DNA of 64,000 bases, taken from positions 1 through 64,000 of IMG/VR virus record IMGVR_UViG_3300025085_000013. The stretch is one strand, 5' to 3'. A model generated the notes under the pieces. It was given only the letters and a program-made list of their open reading frames with translations. It had not been told where the DNA came from and made no database searches. This document shows, piece by piece, positions 1-64,000 of the stretch; the stretch's first letter is position 1, and each line of letters begins with the position of its first letter. The position numbers and the translations under genes are program-made. Source of the stretch: a virus.

Positions 1-720
1 CTTCAGTACCTTGTAAACCTTGAGTTCCTTGTAAACCAGTGATACCTTGAATACCTTGTGTTCCTGTACCTTCAGTACCTTGTAAACCTTGAGTTCCTTG
101 TAAACCAGTGATACCTTGAATACCTTGTGTTCCTGTACCTTCAGTACCTTGTAAACCTTGAGTTCCTTGTAAACCAGTGATACCTTGAATACCTTGTGTT
201 CCTGTACCTTCAGTACCTTGTAAACCTTGAGTTCCTTGTAAACCAGTGATACCTTGAATACCTTGAGTTCCTGTACCCTGTGATCCAGTTATACCTTGAG
301 TACCTTGAGTTCCTTGTAAACCAGTGATACCTTGAATACCTTGAGTTCCTGTACCCTGTGATCCAGTAATACCTTGAGTACCTTGAGTTCCTTGTAAACC
401 AGTGATACCTTGAATACCTTGTGTTCCCGTACCTTCAGTACCTTGTAAACCTTGGGTTCCTTGAATACCAGTGATACCTTGAATACCTTGAATACCTTGT
501 GTACCTGAACCTTCAATACCTTGTGTACCTTGAGTTCCTTGAATACCAGTGATACCTTGAATACCTTGTATTCCTGTACCTTCAGTACCTTGTAAACCTT
601 GAGTTCCTTGTAAACCAGTGATACCTTGAATACCTTGAGTTCCTGTTCCTTGTGCTCCAGTAATACCTTGCGTTCCTTGTAAACCAGTTATACCTTGAGT
701 TCCTTGTGTACCTTGTGGAC
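1..720 (-). repeat. Tandem repeats encoding Gly-X-Y collagen-like chain
   Basis: The first four complete units start at plus-strand positions 1, 70, 139 and 208, a period of 69 bp (23 residues). Each unit holds seven Gly-X-Y triplets plus one two-residue step (GT before GTQ), so each contains one Gly-X-Gly interruption. Units beyond 276 are more varied. The same words recur at 55030-58490 in the same orientation. Confidence 0.9.
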
Positions 721-1504
721 CACTACCTGAAGTAATAGCTACTTCAATATTTTCATTACCAGCACCTGAACCTGTAACAGTTACACCAGTTCCTGTAAAA
801 TCTATTTTTTTAACATCAGTAGTTACGGATGTACCACTATCTTCTATTTCTATCGCAGAACCACCACCACCTCCAGATGTACCGATATATCTAAAACCAG
901 TTATATAGAAATTAAAACCATCCGGAAATAGAAATGCATAATTTGGATCAGCAATTAAAGTTTGTAAGTAATCAGATATAAAAAGTAATCCTTGATCATA
1001 ATTAAATACCCAACCTACATATTCAGGCTGAGACCCTTGGCCTAGTGTTGGATATACTTGCGCAAAACTACCTGGTGCACCCGCAGGATCACCACTCCAT
1101 AAGGTAATCTTATACCCATCTGAAGGTTGTCCTGACGCTTGTGGTCGAGATGCAGGCAAAATCCAATCTCTCCTAAAACCAGAAGTAGGATCATTATAAG
1201 TATTATAAGCTACAAATGTAGAATTATTTAAATTATATACTTGTGTTAATCTTATTGCATTACTTGGATTACTATCATCTTGAATAATAGTTGGGTTTGC
1301 TGCTGCCGCGCTTTGTGCAGCAGAAACTGTAGCAGCAGGAGGAATAGATTGATATTGTGTTAATATTCTTTCGGTTGCCTTAACATTAGGCTCGAATGCT
1401 AAAGTTGATTCATACCATCGTTTACCTGCAGATGCATCAATGACACCACCTGCCTGTACTTTAAAGGTTAGCTTATTAACTTCATTTATAGAAAATCCTG
1501 CCAT
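1..1504 (-). CDS. Collagen-like tail fibre protein, 3' end outside window
   Basis: The frame is open from an ATG at 1504 to the window edge (501 codons, no stop), so the C-terminus is missing. Residues 1 to about 260 are a non-collagen N-terminal region: an Ala-rich stretch near residues 58-70, then beta-rich sequence ending in a Gly-Ser linker and the motif KKIDFTGTGVTVTGSGAG. From about residue 261 the chain becomes Gly-X-Y with Thr, Gln, Ile and Leu, almost without Pro, arranged at 1-276 as tandem 69-bp units. The repeat matches the collagen-like parts of the giant fibre at 54345-59282. The segment before the collagen resembles KTINFVGADV in the upstream gene (1543-3834). A box GAATAAATATA lies just before the start. 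A virion fibre role is inferred from composition and context; the tip domain is not visible. Confidence 0.8.
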   Translation of the reverse strand, partial: MAGFSINEVNKLTFKVQAGGVIDASAGKRWYESTLAFEPNVKATERILTQYQSIPPAATVSAAQSAAAANPTIIQDDSNPSNAIRLTQVYNLNNSTFVAYNTYNDPTSGFRRDWILPASRPQASGQPSDGYKITLWSGDPAGAPGSFAQVYPTLGQGSQPEYVGWVFNYDQGLLFISDYLQTLIADPNYAFLFPDGFNFYITGFRYIGTSGGGGGSAIEIEDSGTSVTTDVKKIDFTGTGVTVTGSGAGNENIEVAITSGSGPQGTQGTQGITGLQGTQGITGAQGTGTQGIQGITGLQGTQGLQGTEGTGIQGIQGITGIQGTQGTQGIEGSGTQGIQGIQGITGIQGTQGLQGTEGTGTQGIQGITGLQGTQGTQGITGSQGTGTQGIQGITGLQGTQGTQGITGSQGTGTQGIQGITGLQGTQGLQGTEGTGTQGIQGITGLQGTQGLQGTEGTGTQGIQGITGLQGTQGLQGTEGTGTQGIQGITGLQGTQGLQGTE

Positions 1505-1520
1505 TTGATTAGTTTCTTTT

Positions 1521-1531
1521 TATATTTATTC
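1521..1531 (-). promoter_or_regulatory. Putative late-promoter box
   Basis: Minus strand reads GAATAAATATA, 17 nt before the start of the collagen-like gene. It resembles the T4 late promoter TATAAATA and recurs before many structural genes here. Confidence 0.35.
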
Positions 1532-1542
1532 AATTTTATATT

Positions 1543-3834
1543 TTACACAGATCCACCAGACTCTGATGTAGGTGACCCATTGCTAAATATTATTTTTGCT
1601 GATATACCACCTAGTTTAATTTCTTCATCAATTAAATGAACCTCAATATAAAAACCATCAATTGGTGCTGGTATCGAACCAAAGGAACAGTCTATAACAT
1701 TTGGGGTTGGTGTTGCTATTGTTGTTCTTATTTGAGCGCTGTTATCAGGAGCATCAACCGAAGTAGGTGGGTCTTGTGTAAGACCGAAAAATGGCTGGCC
1801 ATGGACAGAATATGGTATTGCATTATATCCAATATTACTGGTACTACCAGAAGTACCTAACGGCCTAACATATATTAACATCTTATTACTACTTAATGCA
1901 GTGAGTGCATCAGGGCTAGTCCCAAAATCTCCTGAAAAGGTTAATTCAAATGCACTAAATGGTCTATTACGGTTGTCGTCGCCTGGTGGGGGGTCTGATG
2001 ATACTTCAAATAATCTATGATAAGTAGAAGTTACTCCATAAGCTGCTGTATTATAATCAGGATTACCACCACCCCCTACTGGAGCAAAGCCAGTTAAATT
2101 AGATATTACTGTTGATGGTAGTGGAGAATTACCGTCATCCGCGTAAAATTTATCAGGCCTAACTAAAGTACCTCCTACAACAGCAGACTGGCAGAACGGG
2201 CCAGTTGATATAGTCGATGTTGTTTGGTTTGTTAAACCTGATGGGGCTAATACAGAAGAAGAAACTATTGGTTGATAAGAACCTAAACTTCTTGTTAATC
2301 GCTGTGCCTCATCATCAAATCTTTCAGTTAATTTATCACTTGTTACACCATAAGTATCTATTAATATCTCAGATGGATTAGAATTTACAAACCCTGAATC
2401 TAGCCAAGGGTCATATGCTTTTGATTTTATTGTAGCATCAGTATTTCTAAATCTCCAATTAGATGTAGTAATATCCCATTCATCGTAATCGATACTTATA
2501 TTACTTGCATCATAATCATTTGTCCAACCTGTTAAACTAAATCCACTAGGCCAACTTGTGTTATCCCATGCAGGTTCTTGTACAGGAGTTAAGCCATAAT
2601 CTGTACCTTCAACTAATAAATTATAATTAGAAGCACCACCTTGTCCTTGTGTGTTACTGTTAAGTTTATCAATAGAGTTAACATTTATTTCAAATCGTGA
2701 ATTAAGATCATAATATTCAACACCGCTTAAATATTTTGTAATTATAGATGGAAGTGAAGTAGATTCTATGATAGTAACACTACCATTGATCTGTGGTGTT
2801 GATGGATAAGCACCGTCATTATTAGCATCCCAGAAAACCTCCGGTTGAGTGTAAGAATATGAAGCACCACTATCAGTAGTTGAATCAGTAGTCATAGTAC
2901 ACTTAACATGAAACCTTCCACCGCTCCTACCGGCAAACGTAAAAATATCACCAATGTTTACTGTTATTTGAACATCTGCTTTTTTTCTATTAGCATCATT
3001 TTGAAAATTAGTTATATTAACAAGTATTCTATTTGAAGGTGAGTTATATGAACCTGCTGCAAATATAGTATTTGTAGTAAAATTTTCTAACTCAGTAACA
3101 CCATCAGCATCATATACAATAACATTTATATTAGCATTACCGATATTAGAATCACTAAAGCCTGTTACCTGACCGCTTGTCGTAAATGTAATTGGCACGG
3201 GTGTTGATGGATCTTTACTATTAAATGCAGGGTGATTAGTACCAGCCCAACCGCCAGTTTTAAATGGGGTACCGGTACCTTCATCCTGGGGATTGCTTAT
3301 TCTTATTGATGCACTTCTTGTAAAACCACCTTCTGAAACTGTTCCGTTTGTACTACCATCAGTTGTGTTAAAATGAGAAGCAAATGTTGGTACTGGTATA
3401 AAGACATTTACAGTACCTGGTGTACCACTATCTTGAGCTAATACATCAGCACCGACAAAGTTAATAGTTTTATATGTACCTATATCAGTACCTTCATCCT
3501 TAATATGTAAACCTGCAAATGTTAATTTATTATTTCCATCTACAATAAGGTTTGTTTGTGTATTATCTAAATTAATCGATATTTCTTCATCAGATCCAAC
3601 TGGTGTTAATTTAATACCTGAACCTGCAGTAACAGTATCACCTCCTCCGCCACCTAAGCTATTAATAGTTATAGTATCACCAGCAGCAGTACTGACTTTA
3701 ACTAATTGTATATCAGTTCCACCTACTAGTGTAGGGTTATATGATGCATCAATAAAATCATATAGCGTAGTCTGAGTGATTAAATCACCTGCTTCAAATA
3801 ATAGTTTTAATTGATCTTTTGCTAGTACTGGCAT
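1543..3834 (-). CDS. Putative tail fibre/virion surface protein, 763 aa
   Basis: No enzymatic motif is visible. The first 50 residues look helical, followed by a Gly run near residue 60 and long Ser/Thr/Gly/Asn-rich beta-type sequence, typical of phage fibres. A segment about 100-150 residues in (KTINFVGADVLAQDSGTPGT) resembles the piece just before the collagen repeats in the downstream gene, a motif common in phage fibre shafts. It lies between a short Lys-rich ORF and the collagen-like gene. I do not recognise a named family. A baseplate- or neck-attached fibre is inferred from composition and neighbours. Confidence 0.7.
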   Translation of the reverse strand: MPVLAKDQLKLLFEAGDLITQTTLYDFIDASYNPTLVGGTDIQLVKVSTAAGDTITINSLGGGGGDTVTAGSGIKLTPVGSDEEISINLDNTQTNLIVDGNNKLTFAGLHIKDEGTDIGTYKTINFVGADVLAQDSGTPGTVNVFIPVPTFASHFNTTDGSTNGTVSEGGFTRSASIRISNPQDEGTGTPFKTGGWAGTNHPAFNSKDPSTPVPITFTTSGQVTGFSDSNIGNANINVIVYDADGVTELENFTTNTIFAAGSYNSPSNRILVNITNFQNDANRKKADVQITVNIGDIFTFAGRSGGRFHVKCTMTTDSTTDSGASYSYTQPEVFWDANNDGAYPSTPQINGSVTIIESTSLPSIITKYLSGVEYYDLNSRFEINVNSIDKLNSNTQGQGGASNYNLLVEGTDYGLTPVQEPAWDNTSWPSGFSLTGWTNDYDASNISIDYDEWDITTSNWRFRNTDATIKSKAYDPWLDSGFVNSNPSEILIDTYGVTSDKLTERFDDEAQRLTRSLGSYQPIVSSSVLAPSGLTNQTTSTISTGPFCQSAVVGGTLVRPDKFYADDGNSPLPSTVISNLTGFAPVGGGGNPDYNTAAYGVTSTYHRLFEVSSDPPPGDDNRNRPFSAFELTFSGDFGTSPDALTALSSNKMLIYVRPLGTSGSTSNIGYNAIPYSVHGQPFFGLTQDPPTSVDAPDNSAQIRTTIATPTPNVIDCSFGSIPAPIDGFYIEVHLIDEEIKLGGISAKIIFSNGSPTSESGGSV

Positions 3835-3844
3835 TATACATTAT

Positions 3845-4072
3845 TTATTTTACTTGAAGAAGATCCATAAACTTATCAAACGATAAAAGTAATACTTTCT
3901 TCTTTTTCTTCTTTTTTCCTTCAGGATCATCTCCACTACCAACCTTTTGTGTAGCAAAAGAATTTGCCGATCCAGGATCACCTGGAAGCTCAACAGCCCC
4001 CATACCCTGTACATCCATGTTAGGATTTAAGCCAACGGTTCCTGCTTCATTTTCATTTACGTCTTTAGACAT
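3845..4072 (-). CDS. Small hypothetical protein with poly-Lys stretch
   Basis: A 75-residue protein with an acidic/Gly-rich first half, a run of seven lysines (about residues 53-59), then a hydrophobic-aromatic tail LLLSFDKFMDLLQVK. The tail loosely resembles the LxxFxxFL pattern at the N-termini of several neighbours, but it is C-terminal and lacks the Glu that would mark a cleavage site. It starts one base inside the end of the nucleotidyltransferase gene, so translation is probably coupled. Function unknown. Confidence 0.55.
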   Translation of the reverse strand: MSKDVNENEAGTVGLNPNMDVQGMGAVELPGDPGSANSFATQKVGSGDDPEGKKKKKKKVLLLSFDKFMDLLQVK

Positions 4073-5190
4073 TATTTAATATTCTTTTTTAAATAAGTTG
4101 TACAAAAGTTTAATAATTCTTTTCTTGCTGGAGCAATATCACTCTTTTCTGTTGCAGGTCCACTTTTCCATTCTATCCAACCTTCTACTATTTGTTCTAA
4201 GCCTTCTTCCATTCCAGGCATAAGCTCAATATACTCTTCATTGATCTTTGATTCTTCAACAGTAAAGTTATTCAGTGATTTTAAATTTTTCATGTTGTTA
4301 TTTTTAATTTCTTTTATTGGTTCTAATATATTTTGTAATGGCTTATAAAAACTATGTATACTTTTAGGAGTCATTTTCTTAAAAGTCTTTTCATCATCTA
4401 TCTTTAACGCATTACGAACTTTAGATGCTGAAATGTTATCATCAGTTCTAAAAATCTCAAAACCCTTAAAATCAGGATCTACTCCTAATTGATCTCGGTA
4501 TGATTGTTTGTCAATCATTGCACCGTATGATTTTTTTCTATCCGTCCCATATCCCCACATCACAGGTTCATAAGCAGGTCTTGCTGCTGCAAACATTGTA
4601 TCAATTGCACCATTAGGAACTACAATAGCAGTTTCTAAAAATGGATATTGTTTTGCCATCTTAGCAAACATTGCTTGTTGCATTTCTTCATCAAACGGCC
4701 TTTTCTCAGGATCGTTGTTTTTTCCTCTAACTAAAAATACAACTACAGGCTTTCCATTTTCTTTATACATTTTTTCAAATACTTTAACATGACCTAATGT
4801 AAAAGGTTGGAATCTACCAACAAACATATTAACCTTTTTCTTACCTTGTTCTTTATGAGGAACTTTTAAAGCTTCATTAATTGGAGCGGTTGCAGTTCTT
4901 ACTCTATGACCATAAGGAGATAATGAATATCTCTTAATCCCAGTTTCATCTTCACTAATATTAAATAATCCTACATTTCTTTTAAGCCATCTTTTGTGAG
5001 CCTTTATTTCAGATAAGATATTATTAACCTCCTCTTCAGTTAAATGACCATCAGCAACAGCATCTAAAATAGCAGAACGAACTCTAGCAGCAGTAGATAC
5101 ATTTTTAGCTGGGTGAGCCTCAGTGTACCTTCTCTTAACAGTTACTCTCCTTTCATTTAAGAAATCATTTAAATCATTTATGTTATCCAT
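4072..5190 (-). CDS. NMNAT-like/cytidylyltransferase-fold nucleotidyltransferase with extra N- and C-terminal regions
   Basis: The core (about residues 118-285) is a HxGH-type nucleotidylyltransferase: GRFQPFTLGH at 125-134 (the first His of HxGH is Thr here) and the C-terminal phosphate-binding motif ISASKVR at 253-259. Such enzymes join a nucleotide to NMN, pantetheine phosphate, choline phosphate or similar; the substrate cannot be read from the sequence. Residues 1-117 are an extra basic/helical domain opening with LNDFLNERR, which matches the capsid-targeting-like motif seen on neighbours. After the core, Met300 begins a second such motif (LNNFTVEES) and a 74-residue tail with WKSGPATEKSDI, which looks like a small protein fused in frame or made from an internal start. 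NAD-related function is possible because T4-like phages such as KVP40 carry NMNAT genes. Confidence 0.75.
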   Translation of the reverse strand: MDNINDLNDFLNERRVTVKRRYTEAHPAKNVSTAARVRSAILDAVADGHLTEEEVNNILSEIKAHKRWLKRNVGLFNISEDETGIKRYSLSPYGHRVRTATAPINEALKVPHKEQGKKKVNMFVGRFQPFTLGHVKVFEKMYKENGKPVVVFLVRGKNNDPEKRPFDEEMQQAMFAKMAKQYPFLETAIVVPNGAIDTMFAAARPAYEPVMWGYGTDRKKSYGAMIDKQSYRDQLGVDPDFKGFEIFRTDDNISASKVRNALKIDDEKTFKKMTPKSIHSFYKPLQNILEPIKEIKNNNMKNLKSLNNFTVEESKINEEYIELMPGMEEGLEQIVEGWIEWKSGPATEKSDIAPARKELLNFCTTYLKKNIK

Positions 5191-5201
5191 ACCTTATATA
5201 T

Positions 5202-8012
5202 TTACTTTACCATTTTGATTCCCATCATAGATGAAAAAGGATTCCACACCATACCTTTTTGTTGAAACTTAAAGTTAGCACTACTAAACTTTTTAGTTTT
5301 AAATATGAAAGCACCTGCTTTAACTTTAGTATCTAAATATACCTGTTTAACATCAGTTACTTTTTGTGTAAGCTGAGTTAGTACATCAGAATATTTTTCA
5401 TTTAATGCATTTGCAGTTTCTACCATAATAGGATAGAAAATCATCCCTACTCTGTTAGAATCATTTTTTTCCATTCTCTCCTCATATTCTTTTGCATATT
5501 TGGTCGAATCAATTTTACCTCTCCATGCTCCAGTTTTTTCTGATAGTGTTTTTATAAATGATTTAAATTTATTTTGATCTTCTTTAAATAATTCATCTAA
5601 AAATTTAATTAAGGCTTCTCTTGTTACAGATTTTTGATTTAGGTTAGCTTGCTGTAAAACATATGAATAGCCTGATCCTTGGTTAGGTCCTAGTACATCA
5701 GCAGCTAAATTCATCACTTTATTATATGTTGTTGAATTTCTATTTAATTCATATGGGTTTAGCCATACCTTAACTACATCTTCATAAAATGTTGTTTGAT
5801 CTACATCTAACATAAGGCCATCATTTCTTTTAGCATTATCAATCATTTTCATTATTGAAGATCCACTCGGTGTACCTCCGCCTCCTGCCTTAGAAGAAAC
5901 TTTATATTGATCAAATTCAAAATCAACTAATGCTTCATTTGAATTCTTAGGATATGCTAATCCTTCTCCCGTATCTTTAATTATATTAAACATCATTAAT
6001 GCCCCTAACACTTCACCAAAGTCATTAGAAAAATTAGCTACAGAAACTTGATCTATTCCATCAAAGAAAGAAGCACCAACTTTATATACTATAGGAGTTC
6101 CACTAGAAGCATAGACTTCAAAATCTGAAAAGGTGCCAACTTTATTTTTTAATACTACTTGCATAGAATCTTTAATGAATTGTTTATAATTGTCAGGGTA
6201 AGATGTGTTATCTATAAACTGATTTACTTTAGTAACAACCGCTACTCCTGTTTTATAGGTAGTACTTGCAAGATCCATTGCATCAGGAGTTAAATCTTTT
6301 CCTTTTATTACTGCTGCTTCGCCTGTCTTTGCACTTACTTTATAACGATTGGTTAGAAAAATAGTATCTCCTCTTTTAAAGTCTTGTCCTAATATTTGTT
6401 TATTAGCCTTTAATGTTATTTTATAAGTATGAAATTGACCAGAAAAGGTTTTGGCAACATCTTTATGGTAATGCCCGCTAGGAAAGCCCTCTATCTTATA
6501 TGCGGATGTAGGGACTTTTAAAGCTTTTAAATATTTCTGAATGTTTTCTTCGGCAGTACCATCATTTGCTCCAAAATTAGCTCTTACATATTCTGGGCTA
6601 TATTTAGGACCTGCAGAATCTCTTCTTGTTTGTGGGAAAGTTTTTTCATAATGCTTTAACCAATTAGCCTGTCTTTCTTTTACGTTAGGCTGTTTCTTTG
6701 CTTCATTTAAAACATCAACCTTTGCTAGGTTAATAAAATTATTATAATCCAATACTTTATCTTCAATTAATAATTCTTCAGCATTAGGTAAAAGAGATTC
6801 ATTAGTTGATTTAATTTTTAAGTAATCATCAAAAGTTTTAAATTTGCCATCATCCTTTGTTTGAATTACATCGGTTACTTTATTTACCATTTTATTAAAA
6901 TCTTCAATAACTGATGGTGTCATAATATTACCGGCATTCTTTCTTTTCTTTTTTAAAGAGCCTAACATTATTTTAAATAAGTCTTTTAGCTTAGGATTAC
7001 TATTAAGGATATCTTTAGTTCTTTGGCTTGGTATTAATTCTACATTTAAATCAAATTCTTTACCTTTAGCAAACTCAGCTTTTTCAATATCAATCTTTGC
7101 AATATCTTTTCCTCTTTTGGTTACATAGTCATTAAATATGTTTGAAACTAATTCTATGTATCTCATATCTTCACTATCCCCTAAAATCTCATGCTTCTTA
7201 ATTCCTCTTTCTTCTATAAATGCTAAAAGATCCAACAAAATAATTTCATTAATATCAGCAGGAGTCTTCCTCATATCTATAGGCTCCTTTTCTTTCATTA
7301 AATTAATTGTATAAGGATCTATTAACTTAGCAGCAATAACTTGTTTAGTACCAGATTTATAAAATTTAAATACAATAGATTCTATAGGCTTCTTAAGATC
7401 ATTTTGTAAAGTAGTTGATTGAATATTAGGATTTAGAATTCTAAGTAAATATTCAGCAAATGAATTAGTACTAAAAATCTCAGCATGATCTTCTTTTGGT
7501 GTTTCTAAAAATTCTTTAATCTTTTTCTTTTGATCTTCTGTTAAGTAACCTTTAAATAATGGAAGTAATGGAGTAACACCTAATGCGTTTGCCCAGTCTC
7601 TAATTACTCTAGGATCTTCTATAACCTTTGTAACTTTGCCAGCTGGTGTCATTACTTTAATATGAGTAAGTACTAAATTGTTTTTAGGTAGCTTATCATA
7701 AGTAATAATACCAGGATTAGTATTTACAAAATATTGAAAACAGAACTTCCAATTTTCAGGAATAGAAGAAAGATTTTTGTTAGTTACAGATTTTATAAAA
7801 TTAATAGGCTTTTCATAATAAACCATTATAGTCCTATCAATTAAGTTAATAGGCTTTTGATTTCCACCTTTATAAAAAGTAATTCCTTCACCGCCTTTTT
7901 TAAATGAAAATGAAGAACCTGATAGTTTTTCTGAAACTACAAGATAATCCTTAAAAAGATCTTCTATTAATTGTTGCCCTGCATCTTTATAAATCTGAGT
8001 TAACTCTTTCAT
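5202..8012 (-). CDS. Large protein with N-terminal DNA/RNA-ligase-like nucleotidyltransferase domain and possible nuclease-like C-terminal domain
   Basis: The first ~235 residues show covalent nucleotidyltransferase motifs in the expected order: motif I EKLSG with the candidate nucleotide-accepting Lys29, a motif III-like WKFCFQYFV (89-97, Gln where Glu is usual), motif IV IESIVFKF (210-217) and motif V AAKLIDP (227-233). The remaining ~700 residues are unrelated to ligases I know. A segment at 660-720 has a helix with Glu667, then VDFEFDQYKVSSKAGGGG, which loosely fits a PD-(D/E)xK-type nuclease core, but this is weak. It is preceded by a rho-independent terminator and its own AT-rich promoter-like box, so it is probably a separate transcription unit from the ligase-like gene upstream. 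A role in end-joining, repair or host nucleic-acid attack is inference. Confidence 0.65.
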   Translation of the reverse strand: MKELTQIYKDAGQQLIEDLFKDYLVVSEKLSGSSFSFKKGGEGITFYKGGNQKPINLIDRTIMVYYEKPINFIKSVTNKNLSSIPENWKFCFQYFVNTNPGIITYDKLPKNNLVLTHIKVMTPAGKVTKVIEDPRVIRDWANALGVTPLLPLFKGYLTEDQKKKIKEFLETPKEDHAEIFSTNSFAEYLLRILNPNIQSTTLQNDLKKPIESIVFKFYKSGTKQVIAAKLIDPYTINLMKEKEPIDMRKTPADINEIILLDLLAFIEERGIKKHEILGDSEDMRYIELVSNIFNDYVTKRGKDIAKIDIEKAEFAKGKEFDLNVELIPSQRTKDILNSNPKLKDLFKIMLGSLKKKRKNAGNIMTPSVIEDFNKMVNKVTDVIQTKDDGKFKTFDDYLKIKSTNESLLPNAEELLIEDKVLDYNNFINLAKVDVLNEAKKQPNVKERQANWLKHYEKTFPQTRRDSAGPKYSPEYVRANFGANDGTAEENIQKYLKALKVPTSAYKIEGFPSGHYHKDVAKTFSGQFHTYKITLKANKQILGQDFKRGDTIFLTNRYKVSAKTGEAAVIKGKDLTPDAMDLASTTYKTGVAVVTKVNQFIDNTSYPDNYKQFIKDSMQVVLKNKVGTFSDFEVYASSGTPIVYKVGASFFDGIDQVSVANFSNDFGEVLGALMMFNIIKDTGEGLAYPKNSNEALVDFEFDQYKVSSKAGGGGTPSGSSIMKMIDNAKRNDGLMLDVDQTTFYEDVVKVWLNPYELNRNSTTYNKVMNLAADVLGPNQGSGYSYVLQQANLNQKSVTREALIKFLDELFKEDQNKFKSFIKTLSEKTGAWRGKIDSTKYAKEYEERMEKNDSNRVGMIFYPIMVETANALNEKYSDVLTQLTQKVTDVKQVYLDTKVKAGAFIFKTKKFSSANFKFQQKGMVWNPFSSMMGIKMVK

Positions 8013-8030
8013 TTGCTTATTTTATATTGT

Positions 8031-8044
8031 CAATTTATATATTC
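8031..8044 (-). promoter_or_regulatory. Putative promoter box upstream of the 936-aa protein
   Basis: Minus strand GAATATATAAATTG sits about 19 nt before the start at 8012 and directly downstream of a terminator, so the gene needs its own promoter. It is close to the T4 late consensus TATAAATA. Confidence 0.45.
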
Positions 8045-8061
8045 TTTAGTTTAATAGCTAT

Positions 8062-8093
8062 ATAAAAAAAGGATAGCATAATACCTACCCCTT
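8062..8093 (-). terminator. Rho-independent terminator
   Basis: On the minus strand a 9-bp stem (AAGGGGTAG with CTATCCTTT, two G-U pairs) closes an 8-nt loop and runs into a tract of seven T. It lies about 90 nt after the stop of the ligase-like gene and before the promoter box of the 936-aa gene. Confidence 0.7.
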
Positions 8094-8159
8094 ATCTTAC
8101 TCTATTATCTTCAGAGTATATACAAATATCACAAATGCTAACTCTTAATACAGGTGATC

Positions 8160-8175
8160 TATATAGGCCTATATA
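8160..8175. repeat. Perfect 16-bp palindrome
   Basis: TATATAGGCCTATATA, starting 5 nt after the stop codon of the ligase-like gene. It could be a hairpin protecting the 3' end or a binding site; no T-tract follows it. Confidence 0.6.
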
Positions 8176-8180
8176 CTATT

Positions 8181-9452
8181 TTATCTACCGAACTTAATGA
8201 TACCTAATAGTTGATTAATTGCAGCAAAGGTTCCAGTTAGTTTGTAAATTTTTCCTTTATATTTAAATACTATACCTTCAGTTGGAAATATAGATTCTAT
8301 TCCACCAATTCTATCGAGCCTTGCTAACTCAGCCTCTACCTTTCTTACTTGGTCAGCGCCACCAGTCTTTTTAATCTTACTCCCTGCTGTTTGTATTTGT
8401 GTTCTTAATCTTTGGGCTTCATCAGATGGATTAGCAGCTAAAAAGTCAGACGCATTTTTTAAAATCACTGAACCTAGTTCCAAGAACAGATCTTCAAAAG
8501 GTCTAATGTTTTCTTTATATTTTTTAGCAACATCTTCTTTATCAAACTTTTTAACTAACGCAGCTTCTTTAGGTCCAGTTTGTTTGGCGAGAGATCTCAT
8601 GTTTAAGCTCTTCTTATCTCCGTATGCCCATCGCTTAAGTAAACCTTCTTTTACATCTTGTGATAGTGAAGGAAATTGTTTATTAATTAATTCTCTCCAC
8701 CACATTTCATGATATTTAGAAACCTCATCACTATCAGTTAAACCATATCTTTTTTCTAAAGCATTAACTTGATTAATAAATCTTTTCTTATTTGCAGTAA
8801 AATCTAAATCTTTTTGTAATTTAATAGCCTTAGGTGGAATTATTTTAAATGTTTTACCAATATCAGATTCAACCTTTTTAAGTATATCTGCGATTTCTTT
8901 TGCAGGTTTATTATTAGTACCTGTAATATTACCATTTCCATCCGTTTCTTTTATACCATGAAATTGAATAACATCTGTATCATAATGAATAACATTAGGG
9001 TTTTGTGAATAGATTAACTCCATGTTCATAAAGTCTTTTCCATTCTTAAAATATTTTTCCTGGTCAGCTGGAGAAAGGTTCATTAATAATCTAGCCAAAT
9101 CTTGTGCAGCAAATTGAAAAGTATCTTGTACTAATTTACTAGGATGACCTTCAAATTTATTCTTAAATTCAGAAAGAGTCATTGGATTCTTTAACTCTGT
9201 TTTGTTTCTTGCAAATTTAACTTCGCCATCTTGAATAGTAGCAAATGCATTTTGACCATCAGTCTTTTCGGTAGCCTCTTCTTCAAAGTTTAATTCACCT
9301 CTAAGACCAGCATCTATCATTGCCTTAAAATCACCAAAGGTTAAATCCTTATCATCAAATGGATGAGCCATGTGACCAGCGGCGCCACCTTCAAAAAGAA
9401 ATGGCTGACCTTTGTCAGTCAGCCATTCCTCGAATAATTTTATATGTTTCAT
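8181..9452 (-). CDS. Predicted covalent nucleotidyltransferase (DNA/RNA ligase-like) with capsid-targeting-like N-terminus
   Basis: Ligase-superfamily motifs occur in order: motif I EKTDGQN with candidate nucleophile Lys63, motif III FMNMELIY (141-148), IIIa-like VIQFHGI (161-167), motif IV EGIVFKY (392-398) and motif V KIYKLTG (401-407). The region 180-385 between IIIa and IV is a large helical insert, unlike standard DNA ligases, and no OB-fold follows motif V, so the protein ends right after the catalytic core. The N-terminus MKHIKLFEEWL followed by FLFEGG (18-23) resembles T4 internal-protein targeting peptides and shares MKHIKLFE with the next upstream gene (9455-9841). It sits in a run of such proteins. 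Joining or capping activity and packaging into the capsid are inferences; the canonical replication ligase is at 61004-62326. Confidence 0.7.
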   Translation of the reverse strand: MKHIKLFEEWLTDKGQPFLFEGGAAGHMAHPFDDKDLTFGDFKAMIDAGLRGELNFEEEATEKTDGQNAFATIQDGEVKFARNKTELKNPMTLSEFKNKFEGHPSKLVQDTFQFAAQDLARLLMNLSPADQEKYFKNGKDFMNMELIYSQNPNVIHYDTDVIQFHGIKETDGNGNITGTNNKPAKEIADILKKVESDIGKTFKIIPPKAIKLQKDLDFTANKKRFINQVNALEKRYGLTDSDEVSKYHEMWWRELINKQFPSLSQDVKEGLLKRWAYGDKKSLNMRSLAKQTGPKEAALVKKFDKEDVAKKYKENIRPFEDLFLELGSVILKNASDFLAANPSDEAQRLRTQIQTAGSKIKKTGGADQVRKVEAELARLDRIGGIESIFPTEGIVFKYKGKIYKLTGTFAAINQLLGIIKFGR

Positions 9453-9454
9453 GG

Positions 9455-9841
9455 TTATTTTTTAAGTTTAGCCAATTTCTCTTTAGCCATTTCAATATCA
9501 GCAAGCAAGCCACCTTCTTCTTCTTCCAATTCTTGAATTCTATAATCATCAGGATCTTCATCTTCAATCTCAGCTATATCCATTCTAATCATTTCTATGC
9601 GATCATCCATTTCCTTGATCTCATCCTCCAACTTTTTAATTTCTTCGGAATTATCATCAGATCCACCTTTTAGTTGATCTTCCTTTGCCTTTACCTTTTT
9701 ATATAAAGGATTGTCAGGATCTCCTAATATTGTCTTTACGGTAACTTCTCTACCACTTTTAGGATTCTTGATCTTACTATTATAAAATTTATCTAAATCG
9801 GATTCTAATAGAAATTGTTCAAATAATTTAATATGTTTCAT
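9455..9841 (-). CDS. Small acidic coiled-coil protein with capsid-targeting-like N-terminus
   Basis: 128 residues. It opens MKHIKLFEQFLLES, nearly the same as the downstream ligase-like protein, with a candidate prohead-protease site after the Glu of FLLE. Residues ~62-128 are a charged heptad-type coiled coil rich in Glu, Lys, Ile and Leu. The downstream gene follows after 2 nt. By analogy with T4 core/internal proteins it may be a scaffold-core or internal head protein; I know no specific homologue. Confidence 0.7.
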   Translation of the reverse strand: MKHIKLFEQFLLESDLDKFYNSKIKNPKSGREVTVKTILGDPDNPLYKKVKAKEDQLKGGSDDNSEEIKKLEDEIKEMDDRIEMIRMDIAEIEDEDPDDYRIQELEEEEGGLLADIEMAKEKLAKLKK

Positions 9842-9848
9842 GTTTTAA

Positions 9849-10187
9849 TTATTTTGTATATGCAAAAAGATCTTCACCATCGTCAAATACAACTACATTC
9901 TTACCTTTATATTTGCCGTGATATGCTTTATCATAAATAGTAGAATCTATAGGAAGAGATTTCATTCCTCCAATAACATCAAATAAATCAGAACCTTCAT
10001 CTTCGGTAGTATCTGTCATTATCATGATATCATCAGCTTTTCTGGCCTTAAGAGCTTTAAGAACAGTAGCAATACCTTTTTCATTTTTCTTTACATCTTC
10101 ACCAGCAGTATCTACTGCATCGGCGAAAGTAAACCTTTCATTTAAAGATTCATTTACAAAATCTGCAAACTTTTTTATATTACTCAT
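9849..10187 (-). CDS. Small protein with capsid-targeting-like N-terminus
   Basis: 112 residues beginning MSNIKKFADFVNESLNE; FVNE followed by Ser fits the (L/I/V)-x-E processing pattern of T4 prohead protease substrates. The rest (about 20-112) is a compact alpha/beta-looking acidic domain ending in NVVVFDDGEDLFAYTK. No catalytic motif is recognised. It lies between the coiled-coil and acidic polyprotein-like genes, so a head-internal protein is the working guess. Confidence 0.65.
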   Translation of the reverse strand: MSNIKKFADFVNESLNERFTFADAVDTAGEDVKKNEKGIATVLKALKARKADDIMIMTDTTEDEGSDLFDVIGGMKSLPIDSTIYDKAYHGKYKGKNVVVFDDGEDLFAYTK

Positions 10188-10205
10188 ATCTTTAGTTTTA
10201 ATTTA

Positions 10206-11753
10206 TTATGATCCCATCGTAGATTGTAAAGCTCCAACCATTGCTCCATAATCTTCACCATACTTCTTAAGTAATCCTTCAGCAGTTTCAGTTGCCTTAG
10301 TTTCATCAAAGTCATCTCCGAATGCATCTTTTAGAATTGCCATTGCATATTCTTTAAATTCATCAGCAGAAGTAATATCCTTTTCATTAATCTTAGCTTC
10401 TCCAACTAATGCTTCGCCTTTTGATTCAGGTTGTACTTTTACCTTACCCATATTCATTATGTCTCCAGCAATACCTGCGGCAGATTCAGAACCATCGCCC
10501 ATTTCTGCAGGAACTTCAGTAGCATCCTTAAGATCATCAGCTTCACCCTTTACTTCAGTTGTAATATTTTGATCTTTAGTAACTAATTCTTCACCTTTTG
10601 ATTCAGGTTGTTCTTTTACCTTACCCATATCCATTATATCTCCAGCAATACCAGCAGCGGTTTCAGAACCGTCACCTTTCTCTGCAGGAATAGCAAGACC
10701 ATCATCACCAGCAACTTCATCAGCAATTTCATCACCTTCAACTTTAGTAATTACTTCACCAACACCTTCTTCTACTGATTCATCTTCTTCAGTATCTTCA
10801 GCTTCTTCTACTTCTTCATCTTCCTCTTCTACATAAGCTTCAGTTACAAAGTTTGAAAAAGACATGATTCTTGATTCATCTTTCTTTTCTTCATCTTCAT
10901 CATATTCAACATCTTTCTTTAATGCATCAATTTCAGAGTCATCAGATTTAACAGCTCCTTTATAATGATCAGCTTTTTCTTTGTCATCCTCAGAATCAAC
11001 TTTCTTATCACCTTTATCTTCTAGCTCATCACCTTCTTTTTCATCTTCCATACCTTTAGATTCTTCATCTTCAGAAAGAGGCTCTTTAGACGCTGCTATA
11101 GGAACAGCATAGTCTTCAGGTTCTTCATCATCATCGTGATATTTAACATTCTTATTTACGGTAACTTCTTTTTCTTTAATAAAATCTTCAAAGGCCATAA
11201 TTCTTCTAGTAGCAGCTGGTGTTTCTTCTTCTTCAGCAGCAACATCAACACCATCTTCATCTTTAACTTCATCAGCTTCAGCAGGAACATCAGCAGTAAT
11301 TTCAGGATCGTCAGATACCTTATCACCTGCTTTATCTTCTATATCTTTAGGTTCGCCTTTAGCTAATACTTCATCTTCGATATCTTTCGCGGTATCTTCT
11401 TCAACTTCATCAGTTTCAGCGACTTCACCAGATGCACCAGTTTCTTTATCTTCTTCCTTTTCACCTTCTTCACCTTCTAATGATTTAGGTTCGCCTTTCT
11501 TTTTAACTTCATCAGCTATATCTTCGGCTCTATCTTCTTCAAGCTCATCTTCAGAGATATCTTGTTTAGGAGTAAAATCCTTTAATAAACCTTCTAATTT
11601 AGTTAGAAGATTTTTTTCTTTCTTTAATTCGTCAACGCTTTCGTAACCGAGTTTTTTAACAAGATCCATTACTGCATCGTGATTAACATCTGCCGATTCA
11701 TTAATTGAACCTTCGGCCTTTGTCATCATTGAAAACTTTTTGATTGGTTTCAT
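10206..11753 (-). CDS. Very acidic polyprotein-like protein with three capsid-targeting-like motifs (prohead core candidate)
   Basis: 515 residues dominated by Glu and Asp. Capsid-targeting-like segments occur at the start (MKPIKKFSMMTKAEGSINES) and internally at 185-194 (IMAFEDFIKE) and 296-305 (IMSFSNFVTE), the two internal ones both preceded by Arg. Two ~36-residue repeats lie at 355-390 and 414-449 (core GDGSE-AAGIAGDIM-MGKVK), and a shorter repeat around 73-92 and 118-137 (DIADEVKKKGEPK / DIEDEVLAKGEPK). Residues 460-515 form a probable helical domain. T4 gp67 and gp22 are acidic core proteins chopped by the prohead protease into peptides; this protein looks like several such units in one chain. 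Function is inferred from that analogy. Confidence 0.7.
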   Translation of the reverse strand: MKPIKKFSMMTKAEGSINESADVNHDAVMDLVKKLGYESVDELKKEKNLLTKLEGLLKDFTPKQDISEDELEEDRAEDIADEVKKKGEPKSLEGEEGEKEEDKETGASGEVAETDEVEEDTAKDIEDEVLAKGEPKDIEDKAGDKVSDDPEITADVPAEADEVKDEDGVDVAAEEEETPAATRRIMAFEDFIKEKEVTVNKNVKYHDDDEEPEDYAVPIAASKEPLSEDEESKGMEDEKEGDELEDKGDKKVDSEDDKEKADHYKGAVKSDDSEIDALKKDVEYDEDEEKKDESRIMSFSNFVTEAYVEEEDEEVEEAEDTEEDESVEEGVGEVITKVEGDEIADEVAGDDGLAIPAEKGDGSETAAGIAGDIMDMGKVKEQPESKGEELVTKDQNITTEVKGEADDLKDATEVPAEMGDGSESAAGIAGDIMNMGKVKVQPESKGEALVGEAKINEKDITSADEFKEYAMAILKDAFGDDFDETKATETAEGLLKKYGEDYGAMVGALQSTMGS

Positions 11754-11778
11754 TATAATTATCTTTTTTTGATTCTTT

Positions 11779-11790
11779 TTTTATATATCC
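11779..11790 (-). promoter_or_regulatory. Putative late-promoter box
   Basis: Minus strand GGATATATAAAA, 25 nt before the start of the acidic core-protein gene and just after the uvsW stop. Confidence 0.35.
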
Positions 11791-11816
11791 ATCTCTCATA
11801 AGAAAGATATTCTATA

Positions 11817-13319
11817 TTAGTATCTAACATTTTGCACCTCAAATGGAAACTTTTCCTCTTTGTAAATTTTTCTTCTTTCCATACCATGTCTGTATATGTA
11901 ATTTACCCAGTCATGATCATCTACTTTATAACGGAAATCATCAATAAAATCATATATTTTTACAACGTCTTTAGATGAGTGCTTTCTTAATCCTCTACCG
12001 ATTGATTGTCTAATGATCACTTCGGATTTAAATGATTCAGTAAAAAATATGTTGTGTATATTTTTAATAGATATACCGGTTGAGAATGTACCATACGAAG
12101 CTACAATAATAACATCATCATTTTTTTCCATTCTTTTTTTGAACTCTTCTCTAAAATCAGATTTAACAGAACCGTCTACATAATAAACTTTCTTATCTGT
12201 TATTGCTCGAAGTTTTTGGTATATCTTTTCACCATAAGCTATTTTATGAAATAGCACTAGTGAATTAGATGTAGACTTTTTAATTACTTGACAAACGAAA
12301 TCTAACCTCTTTTCGCTTTCATTAATAAAGTTCTGTTCTAAACTAAATAGCTTTTGTCTATCATATGGGTTTTTAGATAATGATGAAAATGCTTCTTTTT
12401 GAGCATCGGTTGCATATTCCATGTGGATTTGCAATACTTTACATTTTGCAATATGACCTTCTTCTTGTAAGTGAGCAGCTTTTACTTGAGTTACTAATGG
12501 GCCCATTGCCGACATTAAGCTTAGTCTATTTACAGTTCCTCTTTTAGGAATAGTACCGCTCAAACCAAATCTGTAGTCACAATGCCAGCATTTATCCATT
12601 ATCTTTTGAATTGAATTTGCTTTTGCTTTATGAGTTTCATCTACAAAGACTGCATCAAATTGGCTAAAGTATTCCTCGTCCTTTTTAGTTAATGATTGGT
12701 AAGTACCTATAACAACATTAGAACTCTTTCGTAATTTTACGCCTGCATAAATTTGTTGAATCTTAATAGGTACCCTGCCTTTATTGTATTCTTCAAAGTC
12801 TCCGCTTGCTTGAACAACTAAACTTACATTAGGTACTATCATTAAGATTTTCTTTTTACCTAACTGTTCCATCATATAAGCAACCACCATAAATGAAATT
12901 AAAGTTTTACCTGCAGATGTTGCTAATTCAGCCAAACACCGTCTATACTTTAAAATCTTTATCGCTGCATCAATTTGATAATCTCTAGGCTTAATTTCAG
13001 ATGTAGCAAAAAACTCATCTACCCAAGATCTAAATATTTCTTCATCTATAGAAGTATCAAAAATATCAGTTATACCGTTTAATGTAAATTGATAATCATA
13101 TTCTTTACATATATCAATTACTTCTTTCCATAACCCTGCCGGAATTTTATTTCTTTTGATAAATGAAATATTACCATCCCATACCTTTTTCTTTACTAGA
13201 GGGTGAAATCTCCAACCTTCTATTTTCTTAGTAAGACTAGATTTTAATTGCTCATATTCCAATTCGGTGCATGAATCAATTACTAAAAACTTTTTATTTT
13301 CCGACAGAGATAGTTCCAT
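11817..13319 (-). CDS. uvsW: UvsW-type SF2 DNA/RNA helicase
   Basis: 500 residues, close to T4 UvsW. An N-terminal domain (1-105) precedes the helicase core: Q-like PRDYQIDA (111-118), Walker A ATSAGKTL (133-140), DETH box (227-230), SGT (254-256), and motif VI QSIGRGLRK near residue 450. T4 UvsW unwinds branched DNA and R-loops and shifts the phage from origin- to recombination-dependent replication. Its start codon overlaps the stop of the UvsY-like gene by one base, the same gene pairing as T4 uvsW/uvsY. Confidence 0.93.
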   Translation of the reverse strand: MELSLSENKKFLVIDSCTELEYEQLKSSLTKKIEGWRFHPLVKKKVWDGNISFIKRNKIPAGLWKEVIDICKEYDYQFTLNGITDIFDTSIDEEIFRSWVDEFFATSEIKPRDYQIDAAIKILKYRRCLAELATSAGKTLISFMVVAYMMEQLGKKKILMIVPNVSLVVQASGDFEEYNKGRVPIKIQQIYAGVKLRKSSNVVIGTYQSLTKKDEEYFSQFDAVFVDETHKAKANSIQKIMDKCWHCDYRFGLSGTIPKRGTVNRLSLMSAMGPLVTQVKAAHLQEEGHIAKCKVLQIHMEYATDAQKEAFSSLSKNPYDRQKLFSLEQNFINESEKRLDFVCQVIKKSTSNSLVLFHKIAYGEKIYQKLRAITDKKVYYVDGSVKSDFREEFKKRMEKNDDVIIVASYGTFSTGISIKNIHNIFFTESFKSEVIIRQSIGRGLRKHSSKDVVKIYDFIDDFRYKVDDHDWVNYIYRHGMERRKIYKEEKFPFEVQNVRY

Positions 13320-13768
13320 TAAAATTCCTTATCATCCAGATTAATTCTGTTTCTTATAGCAAACGCCATATTATCTAATGTTTTAATACACTCATAATAA
13401 TAATCTATATGAGATTGTAACATATCAATTTGTTGCCTAAGAGATGAAAGATCTGCTTTTATAAATTGATTCTTTTCACCGTTAGTTAACTTAACATCAT
13501 AGTTAATTGAATATTCTCGGTACTGTTGTTTATAATACCTATCCCAAGTAGCGTTCCTTTTATATATGGTAGTTTTAAAATCAGTTACTTTATCTAATAG
13601 TATTTGTCGATATGATAACATTCTTACTTGGCACTCGGCCAGCTCATTCATATTTTTAAGCTTAGAAACAAGATCTTTAATCTTTGATTTCCAATCATTT
13701 CTATCTGATGTTAATCTACCTTCCAACTGCTCATTAGCTTCTTTTATTTGTGTATCGTCAAATGCCAT
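13319..13768 (-). CDS. UvsY-like recombination mediator (probable)
   Basis: 149 mostly helical residues. T4 UvsY (about 137 aa) loads UvsX on gp32-coated ssDNA. The C-terminal stretch KTLDNMAFAIRNRINL resembles the DAIKSRGFAIKH region of T4 UvsY as I remember it, the length fits, and it sits directly beside uvsW as in T4. It overlaps its neighbours by one base on both sides. The call rests on position, size and a short motif, so it is moderate. Confidence 0.6.
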   Translation of the reverse strand: MAFDDTQIKEANEQLEGRLTSDRNDWKSKIKDLVSKLKNMNELAECQVRMLSYRQILLDKVTDFKTTIYKRNATWDRYYKQQYREYSINYDVKLTNGEKNQFIKADLSSLRQQIDMLQSHIDYYYECIKTLDNMAFAIRNRINLDDKEF

Positions 13769-13983
13769 TAAAATATTCCTTTATTATTATTAATCTTTTT
13801 ATAATTTTTAATCTTTGGTTGAAACTTCTTTTTAGGCTGAGGTAAAGAAAAACTAGTTTTTACTTCTTCTGCTTCAATTTTTTTAAACTTAGTAAATAAT
13901 TTAAGTTTTTTCTTAGAAGTTTCTAAATCATCATAAAAATCATCAAACTGTTCTGTCACAAAATTACTATAATTTTTTATCAT
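13768..13983 (-). CDS. Small basic protein with capsid-targeting-like N-terminus
   Basis: 71 residues. It begins MIKNYSNFVTEQFDDF, matching the FV-x-E pattern of the head-targeting-like peptides further downstream; the remainder is Lys-rich and low complexity (KKLKLFTKFKK, KKKFQPKIKNYKK). If cut after FVTE it would leave a small acidic-then-basic protein that could bind DNA in the head. It overlaps the primase stop by 4 nt and the next gene by one base. Confidence 0.55.
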   Translation of the reverse strand: MIKNYSNFVTEQFDDFYDDLETSKKKLKLFTKFKKIEAEEVKTSFSLPQPKKKFQPKIKNYKKINNNKGIF

Positions 13984-15053
13984 ATGAATATGAGATCTAA
14001 ATGGTTGTTTGTAAAATATTTATCCAACTCGTTTAAACACCCAGTCCTATGTTTATATTCATATTTAACTAGATCATTTAAATCTTTTACCTTTTTAGAA
14101 GGTATTCTAAAATCCTTTAAAAACTTATCCCACATAAAAACAGTATTACCTCTTTTTAGTTTTTGTATCATTTTAGTCTTTCCTTCAATATCATTATCAA
14201 AGAAATATCTAACAGTTGGAATTTCATCAAAATCTAGTATTTGTTTTTTAACACCAGTAAGACCAATTGTATTAGACATAAAGAATGAATCTATAGGACC
14301 TTCAAATACAGTAAACTGCCTACTTAAATCTGTAGTAAGTATACCGAATATCATTGATATTTTATTAAGAGAATCTAATTCTTCTTCTGAAACTTTTAAA
14401 GGTTTTTTAAGCCTATCATATATTCTTTCAATATTCCACGTTTTATATTTAGGACCACTATTGTCATCCAACGCTCTTACTTGAAAACCAACAATCTTTC
14501 CTTTAGGTGTAAGGTTAAATACATACAGTTCCTTTCGTCTTGGATCATAACCGAACTTTTCGGTTTTATGATGAAGTAATCTACTTTTTAAATAAGGATA
14601 TGCTCTATATGTTAATGAGTTTATTGGATAGACATTAAAACCTAATGCAATCTCATCAAATGTTAATGATAAATTATTTGCCATTTCAAATAAATGAAAC
14701 TCTAAAGTTTCACCTAGTGAAAAGTTTTTACGGTTTTCTTTAATGAAATTAATTACATTGATTCTTTCTTCACCTTCGAAGTTTTCATTGTGGTCTTTTA
14801 GGAAGACGTCTAAACTTTCGTGTGCTGAACAATTATAGCAATGATATTGTAAATTATTCCAATAAAGATTACCTCTCTTCTTTCTTACCGAATCTGTGGA
14901 GTCTCCACAATAAGGACATGCAAAATTTAATCTTTCCTTACTTTCTAATATTCTTCTTTTCTCAGGGTGAGAATGGTTAGTATGAAGAACTCGGACCACC
15001 TTATCGATGATCCGAGCTTTCATATCAGAAGATATTAATACTTCTGTTGCCAT
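13980..15053 (-). CDS. T4 gp61-type DNA primase
   Basis: 357 residues. The N-terminal zinc ribbon has Cys46-Cys49 (ACPYCGDS) and Cys72-Cys75 (HCYNC). The central part carries a TOPRIM-like signature FEGPIDSFF followed by an acidic DNDIEG segment, as in T4 gp61/DnaG-type primases. It makes RNA primers for lagging-strand synthesis together with a replicative helicase (gp41-like), which is not in this window. It lies directly downstream of gp32 (4-nt gap). Confidence 0.9.
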   Translation of the reverse strand: MATEVLISSDMKARIIDKVVRVLHTNHSHPEKRRILESKERLNFACPYCGDSTDSVRKKRGNLYWNNLQYHCYNCSAHESLDVFLKDHNENFEGEERINVINFIKENRKNFSLGETLEFHLFEMANNLSLTFDEIALGFNVYPINSLTYRAYPYLKSRLLHHKTEKFGYDPRRKELYVFNLTPKGKIVGFQVRALDDNSGPKYKTWNIERIYDRLKKPLKVSEEELDSLNKISMIFGILTTDLSRQFTVFEGPIDSFFMSNTIGLTGVKKQILDFDEIPTVRYFFDNDIEGKTKMIQKLKRGNTVFMWDKFLKDFRIPSKKVKDLNDLVKYEYKHRTGCLNELDKYFTNNHLDLIFI

Positions 15054-15057
15054 ATCA

Positions 15058-15990
15058 TTAAAGATCTAAACCATTAATGAAATCATCAAAATCATCTCCT
15101 TTAGAAGAATCTTCTGATTTTGTTTCTGTTGCCGCCGGGGAAGCAGATCCTGCAACAGCCGTTTCAGTTACTGACGCCGCTGCCTTTTCAGATTTTGCAG
15201 GAGACGGTGCAGCCTGTTTACGAGTTACAGTATCAATAGAGGAACCAGGATTACTAAATTGAGATAGTACACCCATTACCTTATTTCTCTGCTCATCGGT
15301 CCATGGACGATAATCAAAGTTGCCTAATTCAGGTGCATCCTTAATGTAACCAAGAATTGCAGTTCTACCAGCATCATCAGTTGTTACTGATTCTCCGCCG
15401 ATTGCCATTGCAGTTCGGCTACCTTGGAATTTACTAGAATCATAATTAGGATAACCACCTTTCTTTGAAATTACTAATTCAAAATTCTTTCCTTCAAACG
15501 GATCGAATACTTGAGTTGGTTCATCAAACTGAGGATTTAATTCCTCATCAATCTTAGCCTTAATCTTGTAACCAAATTTCATTACTTTAATTTGGCCTTC
15601 AAGATCTCTGTTCTGTGGATCCTTTACGATTTGAACCAATGCATAAAATACTTCTCTACGCTTAAGCCCTTCTGACATCTTTTTATCTACAGCAGATTCT
15701 GAGTTTCTAAGTTTAAAGAACATATCCTGTACCGGACATTTATCTCCAACAGTTGAAGGTGAGTCTGCGTAAAATCCGTTGCCATCTCTATCTTCTAACC
15801 AATAGACATATTTACGAACGAAAGGTTTACGTGGATTTTTTACATTAGGAAGAAACCTAATTAGTGAACGGTAAGTACCGTCTTGTCCCTGATCGGGTTT
15901 TGGTGTGTACAGATCGCTGCTTGGTGCAGGTCTGTCTCCAGTGTCAAGGTCCTTGACGCTTACACTGAAAATGTCGAATTCATTTGCCAT
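15058..15990 (-). CDS. gp32-type single-stranded DNA-binding protein
   Basis: 310 residues with the gp32 core (RSLIRFLPN, PFVRKYVYWLEDRDG, KFGYKIKAKI, FDPFEGKNFEL) and a long Ala/Ser/Thr linker ending in the acidic tail GDDFDDFINGLDL, which in T4 contacts replication partners. The T4 zinc site (His64, Cys77, Cys87, Cys90) is lost: DKCPVQDMFF keeps one Cys (Cys85). It is preceded by a 190-nt leader with promoter-like box and inverted repeats, the place where T4 gp32 controls its own translation. Primase follows in the same unit. Confidence 0.92.
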   Translation of the reverse strand: MANEFDIFSVSVKDLDTGDRPAPSSDLYTPKPDQGQDGTYRSLIRFLPNVKNPRKPFVRKYVYWLEDRDGNGFYADSPSTVGDKCPVQDMFFKLRNSESAVDKKMSEGLKRREVFYALVQIVKDPQNRDLEGQIKVMKFGYKIKAKIDEELNPQFDEPTQVFDPFEGKNFELVISKKGGYPNYDSSKFQGSRTAMAIGGESVTTDDAGRTAILGYIKDAPELGNFDYRPWTDEQRNKVMGVLSQFSNPGSSIDTVTRKQAAPSPAKSEKAAASVTETAVAGSASPAATETKSEDSSKGDDFDDFINGLDL

Positions 15991-16028
15991 TTTAATTGCC
16001 TTTTTATTTTACTTTGTTATTAATTAAT

Positions 16029-16123
16029 GGATATAACGCAGCGCTGCCTATTTAACTTGCCCGGGAATTGCCAATATACTTTGCCTTGTTATATGCCTGT
16101 TTATAAGTCACTGAATAATCAGT
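16029..16123 (-). promoter_or_regulatory. Structured leader of the gp32 gene
   Basis: Between the promoter-like box and the start codon the minus-strand RNA can form a hairpin ACTGA-TTAT-TCAGT (16110-16123), a palindrome GCAGCGCTGC (16038-16047) and a 7-bp long-range pairing of 16088-16094 with 16031-16037. T4 gp32 binds a structured leader to repress its own translation; an equivalent role here is inference. Confidence 0.4.
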
Positions 16124-16130
16124 TCCTTTG

Positions 16131-16144
16131 TTATTTATATATTC
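16131..16144 (-). promoter_or_regulatory. Putative promoter box of the gp32-primase unit
   Basis: Minus strand GAATATATAAATAA contains an exact TATAAATA, the T4 late-promoter consensus, in the non-coding gap after the GroES-like gene. Confidence 0.5.
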
Positions 16145-16180
16145 ATATCTCTATTTAGTTTCACACTAAACAGAAAAAAA

Positions 16181-16447
16181 TTATTCTATAATAGCAGTTA
16201 CATCGGAATCTCTAATACTAAATATCTTTTCACCGTTGTAAGTAAATTCAGTACCTGCTAAGTCATGAAATAATACCGTCATTCCTATTTTATAATCCGA
16301 ATCTTCTATATCTTCACCAACAGATAATATAACACCTGAATATGGTGGTGCATACTGGCCTTCAGATTTTGGTACATAGATGCTCCCAATTTTTTCTGGT
16401 TGTTCATCTTTTTTAAGAAATATTCTATTTTTTATTGCCTTTATCAT
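16181..16447 (-). CDS. GroES/Cpn10-like co-chaperonin
   Basis: 88 residues. It follows the Cpn10 pattern: N-terminal strand IKNRIFLKKDEQPEKIGSI, a mobile-loop region around SIYVPKSEGQYAPP, GVILSVGEDIED, KIGMTVLFHD and C-terminal DSDVTAIIE, matching bacterial GroES ends such as SDILAIVE. T4 encodes gp31, which replaces GroES with host GroEL for capsid-protein folding; a similar job is likely. It is shorter than T4 gp31 (111 aa) and closer to bacterial GroES in length. Confidence 0.88.
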   Translation of the reverse strand: MIKAIKNRIFLKKDEQPEKIGSIYVPKSEGQYAPPYSGVILSVGEDIEDSDYKIGMTVLFHDLAGTEFTYNGEKIFSIRDSDVTAIIE

Positions 16448-16560
16448 AATTTTCTGAAACTAAATTCTAAACTCTATATATAAAATATACCTAATTAAAG
16501 AAAGAGAAGTATCTAATTACTAGCATTTAAGTATATTGTGGTTTTAAGGTATAAAGTATT

Positions 16561-17229
16561 TTACTGTTCACTTTCCTTTTTCTTATTCGCGTTTAATATA
16601 AAGTACGCATCTACAAGGTCATCTATTGGTTTAGGGATCTTTTCTGTAAAGTCTTTACCTTGAGTCCATTTCCACAATTTAGTTTTCCTTAAATCACTAT
16701 CATTAAAAACATCGTCTTGAAATGCCTTTACCATGTAATGTTTATTTGCATTACCTTTACCTGCTAATTTTTTAACATGTGATGGTTGATAAATTGAAAT
16801 ATTTTCTACACCCCAAGAGTTTACAATTTCGTTTCTTAAAAAGGTATTATATTGAACTATGTCAATAAAAGAATTACCTTTTGATCCATAAGAGAATCCT
16901 TCTAAAGCAACTCTATGATCTTCTGTGCCATATAATGTTATTAAAATATTTGAAATTAAGTCGGCTATGTTTTGGCCATCTGTGAGTTTTTCTCGTTCCC
17001 TAAGTAAAAAGTCTTTATCTTTAACTTGTCTATAATAAGGGAATCCTAATATTGTTTTATTATCCATTAATTCTTTATGAACCGAGAATGATTTAGGTAT
17101 TTTTCTACCCTTTTCATCCCACACCCTATTACCATAATTAAAGAATGTAATAAATGTGTATTTGCCTTTATGGTCCTGTGTACATGCACCTGGACTATTA
17201 AGAGAAAAATCTATACCTGAGTAAATCAA
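16561..17229 (-). CDS. RuvC-like Holliday-junction resolvase (RNase H fold)
   Basis: 222 residues. It has the RuvC acidic set: Asp7 in GIDFSLNSPG, Glu110 in VALEGFSYGSKGN, and Asp203/Asp204/Asp207 in PIDDLVDAYFIL. The segment PSHVKKLAGKGNANK fits the RuvC substrate-binding stretch before the last acidic motif. T4 itself uses endonuclease VII (gp49), so this phage probably resolves recombination branches before packaging with a RuvC-type enzyme. It stands upstream of the GroES-like gene with a 113-nt gap that shows only AT-rich promoter-like sequence. Confidence 0.82.
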   Translation of the reverse strand: MIYSGIDFSLNSPGACTQDHKGKYTFITFFNYGNRVWDEKGRKIPKSFSVHKELMDNKTILGFPYYRQVKDKDFLLREREKLTDGQNIADLISNILITLYGTEDHRVALEGFSYGSKGNSFIDIVQYNTFLRNEIVNSWGVENISIYQPSHVKKLAGKGNANKHYMVKAFQDDVFNDSDLRKTKLWKWTQGKDFTEKIPKPIDDLVDAYFILNANKKKESEQ

Positions 17230-17239
17230 TTATATTGAA

Positions 17240-17596
17240 TTAAATGCGTTTACCTAATACTGCGCCTAATGCAGCACCAATTAATCGACTAGTTAATAAA
17301 TCGTACAAGGCTCCTTTTTGAATACCGAGTACCTTTGCAATGGCCTTTCCTACTGTTTTACCTAAAGCAAAACCAGTAAGACCACCTAAAACAGATCCTA
17401 ATATACCTTCATTAATTATTTCTTCCATAATAACTTCTAAATCTTTTCCGTTATTATGTTCTTCCATAATTCTGTCTACTGCGTTATCTATAGCAGTTTC
17501 TTGCTCCTCAGTTAAATCGTGAGATTCATTTAGTAAATTTTGTATATTAACTGAATCATCTGTTGATTCTGTAAGATAGTCTTTAAATGTTTTCAT
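17240..17596 (-). CDS. Small protein with capsid-targeting-like N-terminus and glycine-zipper C-terminus
   Basis: 118 residues. It begins MKTFKDYLTESTDDS, very close to the T4 internal-protein peptide MKTYQEFIAEA, with a candidate cut after YLTE. The middle (18-67) is acidic and helical. Residues 68-118 are hydrophobic with spaced glycines (GSVLGGLTGFALGKTVGKA, then LIGAALGAVLGKRI), suggesting one or two membrane-inserting helices. If packaged, it could be a membrane-active protein delivered with DNA; that is speculation. Confidence 0.65.
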   Translation of the reverse strand: MKTFKDYLTESTDDSVNIQNLLNESHDLTEEQETAIDNAVDRIMEEHNNGKDLEVIMEEIINEGILGSVLGGLTGFALGKTVGKAIAKVLGIQKGALYDLLTSRLIGAALGAVLGKRI

Positions 17597-17609
17597 TGCT
17601 TTTCTATTT

Positions 17610-17620
17610 GTTTATATATT
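17610..17620 (-). promoter_or_regulatory. Putative late-promoter box
   Basis: Minus strand AATATATAAAC, 13 nt before the start of the glycine-zipper protein, overlapping the stop of the tube-like gene. Confidence 0.35.
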
Positions 17621-18173
17621 AAGTTAAGTTAACTATAGTTTCTAAAACGTTGTAGCTAAATTCAATATCAAATGTTTGAAATTCAATTGTGTTACTTGAG
17701 AAGTTTAAATCTAACGCACTAACACCGGTCATTATCATATCTTTTAATTGAACAGTTACAAATATTTGCCCTTCACCATCAATCATCTGTAAACCAACAC
17801 CTTCAGGTACAAATGGAGTTTTACCGCTCTGCTTATAATAATAATCAAAAACATCAACAGCCATCCAATAATTAATCCAACCATCAAAGGCTTGCATTGT
17901 AACGGTTAGCGATTTATCAAAAAGTTCTTGTTTAGGTAAACTAGTTCTAAATTTTCTGGTATTACCTGGAAAGTCATTTTGCGATACTGGGTCAAAGCTA
18001 GGTCCTGGTAAATTCATTGCTTGTATACCGTAATTAAAAAAGTCTATAGGTTCTTTAATCATTGAACCTGGCATGCGATTTAAATATGATTTATACTTAT
18101 CTGCAATTTCCTTTGGAATAAAATTTCTAGGGAATTCAAATTTAAACTGATTATTTCTTGCGCTTAGTAACAT
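17619..18173 (-). CDS. Putative tail-tube-like protein (gp19-type)
   Basis: 184 residues, near the T4 tube protein in size (163). It shows the style of tube proteins: FKFEFPRNFIP at the start, SLTVTMQAFDGWINYWMAVD in the middle, and a C-terminal strand FQTFDIEFSYNVL. It lies at the end of the virion-gene run. It could equally be a tube-initiator or a paralogue of the main tube protein, since no sheath gene is in the window. Confidence 0.5.
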   Translation of the reverse strand: MLLSARNNQFKFEFPRNFIPKEIADKYKSYLNRMPGSMIKEPIDFFNYGIQAMNLPGPSFDPVSQNDFPGNTRKFRTSLPKQELFDKSLTVTMQAFDGWINYWMAVDVFDYYYKQSGKTPFVPEGVGLQMIDGEGQIFVTVQLKDMIMTGVSALDLNFSSNTIEFQTFDIEFSYNVLETIVNLT

Positions 18174-18208
18174 ATTATTTTATTTTTATACGAGATCTTC
18201 TAAGAAAC

Positions 18209-19144
18209 TTAAAAGAGAAGATCGCCAACGTCGAAAACGCCCGACCCTCCTGTTGTTCCCTGTGTTCCCTGTAAACCATCGCTGGTGACAGGATTACTTG
18301 CTGTATTGAACTCTTCATTCAAAGCAGATGCGTTTTCCCAATAAGAAGTATCATTAATATTAGAAGCAGCGTTGTTCACTATTTCATCTATACCTGCTTG
18401 TTGTATTATTCGAGATTTAATAGAGGTTACTGATGATTGCGCAGCTGCTGCCTCTGCTGCTATTATATCTGACTGTGCTTGGCCTAGTTGTTCATATAGT
18501 AAAGCGTTTTCATCACTTAATGAAATATTTGATTGCTCTAATAGATTTAATGTTGCTAGCATTTCTGATATTGTTTGATCTCTTTGCCCTAATGTAGTGT
18601 TCAATTCATCTATTTCACTCTGTAATCTAGATAGCTCTTCAGAATACAGTAATGATTGTGCATTCATTTTTGTTGTTAGTCTTTCTTGTGCTGCATCAGT
18701 TAAACCTAAAAACGTACCAGTGTATAAAACACTTTCATCACTAATACCAAATTCATCTTCCATTCTAGTCGATATGTAAAAGTTTTTATTATCTAATGAT
18801 AATATCTTTTTTGAATTTTCTTTGTCTATTCTAAATAAAACTTGACCTTGCGCCAAGTCTACATTTTCAACTTGTGTCCAATTAGGAATTCGTATTTCAT
18901 CGTTTTCACCAACAAAAACCAAAGTAAGAGTACCAACATTACTCAAATCAATCGGGGAATCTGCTAAGTCACCATTTTCACCAGTCTCATCAAATATTGT
19001 AAAAATTACATAATCATCAAATGGTGAAATTCTTATTTGCCCATCGCCTTGTGGTAACGGTTCTGCTGTAGGATTAAGAGATGTAAATCTTTTAAAGTAT
19101 TCAGCTTGGTTAGCTGTAACTGTCTCGTTAGTTTGTACTGCCAT
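18209..19144 (-). CDS. Virion protein with beta N-domain, coiled coil and short collagen-like tail
   Basis: 311 residues. Residues ~35-150 form a beta-rich domain (DYVIFTIFDETGENG, VLFRIDKENSKK, FYISTRMEDEFG) similar in style to the N-terminal Ig-like domain of BppU-type baseplate proteins. Residues ~165-245 are a long heptad coiled coil. The C-terminus has GLQGTQGTTGGSG, the same words as the collagen-like fibres. Its start overlaps the upstream gene by 17 nt. A trimeric fibre or fibre connector is inferred. Confidence 0.65.
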   Translation of the reverse strand: MAVQTNETVTANQAEYFKRFTSLNPTAEPLPQGDGQIRISPFDDYVIFTIFDETGENGDLADSPIDLSNVGTLTLVFVGENDEIRIPNWTQVENVDLAQGQVLFRIDKENSKKILSLDNKNFYISTRMEDEFGISDESVLYTGTFLGLTDAAQERLTTKMNAQSLLYSEELSRLQSEIDELNTTLGQRDQTISEMLATLNLLEQSNISLSDENALLYEQLGQAQSDIIAAEAAAAQSSVTSIKSRIIQQAGIDEIVNNAASNINDTSYWENASALNEEFNTASNPVTSDGLQGTQGTTGGSGVFDVGDLLF

Positions 19145-20507
19145 CTTCTGTATCTGTTATTGTTTGTATTTTAGCTGGTGAAATTGCAGCCTTTACGTTT
19201 ATCCTATCTCTAAAAGTAGTAACATACTTATTTTTTATAACTAATTGTTCAACTATTTCAGTAGATGTCTGTCCTGGGTTATTTCCAACACCTCCATTAT
19301 TAACAATAATATTTGAACCATCATCATTAGCCAATTGGTTATATACATTAGCAACAGTAGGAACTACACCTAAATTAATTTTCATTAATCGTCTACCATA
19401 TTTTTTAACATCAAACGAAGTTAGTTTTGCTGATTTTAAAATCTGTGTATTATCTGCTCTATTGTATAATCTTAATAAGTAATTAATTGAAAAAGATGTA
19501 GCAATAGCACTGTTTAAAATAATAGGCCTAAATAAAATAGGATTATCAAAATTAGTAGTTTGTGTAAATACCTGAGTACTAGTTTTAACAAATGAAGTAT
19601 TTATTTGTTCACTTACATTAATTTCATGAAATACTACATAGTCACCACCTGATGAATTTAACTGAGCAATAAAATTAGAAAAAGTAGAACCTGTTACTTC
19701 ACCAGATAATTCAAAATAATCTCCACCATCTGCCTCTACAACACTTGCATATAGATTATCATAAATATCTCTACTAGGTAAACTTACTGCATTTATTTCC
19801 TCTACATTATAATAGTTATAACCGTTATCAACAACCGTTTCATAAATACCAGTAGCTTTAAATGTAATGGTAGGTGTACTAAGAAATCCTTGCCCTTCAG
19901 TTAAACGATATCCTAAACCGTTAGGTACAGTATTACTGAAACTGTTATTCATAAAGAATAATGAAGGTATTCTCCATTCTATGTATGTAGCATAAAGATT
20001 ATCATTAATTAAAACTGGATCTGGATTAAATACAGGCGTATCAGTCTTTAAGAAATTTATAGAAGATAAATTAAGTAAAGTACCATCTCTTCTAGGAACT
20101 AGCGTTTCAAATATTATTCCGTCATAGCCTGTAAAAGTAAACCCTGCAACAAAATGTACTCTTATTTTATCATATGCTATATTTTGCTGTGGGTTAAATG
20201 TCTGTAGTAAATTTGCACTATCAGTTAACTCAGGATCAAAGTCATTATAAGGTACACCAATATCAGTATCTAAATATGCATATTGTGTTTTATTTTTATT
20301 AATCGCTGCTGCTGAAATGTCACGATAGTTACCCATCTCTGCAGATACACTATCAGTATTAAAAAGATAGCTACCATCAGTATGACCATCTCTCATTATC
20401 TCTATAGGATAAATGGATGTATTAAGTTCCGTTGGGTTAGTTTGACTAGTGTATATGTACTCTAATAAAATACCGTCGGATAATTGTATAAATTTAGATG
20501 ATTCCAT
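19128..20507 (-). CDS. Virion structural protein, unknown, 459 aa
   Basis: Beta-rich sequence without catalytic motifs. Notable segments are KIRVHFVAGFTFTGYDGIIFE (about 110-130) and YLLRLYNRADNTQILK before KYGRRLMKINLG in the last quarter. It is preceded by ATAAATAAAAGGAATG, one of the few starts with a good AAGGA-type ribosome site. It lies between the membrane protein and the BppU-like gene. Probably a baseplate/tail fibre component; no family recognised. Confidence 0.65.
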   Translation of the reverse strand: MESSKFIQLSDGILLEYIYTSQTNPTELNTSIYPIEIMRDGHTDGSYLFNTDSVSAEMGNYRDISAAAINKNKTQYAYLDTDIGVPYNDFDPELTDSANLLQTFNPQQNIAYDKIRVHFVAGFTFTGYDGIIFETLVPRRDGTLLNLSSINFLKTDTPVFNPDPVLINDNLYATYIEWRIPSLFFMNNSFSNTVPNGLGYRLTEGQGFLSTPTITFKATGIYETVVDNGYNYYNVEEINAVSLPSRDIYDNLYASVVEADGGDYFELSGEVTGSTFSNFIAQLNSSGGDYVVFHEINVSEQINTSFVKTSTQVFTQTTNFDNPILFRPIILNSAIATSFSINYLLRLYNRADNTQILKSAKLTSFDVKKYGRRLMKINLGVVPTVANVYNQLANDDGSNIIVNNGGVGNNPGQTSTEIVEQLVIKNKYVTTFRDRINVKAAISPAKIQTITDTEDGSTN

Positions 20508-20520
20508 TCCTTTTATTTAT

Positions 20521-21303
20521 TTACCATTGTAAAAACTTTGGTGTATAATTTAAACCAATGCCTACATATGGGCTTATCTGCTCACCGCTTAAACCAACAC
20601 CTAACTGTAAACCTAAGCCTAATGTTTTTCTATTTTCATATTGTAAACTTTTAAACGCTTTACTCTTTTGGTCAATTAATATTCCTTCAGCACTATTAAA
20701 TGTAGTTCCAGGATAATCGGTTAAAAGATTTACAAATAATTCTTTTGATTTAGTATCTTTAATTAATGATGCAGTTAAAAATATATTTTGTTCTAGTCCT
20801 ATACTAGCATTACCAAACGATATAAGACTATCGGAAGTTTCATAAGGTATTATAGCATCAATCGTTCTAGAACTTTTACCCCATTCTTTTTTATCTGAAA
20901 ATGTTAAAGCTGAATTAAAATCACCAATCACCGTATTTATAACAGTATCGAGTATAAACACAGGTACTTCTACAATAACCTCTTTAATAACAGTCTCGGT
21001 TTTAATTATAGTTATTGGCGGTTTTCCTTTTTCAAATTCTAATTCATTTTCAATTTCTTCTATCGATAAATTTAAAGCCATTATCTCAGCTACCGCATTA
21101 CCGTTAGCATCAATATAATTTTCAATTGTGTCTAGTGATGCTTTCCAATTATTTTCAACTCGGTAAACTTCATTCTTTGCATCATCAGTAGCTTGGCACT
21201 GTCTTAACAGCAAAATACATAACACTACAATACCACCTAATAAAAACATCCTTGTATTTTTAGGGTCAGTTATTATAGCTAATATATTTCTTAATATTAT
21301 CAT
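20521..21303 (-). CDS. Membrane-anchored protein with periplasmic coiled region (spanin-like candidate)
   Basis: 260 residues. One transmembrane helix at about 18-35 (RMFLLGGIVVLCILLLRQC) follows a short N-terminal cytoplasmic tail; then a helical region (40-95), a Pro/Val-rich stretch (VIKEVIVEVPVF), and a C-terminus with short beta segments LGLGLQLGVGL and ISPYVGIGLNYTPKFLQW ending in an aromatic residue, like the last strands of outer-membrane barrels. It overlaps the 80-aa coiled-coil gene by 4 nt. A spanin-type lysis role or an envelope protein is possible; there is no lipobox. Confidence 0.55.
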   Translation of the reverse strand: MIILRNILAIITDPKNTRMFLLGGIVVLCILLLRQCQATDDAKNEVYRVENNWKASLDTIENYIDANGNAVAEIMALNLSIEEIENELEFEKGKPPITIIKTETVIKEVIVEVPVFILDTVINTVIGDFNSALTFSDKKEWGKSSRTIDAIIPYETSDSLISFGNASIGLEQNIFLTASLIKDTKSKELFVNLLTDYPGTTFNSAEGILIDQKSKAFKSLQYENRKTLGLGLQLGVGLSGEQISPYVGIGLNYTPKFLQW

Positions 21304-21542
21304 ATGCTGTTTTCGTATACTTGTAATAATTTATAAGGAGTAACTTCACTCTCTCCATATTTCTTTATTAATTTATCCATAAACTTTTTTTCATTAGTTT
21401 TCATGTCCTCTAATTCATCAAAAAGATTATCTCTTTTCTCTGCTAGACTTTGGATACTTTTTTGCATTAGATCGATCGAAGTTTCTATTTCCTTATATCT
21501 ATCTACAAAATTTATTAATTCTTTAGTTTCTTTCTTTGTCAT
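21300..21542 (-). CDS. Small coiled-coil protein
   Basis: 80 residues, almost entirely one charged coiled coil (about 5-65), ending YKLLQVYENSI. It is translated just before the membrane-anchored protein with a 4-nt overlap, suggesting the two act together. No family recognised. Confidence 0.6.
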   Translation of the reverse strand: MTKKETKELINFVDRYKEIETSIDLMQKSIQSLAEKRDNLFDELEDMKTNEKKFMDKLIKKYGESEVTPYKLLQVYENSI

Positions 21543-21554
21543 TTTTAATTAATA

Positions 21555-24500
21555 TTAAGGGTTAGCTATTTCATATGTAAACGTAAATCTATGATAAGAT
21601 TGATATATGGCATTTCTACTTCCTTCAGGGGCTGATGGTGCATTATTGTTAATTGGGCCTAATGCTGTTCCATTATTACCATCAGTATCAACTACTAGTC
21701 TAGTATTAGCTGGGTTTGAATGAAGGTTAATCCACATATGAGTACCACTTCCATTAGTATCATGTGCTGCTGCTGGGTCAGTTTGAGATCCACCCTGTAC
21801 TTCACCTGATGTTTGCGCGACTGGAACTGTGCTACCGACAGTAATATTTGTAGCCATCCAAGGTAATTTACCGTAACTAGTTCCTGTACCATTAGTACTG
21901 AAACCACCACCTGATTGGTTAATTGCATTTTTAATAGCTTGACCACCACCTCGTGGACCACCATGGCCATCACTATTGATGAGACCGGTAGCAATACCTG
22001 ATATATTAACGTTACTTACAGCTCCATACAGAGTACCTGTTACTAGGCTGCTATCCGTAGAATTACCTGCACCACTTACTTGCATAGGAAGAGGTATCGG
22101 TCCTATGAATACATTTGCGATAGGTAAATCCAATCCAGCTGGGCTAGTGGATCCACTTAATGAACTATAATCACTTGTACTAAAAAGAGAACTCCAATAA
22201 GGATAAAGATCTATAGATGTATTTGAAGTACTTGATTCACCGTTCGGTGCTAAAGGTGATCGATTAGTTATAAATCTAATCAAACCACTACCTGTTACAA
22301 CTCTACCAACCCTCATCCATTGATATCTATATTGAAAGCCAACTGGAATCTTAGGCGTTAGACCAGCGGTAGTCCATGCAGCTACACTAGGTTGAATATC
22401 TGCATTTTGGTATAAGTCAACAGTACTTGACCACCCCTGTGAGCCACTCATAAATGTCTGTTCTTGGATAGTAGGGCCGCTATATGCACCACCAAACTTG
22501 GAGATATAATGATCTCCTACATAATCACCCCAAACCTTAAACGTTTGTCTATGTCTATATTGATCTCCTACATTAACACCACCATAAGGACCGTCAGGTA
22601 CCGGGCTTTGCGGCCAGTTCTGGAAAGCTGAAGTCTTTGTTAGAGTTAAGCCTTGGTTAAGAGTAAGCCCTGCAACGAGTGCGCTTCCAGTACCTCCTGT
22701 CGAATTAAAGTTTCCTCTATTATAACCAATACCATATAAATGAGTTGTACCGCTTACATTATTTCCACCTTTGTTAGCAGATGCACCAAATTCGTCTTGG
22801 TTTAAACCAATAGTTACACCACTACTAGTCTCTCCTGCGTTACTAATTCTAGTGCTTACTGTATCAGCAGTACCCCATATTCTTACAGATGACTTCATAG
22901 GAGCTATGTTCGGGAATGGGAGATTTGGCATCGTGGCAGATGCGTTGTCTGGTGAGTATATCCATACTCCTCCAGCATAAGCACCGCTTGCAGTAGTACC
23001 ACCATTTATATGTAATACACTCTCAGGTTCTTGTTCAATGTTTATTGCAGGACCGACGGTAGAAACCGGCGCATAAGGACCTTTTATCATTGCACCACCT
23101 GGGAATCGCTTCCATGGGTCAGAACCTGTGCCTACTTCAGCACCTAAAAGACCTAATCTTATTGTAGGATTATTAGAACCACTACCACCCGTAGGCCCAT
23201 CAGATGCACTAATTACTATAGCAGGTTTATCAAAATTATTGCTTATATAGCTAGGATAGCCAAAGTATGCTGTTTTAGGTACTAGACCACTAGAGCTAGT
23301 AGAAGCTATAGTTATAACTGGGGTTGGTTCTACTGCAGTTCCTGTATCTACTGATATTTTAATATTACCACCAAGTCCTCCAGAATCAGGTCCTGTTGAT
23401 AATGATAAATCTTGTCCTTTGCTACGAAGAGATAAGTACCCAGATCCATTTGCACCAGAATCTATATCAATACCACCTCCTAAGCCAGGATTTAATGCAT
23501 TAAGATTTATATTACCTGCGCCCATACCACTACTACTATCGGTAACCAAGTTAATAGCCTTTGCGGTTTGGTATGTAGACAATGGATTATATACAGCTCC
23601 ATAACCTGCTGCTATTGTTACACCTAATTGATCATTAGTTAGCGTAGAAATTAATGCGCCGGTTGTATTTACACCATCATAATCATTTCCAATTACTACC
23701 CCTCCGGCACCACCACCATTAAGATATGCGCCGTCATCGCCTATTAATCTAATTAATGCACCCTCACTCTTAATTGTTGCATTTAGATTAGATCGTAATA
23801 ATATAAATTCAGTTGCATCGACTTGGATTATACTCGACTCTATTAAAGTAATACCATCATAAATTCCTGAAATCGCACCTGGTAACAAAATATTACCACC
23901 ACTCTGTATTCGATTAGCAGCACCTGCCCCAATACTAACAAAATTTAATTTAGCACCGTTACCACCTGCCATTGTGTTCAATTCAATATTTAAATCCGAT
24001 GTTTCAATTCCACCACCGATACTAGTACCACCACCTTTAACACCTGTTGTTAAATCAATCGACAAACCAGCTCTCAGATTTAATCCTCGTTCTGATGCGT
24101 TTAATTTTATACCGTAAGTGTCAGTAATACTTCCTGGAGCAGTAGCAGTTTTTCTTGTAGTTAGAAGTAATGAATCATCTGGCGCTAATTGAATTCCTGC
24201 TAATAAAGTTGGATCGTCTTGTTCAAAGTTGTCACCTATACCAGTTTCACCACCCATGAACTTGATTGCGCTTACACCACTATCTTGTTGATGTACTAAC
24301 ATTGACATTACCGTAGTATCAACATTACCAGCCATATCAGTACTTAAATTAAACTTGGCATTAAACCCAGCTTGACCAAAAGCAATATCGGTCGGTGAAA
24401 TAGCACCTATTACTACCGATGATAATCCACCATTTCCTGATGTAGCACCTGATGTACCACCAATTATTGCAGGGTACAAAGCATTTTGATATGCTTGTAC

Positions 24501-24893
24501 ATAAGTACCTAGTGGATTATTACCAAATGAATCCCATCCAATGGATACACCAGCAGGTCCTTGTGGACCAGTTAAGTTAGTATTTGTAATGCCCCAATTA
24601 ACGCCATCATATTCCCATACTTGACCATTGGCTTGTAAGTAAAAATCATTATCTAATAAATTAGGTGAAACAATAATCGTATTAGGATCAGTTCCTGGGC
24701 TAACTGTAAGGTCTTGATACCATTCAGTTCCTCTTTCACCACGCCCACCAATAGGACCAGGTAAACCTTGTGGCCCAAATGGACCAGGTGCCCCTCCTCC
24801 ATTTAAAATAAGTTGATCAAAATTAAAATTTACTTTATCAACGAATTGAGAAATAGTATCTGAGGCTAATATTTCTTGTATGGTAATTGCCAT
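21555..24893 (-). CDS. Large tail fibre protein with short Pro-rich collagen segment
   Basis: 1112 residues. The N-terminus MAITIQEILASD..S..(N)FNFDQLI matches the opening of the 216-aa protein at 35630, so both may share an attachment module. Residues ~35-60 form a classical Pro-containing collagen stretch (APGPFGPQGLPGPIGGRGER). The body is long Gly/Ser/Asn/Thr-rich beta sequence typical of fibre shafts, with a C-terminal domain from about 850 (SKFGGAYSGPTIQEQTFMSG...) ending RFTFTYEIANP, possibly the receptor-facing tip. Confidence 0.75.
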   Translation of the reverse strand: MAITIQEILASDTISQFVDKVNFNFDQLILNGGGAPGPFGPQGLPGPIGGRGERGTEWYQDLTVSPGTDPNTIIVSPNLLDNDFYLQANGQVWEYDGVNWGITNTNLTGPQGPAGVSIGWDSFGNNPLGTYVQAYQNALYPAIIGGTSGATSGNGGLSSVVIGAISPTDIAFGQAGFNAKFNLSTDMAGNVDTTVMSMLVHQQDSGVSAIKFMGGETGIGDNFEQDDPTLLAGIQLAPDDSLLLTTRKTATAPGSITDTYGIKLNASERGLNLRAGLSIDLTTGVKGGGTSIGGGIETSDLNIELNTMAGGNGAKLNFVSIGAGAANRIQSGGNILLPGAISGIYDGITLIESSIIQVDATEFILLRSNLNATIKSEGALIRLIGDDGAYLNGGGAGGVVIGNDYDGVNTTGALISTLTNDQLGVTIAAGYGAVYNPLSTYQTAKAINLVTDSSSGMGAGNINLNALNPGLGGGIDIDSGANGSGYLSLRSKGQDLSLSTGPDSGGLGGNIKISVDTGTAVEPTPVITIASTSSSGLVPKTAYFGYPSYISNNFDKPAIVISASDGPTGGSGSNNPTIRLGLLGAEVGTGSDPWKRFPGGAMIKGPYAPVSTVGPAINIEQEPESVLHINGGTTASGAYAGGVWIYSPDNASATMPNLPFPNIAPMKSSVRIWGTADTVSTRISNAGETSSGVTIGLNQDEFGASANKGGNNVSGTTHLYGIGYNRGNFNSTGGTGSALVAGLTLNQGLTLTKTSAFQNWPQSPVPDGPYGGVNVGDQYRHRQTFKVWGDYVGDHYISKFGGAYSGPTIQEQTFMSGSQGWSSTVDLYQNADIQPSVAAWTTAGLTPKIPVGFQYRYQWMRVGRVVTGSGLIRFITNRSPLAPNGESSTSNTSIDLYPYWSSLFSTSDYSSLSGSTSPAGLDLPIANVFIGPIPLPMQVSGAGNSTDSSLVTGTLYGAVSNVNISGIATGLINSDGHGGPRGGGQAIKNAINQSGGGFSTNGTGTSYGKLPWMATNITVGSTVPVAQTSGEVQGGSQTDPAAAHDTNGSGTHMWINLHSNPANTRLVVDTDGNNGTALGPINNNAPSAPEGSRNAIYQSYHRFTFTYEIANP

Positions 24894-24900
24894 CGTATTC

Positions 24901-27900
24901 TTATTTTTTAACTATAGTAACACTAAATCCAAACGATTCAGTAAAACCTGTCCTTTTGTTATATATTAGGCTAAGATCAAATGGATTATTATTTATTAAT
25001 CTTGACCCAACCGCTGTGTTTATACTTAATCCAGCAGCGGACTTTTCTACGTTTGTTAATGATGCAGTAGAATAATCAATAGGGCTGTTATCCCTTGTGC
25101 TTTTTACATAAAAATCTATATTACCTACTTTATATAATTGTAGTATATTTTGAGTAATATATCTTATTACATCATCGTCAATAGTATCTAAATTACCGAA
25201 ACTAAATTCAGGCTTTATGTATTTTACAAACTGTTCTTTAATAGGGTTAAATAAAAATTCAATTAATCTTTTCTGTATAAAATTAAAAAATTTAATTGAT
25301 GTATCATTTTCACTAGTCATAAATGTACCTTCTATTAATGAAGGCTGGTTTATAGCACCTTTTACGAATGGTGAGTATTCAAATGTTTCTAACTCAATTT
25401 GCTCAGGTACTTTTAAATATTTAGAACCAAAAAATGATTTCTTTTCTGTCATTGCTCTGGTACCAATAACAGATTCTACTTGAGATTTATCTATACTCTT
25501 CCTAAAGTAAGACGGCTCCCAGTTCGACGCAAATGCGTAAAAGTTTCTGTTAGCAATTCCTACTTCATTAATTAAAGGGTATAAACTTAAGAATGCACTG
25601 TCAATAGAAAGCTCTAATACAGTAGACGGATCTTCTTCATTAACTTTATGATAAAATAAATTCTTTATTTGCCCAAAGTTACTAACATCACTAGAATTAA
25701 ATTGAGTGTTTGTATATCTACATAGTTCTAATACTTTCTCTTTATATATAGCATCTTCTGGTATAGGTGGACTAAAATCAACATTAAGATAAGGGTCTCT
25801 AAAATATAAAATATCTAGCGCAGTTGGTTGATAATAACCTGCATGCCTTCCTATTGGGGTTATCCTAGGTTTTGTTTGTAGCGAAAGACCATAACCAATA
25901 ATATCCGTTAAGTTAAATACAGTAGGTTTAGCAGGATCAGGTAATGCCCCAATATAAACAGATTTTAAAATATCCTCTTGTGACCTTAATTCAATAGCAA
26001 ACGTTTGTGCAATGTTTCCATCAGAATCCAATATACGATTACCGTCTTTATCAATAGTTTCATAAATTATAGATGGATCTCCTAAATTAACATTATTAAA
26101 AAGTGTAGCAGAACCAACATCGGTTAATCTAGTAGAATAAGCATCAAACCCACCACCAAGAGTAGTATATGAAGTTTGTACTAAAGATGATGTTGTTGGT
26201 ATACCACCACCAGGGAAATACTGCACGCCATTTTTTGTTAGAGTAGATGCATAAAATTCAGTGTTAGATACTACTCTTACTATATCACTTATTTGAAATT
26301 GGTCTACTCCTATTGTAAATTGTATCGTGTTAAATAAACCATCGCTACCTCTCCTAATGTCAGTTAAAAATCTAGTAGCATTACCATTTATATCAGGAAT
26401 ACCTTTTATAAGATATGCATTAATACTAGGTTCAAACTGCGCAGCATTTAAAGCAATGGCCCCATTTAAAAAACCCTTTGTATAAATATATTCATTTGTT
26501 ACTGCATCTATTTCAGGTTTACATTCATTAGTTAGCGGAGGTGTGCTTTGTGTTACATATTCATTTCTTAAAGAATATAACGCAGTTCTATCAATAATTT
26601 GTTCACCGTTATTAAAACATGCATTATCTAAAGTTAAAAAGATCATCATTACAACAGTCTTCCACTTTTCATTTTTTACAAATTTTATTTGTGTAGTAGG
26701 TTTATCTGGTGCGTTAGGTATAAGCATTACAGAAAATCTATAATCATTAAAACTACCATCAGTGAGATATTTTAATGACCTAGCATTAAAGTTAGGTTTA
26801 TCTTTAGGATTAGCTTTTGATTTTGCTATAACTCTAACACCTCTTAAAAAGGCTTCTGAAAAATTCTTTTCATCCCCACCGCTAAATCTACCATATCTAA
26901 GTTGTCTATCTATTAAATTAATAACTCCACCCGTAACAAATTTATCAATAATAAAATAATCATTAAAATAATCTTTATTAACTTTTTGAAAAGTACCTGG
27001 TGTATAAACAGCTCCTGTTATAGGATTAGCTTCAATAGTATCAGATGGTGCATAATCAATATAACTCCAAGAGCTCTTAATTGCTTCATTACCAAAATAT
27101 TCAGGAAATTCACATAAGTAATACCACTCATGAGTAAACCCTTGTGCTATTTGGCCTACTTCCCATTTAGATGGTGCAAAATTATTTTGGCCAAATGCCT
27201 CATTGACATTCAAGCTATACGGTAAATTTCTAACATTTTTACCATCATTTACCCAAGACCATTTATTTATGTAAGGAATGATCCTAGAAGCTGTTGCTTG
27301 TTGTATTAGGTAATTTTCCTCAAGCCTATCGTATTCGGATTTTATAACAGTATCAAAAGTTTCGTCAGGTGATGCGTCTTTTAACAATCCTATTAACCTA
27401 GCAAAACCACCATCATCATAAAATGCTCTAATTTCCGGGTTAGCACTAACGTTAGTATAAACACCATCATCACTTGTTTGATTATAATTCATAAACTCGA
27501 AATTAAGTTCACCTAATTTACTATACATAGTACTATAAAAATCATAATCAAAATCTTTAATAGGAAATATTGAAAATCTACCGAACGATGATCTATAATC
27601 AGAATATAGTGCAACCTGACCACTGCGGGTAATATTTATTTGATCGTCATTAAGTGTTATTATTACATTTTCGTCTACACCTTCATAGCCTATAATTTTA
27701 CCAACTTTGTTTCTTATAGGATTATCCAGATAAGGTACCCAATCACCAATTTGAGCAAACCCATCTTTAGATTGTATCCAATTACCTTTTATGAATCTAT
27801 TCTGATCACCGTTTGTAACTTTAAGTAAAGATCCTTTTACATCATTTCCTCCTACAAAGTTTTTAGTGTCTTCTGCTACTGACGATAAAGGATATGTTAA

Positions 27901-29514
27901 AATTGAGTTTACCATTAATGGATAATCTACAAAATCCATCTTAAAGCTTAGTCTATTAAATCTATCTCCAGCAAATCTTGATTGAACAAAAACAGTACCG
28001 TTGTTATAAGAAGCTTCAAAAAATCTAGATTCTAGAGGTATACCAATATTGATAGCAGATGTAATAGCTTTAGCAATTTCTTCGGGTGTACCGTTAGGAT
28101 TAAAAAATTGAAACTTACTCTTGCCTGGTTCAGGTACCTCTATTGAACTAGCACCTATTTGGCCTACTTCATTAATACCATCATAAAAGGTAATTCTAAA
28201 CCCATCAGTTAATTCATCTAATATATCAAACTTACATGTGGCTTTACCCTGCTGTGGTAAGATTTGTGCATTAGCATAGGTATCAGGGTATTTAAATCCA
28301 GCAAGAACTGAAATGTCAATTTTAGTGTCAAAAATTCTTATTTCGTTATTACCCCATAACGAGCCTTTTTTAACTGTATGGAAACTATTATTCTTATCCT
28401 TAATATAAAATATTGATTCTACTTCATTCACCCTCTGTGGTGTAGGTAACCCTGTAATAGTTGTAGTTTTGGCAGGATCTAAATAAATAAGCATACCGTT
28501 AGTGTTTGTCATTTCAAACGGTGTATTAAGTTGCTCGGATACTTCAGTTATTGTTTTAATTTTAGGTAACTGAGTTTTTTCTGTATTTTTATAAAAACCT
28601 TCACCTGATATATCAAACAACCCTTCTTCTATTTCGTTTACATATAAACCAAAATAGCGATTAATAGAATAATCAGGAGCATCTGCATCAGAAAACAAAA
28701 ATTCTAAATTTACTAAGTTAGCCAATAGTACACCGTTTCTCTGAAATCCTTCAGTAAAGAAGGACTCATTTTGTATTATTGTAGCATCCTTTGTTATTAA
28801 ATCATTATATGCAAAACTACCATTTGCTGTAAATCCGCCCTTTGCATAATTAATACCTGCCCACTGTAAAGGTTCGTCATTTCTCCATGAAATATTTAAA
28901 GGTGTTTCTGGAAAAGATTCTTGGTTTCTGTAGTTTCTTATATAGGAACCCAATAAACTATTACTGCTTAAATCAAATGTTTTGATTGCAGTGCAATTCT
29001 CAAGAACATTTTTTGTAAATGCAGTAGATGTTTGTGCGTCTAAATAATTAGTATTTTCTAAAGATTCATTTATATTGTTTACCGCTGCTGGGTTGTCTAT
29101 TCTAAATATTACAAAATTATTAGGAATCTGTTCATTTAACCAAAGCGGTGATAACATCCCTAAGTTTTCAGAATATGCTTCTGAGGCAACTGACCTTGTA
29201 CCAGCAGAATAAAACATTTCATACTGGTTTTGGTATTGTGAAAGAACTGATATATCTTGAAATTCTTGAAATACTTCATATGCTAAGTCTTTTGGAAATT
29301 TACCACCTTGAAAAAATTTAAAAACATCTCTATCATAAGTATCATCACCACTTACTTTAAACGCTTTAAATGTAGATGAAGCTAGCTGAGTATTTGCACT
29401 AAAAGATTCTAAGTATATGTTATCACCATTACTAACTATCTTAACATTACCTGTTAATTTAGGATTTGTTCTAATTATACCATAAGAAGCCTTGTCTAAA
29501 AGTTTTTCAGCCAT
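24901..29514 (-). CDS. Very large virion protein, 1537 aa
   Basis: The longest baseplate/tail-region protein after the collagen fibre. It opens with MAEKLLDKASYGIIRTNPKLTG and continues as mixed alpha/beta sequence without enzymatic motifs; many Asn/Phe/Tyr-rich segments look like stacked beta domains. It is preceded by the box GAATAAATAA and followed 7 nt later by the fibre gene. Position after the baseplate-wedge genes suggests an outer baseplate or fibre-anchoring protein. Family unknown to me. Confidence 0.7.
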   Translation of the reverse strand: MAEKLLDKASYGIIRTNPKLTGNVKIVSNGDNIYLESFSANTQLASSTFKAFKVSGDDTYDRDVFKFFQGGKFPKDLAYEVFQEFQDISVLSQYQNQYEMFYSAGTRSVASEAYSENLGMLSPLWLNEQIPNNFVIFRIDNPAAVNNINESLENTNYLDAQTSTAFTKNVLENCTAIKTFDLSSNSLLGSYIRNYRNQESFPETPLNISWRNDEPLQWAGINYAKGGFTANGSFAYNDLITKDATIIQNESFFTEGFQRNGVLLANLVNLEFLFSDADAPDYSINRYFGLYVNEIEEGLFDISGEGFYKNTEKTQLPKIKTITEVSEQLNTPFEMTNTNGMLIYLDPAKTTTITGLPTPQRVNEVESIFYIKDKNNSFHTVKKGSLWGNNEIRIFDTKIDISVLAGFKYPDTYANAQILPQQGKATCKFDILDELTDGFRITFYDGINEVGQIGASSIEVPEPGKSKFQFFNPNGTPEEIAKAITSAINIGIPLESRFFEASYNNGTVFVQSRFAGDRFNRLSFKMDFVDYPLMVNSILTYPLSSVAEDTKNFVGGNDVKGSLLKVTNGDQNRFIKGNWIQSKDGFAQIGDWVPYLDNPIRNKVGKIIGYEGVDENVIITLNDDQINITRSGQVALYSDYRSSFGRFSIFPIKDFDYDFYSTMYSKLGELNFEFMNYNQTSDDGVYTNVSANPEIRAFYDDGGFARLIGLLKDASPDETFDTVIKSEYDRLEENYLIQQATASRIIPYINKWSWVNDGKNVRNLPYSLNVNEAFGQNNFAPSKWEVGQIAQGFTHEWYYLCEFPEYFGNEAIKSSWSYIDYAPSDTIEANPITGAVYTPGTFQKVNKDYFNDYFIIDKFVTGGVINLIDRQLRYGRFSGGDEKNFSEAFLRGVRVIAKSKANPKDKPNFNARSLKYLTDGSFNDYRFSVMLIPNAPDKPTTQIKFVKNEKWKTVVMMIFLTLDNACFNNGEQIIDRTALYSLRNEYVTQSTPPLTNECKPEIDAVTNEYIYTKGFLNGAIALNAAQFEPSINAYLIKGIPDINGNATRFLTDIRRGSDGLFNTIQFTIGVDQFQISDIVRVVSNTEFYASTLTKNGVQYFPGGGIPTTSSLVQTSYTTLGGGFDAYSTRLTDVGSATLFNNVNLGDPSIIYETIDKDGNRILDSDGNIAQTFAIELRSQEDILKSVYIGALPDPAKPTVFNLTDIIGYGLSLQTKPRITPIGRHAGYYQPTALDILYFRDPYLNVDFSPPIPEDAIYKEKVLELCRYTNTQFNSSDVSNFGQIKNLFYHKVNEEDPSTVLELSIDSAFLSLYPLINEVGIANRNFYAFASNWEPSYFRKSIDKSQVESVIGTRAMTEKKSFFGSKYLKVPEQIELETFEYSPFVKGAINQPSLIEGTFMTSENDTSIKFFNFIQKRLIEFLFNPIKEQFVKYIKPEFSFGNLDTIDDDVIRYITQNILQLYKVGNIDFYVKSTRDNSPIDYSTASLTNVEKSAAGLSINTAVGSRLINNNPFDLSLIYNKRTGFTESFGFSVTIVKK

Positions 29515-29528
29515 TTATCTTTCTCTTT

Positions 29529-29540
29529 TTTTATTTATTC
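29529..29540 (-). promoter_or_regulatory. Putative late-promoter box
   Basis: Minus strand GAATAAATAAAA lies in purely non-coding sequence about 15 nt before the 1537-aa virion gene. Confidence 0.4.
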
Positions 29541-29575
29541 ACCAAAGATAAAGATAAAATAAATTAAGAATGTTA

Positions 29576-32500
29576 TTAACCTATTGGTCCAGCACCACCG
29601 TTAACATTAGCAAGTTGTATCCTAGAAACTCTTGTTTGATTTACTGAAGGGTTTAATCCTGCTACTACTTTTTCTAAATCGTTTAATCCTTTAGTTACTG
29701 TCTGCGATGGGAATACATCTATATTTAAATTATCCGATCTGTATTTAGCAAAAACCTCAATGTCATACTGGAATACACTTTGATTATTAGGGTATAAATC
29801 GAAACCAAGCTTCTTGGTGTATGTTACGTTTACAGTAGCTCCAGTAGAATCACCTGCAATATTACCTATACCTCCAGATGAACCAGCTCCTGTACCAAAA
29901 TAGTCTGTCATTCTATACTGAAATACTAAAGGTATATTAATAGAATTTTGCTGACCAAATTGTACAACCTCTTCAGATTGAACCGAGTCTCCATCTACTT
30001 GAATATTTTGATGGGTATCGGTCGATACAAATAAATAAGAACCACATGATTGCTTACCTAATAAATATTGGTCAAAACTATCAAATGCAGTTTTTACATT
30101 TCTTTCATACCCATCACCACCATTAGTAAGATCTGGATTTAATGTAGCATTAGATAAATTAGGTACGGCTACTAATGATGGGCTAGCGGCTAGTGATGTA
30201 TTATTAGCATCATTAAAAGTAACAGGTTCAGTTAAACCTAATGCAATAAGATCTACTGCATTTTCATTTAAATATATTGATTGTTGTTTACCATAGCTTT
30301 CATCTGATTGCAAAGGTATAAACTTTGATTGTCTAAATAAAACATTAGCGGTTCCTGCACCAGATGTTGCAGATGCACTAGTACAATCAATAGCACCTAC
30401 CTGCACTTCCGGTAAAGTTGCATTAACACCACCTAAGGTATCACCTGTTTGTAAAATATAATTTGATCTAAATGCAGCATAACTTTTAACATATGGGTGT
30501 TCAGTATGTACATCAATTACATCATCATTACCTGCTACATAACCGCTAGTAGTAAAAGGTGCTCCTGTTGCATCAAATCCACCTCCCCAGAAAAAGTCAG
30601 TTGCTAAAGCTGTATTTGAAGATGCATTTCTACCATAAAAATTTTCTGCTTGGTCTAGGTTTACAATAAAGTCACCATCAGGGTTTCTATAACTATAAAA
30701 GTTATCTTCTGATGAAACATCACTAAATCTACTATATAAGAATTGGTTTTTATTTTGTGCTGATTGATATGGTGCAATAGAAACATCCTGCCCAAATCTC
30801 CATGAATTACTCGTAGCCGGGTTAGTTAATAAGATTGGGGTTAAATCATATTTTCTAATTGTATTATAATCAGCATCATCAGCCGTGTATGTATTAATAC
30901 CTGAGCTTTGGTTTATTGAACTATTATCTAGCCATGAATATGTTGCAGGCAAAATGGTAGCGCCATTAGTAACATCTGCATTAGTGAGATATGGGCTTAT
31001 TGGCGGATTTTCAGATTGCTTAACCATTCTAGTTCTATTACCTGCAATCCTAGCTATTAATCTTAGTCCAGTTTGTGCAGTGTTTGCAATATTAATAAAG
31101 AAAGTTTTTGATATAATTGCACCTCTAGGATCATCTAAGTTAGCGACCTCTTGTGAATAAAATCCAGCAAAAATACTTGTTGTTGCATTTCTATTAAGAT
31201 TTGTAACATTACCTTGATCATCTACCAAAGTAGTTTGTAATTCACCTTGTGCAGATTGTAAAATCTCAGAAAACAAATCTAACTGATTTTGCATTTCCGT
31301 TAACTTAGTAAATAAATCAATAGGCGTCTGATTCTCAGATAAAAACCCAGATGCAATAACCGGAGATGAATGTGCATAATATGTTTCATTAGCAGTAAAT
31401 GAACTACTTAAATGTTCTTGTATACCCAGTTCATTTAAATCTTGTTCTAAAGAAACTTTTGCTAAGTCTTGTTGATTTTGGTTTATGATTGCTTCAGTAG
31501 CATTATCAGAGCTAAGATCTGCAGGAAATGGAATTATAGCAGCGATTGACCAATCACTCTCTAATGGGTTAGATGGCCATCCAGCCTCACTTATAGATTT
31601 AACTTGTACTTCAACCTGTTCACCTTTTCTTATAGGTATATCTAGTTGATTAATATTTACTGACTCTGCATTATCGGAGTCAATAGGTACCCATTGATAA
31701 ACACCAGTTAAAGAATTTTTAACCCTAGGTCTTAGTGTACTTTCTATTATTGAATAATTTGAAAACGCGCCTTGTGATGTACCTGAACCGTCTTGAAATT
31801 CAAATTGATTAACAGGATTTGCCACACCGTCATTAGATAAATAACGATATCTTATTTTAAATTTAACAATAGACTGTGGCCCTGTTGCTGGGGTAGATTT
31901 TTCTAATGGCATTGACCAAAAACCTCTTACTCTATATTTAGGTGCAATGCTTGATACAGAATTATCTTTCGCTTTTGCATCTATCTCTTTTACAACAGAT
32001 GAGTATAATTCAGCCTGAGAAGATCTTTCTGTAATTAAACCTTGTAATGCATTCTTGTCAGCATCTCTTTCTACTTCAGTAGAATAATTAGTGGTTTGTA
32101 TTTTAGTTCTACTTTGCTGAATCGCCACATCGAGTTCCTTTAAGGTAGACTCAATAGTATTCTTTTGATTATTTAAATCAGTAAGTTCAATTATAGCAGG
32201 TGAATCGCTTACTTGTGCATTAATTAATTTAACACCAAAATCTTCAGTATTTATTGTAGGTGAATTAGGCTTAATTCCTTCTCTTGTTGTTGGGATTTTA
32301 TCATCCGCAAAAGAAAGTAACATTGATCCAAAATCAATTGCACTCTGCTGATAATATTCTGCTAATGTTTGACTAGAGCCGGCTGCATTAATAGTAGTAA
32401 GTGTATTTGTATAAAACGAACTACCTGGTGACCAATTTACTGAAGGTATTTTAGAATTAGGATCTATTGGTTTTACAAAAGTAACACATCTTTCATTAAA

Positions 32501-33469
32501 TCCTACAGTAACATCTACTTGTACATTGTCTTCTACTGATGATGCGATTTTTAGCATATCAGAACCAATTAAAACAGGATCAGATCCTTCAACTAATTCT
32601 AAGATAACTGTATTTGTGCTAGAATCTAATTTAGTAACTTTATATCTTGTACTAATAGGATCGCTAATTACTTCAAGACTATCACCAACTGCTAGCTGAA
32701 TAGTATCACCAAAATTTGCCTCAGAGTCAGTATAAAAAATCTTATTTAATTTATATTGCTTTTTTTGTGATACTACAGTAACACCATTTACTTCTTCCGT
32801 AACAGTAGCATCCGATATTCTAAGTACACTAAAATTACCAGTATATCTTTTGGACCTAGGCGGTAAATCAACAACTGCTTCATCTAATACATATGATATA
32901 TTTCTTTCTACGATTTGTTGTAAAAAAGTAGTGTAATTTATATCTGATCGCCCTTCATAATTACTATTAAAATAATTAATCTTAGATTGCGTGTTAGTAT
33001 TAAGTATGTATCTTCTTATGATTGCTCTTTCAGTATCAATAGGTACTTGGCCAGTTAAATCAAAAGATACATATAATAGAGGATTTATTAATTCTTCAAA
33101 AAACCAATTAGGCTTTACATTAAATCTCTCTACTGTATTAATGCTAGATAAATCACTAGCCTCAACAGGTAACTGTGCCAATACTAACTTTCTAAATGTA
33201 CCATCAGATAACCTTATAGAACTATTTGATCCATTTACATTTGTAATTGTATTAAGATTATTATCTAATCTATCTATTGAATTTTTAAGAAAGCCAAAAC
33301 TTGGAATAGTAACTCTAGAATTTGTACCGTTATCATTTTGAATATTAATTGTAACAGATTCATTACTTGAAGTTATGGCCTGATTAACCTTTTCAAAACT
33401 CTCTAAAGAATTATTAAATAACCTTAGAAGCTCAGGTAAAAGTGTTGATATTGAATTATTTTCAGCCAT
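29576..33469 (-). CDS. Large virion structural protein with coiled coil and fibronectin-like segment, 1297 aa
   Basis: Residues ~1-45 are helical (PELLRLFNNSLESFEKVNQ). A coiled-coil section lies around 440-510 (TIESTLKELDVAIQQSRTK), followed by a beta domain starting PKYRVRGFWSMPLEKS with KIRYRYLSNDG, which resembles fibronectin type III modules often found in tail proteins. A second coiled coil is near 690-740. The C-terminal ~150 residues are Gly-rich then TKKLGFDLYPNNQSVFQYD. A tail/baseplate role is inferred from location. Confidence 0.68.
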   Translation of the reverse strand: MAENNSISTLLPELLRLFNNSLESFEKVNQAITSSNESVTINIQNDNGTNSRVTIPSFGFLKNSIDRLDNNLNTITNVNGSNSSIRLSDGTFRKLVLAQLPVEASDLSSINTVERFNVKPNWFFEELINPLLYVSFDLTGQVPIDTERAIIRRYILNTNTQSKINYFNSNYEGRSDINYTTFLQQIVERNISYVLDEAVVDLPPRSKRYTGNFSVLRISDATVTEEVNGVTVVSQKKQYKLNKIFYTDSEANFGDTIQLAVGDSLEVISDPISTRYKVTKLDSSTNTVILELVEGSDPVLIGSDMLKIASSVEDNVQVDVTVGFNERCVTFVKPIDPNSKIPSVNWSPGSSFYTNTLTTINAAGSSQTLAEYYQQSAIDFGSMLLSFADDKIPTTREGIKPNSPTINTEDFGVKLINAQVSDSPAIIELTDLNNQKNTIESTLKELDVAIQQSRTKIQTTNYSTEVERDADKNALQGLITERSSQAELYSSVVKEIDAKAKDNSVSSIAPKYRVRGFWSMPLEKSTPATGPQSIVKFKIRYRYLSNDGVANPVNQFEFQDGSGTSQGAFSNYSIIESTLRPRVKNSLTGVYQWVPIDSDNAESVNINQLDIPIRKGEQVEVQVKSISEAGWPSNPLESDWSIAAIIPFPADLSSDNATEAIINQNQQDLAKVSLEQDLNELGIQEHLSSSFTANETYYAHSSPVIASGFLSENQTPIDLFTKLTEMQNQLDLFSEILQSAQGELQTTLVDDQGNVTNLNRNATTSIFAGFYSQEVANLDDPRGAIISKTFFINIANTAQTGLRLIARIAGNRTRMVKQSENPPISPYLTNADVTNGATILPATYSWLDNSSINQSSGINTYTADDADYNTIRKYDLTPILLTNPATSNSWRFGQDVSIAPYQSAQNKNQFLYSRFSDVSSEDNFYSYRNPDGDFIVNLDQAENFYGRNASSNTALATDFFWGGGFDATGAPFTTSGYVAGNDDVIDVHTEHPYVKSYAAFRSNYILQTGDTLGGVNATLPEVQVGAIDCTSASATSGAGTANVLFRQSKFIPLQSDESYGKQQSIYLNENAVDLIALGLTEPVTFNDANNTSLAASPSLVAVPNLSNATLNPDLTNGGDGYERNVKTAFDSFDQYLLGKQSCGSYLFVSTDTHQNIQVDGDSVQSEEVVQFGQQNSINIPLVFQYRMTDYFGTGAGSSGGIGNIAGDSTGATVNVTYTKKLGFDLYPNNQSVFQYDIEVFAKYRSDNLNIDVFPSQTVTKGLNDLEKVVAGLNPSVNQTRVSRIQLANVNGGAGPIG

Positions 33470-33491
33470 TAGTTATGCTTTCTTTTATTAT

Positions 33492-35606
33492 TTATTTAAT
33501 TACGTCATACACAAAATTTAAGATGCCTTGTTCTGTGCATATAAATTCTATGATAGGTTTTTGTGATATATCTATATTTGTTATAACACCCATAGAAACT
33601 CCAAATGAACCAGTATTTAATCTACTTTGTGCATCTGTCCAAACTCTGATATTTCTTGAACCTATATTTAGATTATTATTAAATACCAATCTTAAAGTTT
33701 GTCCCGTTGACCATTGTATGTCAGTATCATCTATATAAACATTTAAATCTCCACCTGCTTCATTAACAGTATCTAATCTTAGCATATTTGTATAAATCCT
33801 AAGGTCTGAAAATACTTGCGGTGTCGCTTGGTTTAAATTAAGAGGATTAGATGTAGTAATTTCTAATTGATCTTTGTCAAAGGGAACCATCAAATTATAT
33901 TCTTGGTTTGCTAATGAAATGGTTATAAGGTTTGGTGTATTGGTATCTACATTTATTCCTGTGCCTTGTCTAATTACATTAGTGTTATATTGTAATGTAA
34001 TAGGAACATTTCCATTTGCCAATCCTTGGATTTCATCAGAGTTCTTAGCTATTAAATCAAGCAGAACAGTATCATTAGCAAAAGCAAGATTGGCATTATC
34101 CAATTGTCTTTGTATACTGTTAAGTTGTGCTTGTAATGAAGTAACATCAGAAACATTTGTTATCTGATTTTCTAATGACTGTACTTTTTGATCCAGTTCA
34201 GAAATTTCTAATTGTTGGGTCTGAAATATTTTTGCTGATTCTTGAAGTTGTGCAGTCGCTTCACTGAAGAGCTGCATTGAAAATGTATTATAGTCATTGA
34301 CAATTGTATCGATACCGGCCGTTCCTGGTGAAGCATCAAATCGTAAATTGATTTTAAATCCATAACTGTTTCCATTCTGTCCTGTAACTTTATTAGGTTT
34401 ATATTTTGGGTATCTTTGGATATAACCACCATCAGTTGTAGGTGTTATGTTATCTACTAATAAAATACCGTAAAGGTTAGTAACAGTATTTGCTGTGTTA
34501 CTAGTGTCTACTAAATCGTAATAAACCAATACCGCATTAAATTCAAATGTACTTGCTAAATCAGTTCCATTAAATTGAGGTATTGTTGCAATTGTTGGAT
34601 CTGTTATAATCTGCTCATAATCGTTAGGTGTAAAATCTACAGAAATACCATCTAACTGAGACCTAACATAAGCAGAGCCATTAAATCCAACGGGATTATT
34701 ATAATCACTAGGATATTTTTGTATATCAACACTGATTGGTGATGTGAATGTTATAGGCTCGGTAAAATAAGAATCTAATGATGTTGGCGGCGTAGGTTCA
34801 TTCATCCAATTTGCATTAGAATCCGTATACCCACCTGAGTTTAAACCTAGCAAAGGTTGATCATAATCATAAAATGCATTTATGCTTAATCCTTGTGGTT
34901 GTATTGTACTAGCATTACGCCCTAAGATAAATTCGTCTTTACCCTGTATTCTTAAACTTGGTTGATAGTTTGCATCAGATATAGAATCAAATAAAATAGT
35001 TGGTGTTCCACCTACTTCAGTTGGTACATTAATATAAAGTTCTGTATAAGCTTCACCTGCTTTATCTACATTATTAACAATATCAATATCGCCTACATAT
35101 TGTACAACCTTTCTATATTGCCTTGCTCCTGTTTTAATCTCATCTTCTTCAACAAACAAAGGCCTTGAAACTCCAGGATTTTTTTCAAGATTAGTAGCAG
35201 CACGAAATCGCATTGCACCAGTCTCTTTCATCCATTTAAAAAATACTCTTTCGGCAACAGATCTCTGTATTGTATTATCATAAGAAGCATCACTAATAAT
35301 TAATTCTTCTAAGTTCAGCGCGTAATTCTGAAGACTTTCTGTAAAATTAACATTAGGATCACCTTTTAATCCACCACTAAGAATCATACCATCAATGGTA
35401 TCAAACTGCATATAGTTTTCGTAATTACTAAATGTGTTTGGGTCTAGCTTATCAAAGTCAGGAATATTTAAAAGCACAAACTTAGAAAAGACCAGTTTGA
35501 GCTCATCATTATTGAGTGTCTTAGACAAATCTCTCGCAGAGGAAGAGAAGGTATAAAATGTACCCCCATCAGCTTGCGGTGTTTTAATTAAAGGCGTAGT
35601 TGCCAT
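33492..35606 (-). CDS. Virion structural protein with coiled coil, 704 aa
   Basis: N-terminal ~440 residues are mixed sequence (TFYTFSSSARDLSKTLNNDE at the start, resembling a DNA-independent structural domain). Residues ~445-525 form a coiled coil (LEISELDQKVQSLENQITNV), and the last ~150 residues are a beta domain with LRIYTNMLRLDTVNEAGGDL. This stalk-plus-head shape is usual for trimeric fibre or whisker proteins. Family not recognised. Confidence 0.65.
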   Translation of the reverse strand: MATTPLIKTPQADGGTFYTFSSSARDLSKTLNNDELKLVFSKFVLLNIPDFDKLDPNTFSNYENYMQFDTIDGMILSGGLKGDPNVNFTESLQNYALNLEELIISDASYDNTIQRSVAERVFFKWMKETGAMRFRAATNLEKNPGVSRPLFVEEDEIKTGARQYRKVVQYVGDIDIVNNVDKAGEAYTELYINVPTEVGGTPTILFDSISDANYQPSLRIQGKDEFILGRNASTIQPQGLSINAFYDYDQPLLGLNSGGYTDSNANWMNEPTPPTSLDSYFTEPITFTSPISVDIQKYPSDYNNPVGFNGSAYVRSQLDGISVDFTPNDYEQIITDPTIATIPQFNGTDLASTFEFNAVLVYYDLVDTSNTANTVTNLYGILLVDNITPTTDGGYIQRYPKYKPNKVTGQNGNSYGFKINLRFDASPGTAGIDTIVNDYNTFSMQLFSEATAQLQESAKIFQTQQLEISELDQKVQSLENQITNVSDVTSLQAQLNSIQRQLDNANLAFANDTVLLDLIAKNSDEIQGLANGNVPITLQYNTNVIRQGTGINVDTNTPNLITISLANQEYNLMVPFDKDQLEITTSNPLNLNQATPQVFSDLRIYTNMLRLDTVNEAGGDLNVYIDDTDIQWSTGQTLRLVFNNNLNIGSRNIRVWTDAQSRLNTGSFGVSMGVITNIDISQKPIIEFICTEQGILNFVYDVIK

Positions 35607-35629
35607 GTATTACTTTTTCTTTTTAATTA

Positions 35630-36280
35630 TTATGATAATGTATATGCATCACCCCCTACAATAAACCATACTCCGTTTCCGGTTCCATCGTCAACACATA
35701 GTAAATGAACAGTCTGCCCCTGTGCAGCTAAATCTATATTTGTATTACCCCCACTTAATACAAGTGGTGTAACTGCTCCAGTAATTCTTACTGTACCAGT
35801 TTGTGCTTGTGAATATACAAAAAAGATTTCCTGACCAATTGCACCATCATTTAGTGAAAGTGTTACAATGTTTGCTACATCACTATTACCAACACGCTCT
35901 GTTGTATATGGTGGTATAGCTGTACTTGTACCTACTGCTATATTATAAGGTACTGCACCTGCAAAAATATCATCTAATGTTTGTGGGTCTATGTCATTTC
36001 TAAATAACCCTCCACCATTTAAGTTTAAATTACCTGTCATATTAACATTAGTTAATACATCAAACGTAGATGCATTAATATCTAATAATACAGTAGATAA
36101 ACCAACCCTTAGTGACTCTGTCTTCAGATCATTAAGATTGGTAATAGTACCTGCAGTAGGGTTAAAATAAACCTCCATTGCATTAATTTCACTGGTCACT
36201 ATATTGAAATTATCATTCAATACTAACCTGGATCCGGATAATGAATCTGTTCCGAGAATTTCTGTTACGCTAATTGCCAT
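35630..36280 (-). CDS. Small fibre/virion protein sharing N-terminal module with the 1112-aa fibre
   Basis: 216 residues. It begins MAISVTEILGTDSLSG..(x)..NDNFN, matching the N-terminus of the 1112-aa fibre (MAITIQEILASD, then NFNFD). The rest is beta-rich with MTGNLNLNGGGLF and a C-terminal QGQTVHLLCVDDGTGNGVWFI, which is typical of short fibre C-terminal domains. It probably attaches to the same site as the larger fibre or assists its assembly. Confidence 0.6.
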   Translation of the reverse strand: MAISVTEILGTDSLSGSRLVLNDNFNIVTSEINAMEVYFNPTAGTITNLNDLKTESLRVGLSTVLLDINASTFDVLTNVNMTGNLNLNGGGLFRNDIDPQTLDDIFAGAVPYNIAVGTSTAIPPYTTERVGNSDVANIVTLSLNDGAIGQEIFFVYSQAQTGTVRITGAVTPLVLSGGNTNIDLAAQGQTVHLLCVDDGTGNGVWFIVGGDAYTLS

Positions 36281-36289
36281 TTCTTTTCT

Positions 36290-39200
36290 TTATTTAATTA
36301 CTAGGATATTTCTTCCCTTTTTATATTTATTCCCATTCGTATCTGTAAGTTCAAGGGTAATCTCGTATTTACCAGATTCCTTAAACAGATATGTTAAGTA
36401 TTTACTCTCAAAATATATATCAGCTATGTTTGAGTTAGTTGTATTCTTAATAATCCACCTAGGATTAGTTTTACCTGGAATCTTGCATTTATCATAAACA
36501 AACATTAACCAAGTCATTTTAGGTAATGTTTTACCGTTGTTTACAAACTTAGCTGTATTCCATGTAGGGTTGCTTGCTTTGCTTAACCCTTTTCTATAAA
36601 TCAAACTCGGGCAGCCAGTTGAACCTGTCGAAAAAGGTGAACCTGTTACTCCAGTACTCGGACATACTCTATCACCGTTAGCATATACGATATCAAGATA
36701 TACCCAATCACCATGTACCCCAAAATATCTACAGACGGCTTGTATAAATTTTTGATTACTACTTGCGTCATAAACTACATTATAAACATACTTATTAATA
36801 ATTCTATTGGTACTAATATTTAAACTAGCAGCTGCATCAGCCAATGTGTTAATTGATAAGTCAAAATAATGCTCGGCCGTTTCACCATTAACATCAGTTA
36901 TTTTAAGATATGTTTCAGGCACAACTTCTTGGAATTGAAAAAATGCAGGTGTATCACCAGTAGTACTAGTCATATCCCACCATAAATGATAAGTGTCATT
37001 CCAACCACCGGTGGTTAAATTCTCCCACCTATATGGGCTAGAAAAACTAGCTTTACCATCATCTTGAAAATTTAATAACTGAAAGTCAGGTGATGTACCT
37101 AAACCAAAATTATTTAATATTGCATTTACTCTATCTAACGATGCATATAAGCTAGGAGTCTCTTGATCCCATGTTACATCAGGGGTAATAGGTAAATTCC
37201 ATAAAGATCCATAATTGTTCCAATCGTAAGATCCTTCGCTTGACCAAGTATAATTTAATTTCCTTGCTTGATACCAACCAGAGTATTCAACTTCTCTATT
37301 TTCTACACAAATAAAATCAGTCTTAACATTTGACGATATATTATTGTATAAGTCATATAGCTTCATTTCTACACTATATACTCCTACGTATGGTAATATT
37401 ATAGGTAAATTATTATACTGTGCAATAGGACCTCTTATTTTCTTGTAGTAAGAAGGTGAAACATCTGTAGCATCTTTATATATGGTCCACTCTATTTCAT
37501 CAAAATTACCTCTTTCTATACCATCCCAGGTAAATAAAGTTTCTCCTGGTAATTGGTTAAATAATAATTGACTTCCTACTGAAGATTGACATGAAACATT
37601 TAATCTATCGACATTCTGCCCAAATAATCTAATCACCTCACCCGTAGAAATAGTTTCTTTACTAATATCCCAAAATAACCAAGGGTCTGTAAATGATGAC
37701 TTTAATAATGCTAACTGGTTATAGAGAGCATCCCTAACCTCAACATCAGTATCACCGACTACAGCAGTGTAACTAGCGCCTGTTCCTGTAGCAGGATCAG
37801 TAACAGAAAATACATCACCTACGAATACTCCTTGTGGATCAATGTCAAATGTAAAGAATGTATTTGCATCGTTTAATTGATTCCATGTAGAGTTTACATT
37901 ATCCCATGTTATATTTTTAAATGAATCATTCTTTAAAACAGTCATTGCCCCAACTGGTATATCCGGCTTGTCAGGTAAATAATACGAAGACTCACCATCA
38001 GGCCACGCACCAACCTTATTTAATTTTGGCGCATACCTAGTAAAATAAGCTAAAAACGCATCTGCTAAATCTGAAACTTTAAAATCATTACCATTTTGTA
38101 TATTACCTAGAGGGCTATTAGGATCTGGTCCAATTGGAGCCGGAGGATAATTATAAGAACCTGACACAGGACCAACTACTAAATTTCTACCAATATTCTG
38201 AGCCGATGCAAGTGGTGCTATATATGCATTACAATAATTTATTATAGCTTGGTTAACTATAGCCTCCGATGCTAAACAAAATTGGCTAAATGATCTAAGA
38301 TCTTCCATGTAAATACAATCATCGGTAGAAAGTTTAAAGTTAGTATCTATACCTGCTACAATTTCTCTCTTATCATTTCTACTTATTGTATTAACTACTT
38401 CTAATAAACCAAAAAAGTCAGCCTCACCTGTGATATCTTTAATCCTAGCATTAAGAGGTAAAAATTCGCTTTCTAATTTTCTTTTTAAACCAAATAACTT
38501 TATTAAAATTTCTTCAATAGTAAAATCAAAATTTTCTTCAGTTATAGGTAATGACTCTTCATCAAACTTATCAGGTACTATATTATTAATTCTATAAACT
38601 AAACTAAATAAACTTGTTTTTCTAAATCTTTTATTAGGTAGTGTTATTGATTTGTCATTTAATTGAACCGTTGGGTTAAATATATCAATACTATTACTCA
38701 TAATATATTTACCGAACTGTGGAGAGTTAGCATCAACATTTCTCCAAAATTCTTTAACATCTAATTTATCATAACCAAAGAATTTAATTGCATTAACTAA
38801 TCCTTTGTAAGAACCTATGAAAGGGTAAATATTAGAACCTTCTAACATGATCTCCTTTCTCTTTAAATTTACTTCTTCAAAGTTAGGTAGAATTTCTTTA
38901 ATATTAGTATCTCTAAATACACTACTATCTGATTCTAAAATATTATACCCCATATTTTGAGTCATAACCTTTAACCTTTCATCCTCACCAACAGTTTCTC
39001 CCCAAAATAATATTTCAGCTATAATGTTACCAGTACAATCATCTTTAATAAATAAAGTCCTCTTAAACGTATTTTCTACTTCAGATCTTATTGCAACATT
39101 AATTTGTAATGCCTCTGATGTAATTTGATCAGTGATTAAAAATCCTTCAGGACTAACTATATAATTAGGATCGCTATCTAACGGTATCTCTACTTCAGAT

Positions 39201-39580
39201 ACTATTTTTAAAGGTGGTCCATCTGGTTCTATCTCTAACGAAGTCTGAGTACCTGTATCAAAATTCATATCAAACTGAAACAAGAATATCTCAGTAGGAT
39301 CTGATGTTTCCCATTCAGCAACCCAATTACATATACCATTAGTTGATCCAGTTGTACCAGTAGCAACCTCAAGACCATGTGGAAATCCAAATTGTTTTGT
39401 ATTAGTATTCGAATTAATAAATTCTTGTAAAATAAATAATTGTCCAACTTCAAATAAACCAATAGAAACTTCAGGCAAATAAACATTTCCCGTCCACTTA
39501 TCTTGATCTTTATCATAATCAAGGTTTAAGTATTTTCCATTCTTATCAAAGAAGTTTAAATATTGCCAATTATTAGCCAT
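36290..39580 (-). CDS. Putative baseplate wedge protein in gp7 position, with PKD-like domains
   Basis: 1096 residues, close to T4 gp7 (1032 aa) and placed after the gp6 homologue, separated only by a small ORF. The N-terminal half includes a conserved-looking block EVNLKRKEIMLEGSNIYPF...YKGLVNAIKFFGYDKL. Two PKD/Ig-like segments appear: GVYSVEMKLYDLYNN near 730-760 and the C-terminal SGKYEITLELTDTNGNKYKK. The gp7 identity is by position and size; sequence motif support is weak. Confidence 0.6.
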   Translation of the reverse strand: MANNWQYLNFFDKNGKYLNLDYDKDQDKWTGNVYLPEVSIGLFEVGQLFILQEFINSNTNTKQFGFPHGLEVATGTTGSTNGICNWVAEWETSDPTEIFLFQFDMNFDTGTQTSLEIEPDGPPLKIVSEVEIPLDSDPNYIVSPEGFLITDQITSEALQINVAIRSEVENTFKRTLFIKDDCTGNIIAEILFWGETVGEDERLKVMTQNMGYNILESDSSVFRDTNIKEILPNFEEVNLKRKEIMLEGSNIYPFIGSYKGLVNAIKFFGYDKLDVKEFWRNVDANSPQFGKYIMSNSIDIFNPTVQLNDKSITLPNKRFRKTSLFSLVYRINNIVPDKFDEESLPITEENFDFTIEEILIKLFGLKRKLESEFLPLNARIKDITGEADFFGLLEVVNTISRNDKREIVAGIDTNFKLSTDDCIYMEDLRSFSQFCLASEAIVNQAIINYCNAYIAPLASAQNIGRNLVVGPVSGSYNYPPAPIGPDPNSPLGNIQNGNDFKVSDLADAFLAYFTRYAPKLNKVGAWPDGESSYYLPDKPDIPVGAMTVLKNDSFKNITWDNVNSTWNQLNDANTFFTFDIDPQGVFVGDVFSVTDPATGTGASYTAVVGDTDVEVRDALYNQLALLKSSFTDPWLFWDISKETISTGEVIRLFGQNVDRLNVSCQSSVGSQLLFNQLPGETLFTWDGIERGNFDEIEWTIYKDATDVSPSYYKKIRGPIAQYNNLPIILPYVGVYSVEMKLYDLYNNISSNVKTDFICVENREVEYSGWYQARKLNYTWSSEGSYDWNNYGSLWNLPITPDVTWDQETPSLYASLDRVNAILNNFGLGTSPDFQLLNFQDDGKASFSSPYRWENLTTGGWNDTYHLWWDMTSTTGDTPAFFQFQEVVPETYLKITDVNGETAEHYFDLSINTLADAAASLNISTNRIINKYVYNVVYDASSNQKFIQAVCRYFGVHGDWVYLDIVYANGDRVCPSTGVTGSPFSTGSTGCPSLIYRKGLSKASNPTWNTAKFVNNGKTLPKMTWLMFVYDKCKIPGKTNPRWIIKNTTNSNIADIYFESKYLTYLFKESGKYEITLELTDTNGNKYKKGRNILVIK

Positions 39581-39581
39581 C

Positions 39582-39851
39582 TTAATTTATTTTTTGATAA
39601 TCTTTAGGTACACCAAAATTATAGTATATTCTTAGATACTTTACTTTATTAATCCAGAAAGTCATTATAGGTTTTAAATACTCATCTAAGAATATTCCAA
39701 GTCTTTCATTTCTAAACATATAATTAGAAAAAGAATTTCTCATTAAGTTTTCATTATAATCATTACCTAGGTTTTTTAATTCCCACCCCTCTTCATATGT
39801 AGCTTTATATACACTTGGCATACCAGTACGTCTTTCTGTAAATTTATTCAT
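39582..39851 (-). CDS. Small hypothetical protein between gp6 and gp7-like genes
   Basis: 89 residues, Tyr/Asn/Arg-rich, with RNERLGIFLDEYLKPIMTFW in the second half. It is one base from the gp6 stop and one base from the next start, so it is part of the baseplate operon. No family recognised. Confidence 0.6.
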   Translation of the reverse strand: MNKFTERRTGMPSVYKATYEEGWELKNLGNDYNENLMRNSFSNYMFRNERLGIFLDEYLKPIMTFWINKVKYLRIYYNFGVPKDYQKIN

Positions 39852-39852
39852 A

Positions 39853-41709
39853 TTAATTTCCTTGTATTGCTTTTAACGTTGGGTTATCTTTTAACCTACC
39901 TGTATTAGTACTTCTAGAATTTTTTGATGTTGCTATTGTAGTACCTCTATTTCTTTTTAAGTTATTAAATTTAGCCTGTTGTGTTTTATTATATAAGTTA
40001 TTTGGAATAGTACCTTTAAAGAATATGTTTAAAGAACTGATAGCATTTTTATTAGGGGTCTCTTCATAATAAGTACCGTTCCTATCATCCCAACCACCTC
40101 TTATTATTGCTAATTCTTCTGGTCCAATTACAACATCACCAAAGCTATCTAAACCTAACTGAGGATCTTCATCAGGCCCCAAAGTAATTTTGTTAGTTTC
40201 GATAAGAACTTTTTGATCTGTGACTGGGTCAGTTCCAAAAACAGGTATTTCATAAAAACCATCTCTGATTGCTTTTTCATTTTCTTCTGATATAAAAAAT
40301 ACATTAACAGAATCTACACCATCTACATTTTCTATAATTGCAATTAAATCTGATCTCGGAATTCTATCTCTTCTATTTACACTTATAAAATATGTACTAA
40401 GATTTTCTCTTATCTCTGCATGAATCTCATCTTTATCAAAACCTTCAACATATCTTAAAACAATATTAAGAGCATATTTTTTAATTACAGGATCATTTAT
40501 TCTAACCTCAGCTGTTACAACTTGTCGCCCACTTTCATTTAATATTTCATATACCATTTCTTTCTCATCTAAGCTTAGCGAAAATTCTTCTTGTGGAACA
40601 TTAAAATAATCCAAATCACTTGTTATCTTTTTTGCCACATCTGGTATTAAGAATAAGTATATAATATTATCATCATCTAAGTATTGATCATTTTTAGTAT
40701 TATATGCATCTACAAAAGAAAAGAAATCATATTTACTTAAATAGTAAATATAATTGTTAGGATTAGCTAAAACAAATGAATTACTCTGATATGGCGCAAT
40801 AAGCCTAGTAAACTCAGGATCTTCACTATTAGAACCAAACATTGGATTTCTTACAATATTTATTGCCAATACCTGATCCAAGTCAACTTCATTACCTTGT
40901 GCGTCTGTTGCAGGATCTTTAAATTTAATATCTAAATTACTACCACCAATGTTACCAGCAGAACCTCTAGTCTTTACATAAGTAACTCTAATAATTGATC
41001 CTAGTGCAGGTGGTTGGCCAAACTGATTATTTCCAAAAAATACTGTTAACCCACCATTAACGCTTGTCTTTACTAAAGCAGCCTCATCTCCGTTGTTCAT
41101 ATCATATAGTGAATCTACATTTCTCCATAGCTTGCCATCAACCACTACATTAACCATATATTGATCAGTAGGTTCTTTTGTAGTTAAATTATAACTTTGC
41201 AATGCTTCACCAGTTCCAGTAAAAGTTTGATCTTCAATTTCTCCTTGAATTAATTCTACATTTACAAATGCAGTTGTAGTTTTCTCTAATCTAATATAAT
41301 CGCTATCAAATTTTAAAAAATAAGATAAACTATTTTGACCTACCTCTAATGCAATGTAATTTTGTATTTGTACATAATCACCTTCCACTAATGATGATGC
41401 TGATGTATTAAGTCTTAATCCTAATATACCTTGTGCTGATATTCCTCTAGTTGGATCATGCCCTGTTAATCTAGATAAACCATATATGGATTCAATGTTT
41501 CTTGCTCTACTTATATTAAGCTCGGTAGCAACAGCCTCAATATAAAATAAAATAAGTTCACCTAAGTTAGAAACAACTGTAAGTATCTGTCCAAATGGAG
41601 ATGCAGGTGTAAATACTTCACCGGCTTGTTCATACTGTCTTTGTAGGTACTCAAATGCATCAAAGAATAACTCTGTTGCTTTAATTCTGGTTTTACTAAA
41701 AAATGACAT
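39853..41709 (-). CDS. Baseplate wedge protein, gp6/J-like
   Basis: 618 residues, like T4 gp6 (660). The N-terminal helical section (TRIKATELFFDAFEYLQRQY, NLGELILFYIEAVATELNIS, ARNIESIYGLSRLTGHDPTR) is the typical gp6/baseplate-J opening. Middle beta domains contain FFGNNQFGQPPALGSIIRVTY, and the part around 430-460 has RREDRIP-type SRSD (VNRRDRIPRSDLIAIIENVDG) as in J proteins. It forms the inner baseplate ring with gp25, which lies directly upstream. Confidence 0.85.
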   Translation of the reverse strand: MSFFSKTRIKATELFFDAFEYLQRQYEQAGEVFTPASPFGQILTVVSNLGELILFYIEAVATELNISRARNIESIYGLSRLTGHDPTRGISAQGILGLRLNTSASSLVEGDYVQIQNYIALEVGQNSLSYFLKFDSDYIRLEKTTTAFVNVELIQGEIEDQTFTGTGEALQSYNLTTKEPTDQYMVNVVVDGKLWRNVDSLYDMNNGDEAALVKTSVNGGLTVFFGNNQFGQPPALGSIIRVTYVKTRGSAGNIGGSNLDIKFKDPATDAQGNEVDLDQVLAINIVRNPMFGSNSEDPEFTRLIAPYQSNSFVLANPNNYIYYLSKYDFFSFVDAYNTKNDQYLDDDNIIYLFLIPDVAKKITSDLDYFNVPQEEFSLSLDEKEMVYEILNESGRQVVTAEVRINDPVIKKYALNIVLRYVEGFDKDEIHAEIRENLSTYFISVNRRDRIPRSDLIAIIENVDGVDSVNVFFISEENEKAIRDGFYEIPVFGTDPVTDQKVLIETNKITLGPDEDPQLGLDSFGDVVIGPEELAIIRGGWDDRNGTYYEETPNKNAISSLNIFFKGTIPNNLYNKTQQAKFNNLKRNRGTTIATSKNSRSTNTGRLKDNPTLKAIQGN

Positions 41710-41727
41710 TAACTATTTTATTTTATT

Positions 41728-42093
41728 TTAAAACAAAGCACCAATTACTCTTCGCTCATCTATGTAAATATCTACAAGGCAACCATTTCTTTCTGCTGTA
41801 CTATAAAACTGTACTCTAACATCAACACCAAATTGGGAGCTGCTGCTATTAGAACAGTATGTTTGAATCTGTGTACTGATCCTCTGAGCAATAACTGATT
41901 CATTTAATACTAACGAAAAGATAAGGTCATCTAAGTTACATCCCATATTAGGTGCACCTAGAACATCTCCCTTGCGAGTAAATAAACAATTCTCTACTTT
42001 AAGAATAAGTTGCTGCAATTGATCTGTTACTTCAATTACATCATTATTATACTTAGGTGAATCTATGTCTCTACTGTATATTTCCTTTATCAT
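41728..42093 (-). CDS. Baseplate wedge protein gp25-like
   Basis: 121 residues, T4 gp25 being 132. The family signature is present: FTRKGDVLGAPNMGCNLDDLIF in the middle and a beta hairpin near the C-terminus (VDVRVQFYSTAERNGC). gp25 starts sheath polymerisation and binds gp6 and gp53. The gene is preceded by an AT box GAATATATAATAAA. Confidence 0.85.
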   Translation of the reverse strand: MIKEIYSRDIDSPKYNNDVIEVTDQLQQLILKVENCLFTRKGDVLGAPNMGCNLDDLIFSLVLNESVIAQRISTQIQTYCSNSSSSQFGVDVRVQFYSTAERNGCLVDIYIDERRVIGALF

Positions 42094-42106
42094 TGAGAAT
42101 ATTATT

Positions 42107-42120
42107 TTATTATATATTCT
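42107..42120 (-). promoter_or_regulatory. Putative late-promoter box
   Basis: Minus strand AGAATATATAATAA, 13 nt before the gp25-like start. Confidence 0.35.
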
Positions 42121-42150
42121 CTACATTTTTTGAGGGTATTAGATTATATT

Positions 42151-43005
42151 TTACCCCGTGTAGAAATAGTCAACACCTTCATCACCTTTTATTTCTTCTA
42201 CTATCGAATCAACCTCTTCTCGCCCTTCGCTTGAAATCAAATCATAATTAATGGTAATATTACCTGGAAGGTTAAATTGAAATGTACCTAATATTCTAGA
42301 TAATTGAATTTTTGCCATACCGATACAATATCTTATAAAAGCTTCATCTTGGAAAAGATCACAATCAGGAATAGTATTATATACTTGAAAAATACATGCA
42401 CCTTTATTTGGCAACTTACCCATAAATCTGAATTTCTTGGTCAGTCTATTGTAGTTATATGATATTTGTGGTTGTAATACCTGTCTTGCGTTATCAATAA
42501 ATTTTTCATTAATTACATAATACATAAGTTCTTCTGATCCAATTCCTGCACCGTACACATCAGAGTAAATAAATTTATCTAATGAAAAGTCTACATCACC
42601 TGCTGAAAATGATTGACTACCAAAGCCACCATCTTCTCCTGAAAATCCATTAATCTGAAATACATCGTTGACTGCCCAAATAGTACTAGGCATTTTTACA
42701 ACACCTCTAGGATTTTTTACATCATTTTCGGTTAGAGTATTTCCACCATCATTATGACTTATTCCTTGCCTAAAGTCTTTTTCGTACCATGCAGATTTAG
42801 GTAAAGCGATAAACATCTCTTCAACACTATCTTCATATATTTTATAAAAATAATCCTTTGCCCTATTTATAATATGAGCCAATTCCTTTTTTGGTACAGT
42901 AAAAGGTATTTGGCACGCAACAGTCAAATCATCATTAATTTCTTTTATGAGTGCATCTAAACATTCTTGTGCGTCTGGGTTACACCAACTTTTATTCCTA
43001 GCCAT
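42151..43005 (-). CDS. Virion protein of the neck/baseplate, unknown
   Basis: 284 residues. Helical N-terminus (DALIKEINDDLTVACQIPF, IINRAKDYFYKIYEDSVEE), a variable middle, and a helical C-terminus IRYCIGMAKIQLSRILGTFQ followed by SEGREEVDSIVEEIKG. Such AK-xxLxRILG...EG segments are found in adaptor-like proteins of large phages, but I cannot name a family. It lies between the amidoligase and gp25. Confidence 0.55.
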   Translation of the reverse strand: MARNKSWCNPDAQECLDALIKEINDDLTVACQIPFTVPKKELAHIINRAKDYFYKIYEDSVEEMFIALPKSAWYEKDFRQGISHNDGGNTLTENDVKNPRGVVKMPSTIWAVNDVFQINGFSGEDGGFGSQSFSAGDVDFSLDKFIYSDVYGAGIGSEELMYYVINEKFIDNARQVLQPQISYNYNRLTKKFRFMGKLPNKGACIFQVYNTIPDCDLFQDEAFIRYCIGMAKIQLSRILGTFQFNLPGNITINYDLISSEGREEVDSIVEEIKGDEGVDYFYTG

Positions 43006-43009
43006 AACT

Positions 43010-44308
43010 TTATTTAATTTTTTCTATTTCTATCACCTCAGTATTATCACCAAACCTAGCAAGCTTTGTAGCTCTACCTTGTCTAAATATACCTCCAACC
43101 ATTTCTCCACTAAAAACTCCTCTTTTGCCAAATACATAACTATCCTCACATATTACATTTCTACTAACATAAGATTCTTCTATCTTGGAATCTTCTGCAA
43201 CAGTAGCCCCAAATAAGTTAGATTCAAATATTGATGAATTTTTTAAATCGCAGCTAAAAATATCACAGTTAACAATATTGCCTTGAATTATAGAATCAAC
43301 TATATCAATTCCATTTATTTCAAAACATCTCATTAATTTAGCATCCTTTATCTGTATTCTTCCAGTGTCCGCGTCATAATTAATAAAGCCTTCATTCATA
43401 TCAGCCTTAGTAATTAAATCAAAAATCTTTTCGCGTATTTTAGGATAATACATTTCTACAATTTGATCTGCTGTTTTTAGATCAATCATTAAATGAATAT
43501 TTGGAAACTTTTCTTTAAATGAAGAATATGTTCTATAAGATTCAATAACAGTTTTATGCTTTTCTAAAATCTTATCTAAAACTTTTAGGTCAGATTCACT
43601 ATATTGAGGATTAACTAAAGTCTCATATAATGAAGTAATAAAATGTTCGGTTAGTGAGAGTATAGTAGAATATCTATTTTCATAATCCTTTCCACCTAAG
43701 TATCTAAATTCAATATAACCTTTAGGTACTTTACTAAAATTAATACCATAATACTTTTCTTTGACAAACATATAGTTTTTCCAAAGATTTTTTTCTGGTG
43801 ATGGTTGTGTCATACCACTTAAAGGTACAATAAACTTTATAGATTTTGCATAAACAGAATCTCTTCTGTTTGGAAAGGCTTCATATACTTTGTTTTCATC
43901 AAAGTTAAGTACAAATTTACCTATATCTAAATTAGACATATTTGTAATAGGGCCTAGCTTTTTACCATCAAACGCAAGGTTTATGTGGATAGAGCATCTT
44001 TCATTAGTAGAGCCATTTTCTCTAATCCATTTTAAAGCTTTAGCCATAACTAATTTAGCTTCAACAAATGGAAGTGGGCCGGTTACCAATTCAATCATAC
44101 CGGTACCACCAGAATTATCTGGTTCTAATTTAAAAGTTTCTTCGGTTGGGGTAAAGTCACTATGAGCCTTTTCCTCTATTCTGATTTTCTTATTAAGAGC
44201 TTGTGATAAGCTATCCTTCGTGAGATCTAAATTTTCATTTGAAAAAAACTCAAATTCAAATCCGATCTTTGAAGAATGTATAGCATTAAGTTGTTCGTTA
44301 GAATACAT
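43010..44308 (-). CDS. Amidoligase-family protein with C-terminal pentapeptide-like beta-helix
   Basis: 432 residues. Residues 15-210 show the GS-fold amidoligase pattern: KIGFEFEF (14-21), EPDNSGGTGMIELVTGP (62-78), CSIHINL (105-111) and YIEFRYLGGKDY (198-209). These supply the metal- and ATP-binding Glu/His/Arg of carboxylate-amine ligases, which form amide bonds to peptides or cell-wall groups. From about 330 to 400 the sequence changes to short polar/hydrophobic repeats (IIQGNIVNCDIFSCDLKNSS, IFESNLFGA) like a pentapeptide or right-handed beta-helix. It is inside the baseplate operon. Possible roles are peptide tagging of virion or host proteins; the substrate is unknown. Confidence 0.72.
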   Translation of the reverse strand: MYSNEQLNAIHSSKIGFEFEFFSNENLDLTKDSLSQALNKKIRIEEKAHSDFTPTEETFKLEPDNSGGTGMIELVTGPLPFVEAKLVMAKALKWIRENGSTNERCSIHINLAFDGKKLGPITNMSNLDIGKFVLNFDENKVYEAFPNRRDSVYAKSIKFIVPLSGMTQPSPEKNLWKNYMFVKEKYYGINFSKVPKGYIEFRYLGGKDYENRYSTILSLTEHFITSLYETLVNPQYSESDLKVLDKILEKHKTVIESYRTYSSFKEKFPNIHLMIDLKTADQIVEMYYPKIREKIFDLITKADMNEGFINYDADTGRIQIKDAKLMRCFEINGIDIVDSIIQGNIVNCDIFSCDLKNSSIFESNLFGATVAEDSKIEESYVSRNVICEDSYVFGKRGVFSGEMVGGIFRQGRATKLARFGDNTEVIEIEKIK

Positions 44309-44322
44309 GTAGTTCCTGATTT

Positions 44323-44334
44323 GTTTATATATTC
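44323..44334 (-). promoter_or_regulatory. Putative late-promoter box
   Basis: Minus strand GAATATATAAAC, 14 nt before the amidoligase start; AGGAAC near 44312-44317 is a usable ribosome site. Confidence 0.4.
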
Positions 44335-44350
44335 CAAACCAGGATAAAGG

Positions 44351-45523
44351 TTATACTAAGTTCATAGTGATCTTGCGATCGCTAACATTAACACTACCAA
44401 TCTTTACATTTATAATATCACCTTTACTAAGTTCAGTGTTCTTTAATTTAGTTCTATGAACAAGTCCACTTATCCCTTTTTCTAATTCGACGAACGCCCC
44501 ATATTTAGTAACCTTAGTAACCTTACCTTCGGTAACCATCATAGGTTTGTATTTTTCATCGGCACCATCCCATAAATCAATCTTAGGACCAGCTTGACTC
44601 AAGATAATTTTTCTATCTGATATTATTTCTTTTGCCCAGAAATTTATTTCGTCACCAGGTTTAATATTTCTATTATCAAATAAACCTAAAGTCGATTCAT
44701 CCAATTCATTTTTAGGTATTAATCCAGTAAGACATTCGTTAAACTCTGCAAAAATTCCAAACTTAGTAGCGCCAGTAACAATTCCAGTAATAGGTTCTTT
44801 AATTTCTTCTCTTAGAGTTTCAACCGCAGAAGGAATCATGGTTCTTAAATATTCTCTATGGGATACTACAATAGTTTTCTTTTCGTTTGAATATGTTATT
44901 GGCATTACTATTAATTCTTTACCTACTAACTTTTCAAAATTCTGTAATTTATTAAGACCACCTAATGACCCAGGCATAAAACATTCTACTCCACCAACTT
45001 CTACCCAATACCCACCGTGAATTAATTCTTTTACTTTACCAGTAAATCCGATCGTCTTATTTCCTATAGCATTATAAATTTCATTTCGTTTAACCTCATC
45101 CAATGCATCTCCAATTGATGCATATAATGTACCTTGTTTATGCTCTTTGACTTTAATGTCAATTACCATACCAATTTCTAGTTGGTCTACTACTTCTTTA
45201 GGTTCCTTGATTAAATTACAGATGGCTGTATTTTTTCTGGATATATCAATAAGAGCTTCTGTTTTTACTTCAACTTCCTCGCCATCTATTAATTGTGTTT
45301 CTTTCTTAATATATGAAATTTCACCTTGAGTAATGTAATTTCGTAATTCTTCAGATTTCTGTAATCGTTCAGCCTCATCGTCTGCTAAATCATACATTGA
45401 CATTGCATCGGCTGCATACATTTCAGTACACATTAATTTAGTTCCTTTAGGTACTTTAACTTTAATTACTTTAGTGTCAAATGGATCATCGCTTAATTGG
45501 ATGGTGATTTCTTGTTCAATCAT
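44351..45523 (-). CDS. Ribosomal protein S1-like protein with about four S1 (OB) repeats
   Basis: 390 residues. After an N-terminal helical region (1-110) come S1-type RNA-binding repeats at roughly 115-160, 162-225 (GFTGKVKELIHGGYWVEVGG), 245-315 (PITGIVTGATKFGIFAEF, ending DRKIILSQ) and 330-390 (TEGKVTKVTKYGAFVELEKG, ending SDRKITMNLV). Shorter than bacterial S1 (usually six repeats). S1 helps ribosomes engage mRNAs with weak ribosome sites, so a phage version may favour viral mRNAs or bind RNA for another reason. It lies unusually among virion genes. Confidence 0.85.
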   Translation of the reverse strand: MIEQEITIQLSDDPFDTKVIKVKVPKGTKLMCTEMYAADAMSMYDLADDEAERLQKSEELRNYITQGEISYIKKETQLIDGEEVEVKTEALIDISRKNTAICNLIKEPKEVVDQLEIGMVIDIKVKEHKQGTLYASIGDALDEVKRNEIYNAIGNKTIGFTGKVKELIHGGYWVEVGGVECFMPGSLGGLNKLQNFEKLVGKELIVMPITYSNEKKTIVVSHREYLRTMIPSAVETLREEIKEPITGIVTGATKFGIFAEFNECLTGLIPKNELDESTLGLFDNRNIKPGDEINFWAKEIISDRKIILSQAGPKIDLWDGADEKYKPMMVTEGKVTKVTKYGAFVELEKGISGLVHRTKLKNTELSKGDIINVKIGSVNVSDRKITMNLV

Positions 45524-45608
45524 TATTTTTTTTTATTAAGAGTGTTATTATAGATTTATATTTGTACATCTAATATTAGTTATACATATGAGTTAGTAAA
45601 TAGTTTCA

Positions 45609-45902
45609 TTAGGTAATTGCGCCAGTACCTGAACCTGCACCGGCACCTGCTTGAGCAACTGCGGTACCTGTTGTAGCAACAGTAGTAGCCACGACAGTAG
45701 TTACCAAGCCTGATCTTATGTAAGCATCTATAGAAGTTGATGCTTTAGCTGCAAATGTTTCTGATGCTTCTTTAATAGCTTCTACTGACTTATCCTTTCC
45801 TTCGTTACCATTAGGCTGAGATGAAATTTCAAGAAACTTATACATAGCATCAGAAAATGCAGTAATCAGCTCGTCATTTAAAATACTCTTAGTTAATGGC
45901 AT
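45609..45902 (-). CDS. Small virion-associated protein, Ala/Gly/Thr-rich C-terminus
   Basis: 97 residues. Helical acidic first part (DELITAFSDAMYKFLEISSQ), then SIDAYIRSGLVTTVVATTVA and a Gly/Ala/Thr-rich end. It directly follows the gp5-like spike gene, a position where many myoviruses encode small tail-associated proteins. No family assigned. Confidence 0.6.
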   Translation of the reverse strand: MPLTKSILNDELITAFSDAMYKFLEISSQPNGNEGKDKSVEAIKEASETFAAKASTSIDAYIRSGLVTTVVATTVATTGTAVAQAGAGAGSGTGAIT

Positions 45903-45924
45903 AGTTTATTAGTTTAATTTATTA

Positions 45925-45938
45925 ATTTATATATTTAC
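45925..45938 (-). promoter_or_regulatory. Putative late-promoter box
   Basis: Minus strand TAAATATATAAATT between the spike gene and the 97-aa gene, overlapping the spike stop codon. Confidence 0.35.
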
Positions 45939-46831
45939 AATGATTTAACCTGTTTCTTACTTAATTCATTAGGAGTCATCGGTTTTGTAGGTGGGCTAGT
46001 TGGTGCGCCTAGATTACCAACATGGGTATGTGTGTTAAATAAGGTAGTCATTAAATTACCTAGTACTAATGGCTCACTCGCGCCTTCCCCTAGTTCAATT
46101 GATGATGCATGATTAACAACCATATTTTTACAATTAATTAATGCGTCCTCGCAATTGATCTCAGTATTAGCTCCACTATTAATCGTAAATTGGGCGGAGT
46201 GTGTAAATGTTATATTTCCATCATTTAACATTACAATAGAATCACCGTTTGCATTTATTATTTCAACTGAGTTATCAGGTTTTATATTTATTGTAGTTGG
46301 ACCTTCAGTTGTTGTATAATCCATCATTAAACCTTTTTCTTCCGTAAAGAAAACTTTAATATGTTCGCCTTCTCTTTCATTAGTAACATCAGGGCTACCA
46401 GATTCTAACTCACCAGTTAAACCAAATGCAGTGTCATATATTAATACGTGTGAATTAGGATAAGCTGCCTCTATCTCCGCCTTAGTCTCATCAGAAGGGT
46501 ATAGCGACTCATGGTATACTGGTGCATAATAATTACCATTATCAAAACTTACTCTTAAAATCGTTCCTAGTTTAGGTACTGAAAATGTACCACTACCAGT
46601 GTTACTTCCACCTGAAGATGCTACAGATGGCCTAGCCCAAGGCAAAGAAGCAGTTGGCATAACAAATGCACTTGCTGGATCTTCTGGGTCTTGTCTTTGA
46701 TCCATTTTACCAAAGACTCTAATTCTACATCGCCCTTCAAATATATCATCATTAATATCTTCAACAATACCGATCCATTGTGTACCCTTAAGATTATCGT
46801 CTCTTAAATCCTTTGTTGTTAATTTCCCCAT
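45935..46831 (-). CDS. Baseplate hub spike protein, gp5/gpV-like, without lysozyme domain
   Basis: 298 residues. The N-terminal OB domain shows WIGIVEDINDDIFEGRCRIR, VFGKMD and SLPWARP, as in gp5/gpV. The rest is a repetitive beta-helix (GPTTINIKPDNSVEIINANG, NSGANTEINCEDALINCKNM) ending with FNTHTHVGNLGAPTSPPTKP, the usual gpV-type tip. T4 gp5 (575 aa) has a lysozyme domain between these parts; it is absent here, so cell-wall cutting must come from elsewhere. Confidence 0.85.
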   Translation of the reverse strand: MGKLTTKDLRDDNLKGTQWIGIVEDINDDIFEGRCRIRVFGKMDQRQDPEDPASAFVMPTASLPWARPSVASSGGSNTGSGTFSVPKLGTILRVSFDNGNYYAPVYHESLYPSDETKAEIEAAYPNSHVLIYDTAFGLTGELESGSPDVTNEREGEHIKVFFTEEKGLMMDYTTTEGPTTINIKPDNSVEIINANGDSIVMLNDGNITFTHSAQFTINSGANTEINCEDALINCKNMVVNHASSIELGEGASEPLVLGNLMTTLFNTHTHVGNLGAPTSPPTKPMTPNELSKKQVKSL

Positions 46832-46834
46832 AAA

Positions 46835-48178
46835 TTATTCAAATATGTTAGTTGAGTTAAGAGGTGGCCCAGAAGGCTGTGGTGAAAATAGTGTACCACC
46901 ATTAAAGGGTGTTTGCTCTGGGCTATCACCAAAATTATTACTAGTCTCAAGTGTTTGGCCAGAACCACCTACTGTACTTGCATCATCTCCAAATATATTA
47001 TCTGATATATTAGAGTCAAACCCTGGTGTAGTTTCTTCTTGTACTAATGCACCCTGTAAAGAACTAACTAGTCCTTGTGGATTTTGTATTGTATTTATTA
47101 TGTCATTTCTTAAACCAAACGCATTACCAAACTTAAGATTTTGTAATGCCCCAAATACCTTTCTCTGTACTAAATTTTCAACACCAACCATTTGTTTATC
47201 TAAAAACTTTTTACCCATACCTTTAGCAAGGTCACCTAGTGTCTTTGTTTCTGCTGTGTCTTTAAGAGATGAGTCATATCCTGAAAATTGAGATAATACT
47301 TCTACTTTAGCATAAGACCATTTCATTGCAGCCGTCGCCATTGAATTACTACCATCATTAGAAACATTAGCAAATGTAGTACCACTTACAGTAGGATCCC
47401 ATAAACAGTCAGTAAATCTTAAAGTTATCATTGATGCATTTTCATTAACAAACTTATCCATTTCATTATTAGGTGAGTTTGGGTTTAATGAACTAATCCA
47501 ATTTCTTACTCTTTTAAATTTTCTAATTTCTACTATTTGTATATCAACATTAAAATACATTAAGTTAACAGGAATACGATTTCTTCTGTATTTATTATCA
47601 TAACAAGCTAACTTATATAAATTAAACAAAGCAGACATTTTTAAATCTATAGCCTCTAACATACCTATTTGTATACCTTCACCTTCTGCACTTCCACCAT
47701 ACGGTGTCATATTAACTGTTTTATTCCATGCTTCCTGTAAACCTTCTATCGTTTGAAAATAATAAGGTCTTTTAGATTCAATTTCCTTTAGCCCTTGGCA
47801 AAACGCCTTCAGATAAGTTGCTAAGGTAGTTTCACCTTGTCTATTTAAATAACCTACAGCAGATCCGTTATATTCAGTTAGCATTGAATTTGAATCACCA
47901 CCGCTAAAATCATTAGGATCCTGTGGCGCTGGTATAGAAGGGCTACCTACCAATGCTCCGTTAAATAAAGCCGATGATCTATCAAACAAAAGGTTAAACC
48001 CTAAATAAGTAGGATCATCTAAACTCGTTACACCATTACCACCACCTGCAACCGAAGATGGTGTCTGCACAAAAGTTTTAGCAAAATCATAACTGTTAGG
48101 GAATGACTTCTGAAAATTTGCAGCCAAATTAGTAACGTCTTCTGGTATTTCTTGATTCCAAATGCCTGGATCTGCCAT
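46835..48178 (-). CDS. Baseplate/tail-tube-associated protein, 447 aa
   Basis: The middle has TIEGLQEAWNKTVNMTPYGG, ILKMSAL-type helix (LEAIDLKMSALFNLYKLACY) and RRNRIPVNLMYFNVDIQIVE, a block that recurs in tube-cap/baseplate proteins of large phages. N- and C-termini are Asn/Ser/Gly-rich and probably flexible. It lies between hub (gp27-like) and spike (gp5-like), consistent with a gp48/gp54-like tube junction role. The call is by context and style. Confidence 0.55.
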   Translation of the reverse strand: MADPGIWNQEIPEDVTNLAANFQKSFPNSYDFAKTFVQTPSSVAGGGNGVTSLDDPTYLGFNLLFDRSSALFNGALVGSPSIPAPQDPNDFSGGDSNSMLTEYNGSAVGYLNRQGETTLATYLKAFCQGLKEIESKRPYYFQTIEGLQEAWNKTVNMTPYGGSAEGEGIQIGMLEAIDLKMSALFNLYKLACYDNKYRRNRIPVNLMYFNVDIQIVEIRKFKRVRNWISSLNPNSPNNEMDKFVNENASMITLRFTDCLWDPTVSGTTFANVSNDGSNSMATAAMKWSYAKVEVLSQFSGYDSSLKDTAETKTLGDLAKGMGKKFLDKQMVGVENLVQRKVFGALQNLKFGNAFGLRNDIINTIQNPQGLVSSLQGALVQEETTPGFDSNISDNIFGDDASTVGGSGQTLETSNNFGDSPEQTPFNGGTLFSPQPSGPPLNSTNIFE

Positions 48179-48190
48179 TTATAATTTTGT

Positions 48191-48204
48191 TTTTTTATTT
48201 ATTC
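48191..48204 (-). promoter_or_regulatory. Putative late-promoter box
   Basis: Minus strand GAATAAATAAAAAA immediately after the hub gene's stop and 12 nt before the next start. Confidence 0.4.
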
Positions 48205-48205
48205 A

Positions 48206-49693
48206 TTATGTAGATGGTGTTACCTCTCGTCTACGTAAATGTATTCTTTGTTTTAATACTGAACCACCGGTTGGAGAATTTTTAATTAAAAAATACTCTA
48301 AACCAGTAATAACGTAAAACCCACTAAGATATTCATTAATAATACCATTTTGGCTTTTCTTGTCATCACCGTCAATATCAGACCTACGGACAGAATCATT
48401 TGGTGCATCTTCATTATTACTAGGTGCAGTTAATACACTTTTTACATTTTGCCCGTATTCATATATTAGACAATACATTCTACTATATCTTAAAATAGCA
48501 GGATTAACCGTATCTAATTCTATGGTCATTCCTAGCTTATTAATCTCTGCAAGATTTTGAAAATTTTGTATAGATGCATAATAATAATTATCATGAACAT
48601 TATCACCTTGTGTACCTAAGAATTTAAATTTAACCTGCTCATTCCTTGGGCCTTCTACTTCACCATTAATTGTTCTACCCTTAGTTACAGGTATCATACC
48701 TGGTGTATCATTTGTTATAGGATCTACAAATTCACTTATAAATTCTTTTGCATTTAAATCCCAATATTGTGTATATCTTTTATATCCGTTATTTTTGCTA
48801 ATTTTACCACTTTTGTTAACTTGTTGATAATTTGCAATGTATCTTGCACTACCTTGTGTTTGTAAATTATTTGTTAACATATTAGGAAATGTCATATCAC
48901 TTTCATTTTCATCACCACTTCCTATTGTGTCTATTGCATTTTGTTGAAATTGCTGAGATGTTTCTATATCATCTTCTTGTCCAAAAAACTTATTAGCATC
49001 AACAAAAGTTAAATAGTAGTAAGGATCTATATAAGAAGTAAAAAAAGATTCATCATTCAAATAAGCATTTGAAGTTATGTCTTGTATAAACCTTTGTGAA
49101 GTATCATATGGATTTGTCCAAATCTGTTGATCTGCTGTTTCTTCTACGTTAGATGCATACCCTAGTTTTAATTCCTCTGCAATAGACAGTAAAGAATTCC
49201 AACTATTATTATCTTGAAATTGTACTTTTTCTGTAAATAGGTTAGGAACATGCATTCTTCCTTCAACTAAAAGTTCGGGTGGTTTGTTTGTAACGCCACC
49301 ACCACCAAGAGGTCTTATATCCTCAACGGTAAAATCAATTCTTATAGGTTTAAATGTATCTTCATTACCTTGTGATCTTATATACACTTGAATGATATCA
49401 CCATCTTTAGGAAAAAATCTAGCGGTAAATAAACCATCTCTATCAGTAAATGTAAATCTACAAGTAGGATAAAAACCAACTGACCTCAATTCAAAAGTAT
49501 TTAAACGATCACCTTGTACAGTATAACTATTAATTACAATCGTTGGTACAATAGATGAAAATTTAGAAGGTTTTTCTTTCATCGTTTGCCCTTCCGAGTT
49601 TTCAGATCCGCTCTCAAGATCAACTATTTCTAACTCGTCAAGTTCTATCGTCGGCTCTATTACAGTTAATATGTTTCTTTCTACAGTTGACAT
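48206..49693 (-). CDS. Baseplate central hub protein, gp27/gpD-like
   Basis: 495 residues. Early beta section with GFYPTCRFTFTDRDGLF and PKDGDIIQVYIRSQG, then NNSWNSLLSIAEELKLGYAS, ESFFTSYIDPYYYLTFVDAN, features shared by gp27/late-control-D hub proteins, which open a trimer around the spike. The C-terminus (YVITGLEYFLIKNSP ... LKQRIHLRRRE) gives the final hub strand. Located next to gp53 and upstream of gp5-like spike. Confidence 0.65.
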   Translation of the reverse strand: MSTVERNILTVIEPTIELDELEIVDLESGSENSEGQTMKEKPSKFSSIVPTIVINSYTVQGDRLNTFELRSVGFYPTCRFTFTDRDGLFTARFFPKDGDIIQVYIRSQGNEDTFKPIRIDFTVEDIRPLGGGGVTNKPPELLVEGRMHVPNLFTEKVQFQDNNSWNSLLSIAEELKLGYASNVEETADQQIWTNPYDTSQRFIQDITSNAYLNDESFFTSYIDPYYYLTFVDANKFFGQEDDIETSQQFQQNAIDTIGSGDENESDMTFPNMLTNNLQTQGSARYIANYQQVNKSGKISKNNGYKRYTQYWDLNAKEFISEFVDPITNDTPGMIPVTKGRTINGEVEGPRNEQVKFKFLGTQGDNVHDNYYYASIQNFQNLAEINKLGMTIELDTVNPAILRYSRMYCLIYEYGQNVKSVLTAPSNNEDAPNDSVRRSDIDGDDKKSQNGIINEYLSGFYVITGLEYFLIKNSPTGGSVLKQRIHLRRREVTPST

Positions 49694-49695
49694 AA

Positions 49696-50238
49696 TTAAT
49701 TAGACTGAGTAGTTTTCTTAGATGGTAAATTCGTACCTAATTGTATTGAACCACCTTCGTATGTTTTTGATTCCTGGCCAGGCTGTAGCATATTAGGCGG
49801 CATTGGTTGTGATACGCCAGCAGGACTCTGTTTAGCTTTTTCAATTAATCTTTGAATTCTTGATTGATCTTTTTCACTCTGTCTTCCTGTATCTACATAT
49901 GCTTCTTGTACTTCATTAGGTCTACTTGCAGGATTAGGTCTTTTATAAACTAAGTTAGGATCTCTTAAATTTGGAATCCATAATATATCACCTTCGTTAA
50001 CACTAAACGGATTAAAGATATTGTTAACAATACATAATGCATCAACGAATTCCCCACTGCCATAATAAATTTCAGATATTTTGTCAATGCGACCTATCTG
50101 ATCTGGTAACACATAATGCAAAGCCTTTACACCTAATTCATAATCATAAATAAATGATGGTGCAGTAAGGTCCCAATATCCTTCACCAGTTTCATCTATT
50201 ATTAATCTATTTTTTAATGCTAATGATTTTATATCCAT
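49696..50238 (-). CDS. Baseplate wedge protein gp53-like with LysM domain
   Basis: 180 residues. Residues ~45-95 have a LysM-like pattern (RIDKISEIYYGSGEFVDAL, NNIFNPFSVNEGDILWIPN), as in gp53-family baseplate proteins. The tail from 95 is Pro/Gln/Ser-rich and flexible. It closes the baseplate by bridging wedges in T4. The gene abuts the hub gene. Confidence 0.75.
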   Translation of the reverse strand: MDIKSLALKNRLIIDETGEGYWDLTAPSFIYDYELGVKALHYVLPDQIGRIDKISEIYYGSGEFVDALCIVNNIFNPFSVNEGDILWIPNLRDPNLVYKRPNPASRPNEVQEAYVDTGRQSEKDQSRIQRLIEKAKQSPAGVSQPMPPNMLQPGQESKTYEGGSIQLGTNLPSKKTTQSN

Positions 50239-50250
50239 GTGATTAGTTTT

Positions 50251-52104
50251 TTATGAATCTATAGTCATACTGACCACACTAGAAATATAATCAGCAGTTA
50301 CACTACGATCTACTTTCTGTGGGCTATTTTTAATATTGCTTATTTGGCTATTCTTTGCGTCGCCAGGTGCAGCGGATCCAGTAAAACGTGAACTTTGATT
50401 ATCTTGGAGGTTAGCACCTTTAGGTTTAACTGAGCCATAAGTAGCTTTATCTATACCGGCTAAATTAAGTACATCTTCTTCGCTTGCAGCCGATGCATAA
50501 ATTCTACCACGACCTGCATTAAACATATTTTCTATATCTCCTTTATCTCTAGGCTTACCATGTTTAAGATCTATTTCAAATTTTACCTCCATTGGAAAAT
50601 CATCATAACCTAACCCTTGGCCTAATGTCATAACTGAATTATCGCAATACATATTCCCCATCATTACAATTGGATTTAACGGATTACCTACAGTAACATG
50701 CCAATCACCTGTAGGCTCTGCACTAATTAATGCTTTAGTTGCCTGTGTTCCACCAACTGAACCAACATTAGAACTTAAAAATCCACCTAATACATTCCCT
50801 AGTAACGTTTTACCAACCTTTTTAAATCCTTCTATTGAATTAGGTAAATTAAATTCACCAGTACCTCCACCAAAAACATTACTAAAACCTTTTTCTACAT
50901 CAGTAACAACACTGCCTATATAACCACTAAAGTCACCTTGTTTTAATTTATTTATGTCACCAAATTGACTAGATACATATCCACCACTACCATAATATCT
51001 TTGACCTCCTCCGAAGAATTGACCATTATTATAAGTCATAGTTAACATATTACTCATTATATCAATCATTGCAATTTTAGGATTAACATAATTAAGAGAT
51101 TTTAATTGATACTCAAAATTAAGTTTCATATCTTGTTGAAAATTTAAACCGGTATCTCTAATCATTGTTTTATTAACAACATTAACTGGTCCTATTACAA
51201 AGTTGGCATATGTAGTACCTAGCTTATCAGATGTACCGTTTAATGACTTTGAAAATTTTTGCCTAGAGCTAACACCTTTAAGAGAATCAGCTAAAGCCTG
51301 ACCACCCTTTCCCATTTTAGTATAAATTGGTTGCTGTGTATATCCACCATCACCACTACTTATACTTTCCATTTCAGATTTAACTTCTTTATAACTAAGA
51401 CCATAAGAAAAAGTTAACATATCTTCTAGCTTATTACCACTCTTCTCTCCTAAGTAAGTAACAGCAGTAACTCCAGCAACTTGAGTAGCATCAACAGCTT
51501 CATCAGTCTTAACCGTTTTACCATCTTTACTACCTGGTGTTTTTGCTAAGTCAAATATATTGTCTTCTACTGGTGTTGGGAATCTTCTTAATGTAACAAG
51601 ATGATTAACAGGTATTTTTTTATAGTATTTACAATATAGAAAATCAGAAGCACTATAACCTATTTTAGGATAATTAGTATTAAAGTATTCAATTAACTTT
51701 GCTATAGATACTCTTTTAGAAGCATCACCACCCATAGCAGGATTTGCCGTTGCTGTTATTTCACTAGACTTCCCATCTTGGCTTGTACCTATTGTCGGGC
51801 CATCAAAGTAACCATTAAATACTTCACCACCAGTAAGACCACCATACATTCCTCTAAAATTAAATAAAGCAAACTTATTAAAAATAGATCTAGGAATTTC
51901 CGCCTTCATACCAGATGGTACTGCTATTGAATCGGCTTCTGCTTTATTTTGATAAAATGATTTATATACACCTTCTGTAATATCTTTAGCTAAACCAGCA
52001 GATTCACCACCAAATGCACCTAATTTTAAGCTAGTGCTTTTATTAGGGTTTGTTGGAAACATCGCATCATTTATACTACCTACTGCATCACTAAAACCTC
52101 CCAT
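50251..52104 (-). CDS. Baseplate/tail-tube junction protein, 617 aa (putative)
   Basis: Gly/Ser-rich with a C-terminal block TGDWHVTVGNPLNPIVMMGN, then DDFPMEVKFEIDLKHGKPRD and IENMFNAGRGRIYA, a conserved-looking arrangement found in tube-adaptor proteins of large T4-like phages. The middle holds YANFVIGPVNVVNKTMIRD and a QFFGGGQRYYGSGG stretch. The position at the head of the baseplate operon fits gp48/gp54-like function. Family name uncertain. Confidence 0.55.
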   Translation of the reverse strand: MGGFSDAVGSINDAMFPTNPNKSTSLKLGAFGGESAGLAKDITEGVYKSFYQNKAEADSIAVPSGMKAEIPRSIFNKFALFNFRGMYGGLTGGEVFNGYFDGPTIGTSQDGKSSEITATANPAMGGDASKRVSIAKLIEYFNTNYPKIGYSASDFLYCKYYKKIPVNHLVTLRRFPTPVEDNIFDLAKTPGSKDGKTVKTDEAVDATQVAGVTAVTYLGEKSGNKLEDMLTFSYGLSYKEVKSEMESISSGDGGYTQQPIYTKMGKGGQALADSLKGVSSRQKFSKSLNGTSDKLGTTYANFVIGPVNVVNKTMIRDTGLNFQQDMKLNFEYQLKSLNYVNPKIAMIDIMSNMLTMTYNNGQFFGGGQRYYGSGGYVSSQFGDINKLKQGDFSGYIGSVVTDVEKGFSNVFGGGTGEFNLPNSIEGFKKVGKTLLGNVLGGFLSSNVGSVGGTQATKALISAEPTGDWHVTVGNPLNPIVMMGNMYCDNSVMTLGQGLGYDDFPMEVKFEIDLKHGKPRDKGDIENMFNAGRGRIYASAASEEDVLNLAGIDKATYGSVKPKGANLQDNQSSRFTGSAAPGDAKNSQISNIKNSPQKVDRSVTADYISSVVSMTIDS

Positions 52105-52124
52105 AAGTTAAACTCTTATTTTTT

Positions 52125-52134
52125 GTATATATTC
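52125..52134 (-). promoter_or_regulatory. Putative late-promoter box
   Basis: Minus strand GAATATATAC, 20 nt before the start of the 617-aa baseplate gene. Confidence 0.35.
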
Positions 52135-52696
52135 AGCTTAAGCTGTTGAGATACTTATCTATGTCAATATCACCTCTTTGGAATTTATCTAACCAACCTT
52201 TTTTAAATCTAGCATTAAACTCCTGTGAGCTATCAGTTGAAAGAGAACCTTTAAAAAATGGCCTTGATGATATATCTCTTATTTCTTTTAGGTTTTTTGA
52301 TATTATATAAAACTGAACTTTTTCAAATAAACCTTGTAAATCATTTTTAGTTTTTTTACACATAACAGATTCTACTATTACATAAAACCGTTCCCTATCA
52401 TTTTCATTAAACCTATCTTCTAATGATTTTACATTTTTGAAGTCTTCTTTTTTAAGTGGCATTTTTCTGGCTCTATTATCAAACTCATATTTAAAATTCA
52501 TATCAAAAAAATTGGATTTTAAATATTTCATATTATCATACATTTTAATAATGCGAATTTGATACTGTGGATTAATAGGATCCCACTGCGTATCCATGAT
52601 AAGACCTTTTATAGGTAATAAAACATTAGGCCTACTAAAAGAAGATAATAGACAATAAACAGTTTGGCCTTTTGTAAATATTCTATGGGCTTTCAT
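52133..52696 (-). CDS. Hypothetical late protein, 187 aa
   Basis: Mixed alpha/beta with an N-terminal beta part (GQTVYCLLSSFSRPNVLLPI, KGLIMDTQWDP) and a charged C-terminal half (RFNENDRERFYVIVESVMCK). Its start overlaps the stop of the upstream gene by 4 nt. It may be a baseplate assembly factor given the neighbours, but nothing is recognised. Confidence 0.6.
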   Translation of the reverse strand: MKAHRIFTKGQTVYCLLSSFSRPNVLLPIKGLIMDTQWDPINPQYQIRIIKMYDNMKYLKSNFFDMNFKYEFDNRARKMPLKKEDFKNVKSLEDRFNENDRERFYVIVESVMCKKTKNDLQGLFEKVQFYIISKNLKEIRDISSRPFFKGSLSTDSSQEFNARFKKGWLDKFQRGDIDIDKYLNSLS

Positions 52697-53082
52697 TCAA
52701 ATTCTATAATGTTCTCAAATAGATCTGCGCTACCGTTTACATTAATTTCTGGTGAATGATATATGTTGTATTTTAATTCTCTATCGGTTAAAGATTCTAC
52801 ATATGTCTTTATACCTGTTACTGTAGATTCATTAAGATTACCAAGTACATAAAAAATTGAAGAAGTAGTATTTCTATCCAATACAGTTTGCAACTGCTTC
52901 ATAAGATAAGACGATACAACAGCGTCAGACGGTTCAAATTGATAAAAATCATTCTTGGTTAGTTTGTTAAAAATATCCATGTAATTAATACATTCAATAT
53001 TTCTAGGAACTGCACCTAAAAAGGTTTTTACTCTTACCGCATCCTTTGAGTATATAAAATTAAATTCTATGTTTGTTTCCAT
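52693..53082 (-). CDS. Hypothetical late protein, 129 aa
   Basis: Contains SSYLMKQLQTVLDRNTTSSI and SIFYVLGNLNESTVTGIK, which looks like a small alpha/beta fold. It overlaps the 109-aa gene by 16 nt and the next gene by 4 nt, so the three are translated together. Function unknown. Confidence 0.6.
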   Translation of the reverse strand: METNIEFNFIYSKDAVRVKTFLGAVPRNIECINYMDIFNKLTKNDFYQFEPSDAVVSSYLMKQLQTVLDRNTTSSIFYVLGNLNESTVTGIKTYVESLTDRELKYNIYHSPEINVNGSADLFENIIEFE

Positions 53083-53396
53083 TCAGTTAGTAAATCGATC
53101 TCTGCTTGGAGCTCTCTTATTTTACTTTCTAGTTCTTTTTTATTAGGCTCATAATGAGTACCCCATTCCGTCTTTAACCTGAGTACTTCTTTTTCAAATT
53201 TATTACCGCCTTCTAAACCTAGATCCTCGCATAGCTCCCAAAAGAACTTCATAATATATTCGTACTTATTACGGCTTTCATCATTAGATTCATATACATC
53301 TGTTGAAGTCCACTGTTCTTTACCGCCGCCATGATTATCATCGATCACTCTCTTAATAACCCCATTCCTTGCAGGTTCTAAAACGATTTTAATCAT
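53067..53396 (-). CDS. Hypothetical late protein, 109 aa
   Basis: Beta strand at the start (MIKIVLEPARNGVIKRVIDD), a helix YEYIMKFFWELCEDLGL and a C-terminal coiled coil ELESKIRELQAEIDLLTEW. Function unknown; it overlaps the upstream 124-aa gene by 8 nt and the downstream 129-aa gene by 16 nt. Confidence 0.6.
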   Translation of the reverse strand: MIKIVLEPARNGVIKRVIDDNHGGGKEQWTSTDVYESNDESRNKYEYIMKFFWELCEDLGLEGGNKFEKEVLRLKTEWGTHYEPNKKELESKIRELQAEIDLLTEWKQT

Positions 53397-53763
53397 TAAG
53401 TCTATTATTTAAAGATTCTCTTGCTTCTTTCATTAGCTTTCTTGCTACCTTTTTATCGGTATGCCATGATTCTTTATCTTTAACAGTTAAAATAGCATCA
53501 GCTTCTCTTAACATTTCAATTTCTTTATCATTATAGCCAACTTCTTTCCATGCTATAATTTTACTTTCTTCCATGCTCTCAAGCTGTTCTGTAATTTTCT
53601 TCTCTACTGCATCAGTGTTAGCTTTATGTAATTCTATACCTTTATCAATAGATGCCTTTGTGAGTTTCATCCATTCATTAAAAGGTAAGTTTCTTTTCGC
53701 CTTTAGTATACCTTGATACTTCATCGCTAATCTTCTCTGTCTTCTATTCGGTGCTTGTGTCAT
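53389..53763 (-). CDS. Hypothetical basic late protein, 124 aa
   Basis: Starts MTQAPNRRQRRLAMKYQGIL, a strongly basic opening, followed by helices rich in Lys and Glu. Overlaps the next gene by 8 nt. An AT box (TATAATATATAATAAA on the minus strand) lies ahead of it. Possibly a chaperone or assembly protein; no family assigned. Confidence 0.6.
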   Translation of the reverse strand: MTQAPNRRQRRLAMKYQGILKAKRNLPFNEWMKLTKASIDKGIELHKANTDAVEKKITEQLESMEESKIIAWKEVGYNDKEIEMLREADAILTVKDKESWHTDKKVARKLMKEARESLNNRLND

Positions 53764-53799
53764 GTGATTGATTTTATTATATATTATACCTTAAATTGC

Positions 53800-54285
53800 T
53801 TAGTCAATTTTATATCTAGTTTTAATTAATTCTTTAATACTATCAAAAAGACTATCCAAAATTAAATCTTCTGATATTTGATTTTTAATAAATGATTCTA
53901 GTTCCTCGTTTACTTCTTCACTATCAAATGATGAACTAATAATTTCATAAATAGCCTTTTTAGGGACACTTATTGGAAAGGTAAGATTCAGTTTTACTTT
54001 ATCATTCTTTTTCTGCTTATCAAAAAGAGTTCTTATTGGAGATGAGGTTTCTTTTTGTGGTGGCAATTTTTCTTTATAGACCTCTGCTTTTATTGATGCT
54101 GGTGTAGGTGAATTAAAATCTAAAGGATCTCCATCCAAAGGTTCTAAAAATTCAGATATTAGATTAGTTGATATTCTTCCACCACTCTCAAATATAGTCC
54201 ACCCATCCTCGGTAGTTTTAATAACTTCTACCGACCCTATCTTATCACCTTTAATCCACTGTAGTTTTTCTTCTATACTTTCCAT
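53800..54285 (-). CDS. Hypothetical late protein, 161 aa
   Basis: First 55 residues look like a small beta domain (GDKIGSVEVIKTTEDGWTIF); then a Pro-rich linker, and a helical C-terminal domain (KLNLTFPISVPKKAIYEIIS, EELESFIKNQISEDLILDSL). Function unknown; located between the giant fibre and the baseplate genes. Confidence 0.6.
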   Translation of the reverse strand: MESIEEKLQWIKGDKIGSVEVIKTTEDGWTIFESGGRISTNLISEFLEPLDGDPLDFNSPTPASIKAEVYKEKLPPQKETSSPIRTLFDKQKKNDKVKLNLTFPISVPKKAIYEIISSSFDSEEVNEELESFIKNQISEDLILDSLFDSIKELIKTRYKID

Positions 54286-54344
54286 ACTATTATCCCTTTA
54301 TAGTTATTATACATAAAAAAATAAAATTGTTTTAAATTTAAATA

Positions 54345-57300
54345 TTATGATGGATCACTGATAAATACCTTATATGTAATATTGACTTCATCTAGCTCCA
54401 AAGTTCCACCTTTACTAGCTGCAAACCCCAAGAAAATCCTTGTAGTTGATGGATTAACGGGTACACTAATATTAAAGCTTGCTGTGCCACATAAGAATTT
54501 TCCAGCATTTACATCTTGGTCGTCAAAGACGGTAAATTGAGCATTAGAGAATGTTATACCATCATCAGGCCCTAAGCCAGTTAAGGCCATCATGTCATCG
54601 CCGGTTCCGCCGGTTGATGGAGGAATTATATCACCACATTCCCACGTCCACATTTTCACATGAAAATCACCAGTATTTGAAACACCTGTATTATTTGTAA
54701 AAACAGTGAAGTACACATTGTATTGTTTACTACCAGCTACAACCGATTCATTTGGTACTACACCACAGGTCATGGTTGTAGGTCTTGCTTGATCAGCCCT
54801 GGTAGGCCCATGAGCTCCCACAGATGTTATTTCACCAATTACTATACCGCCTGGGTAAGAACCTCCTTGTACCGTCCTAGCCCAAATCGAATCAGACCAA
54901 CCACCTAGGAGTGCCAATCCGCCACTAGAAGCCGCCGCATCACCTACCTGCCATCCAGCAGTATTGTAATTAGGAAGACCATCACTTACTACTATAGAAC
55001 TTTCAAATTGAGGAGCAATTGAAGTTCCGCTGCCTCCTGTTATACCTTGTGTACCTTGTGTACCAGTAGTACCTTGTACTCCTGTTATGTTATAAGATAT
55101 TGAATATGTATCACCTGCAGCAAATTGCCCGTCACCAGCAATATATTGAAGAGCGATTAAGAGGGAATTGGTACCGGAGGTTGGATTACCATTTACTAAA
55201 TAGATACCGAATTGTGACGGATCATCTACTTTATATAAAGCTATTTGATCACCTGAAGAGATTCCTGCTAACCAACCATCAACGACAGAGGCATTAGCAT
55301 CAGTTTTTGAAATATTTACAAGTGATGCTAATGATGGGTCATTATTAGAAATATTAAAATCATTATTTGCAGGTGCACCTGCACCGGAAGTTGAATTACA
55401 AATCCATCTTAAAGCATTTGCACCATCTACACCATTTACACCTACACCTTGAATACCTTGAATACCTTGGGTACCTTGAATACCTTGAATACCTTGTGTT
55501 CCTGCAGTACCTGGCTGACTAACACAATAAACTACTTCATCATCTCCACTAAAAGTTTGATTAGGTCCACTAACCCATACAACAGTATAAACTAAATTTC
55601 CTGTCGGTGTTGTCACTAGAGTTACTTCATAATTATCAGGATTAGAATAAGTACCATCAGAACTTTGGGAAAATGAAAGTATTGAGCCTACTACTGCCGC
55701 TTGATTATTACTAGAAGTTGGACTAATAAACACCTGTGTTACTAAATTAGCAGTTGCATTATTAACAGCGAATGTCCCAGGAGCGGTACCACCTATTGTA
55801 AATACCTCTCTATTTATTAGTTCACAACCTGGTCCAACTATTAGTGGACCTGCCTGGTATGTACATACAGTATAAACAGGGCTAGGATTATTAGCTAAAA
55901 GAAAAGCACCACTAATTATAGTAATATTATAAATTATACCATTAGAAGGTTGAAGGGCCGCAGGAATTTTACTGTCAACCCTAAGTATCATCTTATTAGC
56001 TGGTGTAGCTGGATCTTGTATAGTAATCGTAGCGTTTTCATTTAATGCATTATCTCCAATAAACTGACAACCTGAAGTATTACCGATGAATACCTGCGTT
56101 GGTGTTGAGTTATCAACTTGTACATATTGTTGTACAGTAGATGAAAATCCATTATTAAAAAACGCAGTAGGAGTAAAACACCCACCTTCTGCGCCGGTTG
56201 TTCCTTGTGTTCCTTGATCACCAGTTATACCTTGTGTTCCTTGTAAACCAGTGATACCTTGAATACCTTGAGTTCCAGTACCTTCAATACCTTGTAAACC
56301 TTGAGTTCCTTGTAAACCAGTGATACCTTGAATACCTTGAGTACCTTGAGTTCCTGTGCCTTCAATACCTTGAGTTCCTTGTAAACCTTGAATACCTTGT
56401 AAACCAGTTATACCTTGTGTTCCTTGTAAACCAGTGATACCTTGAATACCTTGAATTCCAGTTCCAGTTATACCTTGGGTTCCTTGTGTTCCTTGTAAAC
56501 CGGTTATACCTTGAATACCTTGAGTTCCTGTACCTTCAATACCTTGTGTACCTTGAGTTCCTTGTAAACCAGTGATACCTTGTAAACCAGTTATACCTTG
56601 TATACCGGTACCAGTTATACCTTGTGTTCCTTGTGTTCCTTGAATACCAGTGATACCTTGAATACCTTGAGTTCCAGTTCCAGTTATACCTTGGGTTCCT
56701 TGCGTTCCTTGTGCTGAAACACTACCTGCTATACCTTGTATACCTTGTAAACCAGTTATACCTTGAGTTCCAGTTATACCTTGTATACCGGTACCAGTTA
56801 TACCTTGTGTTCCTTGTGTTCCTTGAATACCAGTGATACCTTGAATGCCTTGTGTACCTGTACCTTCAATACCTTGTGTACCTTGAGTTCCTTGCAAACC
56901 AGTGATACCTTGAATACCTTGAGTTCCAGTTCCAGTTATACCTTGAGTTCCTTGTGTTCCTTGAGCCGAAACACTACCTGCTATACCTTGTATACCTTGT
57001 AAACCAATTATACCTTGAATACCCTGAGTTCCAGTTCCAGTTATACCTTGGGTTCCTTGTGTTCCTTGAGCCGAAACGCTACCTGCTATACCTTGTATAC
57101 CTTGTAAACCAGTTATACCCTGAGTTCCAGTTCCAGTAATACCTTGTGTACCTTGTGTTCCTTGAGCCGAAACGCTACCTGCTATACCTTGTATACCTTG
57201 TAAACCAGTTATACCTTGTGCACCTGTACATCCAGCGGTATCAAATCTAACTTCATATACATGATCCAGTGTTCCAATACCACTTGGGCCAGCAAGAAAA

Positions 57301-59282
57301 GTAACAGTTAATTCTCTAAATGTTGTAGAAGAAGAGAGGGCATTAGCATCTACTTCCCATTGCCATTCATCACCGGTTGCCGGATCTTCAATATGCATAA
57401 TTGATCCAGGACAAACATACTCCAAGTATCCTCCTCTATTTATACCATTAGAACCTGTCGTACCCCAGTCTGTTGTATTTAATTCAAAGAAAGTAACATT
57501 ACTAAAATTTGTAGTACTATTTCCAATAAATTCACCAGATGTTGGATCAGCTACACCGGTTGTTGTATTTCTTAAATACCAATTACCTAAATAACCAATA
57601 CCTCCTGTTATACCTTGAATACCTTGTGTACCAAATGTACCTTGTGCGCCTTGCGCGCCAGTTCCTGTAATACCTTGGATACCTTGAATACCTTGAGTAC
57701 CTGCACCAGTAATACCTTGAGTACCTTGGGAACCTGTTATACCTTGTGAACCTATTATACCTTGTGTTCCTTGAGTTCCTTGCGCACCTTTATCTCCTGT
57801 TACAACAAATGATATTAATATGTCTTCATCCATAGTAAATGGTGCAGTTTCAGTAAATGCAACAGGTACTATTTCTAATTCCCACCATGTACCTGGAGCA
57901 GAAGGTCTGTCATATACTTCAGTTATTTGCCAAAGTATAAATTCATTTGAATCAGCCTTTGATGATATCCTAACATGCCCTTTAGGTATAGAAGTACTTG
58001 ATTTTATTGTGTTTAAGAATGTAGATATGTCAGTTCCAGTAACACCATTATCATTTATAGACATAATGGTAGCTAGGCTTTGGTTTGCTGTATTTAAAGA
58101 AGCATAACTAAATCCAGGATCGTCAACTACTAATGTTGTATTAAATTGATAATCAAAAGTAGCACCACCAAAAGTACCATCGGCTCCTGTTACACCTTGA
58201 ATACCTTGTGTACCTTGAATACCTGTAATACCTTGAGTTCCTGCACCTGTAATACCTTGGATACCTTGAATACCTTGAGTTCCTGCACCTGTAATACCTT
58301 GAATACCTTGAATACCTTGAATACCTTGTGTACCTGCGCCTGTAATACCTTGGATACCTTGAATACCTTGAACACCTTGTGTTCCTGTAATACCTTGAAC
58401 GCCTTGTAAACCTTGAATACCTTGTAAACCTTGAATACCTTGAATACCTTGCGTACCTTGTGTACCTTGTGCTCCAGTTAGACCAGCAGAACTAGGTGCA
58501 ATGTTTATCCAATTATTACCATCCCATTGTAAAAGATCAGCATTCTGTACATTAGTTATTGCAACATCATCCAAATAATCAATAAGAGGCTGCCCACTAT
58601 TTAAATTCTGTAATTCAAGAGCACCTTCATCAAAATTATAAACTACGTTATTGTTTGCAGCATCCAATTGGATTTCTAACACTTCACCAGTACCGGTAAC
58701 ATTAGTTACGTTAAGCCCTCTGAATGTTAAATCTTGGCCGCTCATCCCAGCAAATAAATCTTGGCCACCTATTCCTATATTTAAACCTTGATTTACCTCG
58801 CCTGCATTACCATTATTTATTATCTTAATTGCCTTAACTGTATTGTCATATTGAAAACTAATACCTGGGCCTGCTATTAATCTAAGAGTATCATTATCAG
58901 TTGTAGACGCTAATGTAAAATCGAGACCTGCTGCGAGGGCTGGTGTTGGGCCAGTATAATTAACTAATACTTTACCATACCCATTTGATCCACTTACTGT
59001 TATATCACCAGTACCTATACCTCCGATGATATCCCATTCATTAGTATCAAACGAGCCTTGTGTTGTTCTTTTATTAGCTCTCCACCAAGTTAAGGTTTCT
59101 TCCGGAGTCCCAGTAGCACTAACAACTTCAACTGGGTGATATACTACATGCCCGGTATCGTAAGACCTGTTATCTACCCATGGGTTTGCTACTGCCTTGA
59201 AGTTTTCATCTACCTCTCCGTTAAAAAGTTCTCTTTGAACCTCAGTTCTGTAGATGATGTATTCTTTTAGATTGAATGCCAT
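54345..59282 (-). CDS. Giant collagen-like tail fibre protein, 1645 aa
   Basis: An N-terminal non-collagen region (1-~265) starts MAFNLKEYIIYRTEVQRELF, has WVDNRSYDTGHVVYHP, and beta segments. Collagen-like Gly-X-Y blocks follow near 265-365, 500-560, 685-1037, 1260-1280 and 1397-1417, separated by globular beta domains of 100-220 residues that share a theme (IMHIEDPATGDEWQWEVDAN; ATITIQDPATPANKMILRVD). The large block contains four copies of GLQGIQGIAGSVSAQGTQG. The collagen uses Thr, Gln, Ile, Leu and almost no Pro. The C-terminal ~230 residues form the likely receptor tip. Each domain might trimerise through the collagen triple helix. Confidence 0.85.
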   Translation of the reverse strand: MAFNLKEYIIYRTEVQRELFNGEVDENFKAVANPWVDNRSYDTGHVVYHPVEVVSATGTPEETLTWWRANKRTTQGSFDTNEWDIIGGIGTGDITVSGSNGYGKVLVNYTGPTPALAAGLDFTLASTTDNDTLRLIAGPGISFQYDNTVKAIKIINNGNAGEVNQGLNIGIGGQDLFAGMSGQDLTFRGLNVTNVTGTGEVLEIQLDAANNNVVYNFDEGALELQNLNSGQPLIDYLDDVAITNVQNADLLQWDGNNWINIAPSSAGLTGAQGTQGTQGIQGIQGLQGIQGLQGVQGITGTQGVQGIQGIQGITGAGTQGIQGIQGIQGITGAGTQGIQGIQGITGAGTQGITGIQGTQGIQGVTGADGTFGGATFDYQFNTTLVVDDPGFSYASLNTANQSLATIMSINDNGVTGTDISTFLNTIKSSTSIPKGHVRISSKADSNEFILWQITEVYDRPSAPGTWWELEIVPVAFTETAPFTMDEDILISFVVTGDKGAQGTQGTQGIIGSQGITGSQGTQGITGAGTQGIQGIQGITGTGAQGAQGTFGTQGIQGITGGIGYLGNWYLRNTTTGVADPTSGEFIGNSTTNFSNVTFFELNTTDWGTTGSNGINRGGYLEYVCPGSIMHIEDPATGDEWQWEVDANALSSSTTFRELTVTFLAGPSGIGTLDHVYEVRFDTAGCTGAQGITGLQGIQGIAGSVSAQGTQGTQGITGTGTQGITGLQGIQGIAGSVSAQGTQGTQGITGTGTQGIQGIIGLQGIQGIAGSVSAQGTQGTQGITGTGTQGIQGITGLQGTQGTQGIEGTGTQGIQGITGIQGTQGTQGITGTGIQGITGTQGITGLQGIQGIAGSVSAQGTQGTQGITGTGTQGIQGITGIQGTQGTQGITGTGIQGITGLQGITGLQGTQGTQGIEGTGTQGIQGITGLQGTQGTQGITGTGIQGIQGITGLQGTQGITGLQGIQGLQGTQGIEGTGTQGTQGIQGITGLQGTQGLQGIEGTGTQGIQGITGLQGTQGITGDQGTQGTTGAEGGCFTPTAFFNNGFSSTVQQYVQVDNSTPTQVFIGNTSGCQFIGDNALNENATITIQDPATPANKMILRVDSKIPAALQPSNGIIYNITIISGAFLLANNPSPVYTVCTYQAGPLIVGPGCELINREVFTIGGTAPGTFAVNNATANLVTQVFISPTSSNNQAAVVGSILSFSQSSDGTYSNPDNYEVTLVTTPTGNLVYTVVWVSGPNQTFSGDDEVVYCVSQPGTAGTQGIQGIQGTQGIQGIQGVGVNGVDGANALRWICNSTSGAGAPANNDFNISNNDPSLASLVNISKTDANASVVDGWLAGISSGDQIALYKVDDPSQFGIYLVNGNPTSGTNSLLIALQYIAGDGQFAAGDTYSISYNITGVQGTTGTQGTQGITGGSGTSIAPQFESSIVVSDGLPNYNTAGWQVGDAAASSGGLALLGGWSDSIWARTVQGGSYPGGIVIGEITSVGAHGPTRADQARPTTMTCGVVPNESVVAGSKQYNVYFTVFTNNTGVSNTGDFHVKMWTWECGDIIPPSTGGTGDDMMALTGLGPDDGITFSNAQFTVFDDQDVNAGKFLCGTASFNISVPVNPSTTRIFLGFAASKGGTLELDEVNITYKVFISDPS
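56170..57230 (-). repeat. Long collagen-encoding repeat block of the giant fibre
   Basis: About 350 codons of Gly-X-Y with regular two-residue steps (GT or GA before GTQ) and four SVSAQ interruptions near 56,715, 56,965, 57,065 and 57,165. DNA words are nearly the same as those at 1-720. Smaller blocks of the same kind lie at about 55030-55090, 55440-55500, 57600-57790 and 58185-58490. Confidence 0.85.
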
Positions 59283-59296
59283 TTAATCTTATCTTT

Positions 59297-59308
59297 TTTT
59301 ATTTATTC
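59297..59308 (-). promoter_or_regulatory. Putative late-promoter box before the giant fibre
   Basis: Minus strand GAATAAATAAAA; the upstream gene's last codons (GAA TAA) form part of it, about 15 nt before the fibre start. Confidence 0.4.
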
Positions 59309-59884
59309 AGGTGGTTCATTAATAATAGTAGCATCATCATAAGGAAATTCATCAGTATCTTTTCTTGATGTAAACACCTCTCTTAATTGATTTAAATACC
59401 ATGTCCCTTGTGACCAACCAGGCACTGCATAACACGGTGAGTAAATACCTAATGTATATATTCTATAAATTTCATCCCAATATTTTCTATACTCTTTCAC
59501 TGCTTTGTTAATAAATGAAACTTGTCTATCTACGAGAACTGAACGTTGTGAATTTCTTTGAATATCAAAAGAAGACCCGGTAGTCAATGTAAAATTACCT
59601 GTTAAATCGGATGCTCTATATTCAGTTGTAAATTCATATAGTTCACTTGCTCCTAGGAATAATTGTATAGAAACAATATCACCTATAAAACAAGGATCAA
59701 ATGGGACATAATTATTCTGATAGAATAATTCCATTTCTTCAATACTGTTAAAATCCGTAAATTCAGTTTTTTGATTTACTTGGTCATAAAATCCTACACG
59801 GATTTTAGACACATCTATTTTGTACTTTTTTAAGTAGACAAAAAAATCAAGAGATAGTTTAAATGTTAATGCTTCAACGACCAA
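59303..59884 (-). CDS. Virion structural protein, unknown, 193 aa (TTG start)
   Basis: There is no ATG in frame before residue ~46 and an in-frame stop sits just upstream, so the start is TTG at 59884 (or the ATA before it). The protein has LSLDFFVYLKKYKIDVSKIR at the N-terminus, a middle IVSIQLFLGASELYEFTTEY, and a helical C-terminus RQVSFINKAVKEYRKYWDEI. It is followed at 59303 by the giant fibre and is probably its partner or a tail protein. Confidence 0.65.
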   Translation of the reverse strand: MVVEALTFKLSLDFFVYLKKYKIDVSKIRVGFYDQVNQKTEFTDFNSIEEMELFYQNNYVPFDPCFIGDIVSIQLFLGASELYEFTTEYRASDLTGNFTLTTGSSFDIQRNSQRSVLVDRQVSFINKAVKEYRKYWDEIYRIYTLGIYSPCYAVPGWSQGTWYLNQLREVFTSRKDTDEFPYDDATIINEPPE

Positions 59885-59902
59885 AAGTATGTACTATTTT
59901 TT

Positions 59903-59912
59903 GTATATATTC
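59903..59912 (-). promoter_or_regulatory. Putative late-promoter box
   Basis: Minus strand GAATATATAC lies between the deaminase stop and the TTG start of the 193-aa gene. Confidence 0.4.
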
Positions 59913-60384
59913 AGTCCTTTATAGAGTGGTAGTCATTTACTAGGTTAGAAATTTTACCATAGGTCACATTACATTCACTAAATATTTTAAGATGAGACAT
60001 GTCTCTGTAGTCTTGTATCCAATAAACATGCTTAAATCCAGCATTAACTAAAATTTTAGTGCACATTTTACAAGGGGAGAGTGTTAAGAGTATTATGTAA
60101 TTTTGTGGATCATATTCTTGAAACTTGGCAATCATATTTACCTCAGCATGAATAAATCCACTTTCACCAGGTGTTAAAGAATCTTCTTCTGTTCCAGTAT
60201 TTTTATTTGTACCAGCCCCACTATAAGATCCATTATACCCAAAGCTTGCTATTTTACTAAAGTCTTTTTTTAAGGCCATGCAACCAACCTTAGTAGTAGA
60301 AGAATTCGAAAGATCTCTAATACTTAACAAAATATTAGTAAATGCTTTTAGCTTTATTTGAAGTCGCTGAAGTTTGGAATCCAT
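59911..60384 (-). CDS. dCMP deaminase-type zinc deaminase
   Basis: 157 residues with the cytidine-deaminase zinc site: His79-Ala-Glu81 (GFIHAEVN) and Pro104-Cys105-x-x-Cys108 (LSPCKMC). T4-like phages use dCMP deaminase to make dUMP for dTTP synthesis; the sequence is somewhat shorter than T4's (193). A tRNA/free-base deaminase relative is less likely. It overlaps the HAD gene by 31 nt. Confidence 0.82.
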   Translation of the reverse strand: MDSKLQRLQIKLKAFTNILLSIRDLSNSSTTKVGCMALKKDFSKIASFGYNGSYSGAGTNKNTGTEEDSLTPGESGFIHAEVNMIAKFQEYDPQNYIILLTLSPCKMCTKILVNAGFKHVYWIQDYRDMSHLKIFSECNVTYGKISNLVNDYHSIKD

Positions 60385-60944
60385 TTTTGTTTTATTAAAG
60401 TCGCCTTCATTTTTACCTCAGGTAAATCTTTATTAAGACTGTTTGCAATTTTTATATTTTCTTTATCATCATCAAAGAATTTAAAATTCCTAAATCCCAT
60501 TTGCACAAATTTCATAAAGGCATCTTTTTTCTTCTGTGCAGTAGAACCAGTAAACCCTAACGAAGGATCATTAATTGCAAAGATAAAATCAGGATTAACA
60601 TCAACACCGTTATGCATTAAAAAATCATAGATAAGTTTTGAATCGTCTCTCGCAGTAATAATACCTACAGCAGTACCTTTTGAAATTGTTCTTTTAAGAA
60701 TGTTAAAAACCCAATCAATTATTTTACCAGCCTTAAGAATTTCTAAATCCCTAAAGTCATTAAAATCAAACTTATCATGCGGCTTGGTTTTAAATGTATT
60801 AAATTCTTGTGGCGTAAGATCTATTTCATATCCTGTTTTTGGATTAAAAACTCTAATCTTACTTTTGGTTACAATCAAAGTATCATCAACATCAAAGACA
60901 GTTATATCTTTCCCCCACTTTCTATACTTCTCAAATAATTCCAT
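60354..60944 (-). CDS. HAD-superfamily phosphatase (possible polynucleotide 3'-phosphatase-like)
   Basis: HAD motif I is ITVFDVDDTLIVT, motif II GIITARDD, and motif IV FKFFDDDKENIK; the LTPQEFNTFK segment and KIIDWVFNILKR follow family habit. T4-like phages use HAD phosphatases related to the 3'-phosphatase half of polynucleotide kinase for nucleic-acid repair. I chose ATG at 60944 because the HAD motif then begins 18 residues in and a 13-nt hairpin (60974-60986, TCACC-ACA-GGTGA) lies upstream. An ATG at 61004 overlapping the ligase stop (TAATG) would add 20 residues and is also possible. Confidence 0.8.
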   Translation of the reverse strand: MELFEKYRKWGKDITVFDVDDTLIVTKSKIRVFNPKTGYEIDLTPQEFNTFKTKPHDKFDFNDFRDLEILKAGKIIDWVFNILKRTISKGTAVGIITARDDSKLIYDFLMHNGVDVNPDFIFAINDPSLGFTGSTAQKKKDAFMKFVQMGFRNFKFFDDDKENIKIANSLNKDLPEVKMKATLIKQKWIPNFSDFK

Positions 60945-61003
60945 ACAATATATATTGGTTACTTTCTGTTGCATCACCACAGGTGAGATATGAAATGGAT
61001 ACA

Positions 61004-62326
61004 TTAACAATTTCTTCCATTTTCATATATATGTTTTACTACCGGGAATCTTAATGAATATCCACCATTCTGATTTTGACTTTCTTCAAAATATTGAACA
61101 GTTACAGTTTTACCAATTAGTTCATTATGATTATTAAGGTAATGTTCTCTTTGTTCTTTAGAGAATCCAGATCCAACACTTACTTTATTACCTTTATGTT
61201 CAATTATAATATTACTTAAACCTTCTTTCTCAACTTGTTTTCCATTTTCTGTCCATCGCATTGTACCGTTTATACATTCTAAAATTGTATATTCAGCATC
61301 ATGGAATTTTTTAACTTTTAAAAGATTATGACTTCTTTTACCTTCATAGCCAATATTCTTTCTAACCATGATTCCTTCAAACCCAGCCTCTTCGGCTTCT
61401 TTTGCCATTTCAGTAAATTGTTCTTCGGTAGTTAATTGTTCTTGTGGTAAGAATTCTAACATAGAAGATTTAATTTCTTCCGGTAAAATATCATAACCAT
61501 TCTTAAGTCTTTCAGTAAGAGGAGTAGTTCCAACCTTATCATCAAATTCATCTAAGGTTAAAAAATCAAATACAAAGAATTTAGGATTTTCAATTTGATG
61601 ATCCTTCTTTCTAATTTGTTTCATAATTCCTTGGAAGTCTTCATTACCATCTTTATCTACCATACAGATTTCTCCATCTAAAATAAAGTCTCCACCTATT
61701 TTAGAAATTTCATTTTCTAAATTACCTAAGGTAGTAAATTCTTTACCGTTCCTTGAAAAGAATGTTACAGTATTCATTTCTTTTCTACAGATACATCTTA
61801 CACCATCCAATTTTCTGGATCCGTACCATTCTCCACTTTGAAAATCTACTCTCTTAGGATTATATGCATTTGCTAAAGCGACTTTAAATGTTGGAATTAA
61901 ATCTGGGTGGACTGCCTTATTGATAGAGGTAGTACCACATCCCATATTAAGGTCTCGGTTTAGCATATAGTAAATAATATCTTCCCATTGTTTATTCTCT
62001 AGGACGAATCTATTTACATTTGCAATTGCAGTATGACCAGTGCATACCCTATTTCTTAAATCATCCAATAAGGTAAAGATACTACCGTATGTATTTGGGT
62101 GACCTAGTAAATCTGAATTCTTTTTACAATTCTTAGGAGTTACATTATACTTAAAATAAGGATTGTAGGTATAGAAGAAAACTTTCTGTAAGAATTCTCT
62201 ATCAGAATTTTCATCAGAGTTATCAGCATACTTTTTAAGAGTTGCAATTTTATGATTACCTGAAGAGGAAGATCGCATTTCATCCAAGAAGGATTGTAGA
62301 TAAGTAAGGTTTGTGTATTCAGTCAT
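61004..62326 (-). CDS. ATP-dependent DNA ligase (T4 gp30-type)
   Basis: 440 residues; T4 gp30 is 487. Motif I is SRKLDGVR with Lys172; motif III FILDGEI (215-221); IIIa FFVFDFL; motif IV FEGIMVRK; motif V LLKVKKF; then an OB-fold domain (NIIIEHKGNKVSVGSGF, VTVQYFEE). It seals nicks in replication and recombination. The start is preceded by a short AT-rich gap with a 19-nt hairpin. Confidence 0.94.
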   Translation of the reverse strand: MTEYTNLTYLQSFLDEMRSSSSGNHKIATLKKYADNSDENSDREFLQKVFFYTYNPYFKYNVTPKNCKKNSDLLGHPNTYGSIFTLLDDLRNRVCTGHTAIANVNRFVLENKQWEDIIYYMLNRDLNMGCGTTSINKAVHPDLIPTFKVALANAYNPKRVDFQSGEWYGSRKLDGVRCICRKEMNTVTFFSRNGKEFTTLGNLENEISKIGGDFILDGEICMVDKDGNEDFQGIMKQIRKKDHQIENPKFFVFDFLTLDEFDDKVGTTPLTERLKNGYDILPEEIKSSMLEFLPQEQLTTEEQFTEMAKEAEEAGFEGIMVRKNIGYEGKRSHNLLKVKKFHDAEYTILECINGTMRWTENGKQVEKEGLSNIIIEHKGNKVSVGSGFSKEQREHYLNNHNELIGKTVTVQYFEESQNQNGGYSLRFPVVKHIYENGRNC

Positions 62327-62340
62327 ATTCCGTTTATTTA

Positions 62341-62359
62341 ATTATATTATAAATATAAT
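62341..62359. repeat. AT-only inverted repeat upstream of DNA ligase
   Basis: Plus strand ATTATATT-ATA-AATATAAT, a perfect 8-bp stem with 3-nt loop, about 15 nt before the ligase start. The stem is weak; possibly a regulatory or promoter element. Confidence 0.5.
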
Positions 62360-62409
62360 AAAAATAATTGGGAATTGAAAATTTTGAAGCAGTTATTTTC
62401 AAAAAGTTA

Positions 62410-62661
62410 TTAACAATTTTTCAATTTGTCCTGTATCTCTTTAAGCTTTGCGCATTTTTCAAAATCCTCCCTTTCTTCAAAATGTAGTAAGATTTTGTCT
62501 AAACTTTTAACTCTATGCTTTGCAGTTTTTTCATCATATTGTAAAACCTGGTCTGGAAACATTATAATTGTATTATAACATAAATTCATATATTGATCCC
62601 AGCTCTGATTTTCTAACTGATCCAATAATGACTTCATAAATTCTTCGTCATTAATATCCAT
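62410..62661 (-). CDS. Small protein with UVR-like motif
   Basis: 83 residues, helical, ending in KILLHFEEREDFEKCAKLKE, which resembles the UVR motif of UvrB/UvrC and ClpC that mediates helix-hairpin interactions. It starts 11 nt inside the DnaJ gene end. A protein-binding adaptor is the most one can suggest. Confidence 0.6.
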   Translation of the reverse strand: MDINDEEFMKSLLDQLENQSWDQYMNLCYNTIIMFPDQVLQYDEKTAKHRVKSLDKILLHFEEREDFEKCAKLKEIQDKLKNC

Positions 62662-63475
62662 CTTGTATATCTTTCATTTTTTTAACCAATGCTTCTTGTT
62701 CCTCAGATAATTGTTTAGGTAAATCTACTAGTATATTTACGAAAAAGTCACCTAAGATATTAGGATTATTATAAGCAGGAAATCCTTTACCTTTTATTCT
62801 AAGCATAGTACCGTTCTTAACACACTTAGGAATATTATAACTTATTGTTTTATCAAATACTTTTACTTCTCCCTTACCTCCAAGTAAAGCATCATATAAA
62901 CTTATATGCTTAATTGTATGCAAACCTTTTTGGTCCAAATAAAAATTAGGATCATCTTGTACTAATACAGTTAAAATAAGATCACCGCTTTGGTTTTCGG
63001 TCATGCCTCTTTGACCTAATCCTTTTAATCTCATTCTCTGCCCTGGCTTTACACCGCTTTTAATATCAACACTCACAACTCTTGTACCTACTCTTATTTC
63101 CCTACTACATCCAAAATAAGCTTCTTCTAAAGTAATGTAAACTTGTGCAGTAATATTACCACCTCTAGTATTAAATCCATATCTTTGGTTAAACATATTA
63201 GTAAAACCTGGATCATTTCCTGTTTTTATAAAGTCTTCAAAGAAACCTTCTTCAAATTTACCGAATGGGTTATTTGCAGCTTGATCATATTGTGATCTCT
63301 TTGTAGAATTACTTAAAGTTTCATATGCATCTGCAATTTCTTTAAACTTTTCTTCATTACCTTTAGACTTATCAGGGTGATATTCTTTGGCTAATTTTCT
63401 ATAAGCTTTTTTAATATCATTAGCAGTGGATGTTTTATCAACACCTAATATTTTGTAAGGGTCTTTCATTTCCAA
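62651..63475 (-). CDS. DnaJ/CbpA-type J-domain co-chaperone
   Basis: 274 residues. J-domain at 4-70 with His33-Pro34-Asp35 (KEYHPDKSKG) and DAYETLSN; a short Gly/Phe region; then C-terminal substrate-binding domains I/II (LEEAYFGCSREIRVGTR, MRLKGLGQRG, FLPAY-like FPAYNNPNILGDFFVN). There is no Cys-rich zinc domain, as in CbpA. It stimulates DnaK; a phage version probably assists virion folding or replication-complex remodelling. It overlaps the upstream gene by 10 nt. Confidence 0.9.
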   Translation of the reverse strand: MEMKDPYKILGVDKTSTANDIKKAYRKLAKEYHPDKSKGNEEKFKEIADAYETLSNSTKRSQYDQAANNPFGKFEEGFFEDFIKTGNDPGFTNMFNQRYGFNTRGGNITAQVYITLEEAYFGCSREIRVGTRVVSVDIKSGVKPGQRMRLKGLGQRGMTENQSGDLILTVLVQDDPNFYLDQKGLHTIKHISLYDALLGGKGEVKVFDKTISYNIPKCVKNGTMLRIKGKGFPAYNNPNILGDFFVNILVDLPKQLSEEQEALVKKMKDIQDGY

Positions 63476-63810
63476 AATAACTGTATTCCTATTAAGCTAC
63501 ATGCTAAACACAGTGACACTATTGTTTTTGTGGTAATCCCTTCACCAAGAAAGTACCAAGTTAAAAATGTAAATGAAATAATCCCAGACCCAAAGGCGAT
63601 AAATCTACCTGGCCATAATAAACCATCATAGTATTCTACCATAAACCTGGTACCATAAATTAATATGTAACTAATTGCAGTTCCAAATAAAACTGAAACT
63701 GTTAATGGATTCTTTTTAAACCAAGGCCATACAAATTGACCATTAGTTTGAAACCATATTGCTGCCTGACCAGTAAAGAACAACAAAAATGCTAAAATTA
63801 ACTTATTCAT
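63466..63810 (-). CDS. Small four-helix membrane protein
   Basis: 114 residues with four hydrophobic helices (about 3-19, 37-55, 65-85, 93-112), one Arg in the third (WPGRFIAFGSG) and a C-terminal IGIQLFWK. The arrangement resembles small multidrug/EamA-type membrane proteins, but the evidence is only the topology. It overlaps the gene at the right edge by 8 nt. Confidence 0.6.
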   Translation of the reverse strand: MNKLILAFLLFFTGQAAIWFQTNGQFVWPWFKKNPLTVSVLFGTAISYILIYGTRFMVEYYDGLLWPGRFIAFGSGIISFTFLTWYFLGEGITTKTIVSLCLACSLIGIQLFWK

Positions 63811-64000
63811 CTATATAATATTTATACCCCATCCTAACCATGTGATCCATGTGGCTTTCCATTTGTTTTGCAGTTATCCACACTGAAGGTTCTGGCTTTA
63901 CAATACCATCTTCTCTTTTATCAAAAGCTTTATTTAAAAACCATTTCTCTTTTTTACTTTCCCACCAAAACCATACCTTTTGCCATGATCTAGGTTTTTT
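63803..64000 (-). CDS. Hypothetical protein, N-terminus outside window
   Basis: Frame open from the right edge (64000) to a TAA at 63803-63805; the last 65 residues are visible: Trp/Lys-rich KKPRSWQKVWFWWESKKEKW, then WITAKQMESHMDHMVRMGYK and a final YYIDE. It overlaps the membrane protein by 8 nt, which supports it being real. No family recognised. Confidence 0.55.
   Translation of the reverse strand, partial: KKPRSWQKVWFWWESKKEKWFLNKAFDKREDGIVKPEPSVWITAKQMESHMDHMVRMGYKYYIDE

Follow-up and report, generated by a model that had tools for sequence, protein, structure and literature searches.

The stretch of DNA analysed here (the window) comprises 64,000 nucleotides of a virus contig of 71.7 kb. 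It carries an uninterrupted reading frame for a protein that we designate LigA; the next gene begins with another ligase-like domain, LigB, and is followed by the gene for a HIGH-type transferase, CTPT (Table 1). When the window LigA was searched directly against Pfam, PHROGs, NCBIfam and PADLOC, none of them yielded a usable match, and the PDB sequences contained no relative; a PDB match to RsgI2 (E=0.0034) was discarded because a profile search did not reproduce it. At least 569 relatives of LigA were found in IMG/VR and three in annotated phage records, while 84,980 prokaryote genomes yielded a single match, located on a 20-kb MAG contig; the family is thus essentially viral. Pfam, PHROGs and NCBIfam contain no dedicated model for it, and its fused forms are carried in UniProt only under the name 'cytidyltransferase-like'. 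The window also encodes a separate ATP-dependent DNA ligase with an OB domain. The proposal of the sequence-only reading that LigA is a distinct enzyme beside a normal ligase is supported. Further genes of the window include one for a 390-aa protein (44351-45523) that, judged by eye, may consist of repeated S1-type RNA-binding domains, unusual for a phage, one for a 432-aa protein (43010-44308) that begins with GFEFEF and, again by eye, resembles proteins of the amidoligase type with a repeat-like C-terminus, and, amid structural genes, one for a 1645-aa protein (54345-59282) with long collagen-like GIQGTQGI repeats.

Table 1. Positions in the window of LigA, its predicted features and the genes discussed with it.
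Feature	Position	Strand	Basis
CTPT, HIGH-type cytidylyl/adenylyltransferase with CTS-like N-terminus MDNINDLNDFLNE	4072..5190	-	PF01467, E=1.9e-7; phrog_3041, E=8e-16
LigB gene, C-terminal region (residues 421-936); no recognised domain	5202..6752	-	no significant Pfam, PHROG or NCBIfam match
LigB, second RNA-ligase-like domain; N-terminal 380 aa of ORF 5202-8012	6873..8012	-	AF2, Foldseek, PF09414, motif decay
LigA, RNA-ligase-like covalent nucleotidyltransferase (predicted), 423 aa	8181..9452	-	intact ORF; fold prediction; weak PF09414 matches in relatives
LigA motif V, KLTG, residues 404-407; one invariant Lys	8232..8243	-	K404, T406, G407 in 65/65
LigA motif IV, EGIVF, residues 392-396	8265..8279	-	E392, G393, V395, F396 invariant
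LigA insert lying between motif IIIa and motif IV, entirely helical; residues ~218-381	8310..8801	-	AF2 secondary structure; IIIa-IV spacing 223-232
LigA motif III, Glu145	9018..9020	-	65/65
LigA motif I, EKTDG; predicted nucleotidylated Lys63 (codon 9264-9266)	9255..9269	-	E62, K63, D65, G66 in 65/65
LigA family signature, GGAAGHMAHPF, residues 22-32	9357..9389	-	G22, G23, G26, H27, M28, H30, P31 invariant (alignment A3)
LigA capsid-targeting-like leader MKHIKLFEEWLTD, residues 1-13	9414..9452	-	pattern match; disordered in AF2 model
Small neighbour gene, leader MKHIKLFEQFLLE nearly identical to that of LigA	9455..9841	-	leader pattern
Small neighbour gene, CTS-like leader MSNIKKFADFVNE	9849..10187	-	leader pattern
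Ordinary ATP-dependent DNA ligase, contrast to LigA	61004..62326	-	PF01068, E=3.4e-26; PF14743 OB domain, E=2.2e-11

The active site of LigA was assessed in an alignment of 65 diverse relatives (A3) with identities down to 37%. Residues E62, K63, D65, G66, R82, E145, F164, H165, E392, G393, V395 and K404 are invariant in all 65 proteins, and such invariance among diverse relatives argues against a chance occurrence of the ligase motifs. These follow one another as E62-K63-T64-D65-G66 (motif I), R82-N83, E145 (motif III), F164-H165 (motif IIIa), E392-G393-x-V395-F396 (motif IV) and K404 (motif V), which is the order found in RNA and DNA ligases. The sequence-only reading had listed motifs I (with Lys63), III, IIIa, IV and V in this order and had staked its case on the conservation of Lys63 in homologues; the alignment bears out both. 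Motif V does not contain a K-x-K pair, since K404 alone is invariant and position 402 is occupied by T, I, V, M, L or S. This pair is present in T4 Rnl1 and Rnl2 and is not universal across the superfamily. After K404, the chain continues for 19 residues in the window protein and for 15-19 residues across the family, so that the short tail noticed earlier is real, but its length had been put slightly too low at about 16 residues. Motifs IIIa and IV are separated by about 226 residues (223-232 across the family), compared with about 84 residues in T4 Rnl2 (D120 to E204). A large insert does precede motif IV, as had been proposed, and is helical in the model described below; its excess over T4 Rnl2 amounts to about 140 residues, however, and not to about 200. 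LigA also differs from T4 Rnl2 in having no C-terminal domain of the Rnl2 type.

An AlphaFold2 model of LigA for which A3 served as the MSA reached a mean pLDDT of 87.6 and a pTM of 0.84. Residues 1-26 are disordered in this model (pLDDT < 50), and a single helix (409-421) is all that follows motif V. In the structure-based check that had been suggested for LigA, a Foldseek comparison of the model with the PDB, every one of the top 29 matches was a ligase of RNA or DNA, with fungal tRNA ligase and T4 Rnl1 in the lead (8rbj, E=0.014; 5tt6, 9do4 and 2c5u, E of about 0.02), each of them weak when taken individually (best E=0.014, TM-scores of about 0.25). A library of viral structures returned 'cytidyltransferase-like' fusions of the LigA family itself, followed mostly by uncharacterised phage proteins and then by RNA ligases. 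When the 65 relatives were scanned singly, PF09414 (RNA_ligase) weakly matched 28 of them (best E=0.0021), more than any other Pfam family among the matches listed. The window LigA itself gave no PF09414 match, let alone one above the curated cut-off, the sole match of this model in G000 being the DNA ligase, and PF09511, the T4 Rnl1 family, matched nowhere in the window's record. A profile comparison with T4 Rnl2 (PF09414) placed motif I of LigA in register (E=0.0055). While no single one of these items suffices, the Foldseek result, the PF09414 matches and the Rnl2 profile evidence combined make it almost certain that LigA possesses the modelled nucleotidyltransferase fold of the ligase type.

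The OB domain that follows motif V in ATP-dependent DNA ligases is absent from the LigA model, in agreement with the initial claim. Its lack is not strange, since a helical C-terminal domain takes its place in the nearest folds, those of T4 Rnl1 and of fungal tRNA ligase, as described for Trl1 (PMC6592678). No model of NAD+-dependent DNA ligases matched the window LigA in Pfam or NCBIfam, and none was among the 25 families listed, out of 47, for A3; a dependence on NAD via a domain Ia-like N-terminus (the HPFDD..LTF region) was considered and dropped as it had no profile match. LigA resembles T4 Rnl1 (PF09511) and the ligase domain Trl1-LIG of fungi in its motifs I, III, IIIa and IV and in combining a helical extra domain with the lack of an OB fold. 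However, this domain lies between motifs IIIa and IV in LigA, whereas it follows motif V in the two known enzymes; the 19 residues after motif V, the lone motif V Lys, the GGxxGHMxHPF signature, the fusion to a HIGH-type transferase and the capsid-type leader likewise set LigA apart from them. We view LigA as a putative covalent nucleotidyltransferase whose helical domain has been relocated. In T4 Rnl1, the helical C-terminal domain confers tRNA specificity and is dispensable for catalysis (PMC6592678), and the insert of LigA may, by analogy, do likewise from another position in the chain.

LigB resembles known ligases more closely in its predicted structure (AF2 pLDDT of 83.3): T4 Rnl2 was its best Foldseek match (E=4.1e-8), the first 47 matches were all ligases, and PF09414 matched 15 of 36 LigB relatives (best E=8.7e-7). 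A profile comparison between LigA and LigB gave no match, so that their relation is seen in fold and Pfam and not in direct sequence similarity. The motifs of the window LigB are decayed (EKLSG, FCFQYF, IESIVF, AAKLID). Residues D31, E93 and E211-G212 are canonical in about 26 of the 28 LigB domains that have no LigA within 4 kb; in contrast, the motif residues are altered in most of the 54 domains accompanied by LigA, among which the motif I Asp is kept once and the motif III Glu eight times. Where the two proteins co-occur, LigA retains all motifs and those of LigB are mostly decayed. Only two changes of the label 'LigA present' or 'LigA absent' are needed on the LigB tree, and the decay pattern therefore reflects few lineages. 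There are exceptions such as L198, in which K29 of LigB is replaced by N although its 68-kb fragment contains no LigA. Of the first 165 loci, only 19 contain the C-terminal region of the LigB gene in its window form. This region (window 5202-6752; L001-L050, L200-L261) is highly variable, giving total protein lengths of 926-1174 aa with differing sequences, or is replaced by CTPT, and LigB resembles a platform whose C-terminus can be swapped.

CTPT matches models of the NMN-adenylyltransferase type and shares the stretches GRFQPFTLGH and ISASKVR with phage HIGH adenylyltransferases of the NadR/NadM type, to which the P-loop kinase in some of its fusions also corresponds. In contrast to these enzymes, no Nudix domain was found in CTPT, it is fused to ligase-like domains, and the first His of its HxGH motif is often replaced. 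Among the unique LigA ORFs, 56 are fused to CTPT, 60 are standalone and 23 are cut by contig ends; CTPT lies near standalone LigA in 105 of 128 loci, within the sequence stretch covered. In Microcystis phage Mel-JY01, in LR756508 and in most of the distant relatives, LigA sits behind CTPT in one fused protein, which in LR756508 additionally has a ParB-like N-terminus, and in a separate set of relatives LigB stands in front of CTPT (49 unique ORFs). Large LigA fusions of 915-1543 aa (L109, L115, L155, L164, L143, L083) contain Zeta/AAA_33 P-loop kinase, Zn-protease-like or ParB-like domains and have a polyvalent-protein-like appearance; a search with the L083 polyprotein as query found no relatives, and a Pol-beta-like sequence seen by eye in the fusions L138 and L163 had no Pfam support. 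The contig L063 has two tandem copies of the pair formed by LigA and LigB-CTPT (6001-9145 and 10080-13242). LigA relatives share such large kinase, ParB-like, Zn-protease-like and transferase fusions with the polyvalent proteins of Iyer et al. (2017, PMC5512222), whereas the window LigA is a single-domain protein; the pair of a HIGH transferase and an RNA ligase is not described in the sections of that paper on which we drew.

The two ligase-like domains largely exclude each other when fused to CTPT. LigB is absent from all 21 records with a gene of the LigA-CTPT type. The search behind this count lacked a positive control specific to it, and many of the IMG/VR records concerned are short fragments, so that the count depends mainly on two long phage genomes (190-kb Mel-JY01 and 484-kb LR756508). 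Conversely, LigA is absent from 22 of 26 LigB records, among them contigs of 348-482 kb. These data suggest that the working unit consists of one intact ligase-type domain plus CTPT, and the neighbouring LigB together with the repeated fusion to CTPT, both overlooked in the sequence-only reading, shift the unit of interest from a single gene to a module. A literature search, which covered a minority of the subscription papers, found no report of a ligase/HIGH-transferase fusion; the module is widespread and apparently undescribed.

To describe the N-terminus of LigA, we scored the pattern [FYLW]..[FYWM][LIVMT].[ED] in the first 20 aa of proteins. It occurs in 7 of the 49 window genes as against 1.95% of internal 20-mers (about one gene expected), an excess that is somewhat inflated since the pattern was written after these leaders had been seen. 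Despite their diverging letters, each of the 31 distinct N-termini among standalone LigA relatives fits it, and so does MKHIKLFEEWLTD of the window protein, which is in line with the capsid-targeting-like start ascribed to LigA. T4 internal proteins and Alt possess a comparable short N-terminal leader that ends in hydrophobic-x-E/D, and several unrelated proteins of the window begin in this way (Table 1). CTPT contains a second, internal leader-like sequence, MKNLKSLNNFTVE, at residues 300-312. Window positions 10206-11753 encode a very acidic protein of 515 aa with an MKPIKKF start and the internal leader-like sequences MAFEDFIKE and MSFSNFVTE; it could be scaffold-like or multiply processed.

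Genes for head formation provide a further setting for these leaders. In the relative G050 (L286), a gene flanked by those for the portal protein (phrog_213, E=3e-71) and for the head maturation protease (phrog_207, E=1.9e-42) encodes a 123-aa protein whose start, MKYVKLFEQFIKE, almost matches the leader seen in the window clade. In T4, the genes for the prohead core occupy this slot between portal and prohead protease. The leader pattern shared with this protein lends indirect support to the idea of the sequence-only reading that LigA may be injected, while the data speak neither for nor against the protein modification that it also considered; overall, the features which that reading described are confirmed and its interpretation is supported in part. 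A prohead protease (PF03420) is present in five of nine LigA records, including the 181-kb G046, and was not found in the 71.7-kb record of the window, which is a fragment. The gene for a DNA end protector in G046 (L283 10891-11469; phrog_429, E=1e-16), a protein expected to travel with the DNA, opens with the leader-like LDLYLTE. Ten residues of the T4 CTS are enough for targeting; an Asp at position 10 permits targeting and blocks processing, as cleavage needs a residue other than D (PMC9026906). In the window clade, the last residue of the LigA leader is D, at the corresponding place. We regard the packaging of LigA into the virion, as suggested by this leader, as an evenly balanced proposition.

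LigA is very probably an enzyme that forms a covalent Lys63-NMP intermediate. Assigned to the RNA-ligase branch of covalent nucleotidyltransferases, in which it is divergent, it would take NMP from a nucleotide cofactor and transfer it to an end with a phosphate, in all likelihood that of an RNA; we lean slightly towards an RNA end as the substrate. The helical insert would supply substrate specificity, as the C-terminal domain of T4 Rnl1 does. LigA would act together with CTPT, its fusion partner in many phages, and LigB, whose canonical residues are lost where LigA is present, may act as a partner with a binding or structural role. By means of its leader, LigA would reach the prohead, and the protein would then enter the host with the DNA and repair or modify RNA ahead of phage gene expression. 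We consider this combination, a lysyl-NMP enzyme for RNA ends that works with CTPT, possibly with LigB, and is packaged and injected by virtue of its leader, to be the best explanation, with about an equal chance of being right or wrong as a whole. A catalytically dead LigA with a structural or regulatory role would fit the reduced motif V and the adjoining, clearly decaying LigB; all other motif residues, however, are kept in 65 of 65 relatives down to 37% identity, the opposite of decay, and this alternative is very improbable.

LigA might also be an ordinary nucleic-acid ligase, serving tRNA repair like T4 Rnl1 inside the cell after its expression, with a leader that is coincidental or mediates a scaffold interaction and without injection. 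Rnl1 and Trl1 are indeed its closest folds, and the window-type relatives G046-G048 and G050 have no Rnl1 or Rnl2 match, so that LigA could fill that role there. Yet the leader pattern is preserved in 31 of 31 distinct N-termini despite sequence divergence, and a leader of the same type is also encoded among the head genes of relatives; we judge this explanation to be rather unlikely. Phages reverse tRNA cleavage using RNA ligases together with kinases and transferases (PMC7824862). RlaP, an RNA-ligase-associated transferase, was present in only two of 14 records, and no tRNA genes were found within the window. Since Mel-JY01, LR756508 and several jumbo records encode an ordinary Rnl1 or Rnl2 besides LigA, the latter represents a specialised addition there and not a generic RNA ligase, and its substrate may differ; generic tRNA repair as its sole role is weakened by the ordinary Rnl1 and Rnl2 genes in many carriers. 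The same genes speak for a small-molecule or cofactor pathway, in which the product of CTPT would be a dinucleotide or an NDP compound (NAD-like or CDP-X) and LigA would attach NMP or that compound to an acceptor other than RNA (a protein, a DNA end or a metabolite). The matches of CTPT to NMN-adenylyltransferase-type models, the NadR-reminiscent Zeta/AAA_33 P-loop kinase in some fusions and the non-standard motif V of LigA point in this direction as well. The nearest folds and Pfam matches are specifically RNA ligases, however, a P-loop kinase with a ligase fits RNA end healing and sealing too, and no NAD-ligase domain is among the matches listed; such a pathway has, in our view, a minor though appreciable probability. 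We are likewise doubtful about, but do take into account, a capsid-delivered two-enzyme machine with exactly one active ligase-type domain, LigA and LigB being interchangeable, and a HIGH-type transferase, which would catalyse a novel joint reaction (for example, the modification of RNA or protein ends with a nucleotide-derived group just as infection takes place), LigB being retained as an inactive partner where LigA is present.

Under the preferred reading, LigA is a specialised enzyme acting on RNA ends that is plausibly packaged and injected. It represents an abundant viral enzyme family that has no profile of its own, and recognition of the ligase domain assigns to this family a concrete candidate active-site residue, Lys63. 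The recurrent fusion of ligase-type and HIGH-type domains, for which our literature search found no named precedent, points to a coupled reaction. The reciprocity of LigA and LigB constitutes a natural experiment in which the replacement of an enzyme and decay to a pseudoenzyme can be followed. If LigA is packaged, these phages would bring along enzymes for the repair or modification of RNA, ahead of the tRNA-cutting nucleases of their hosts.
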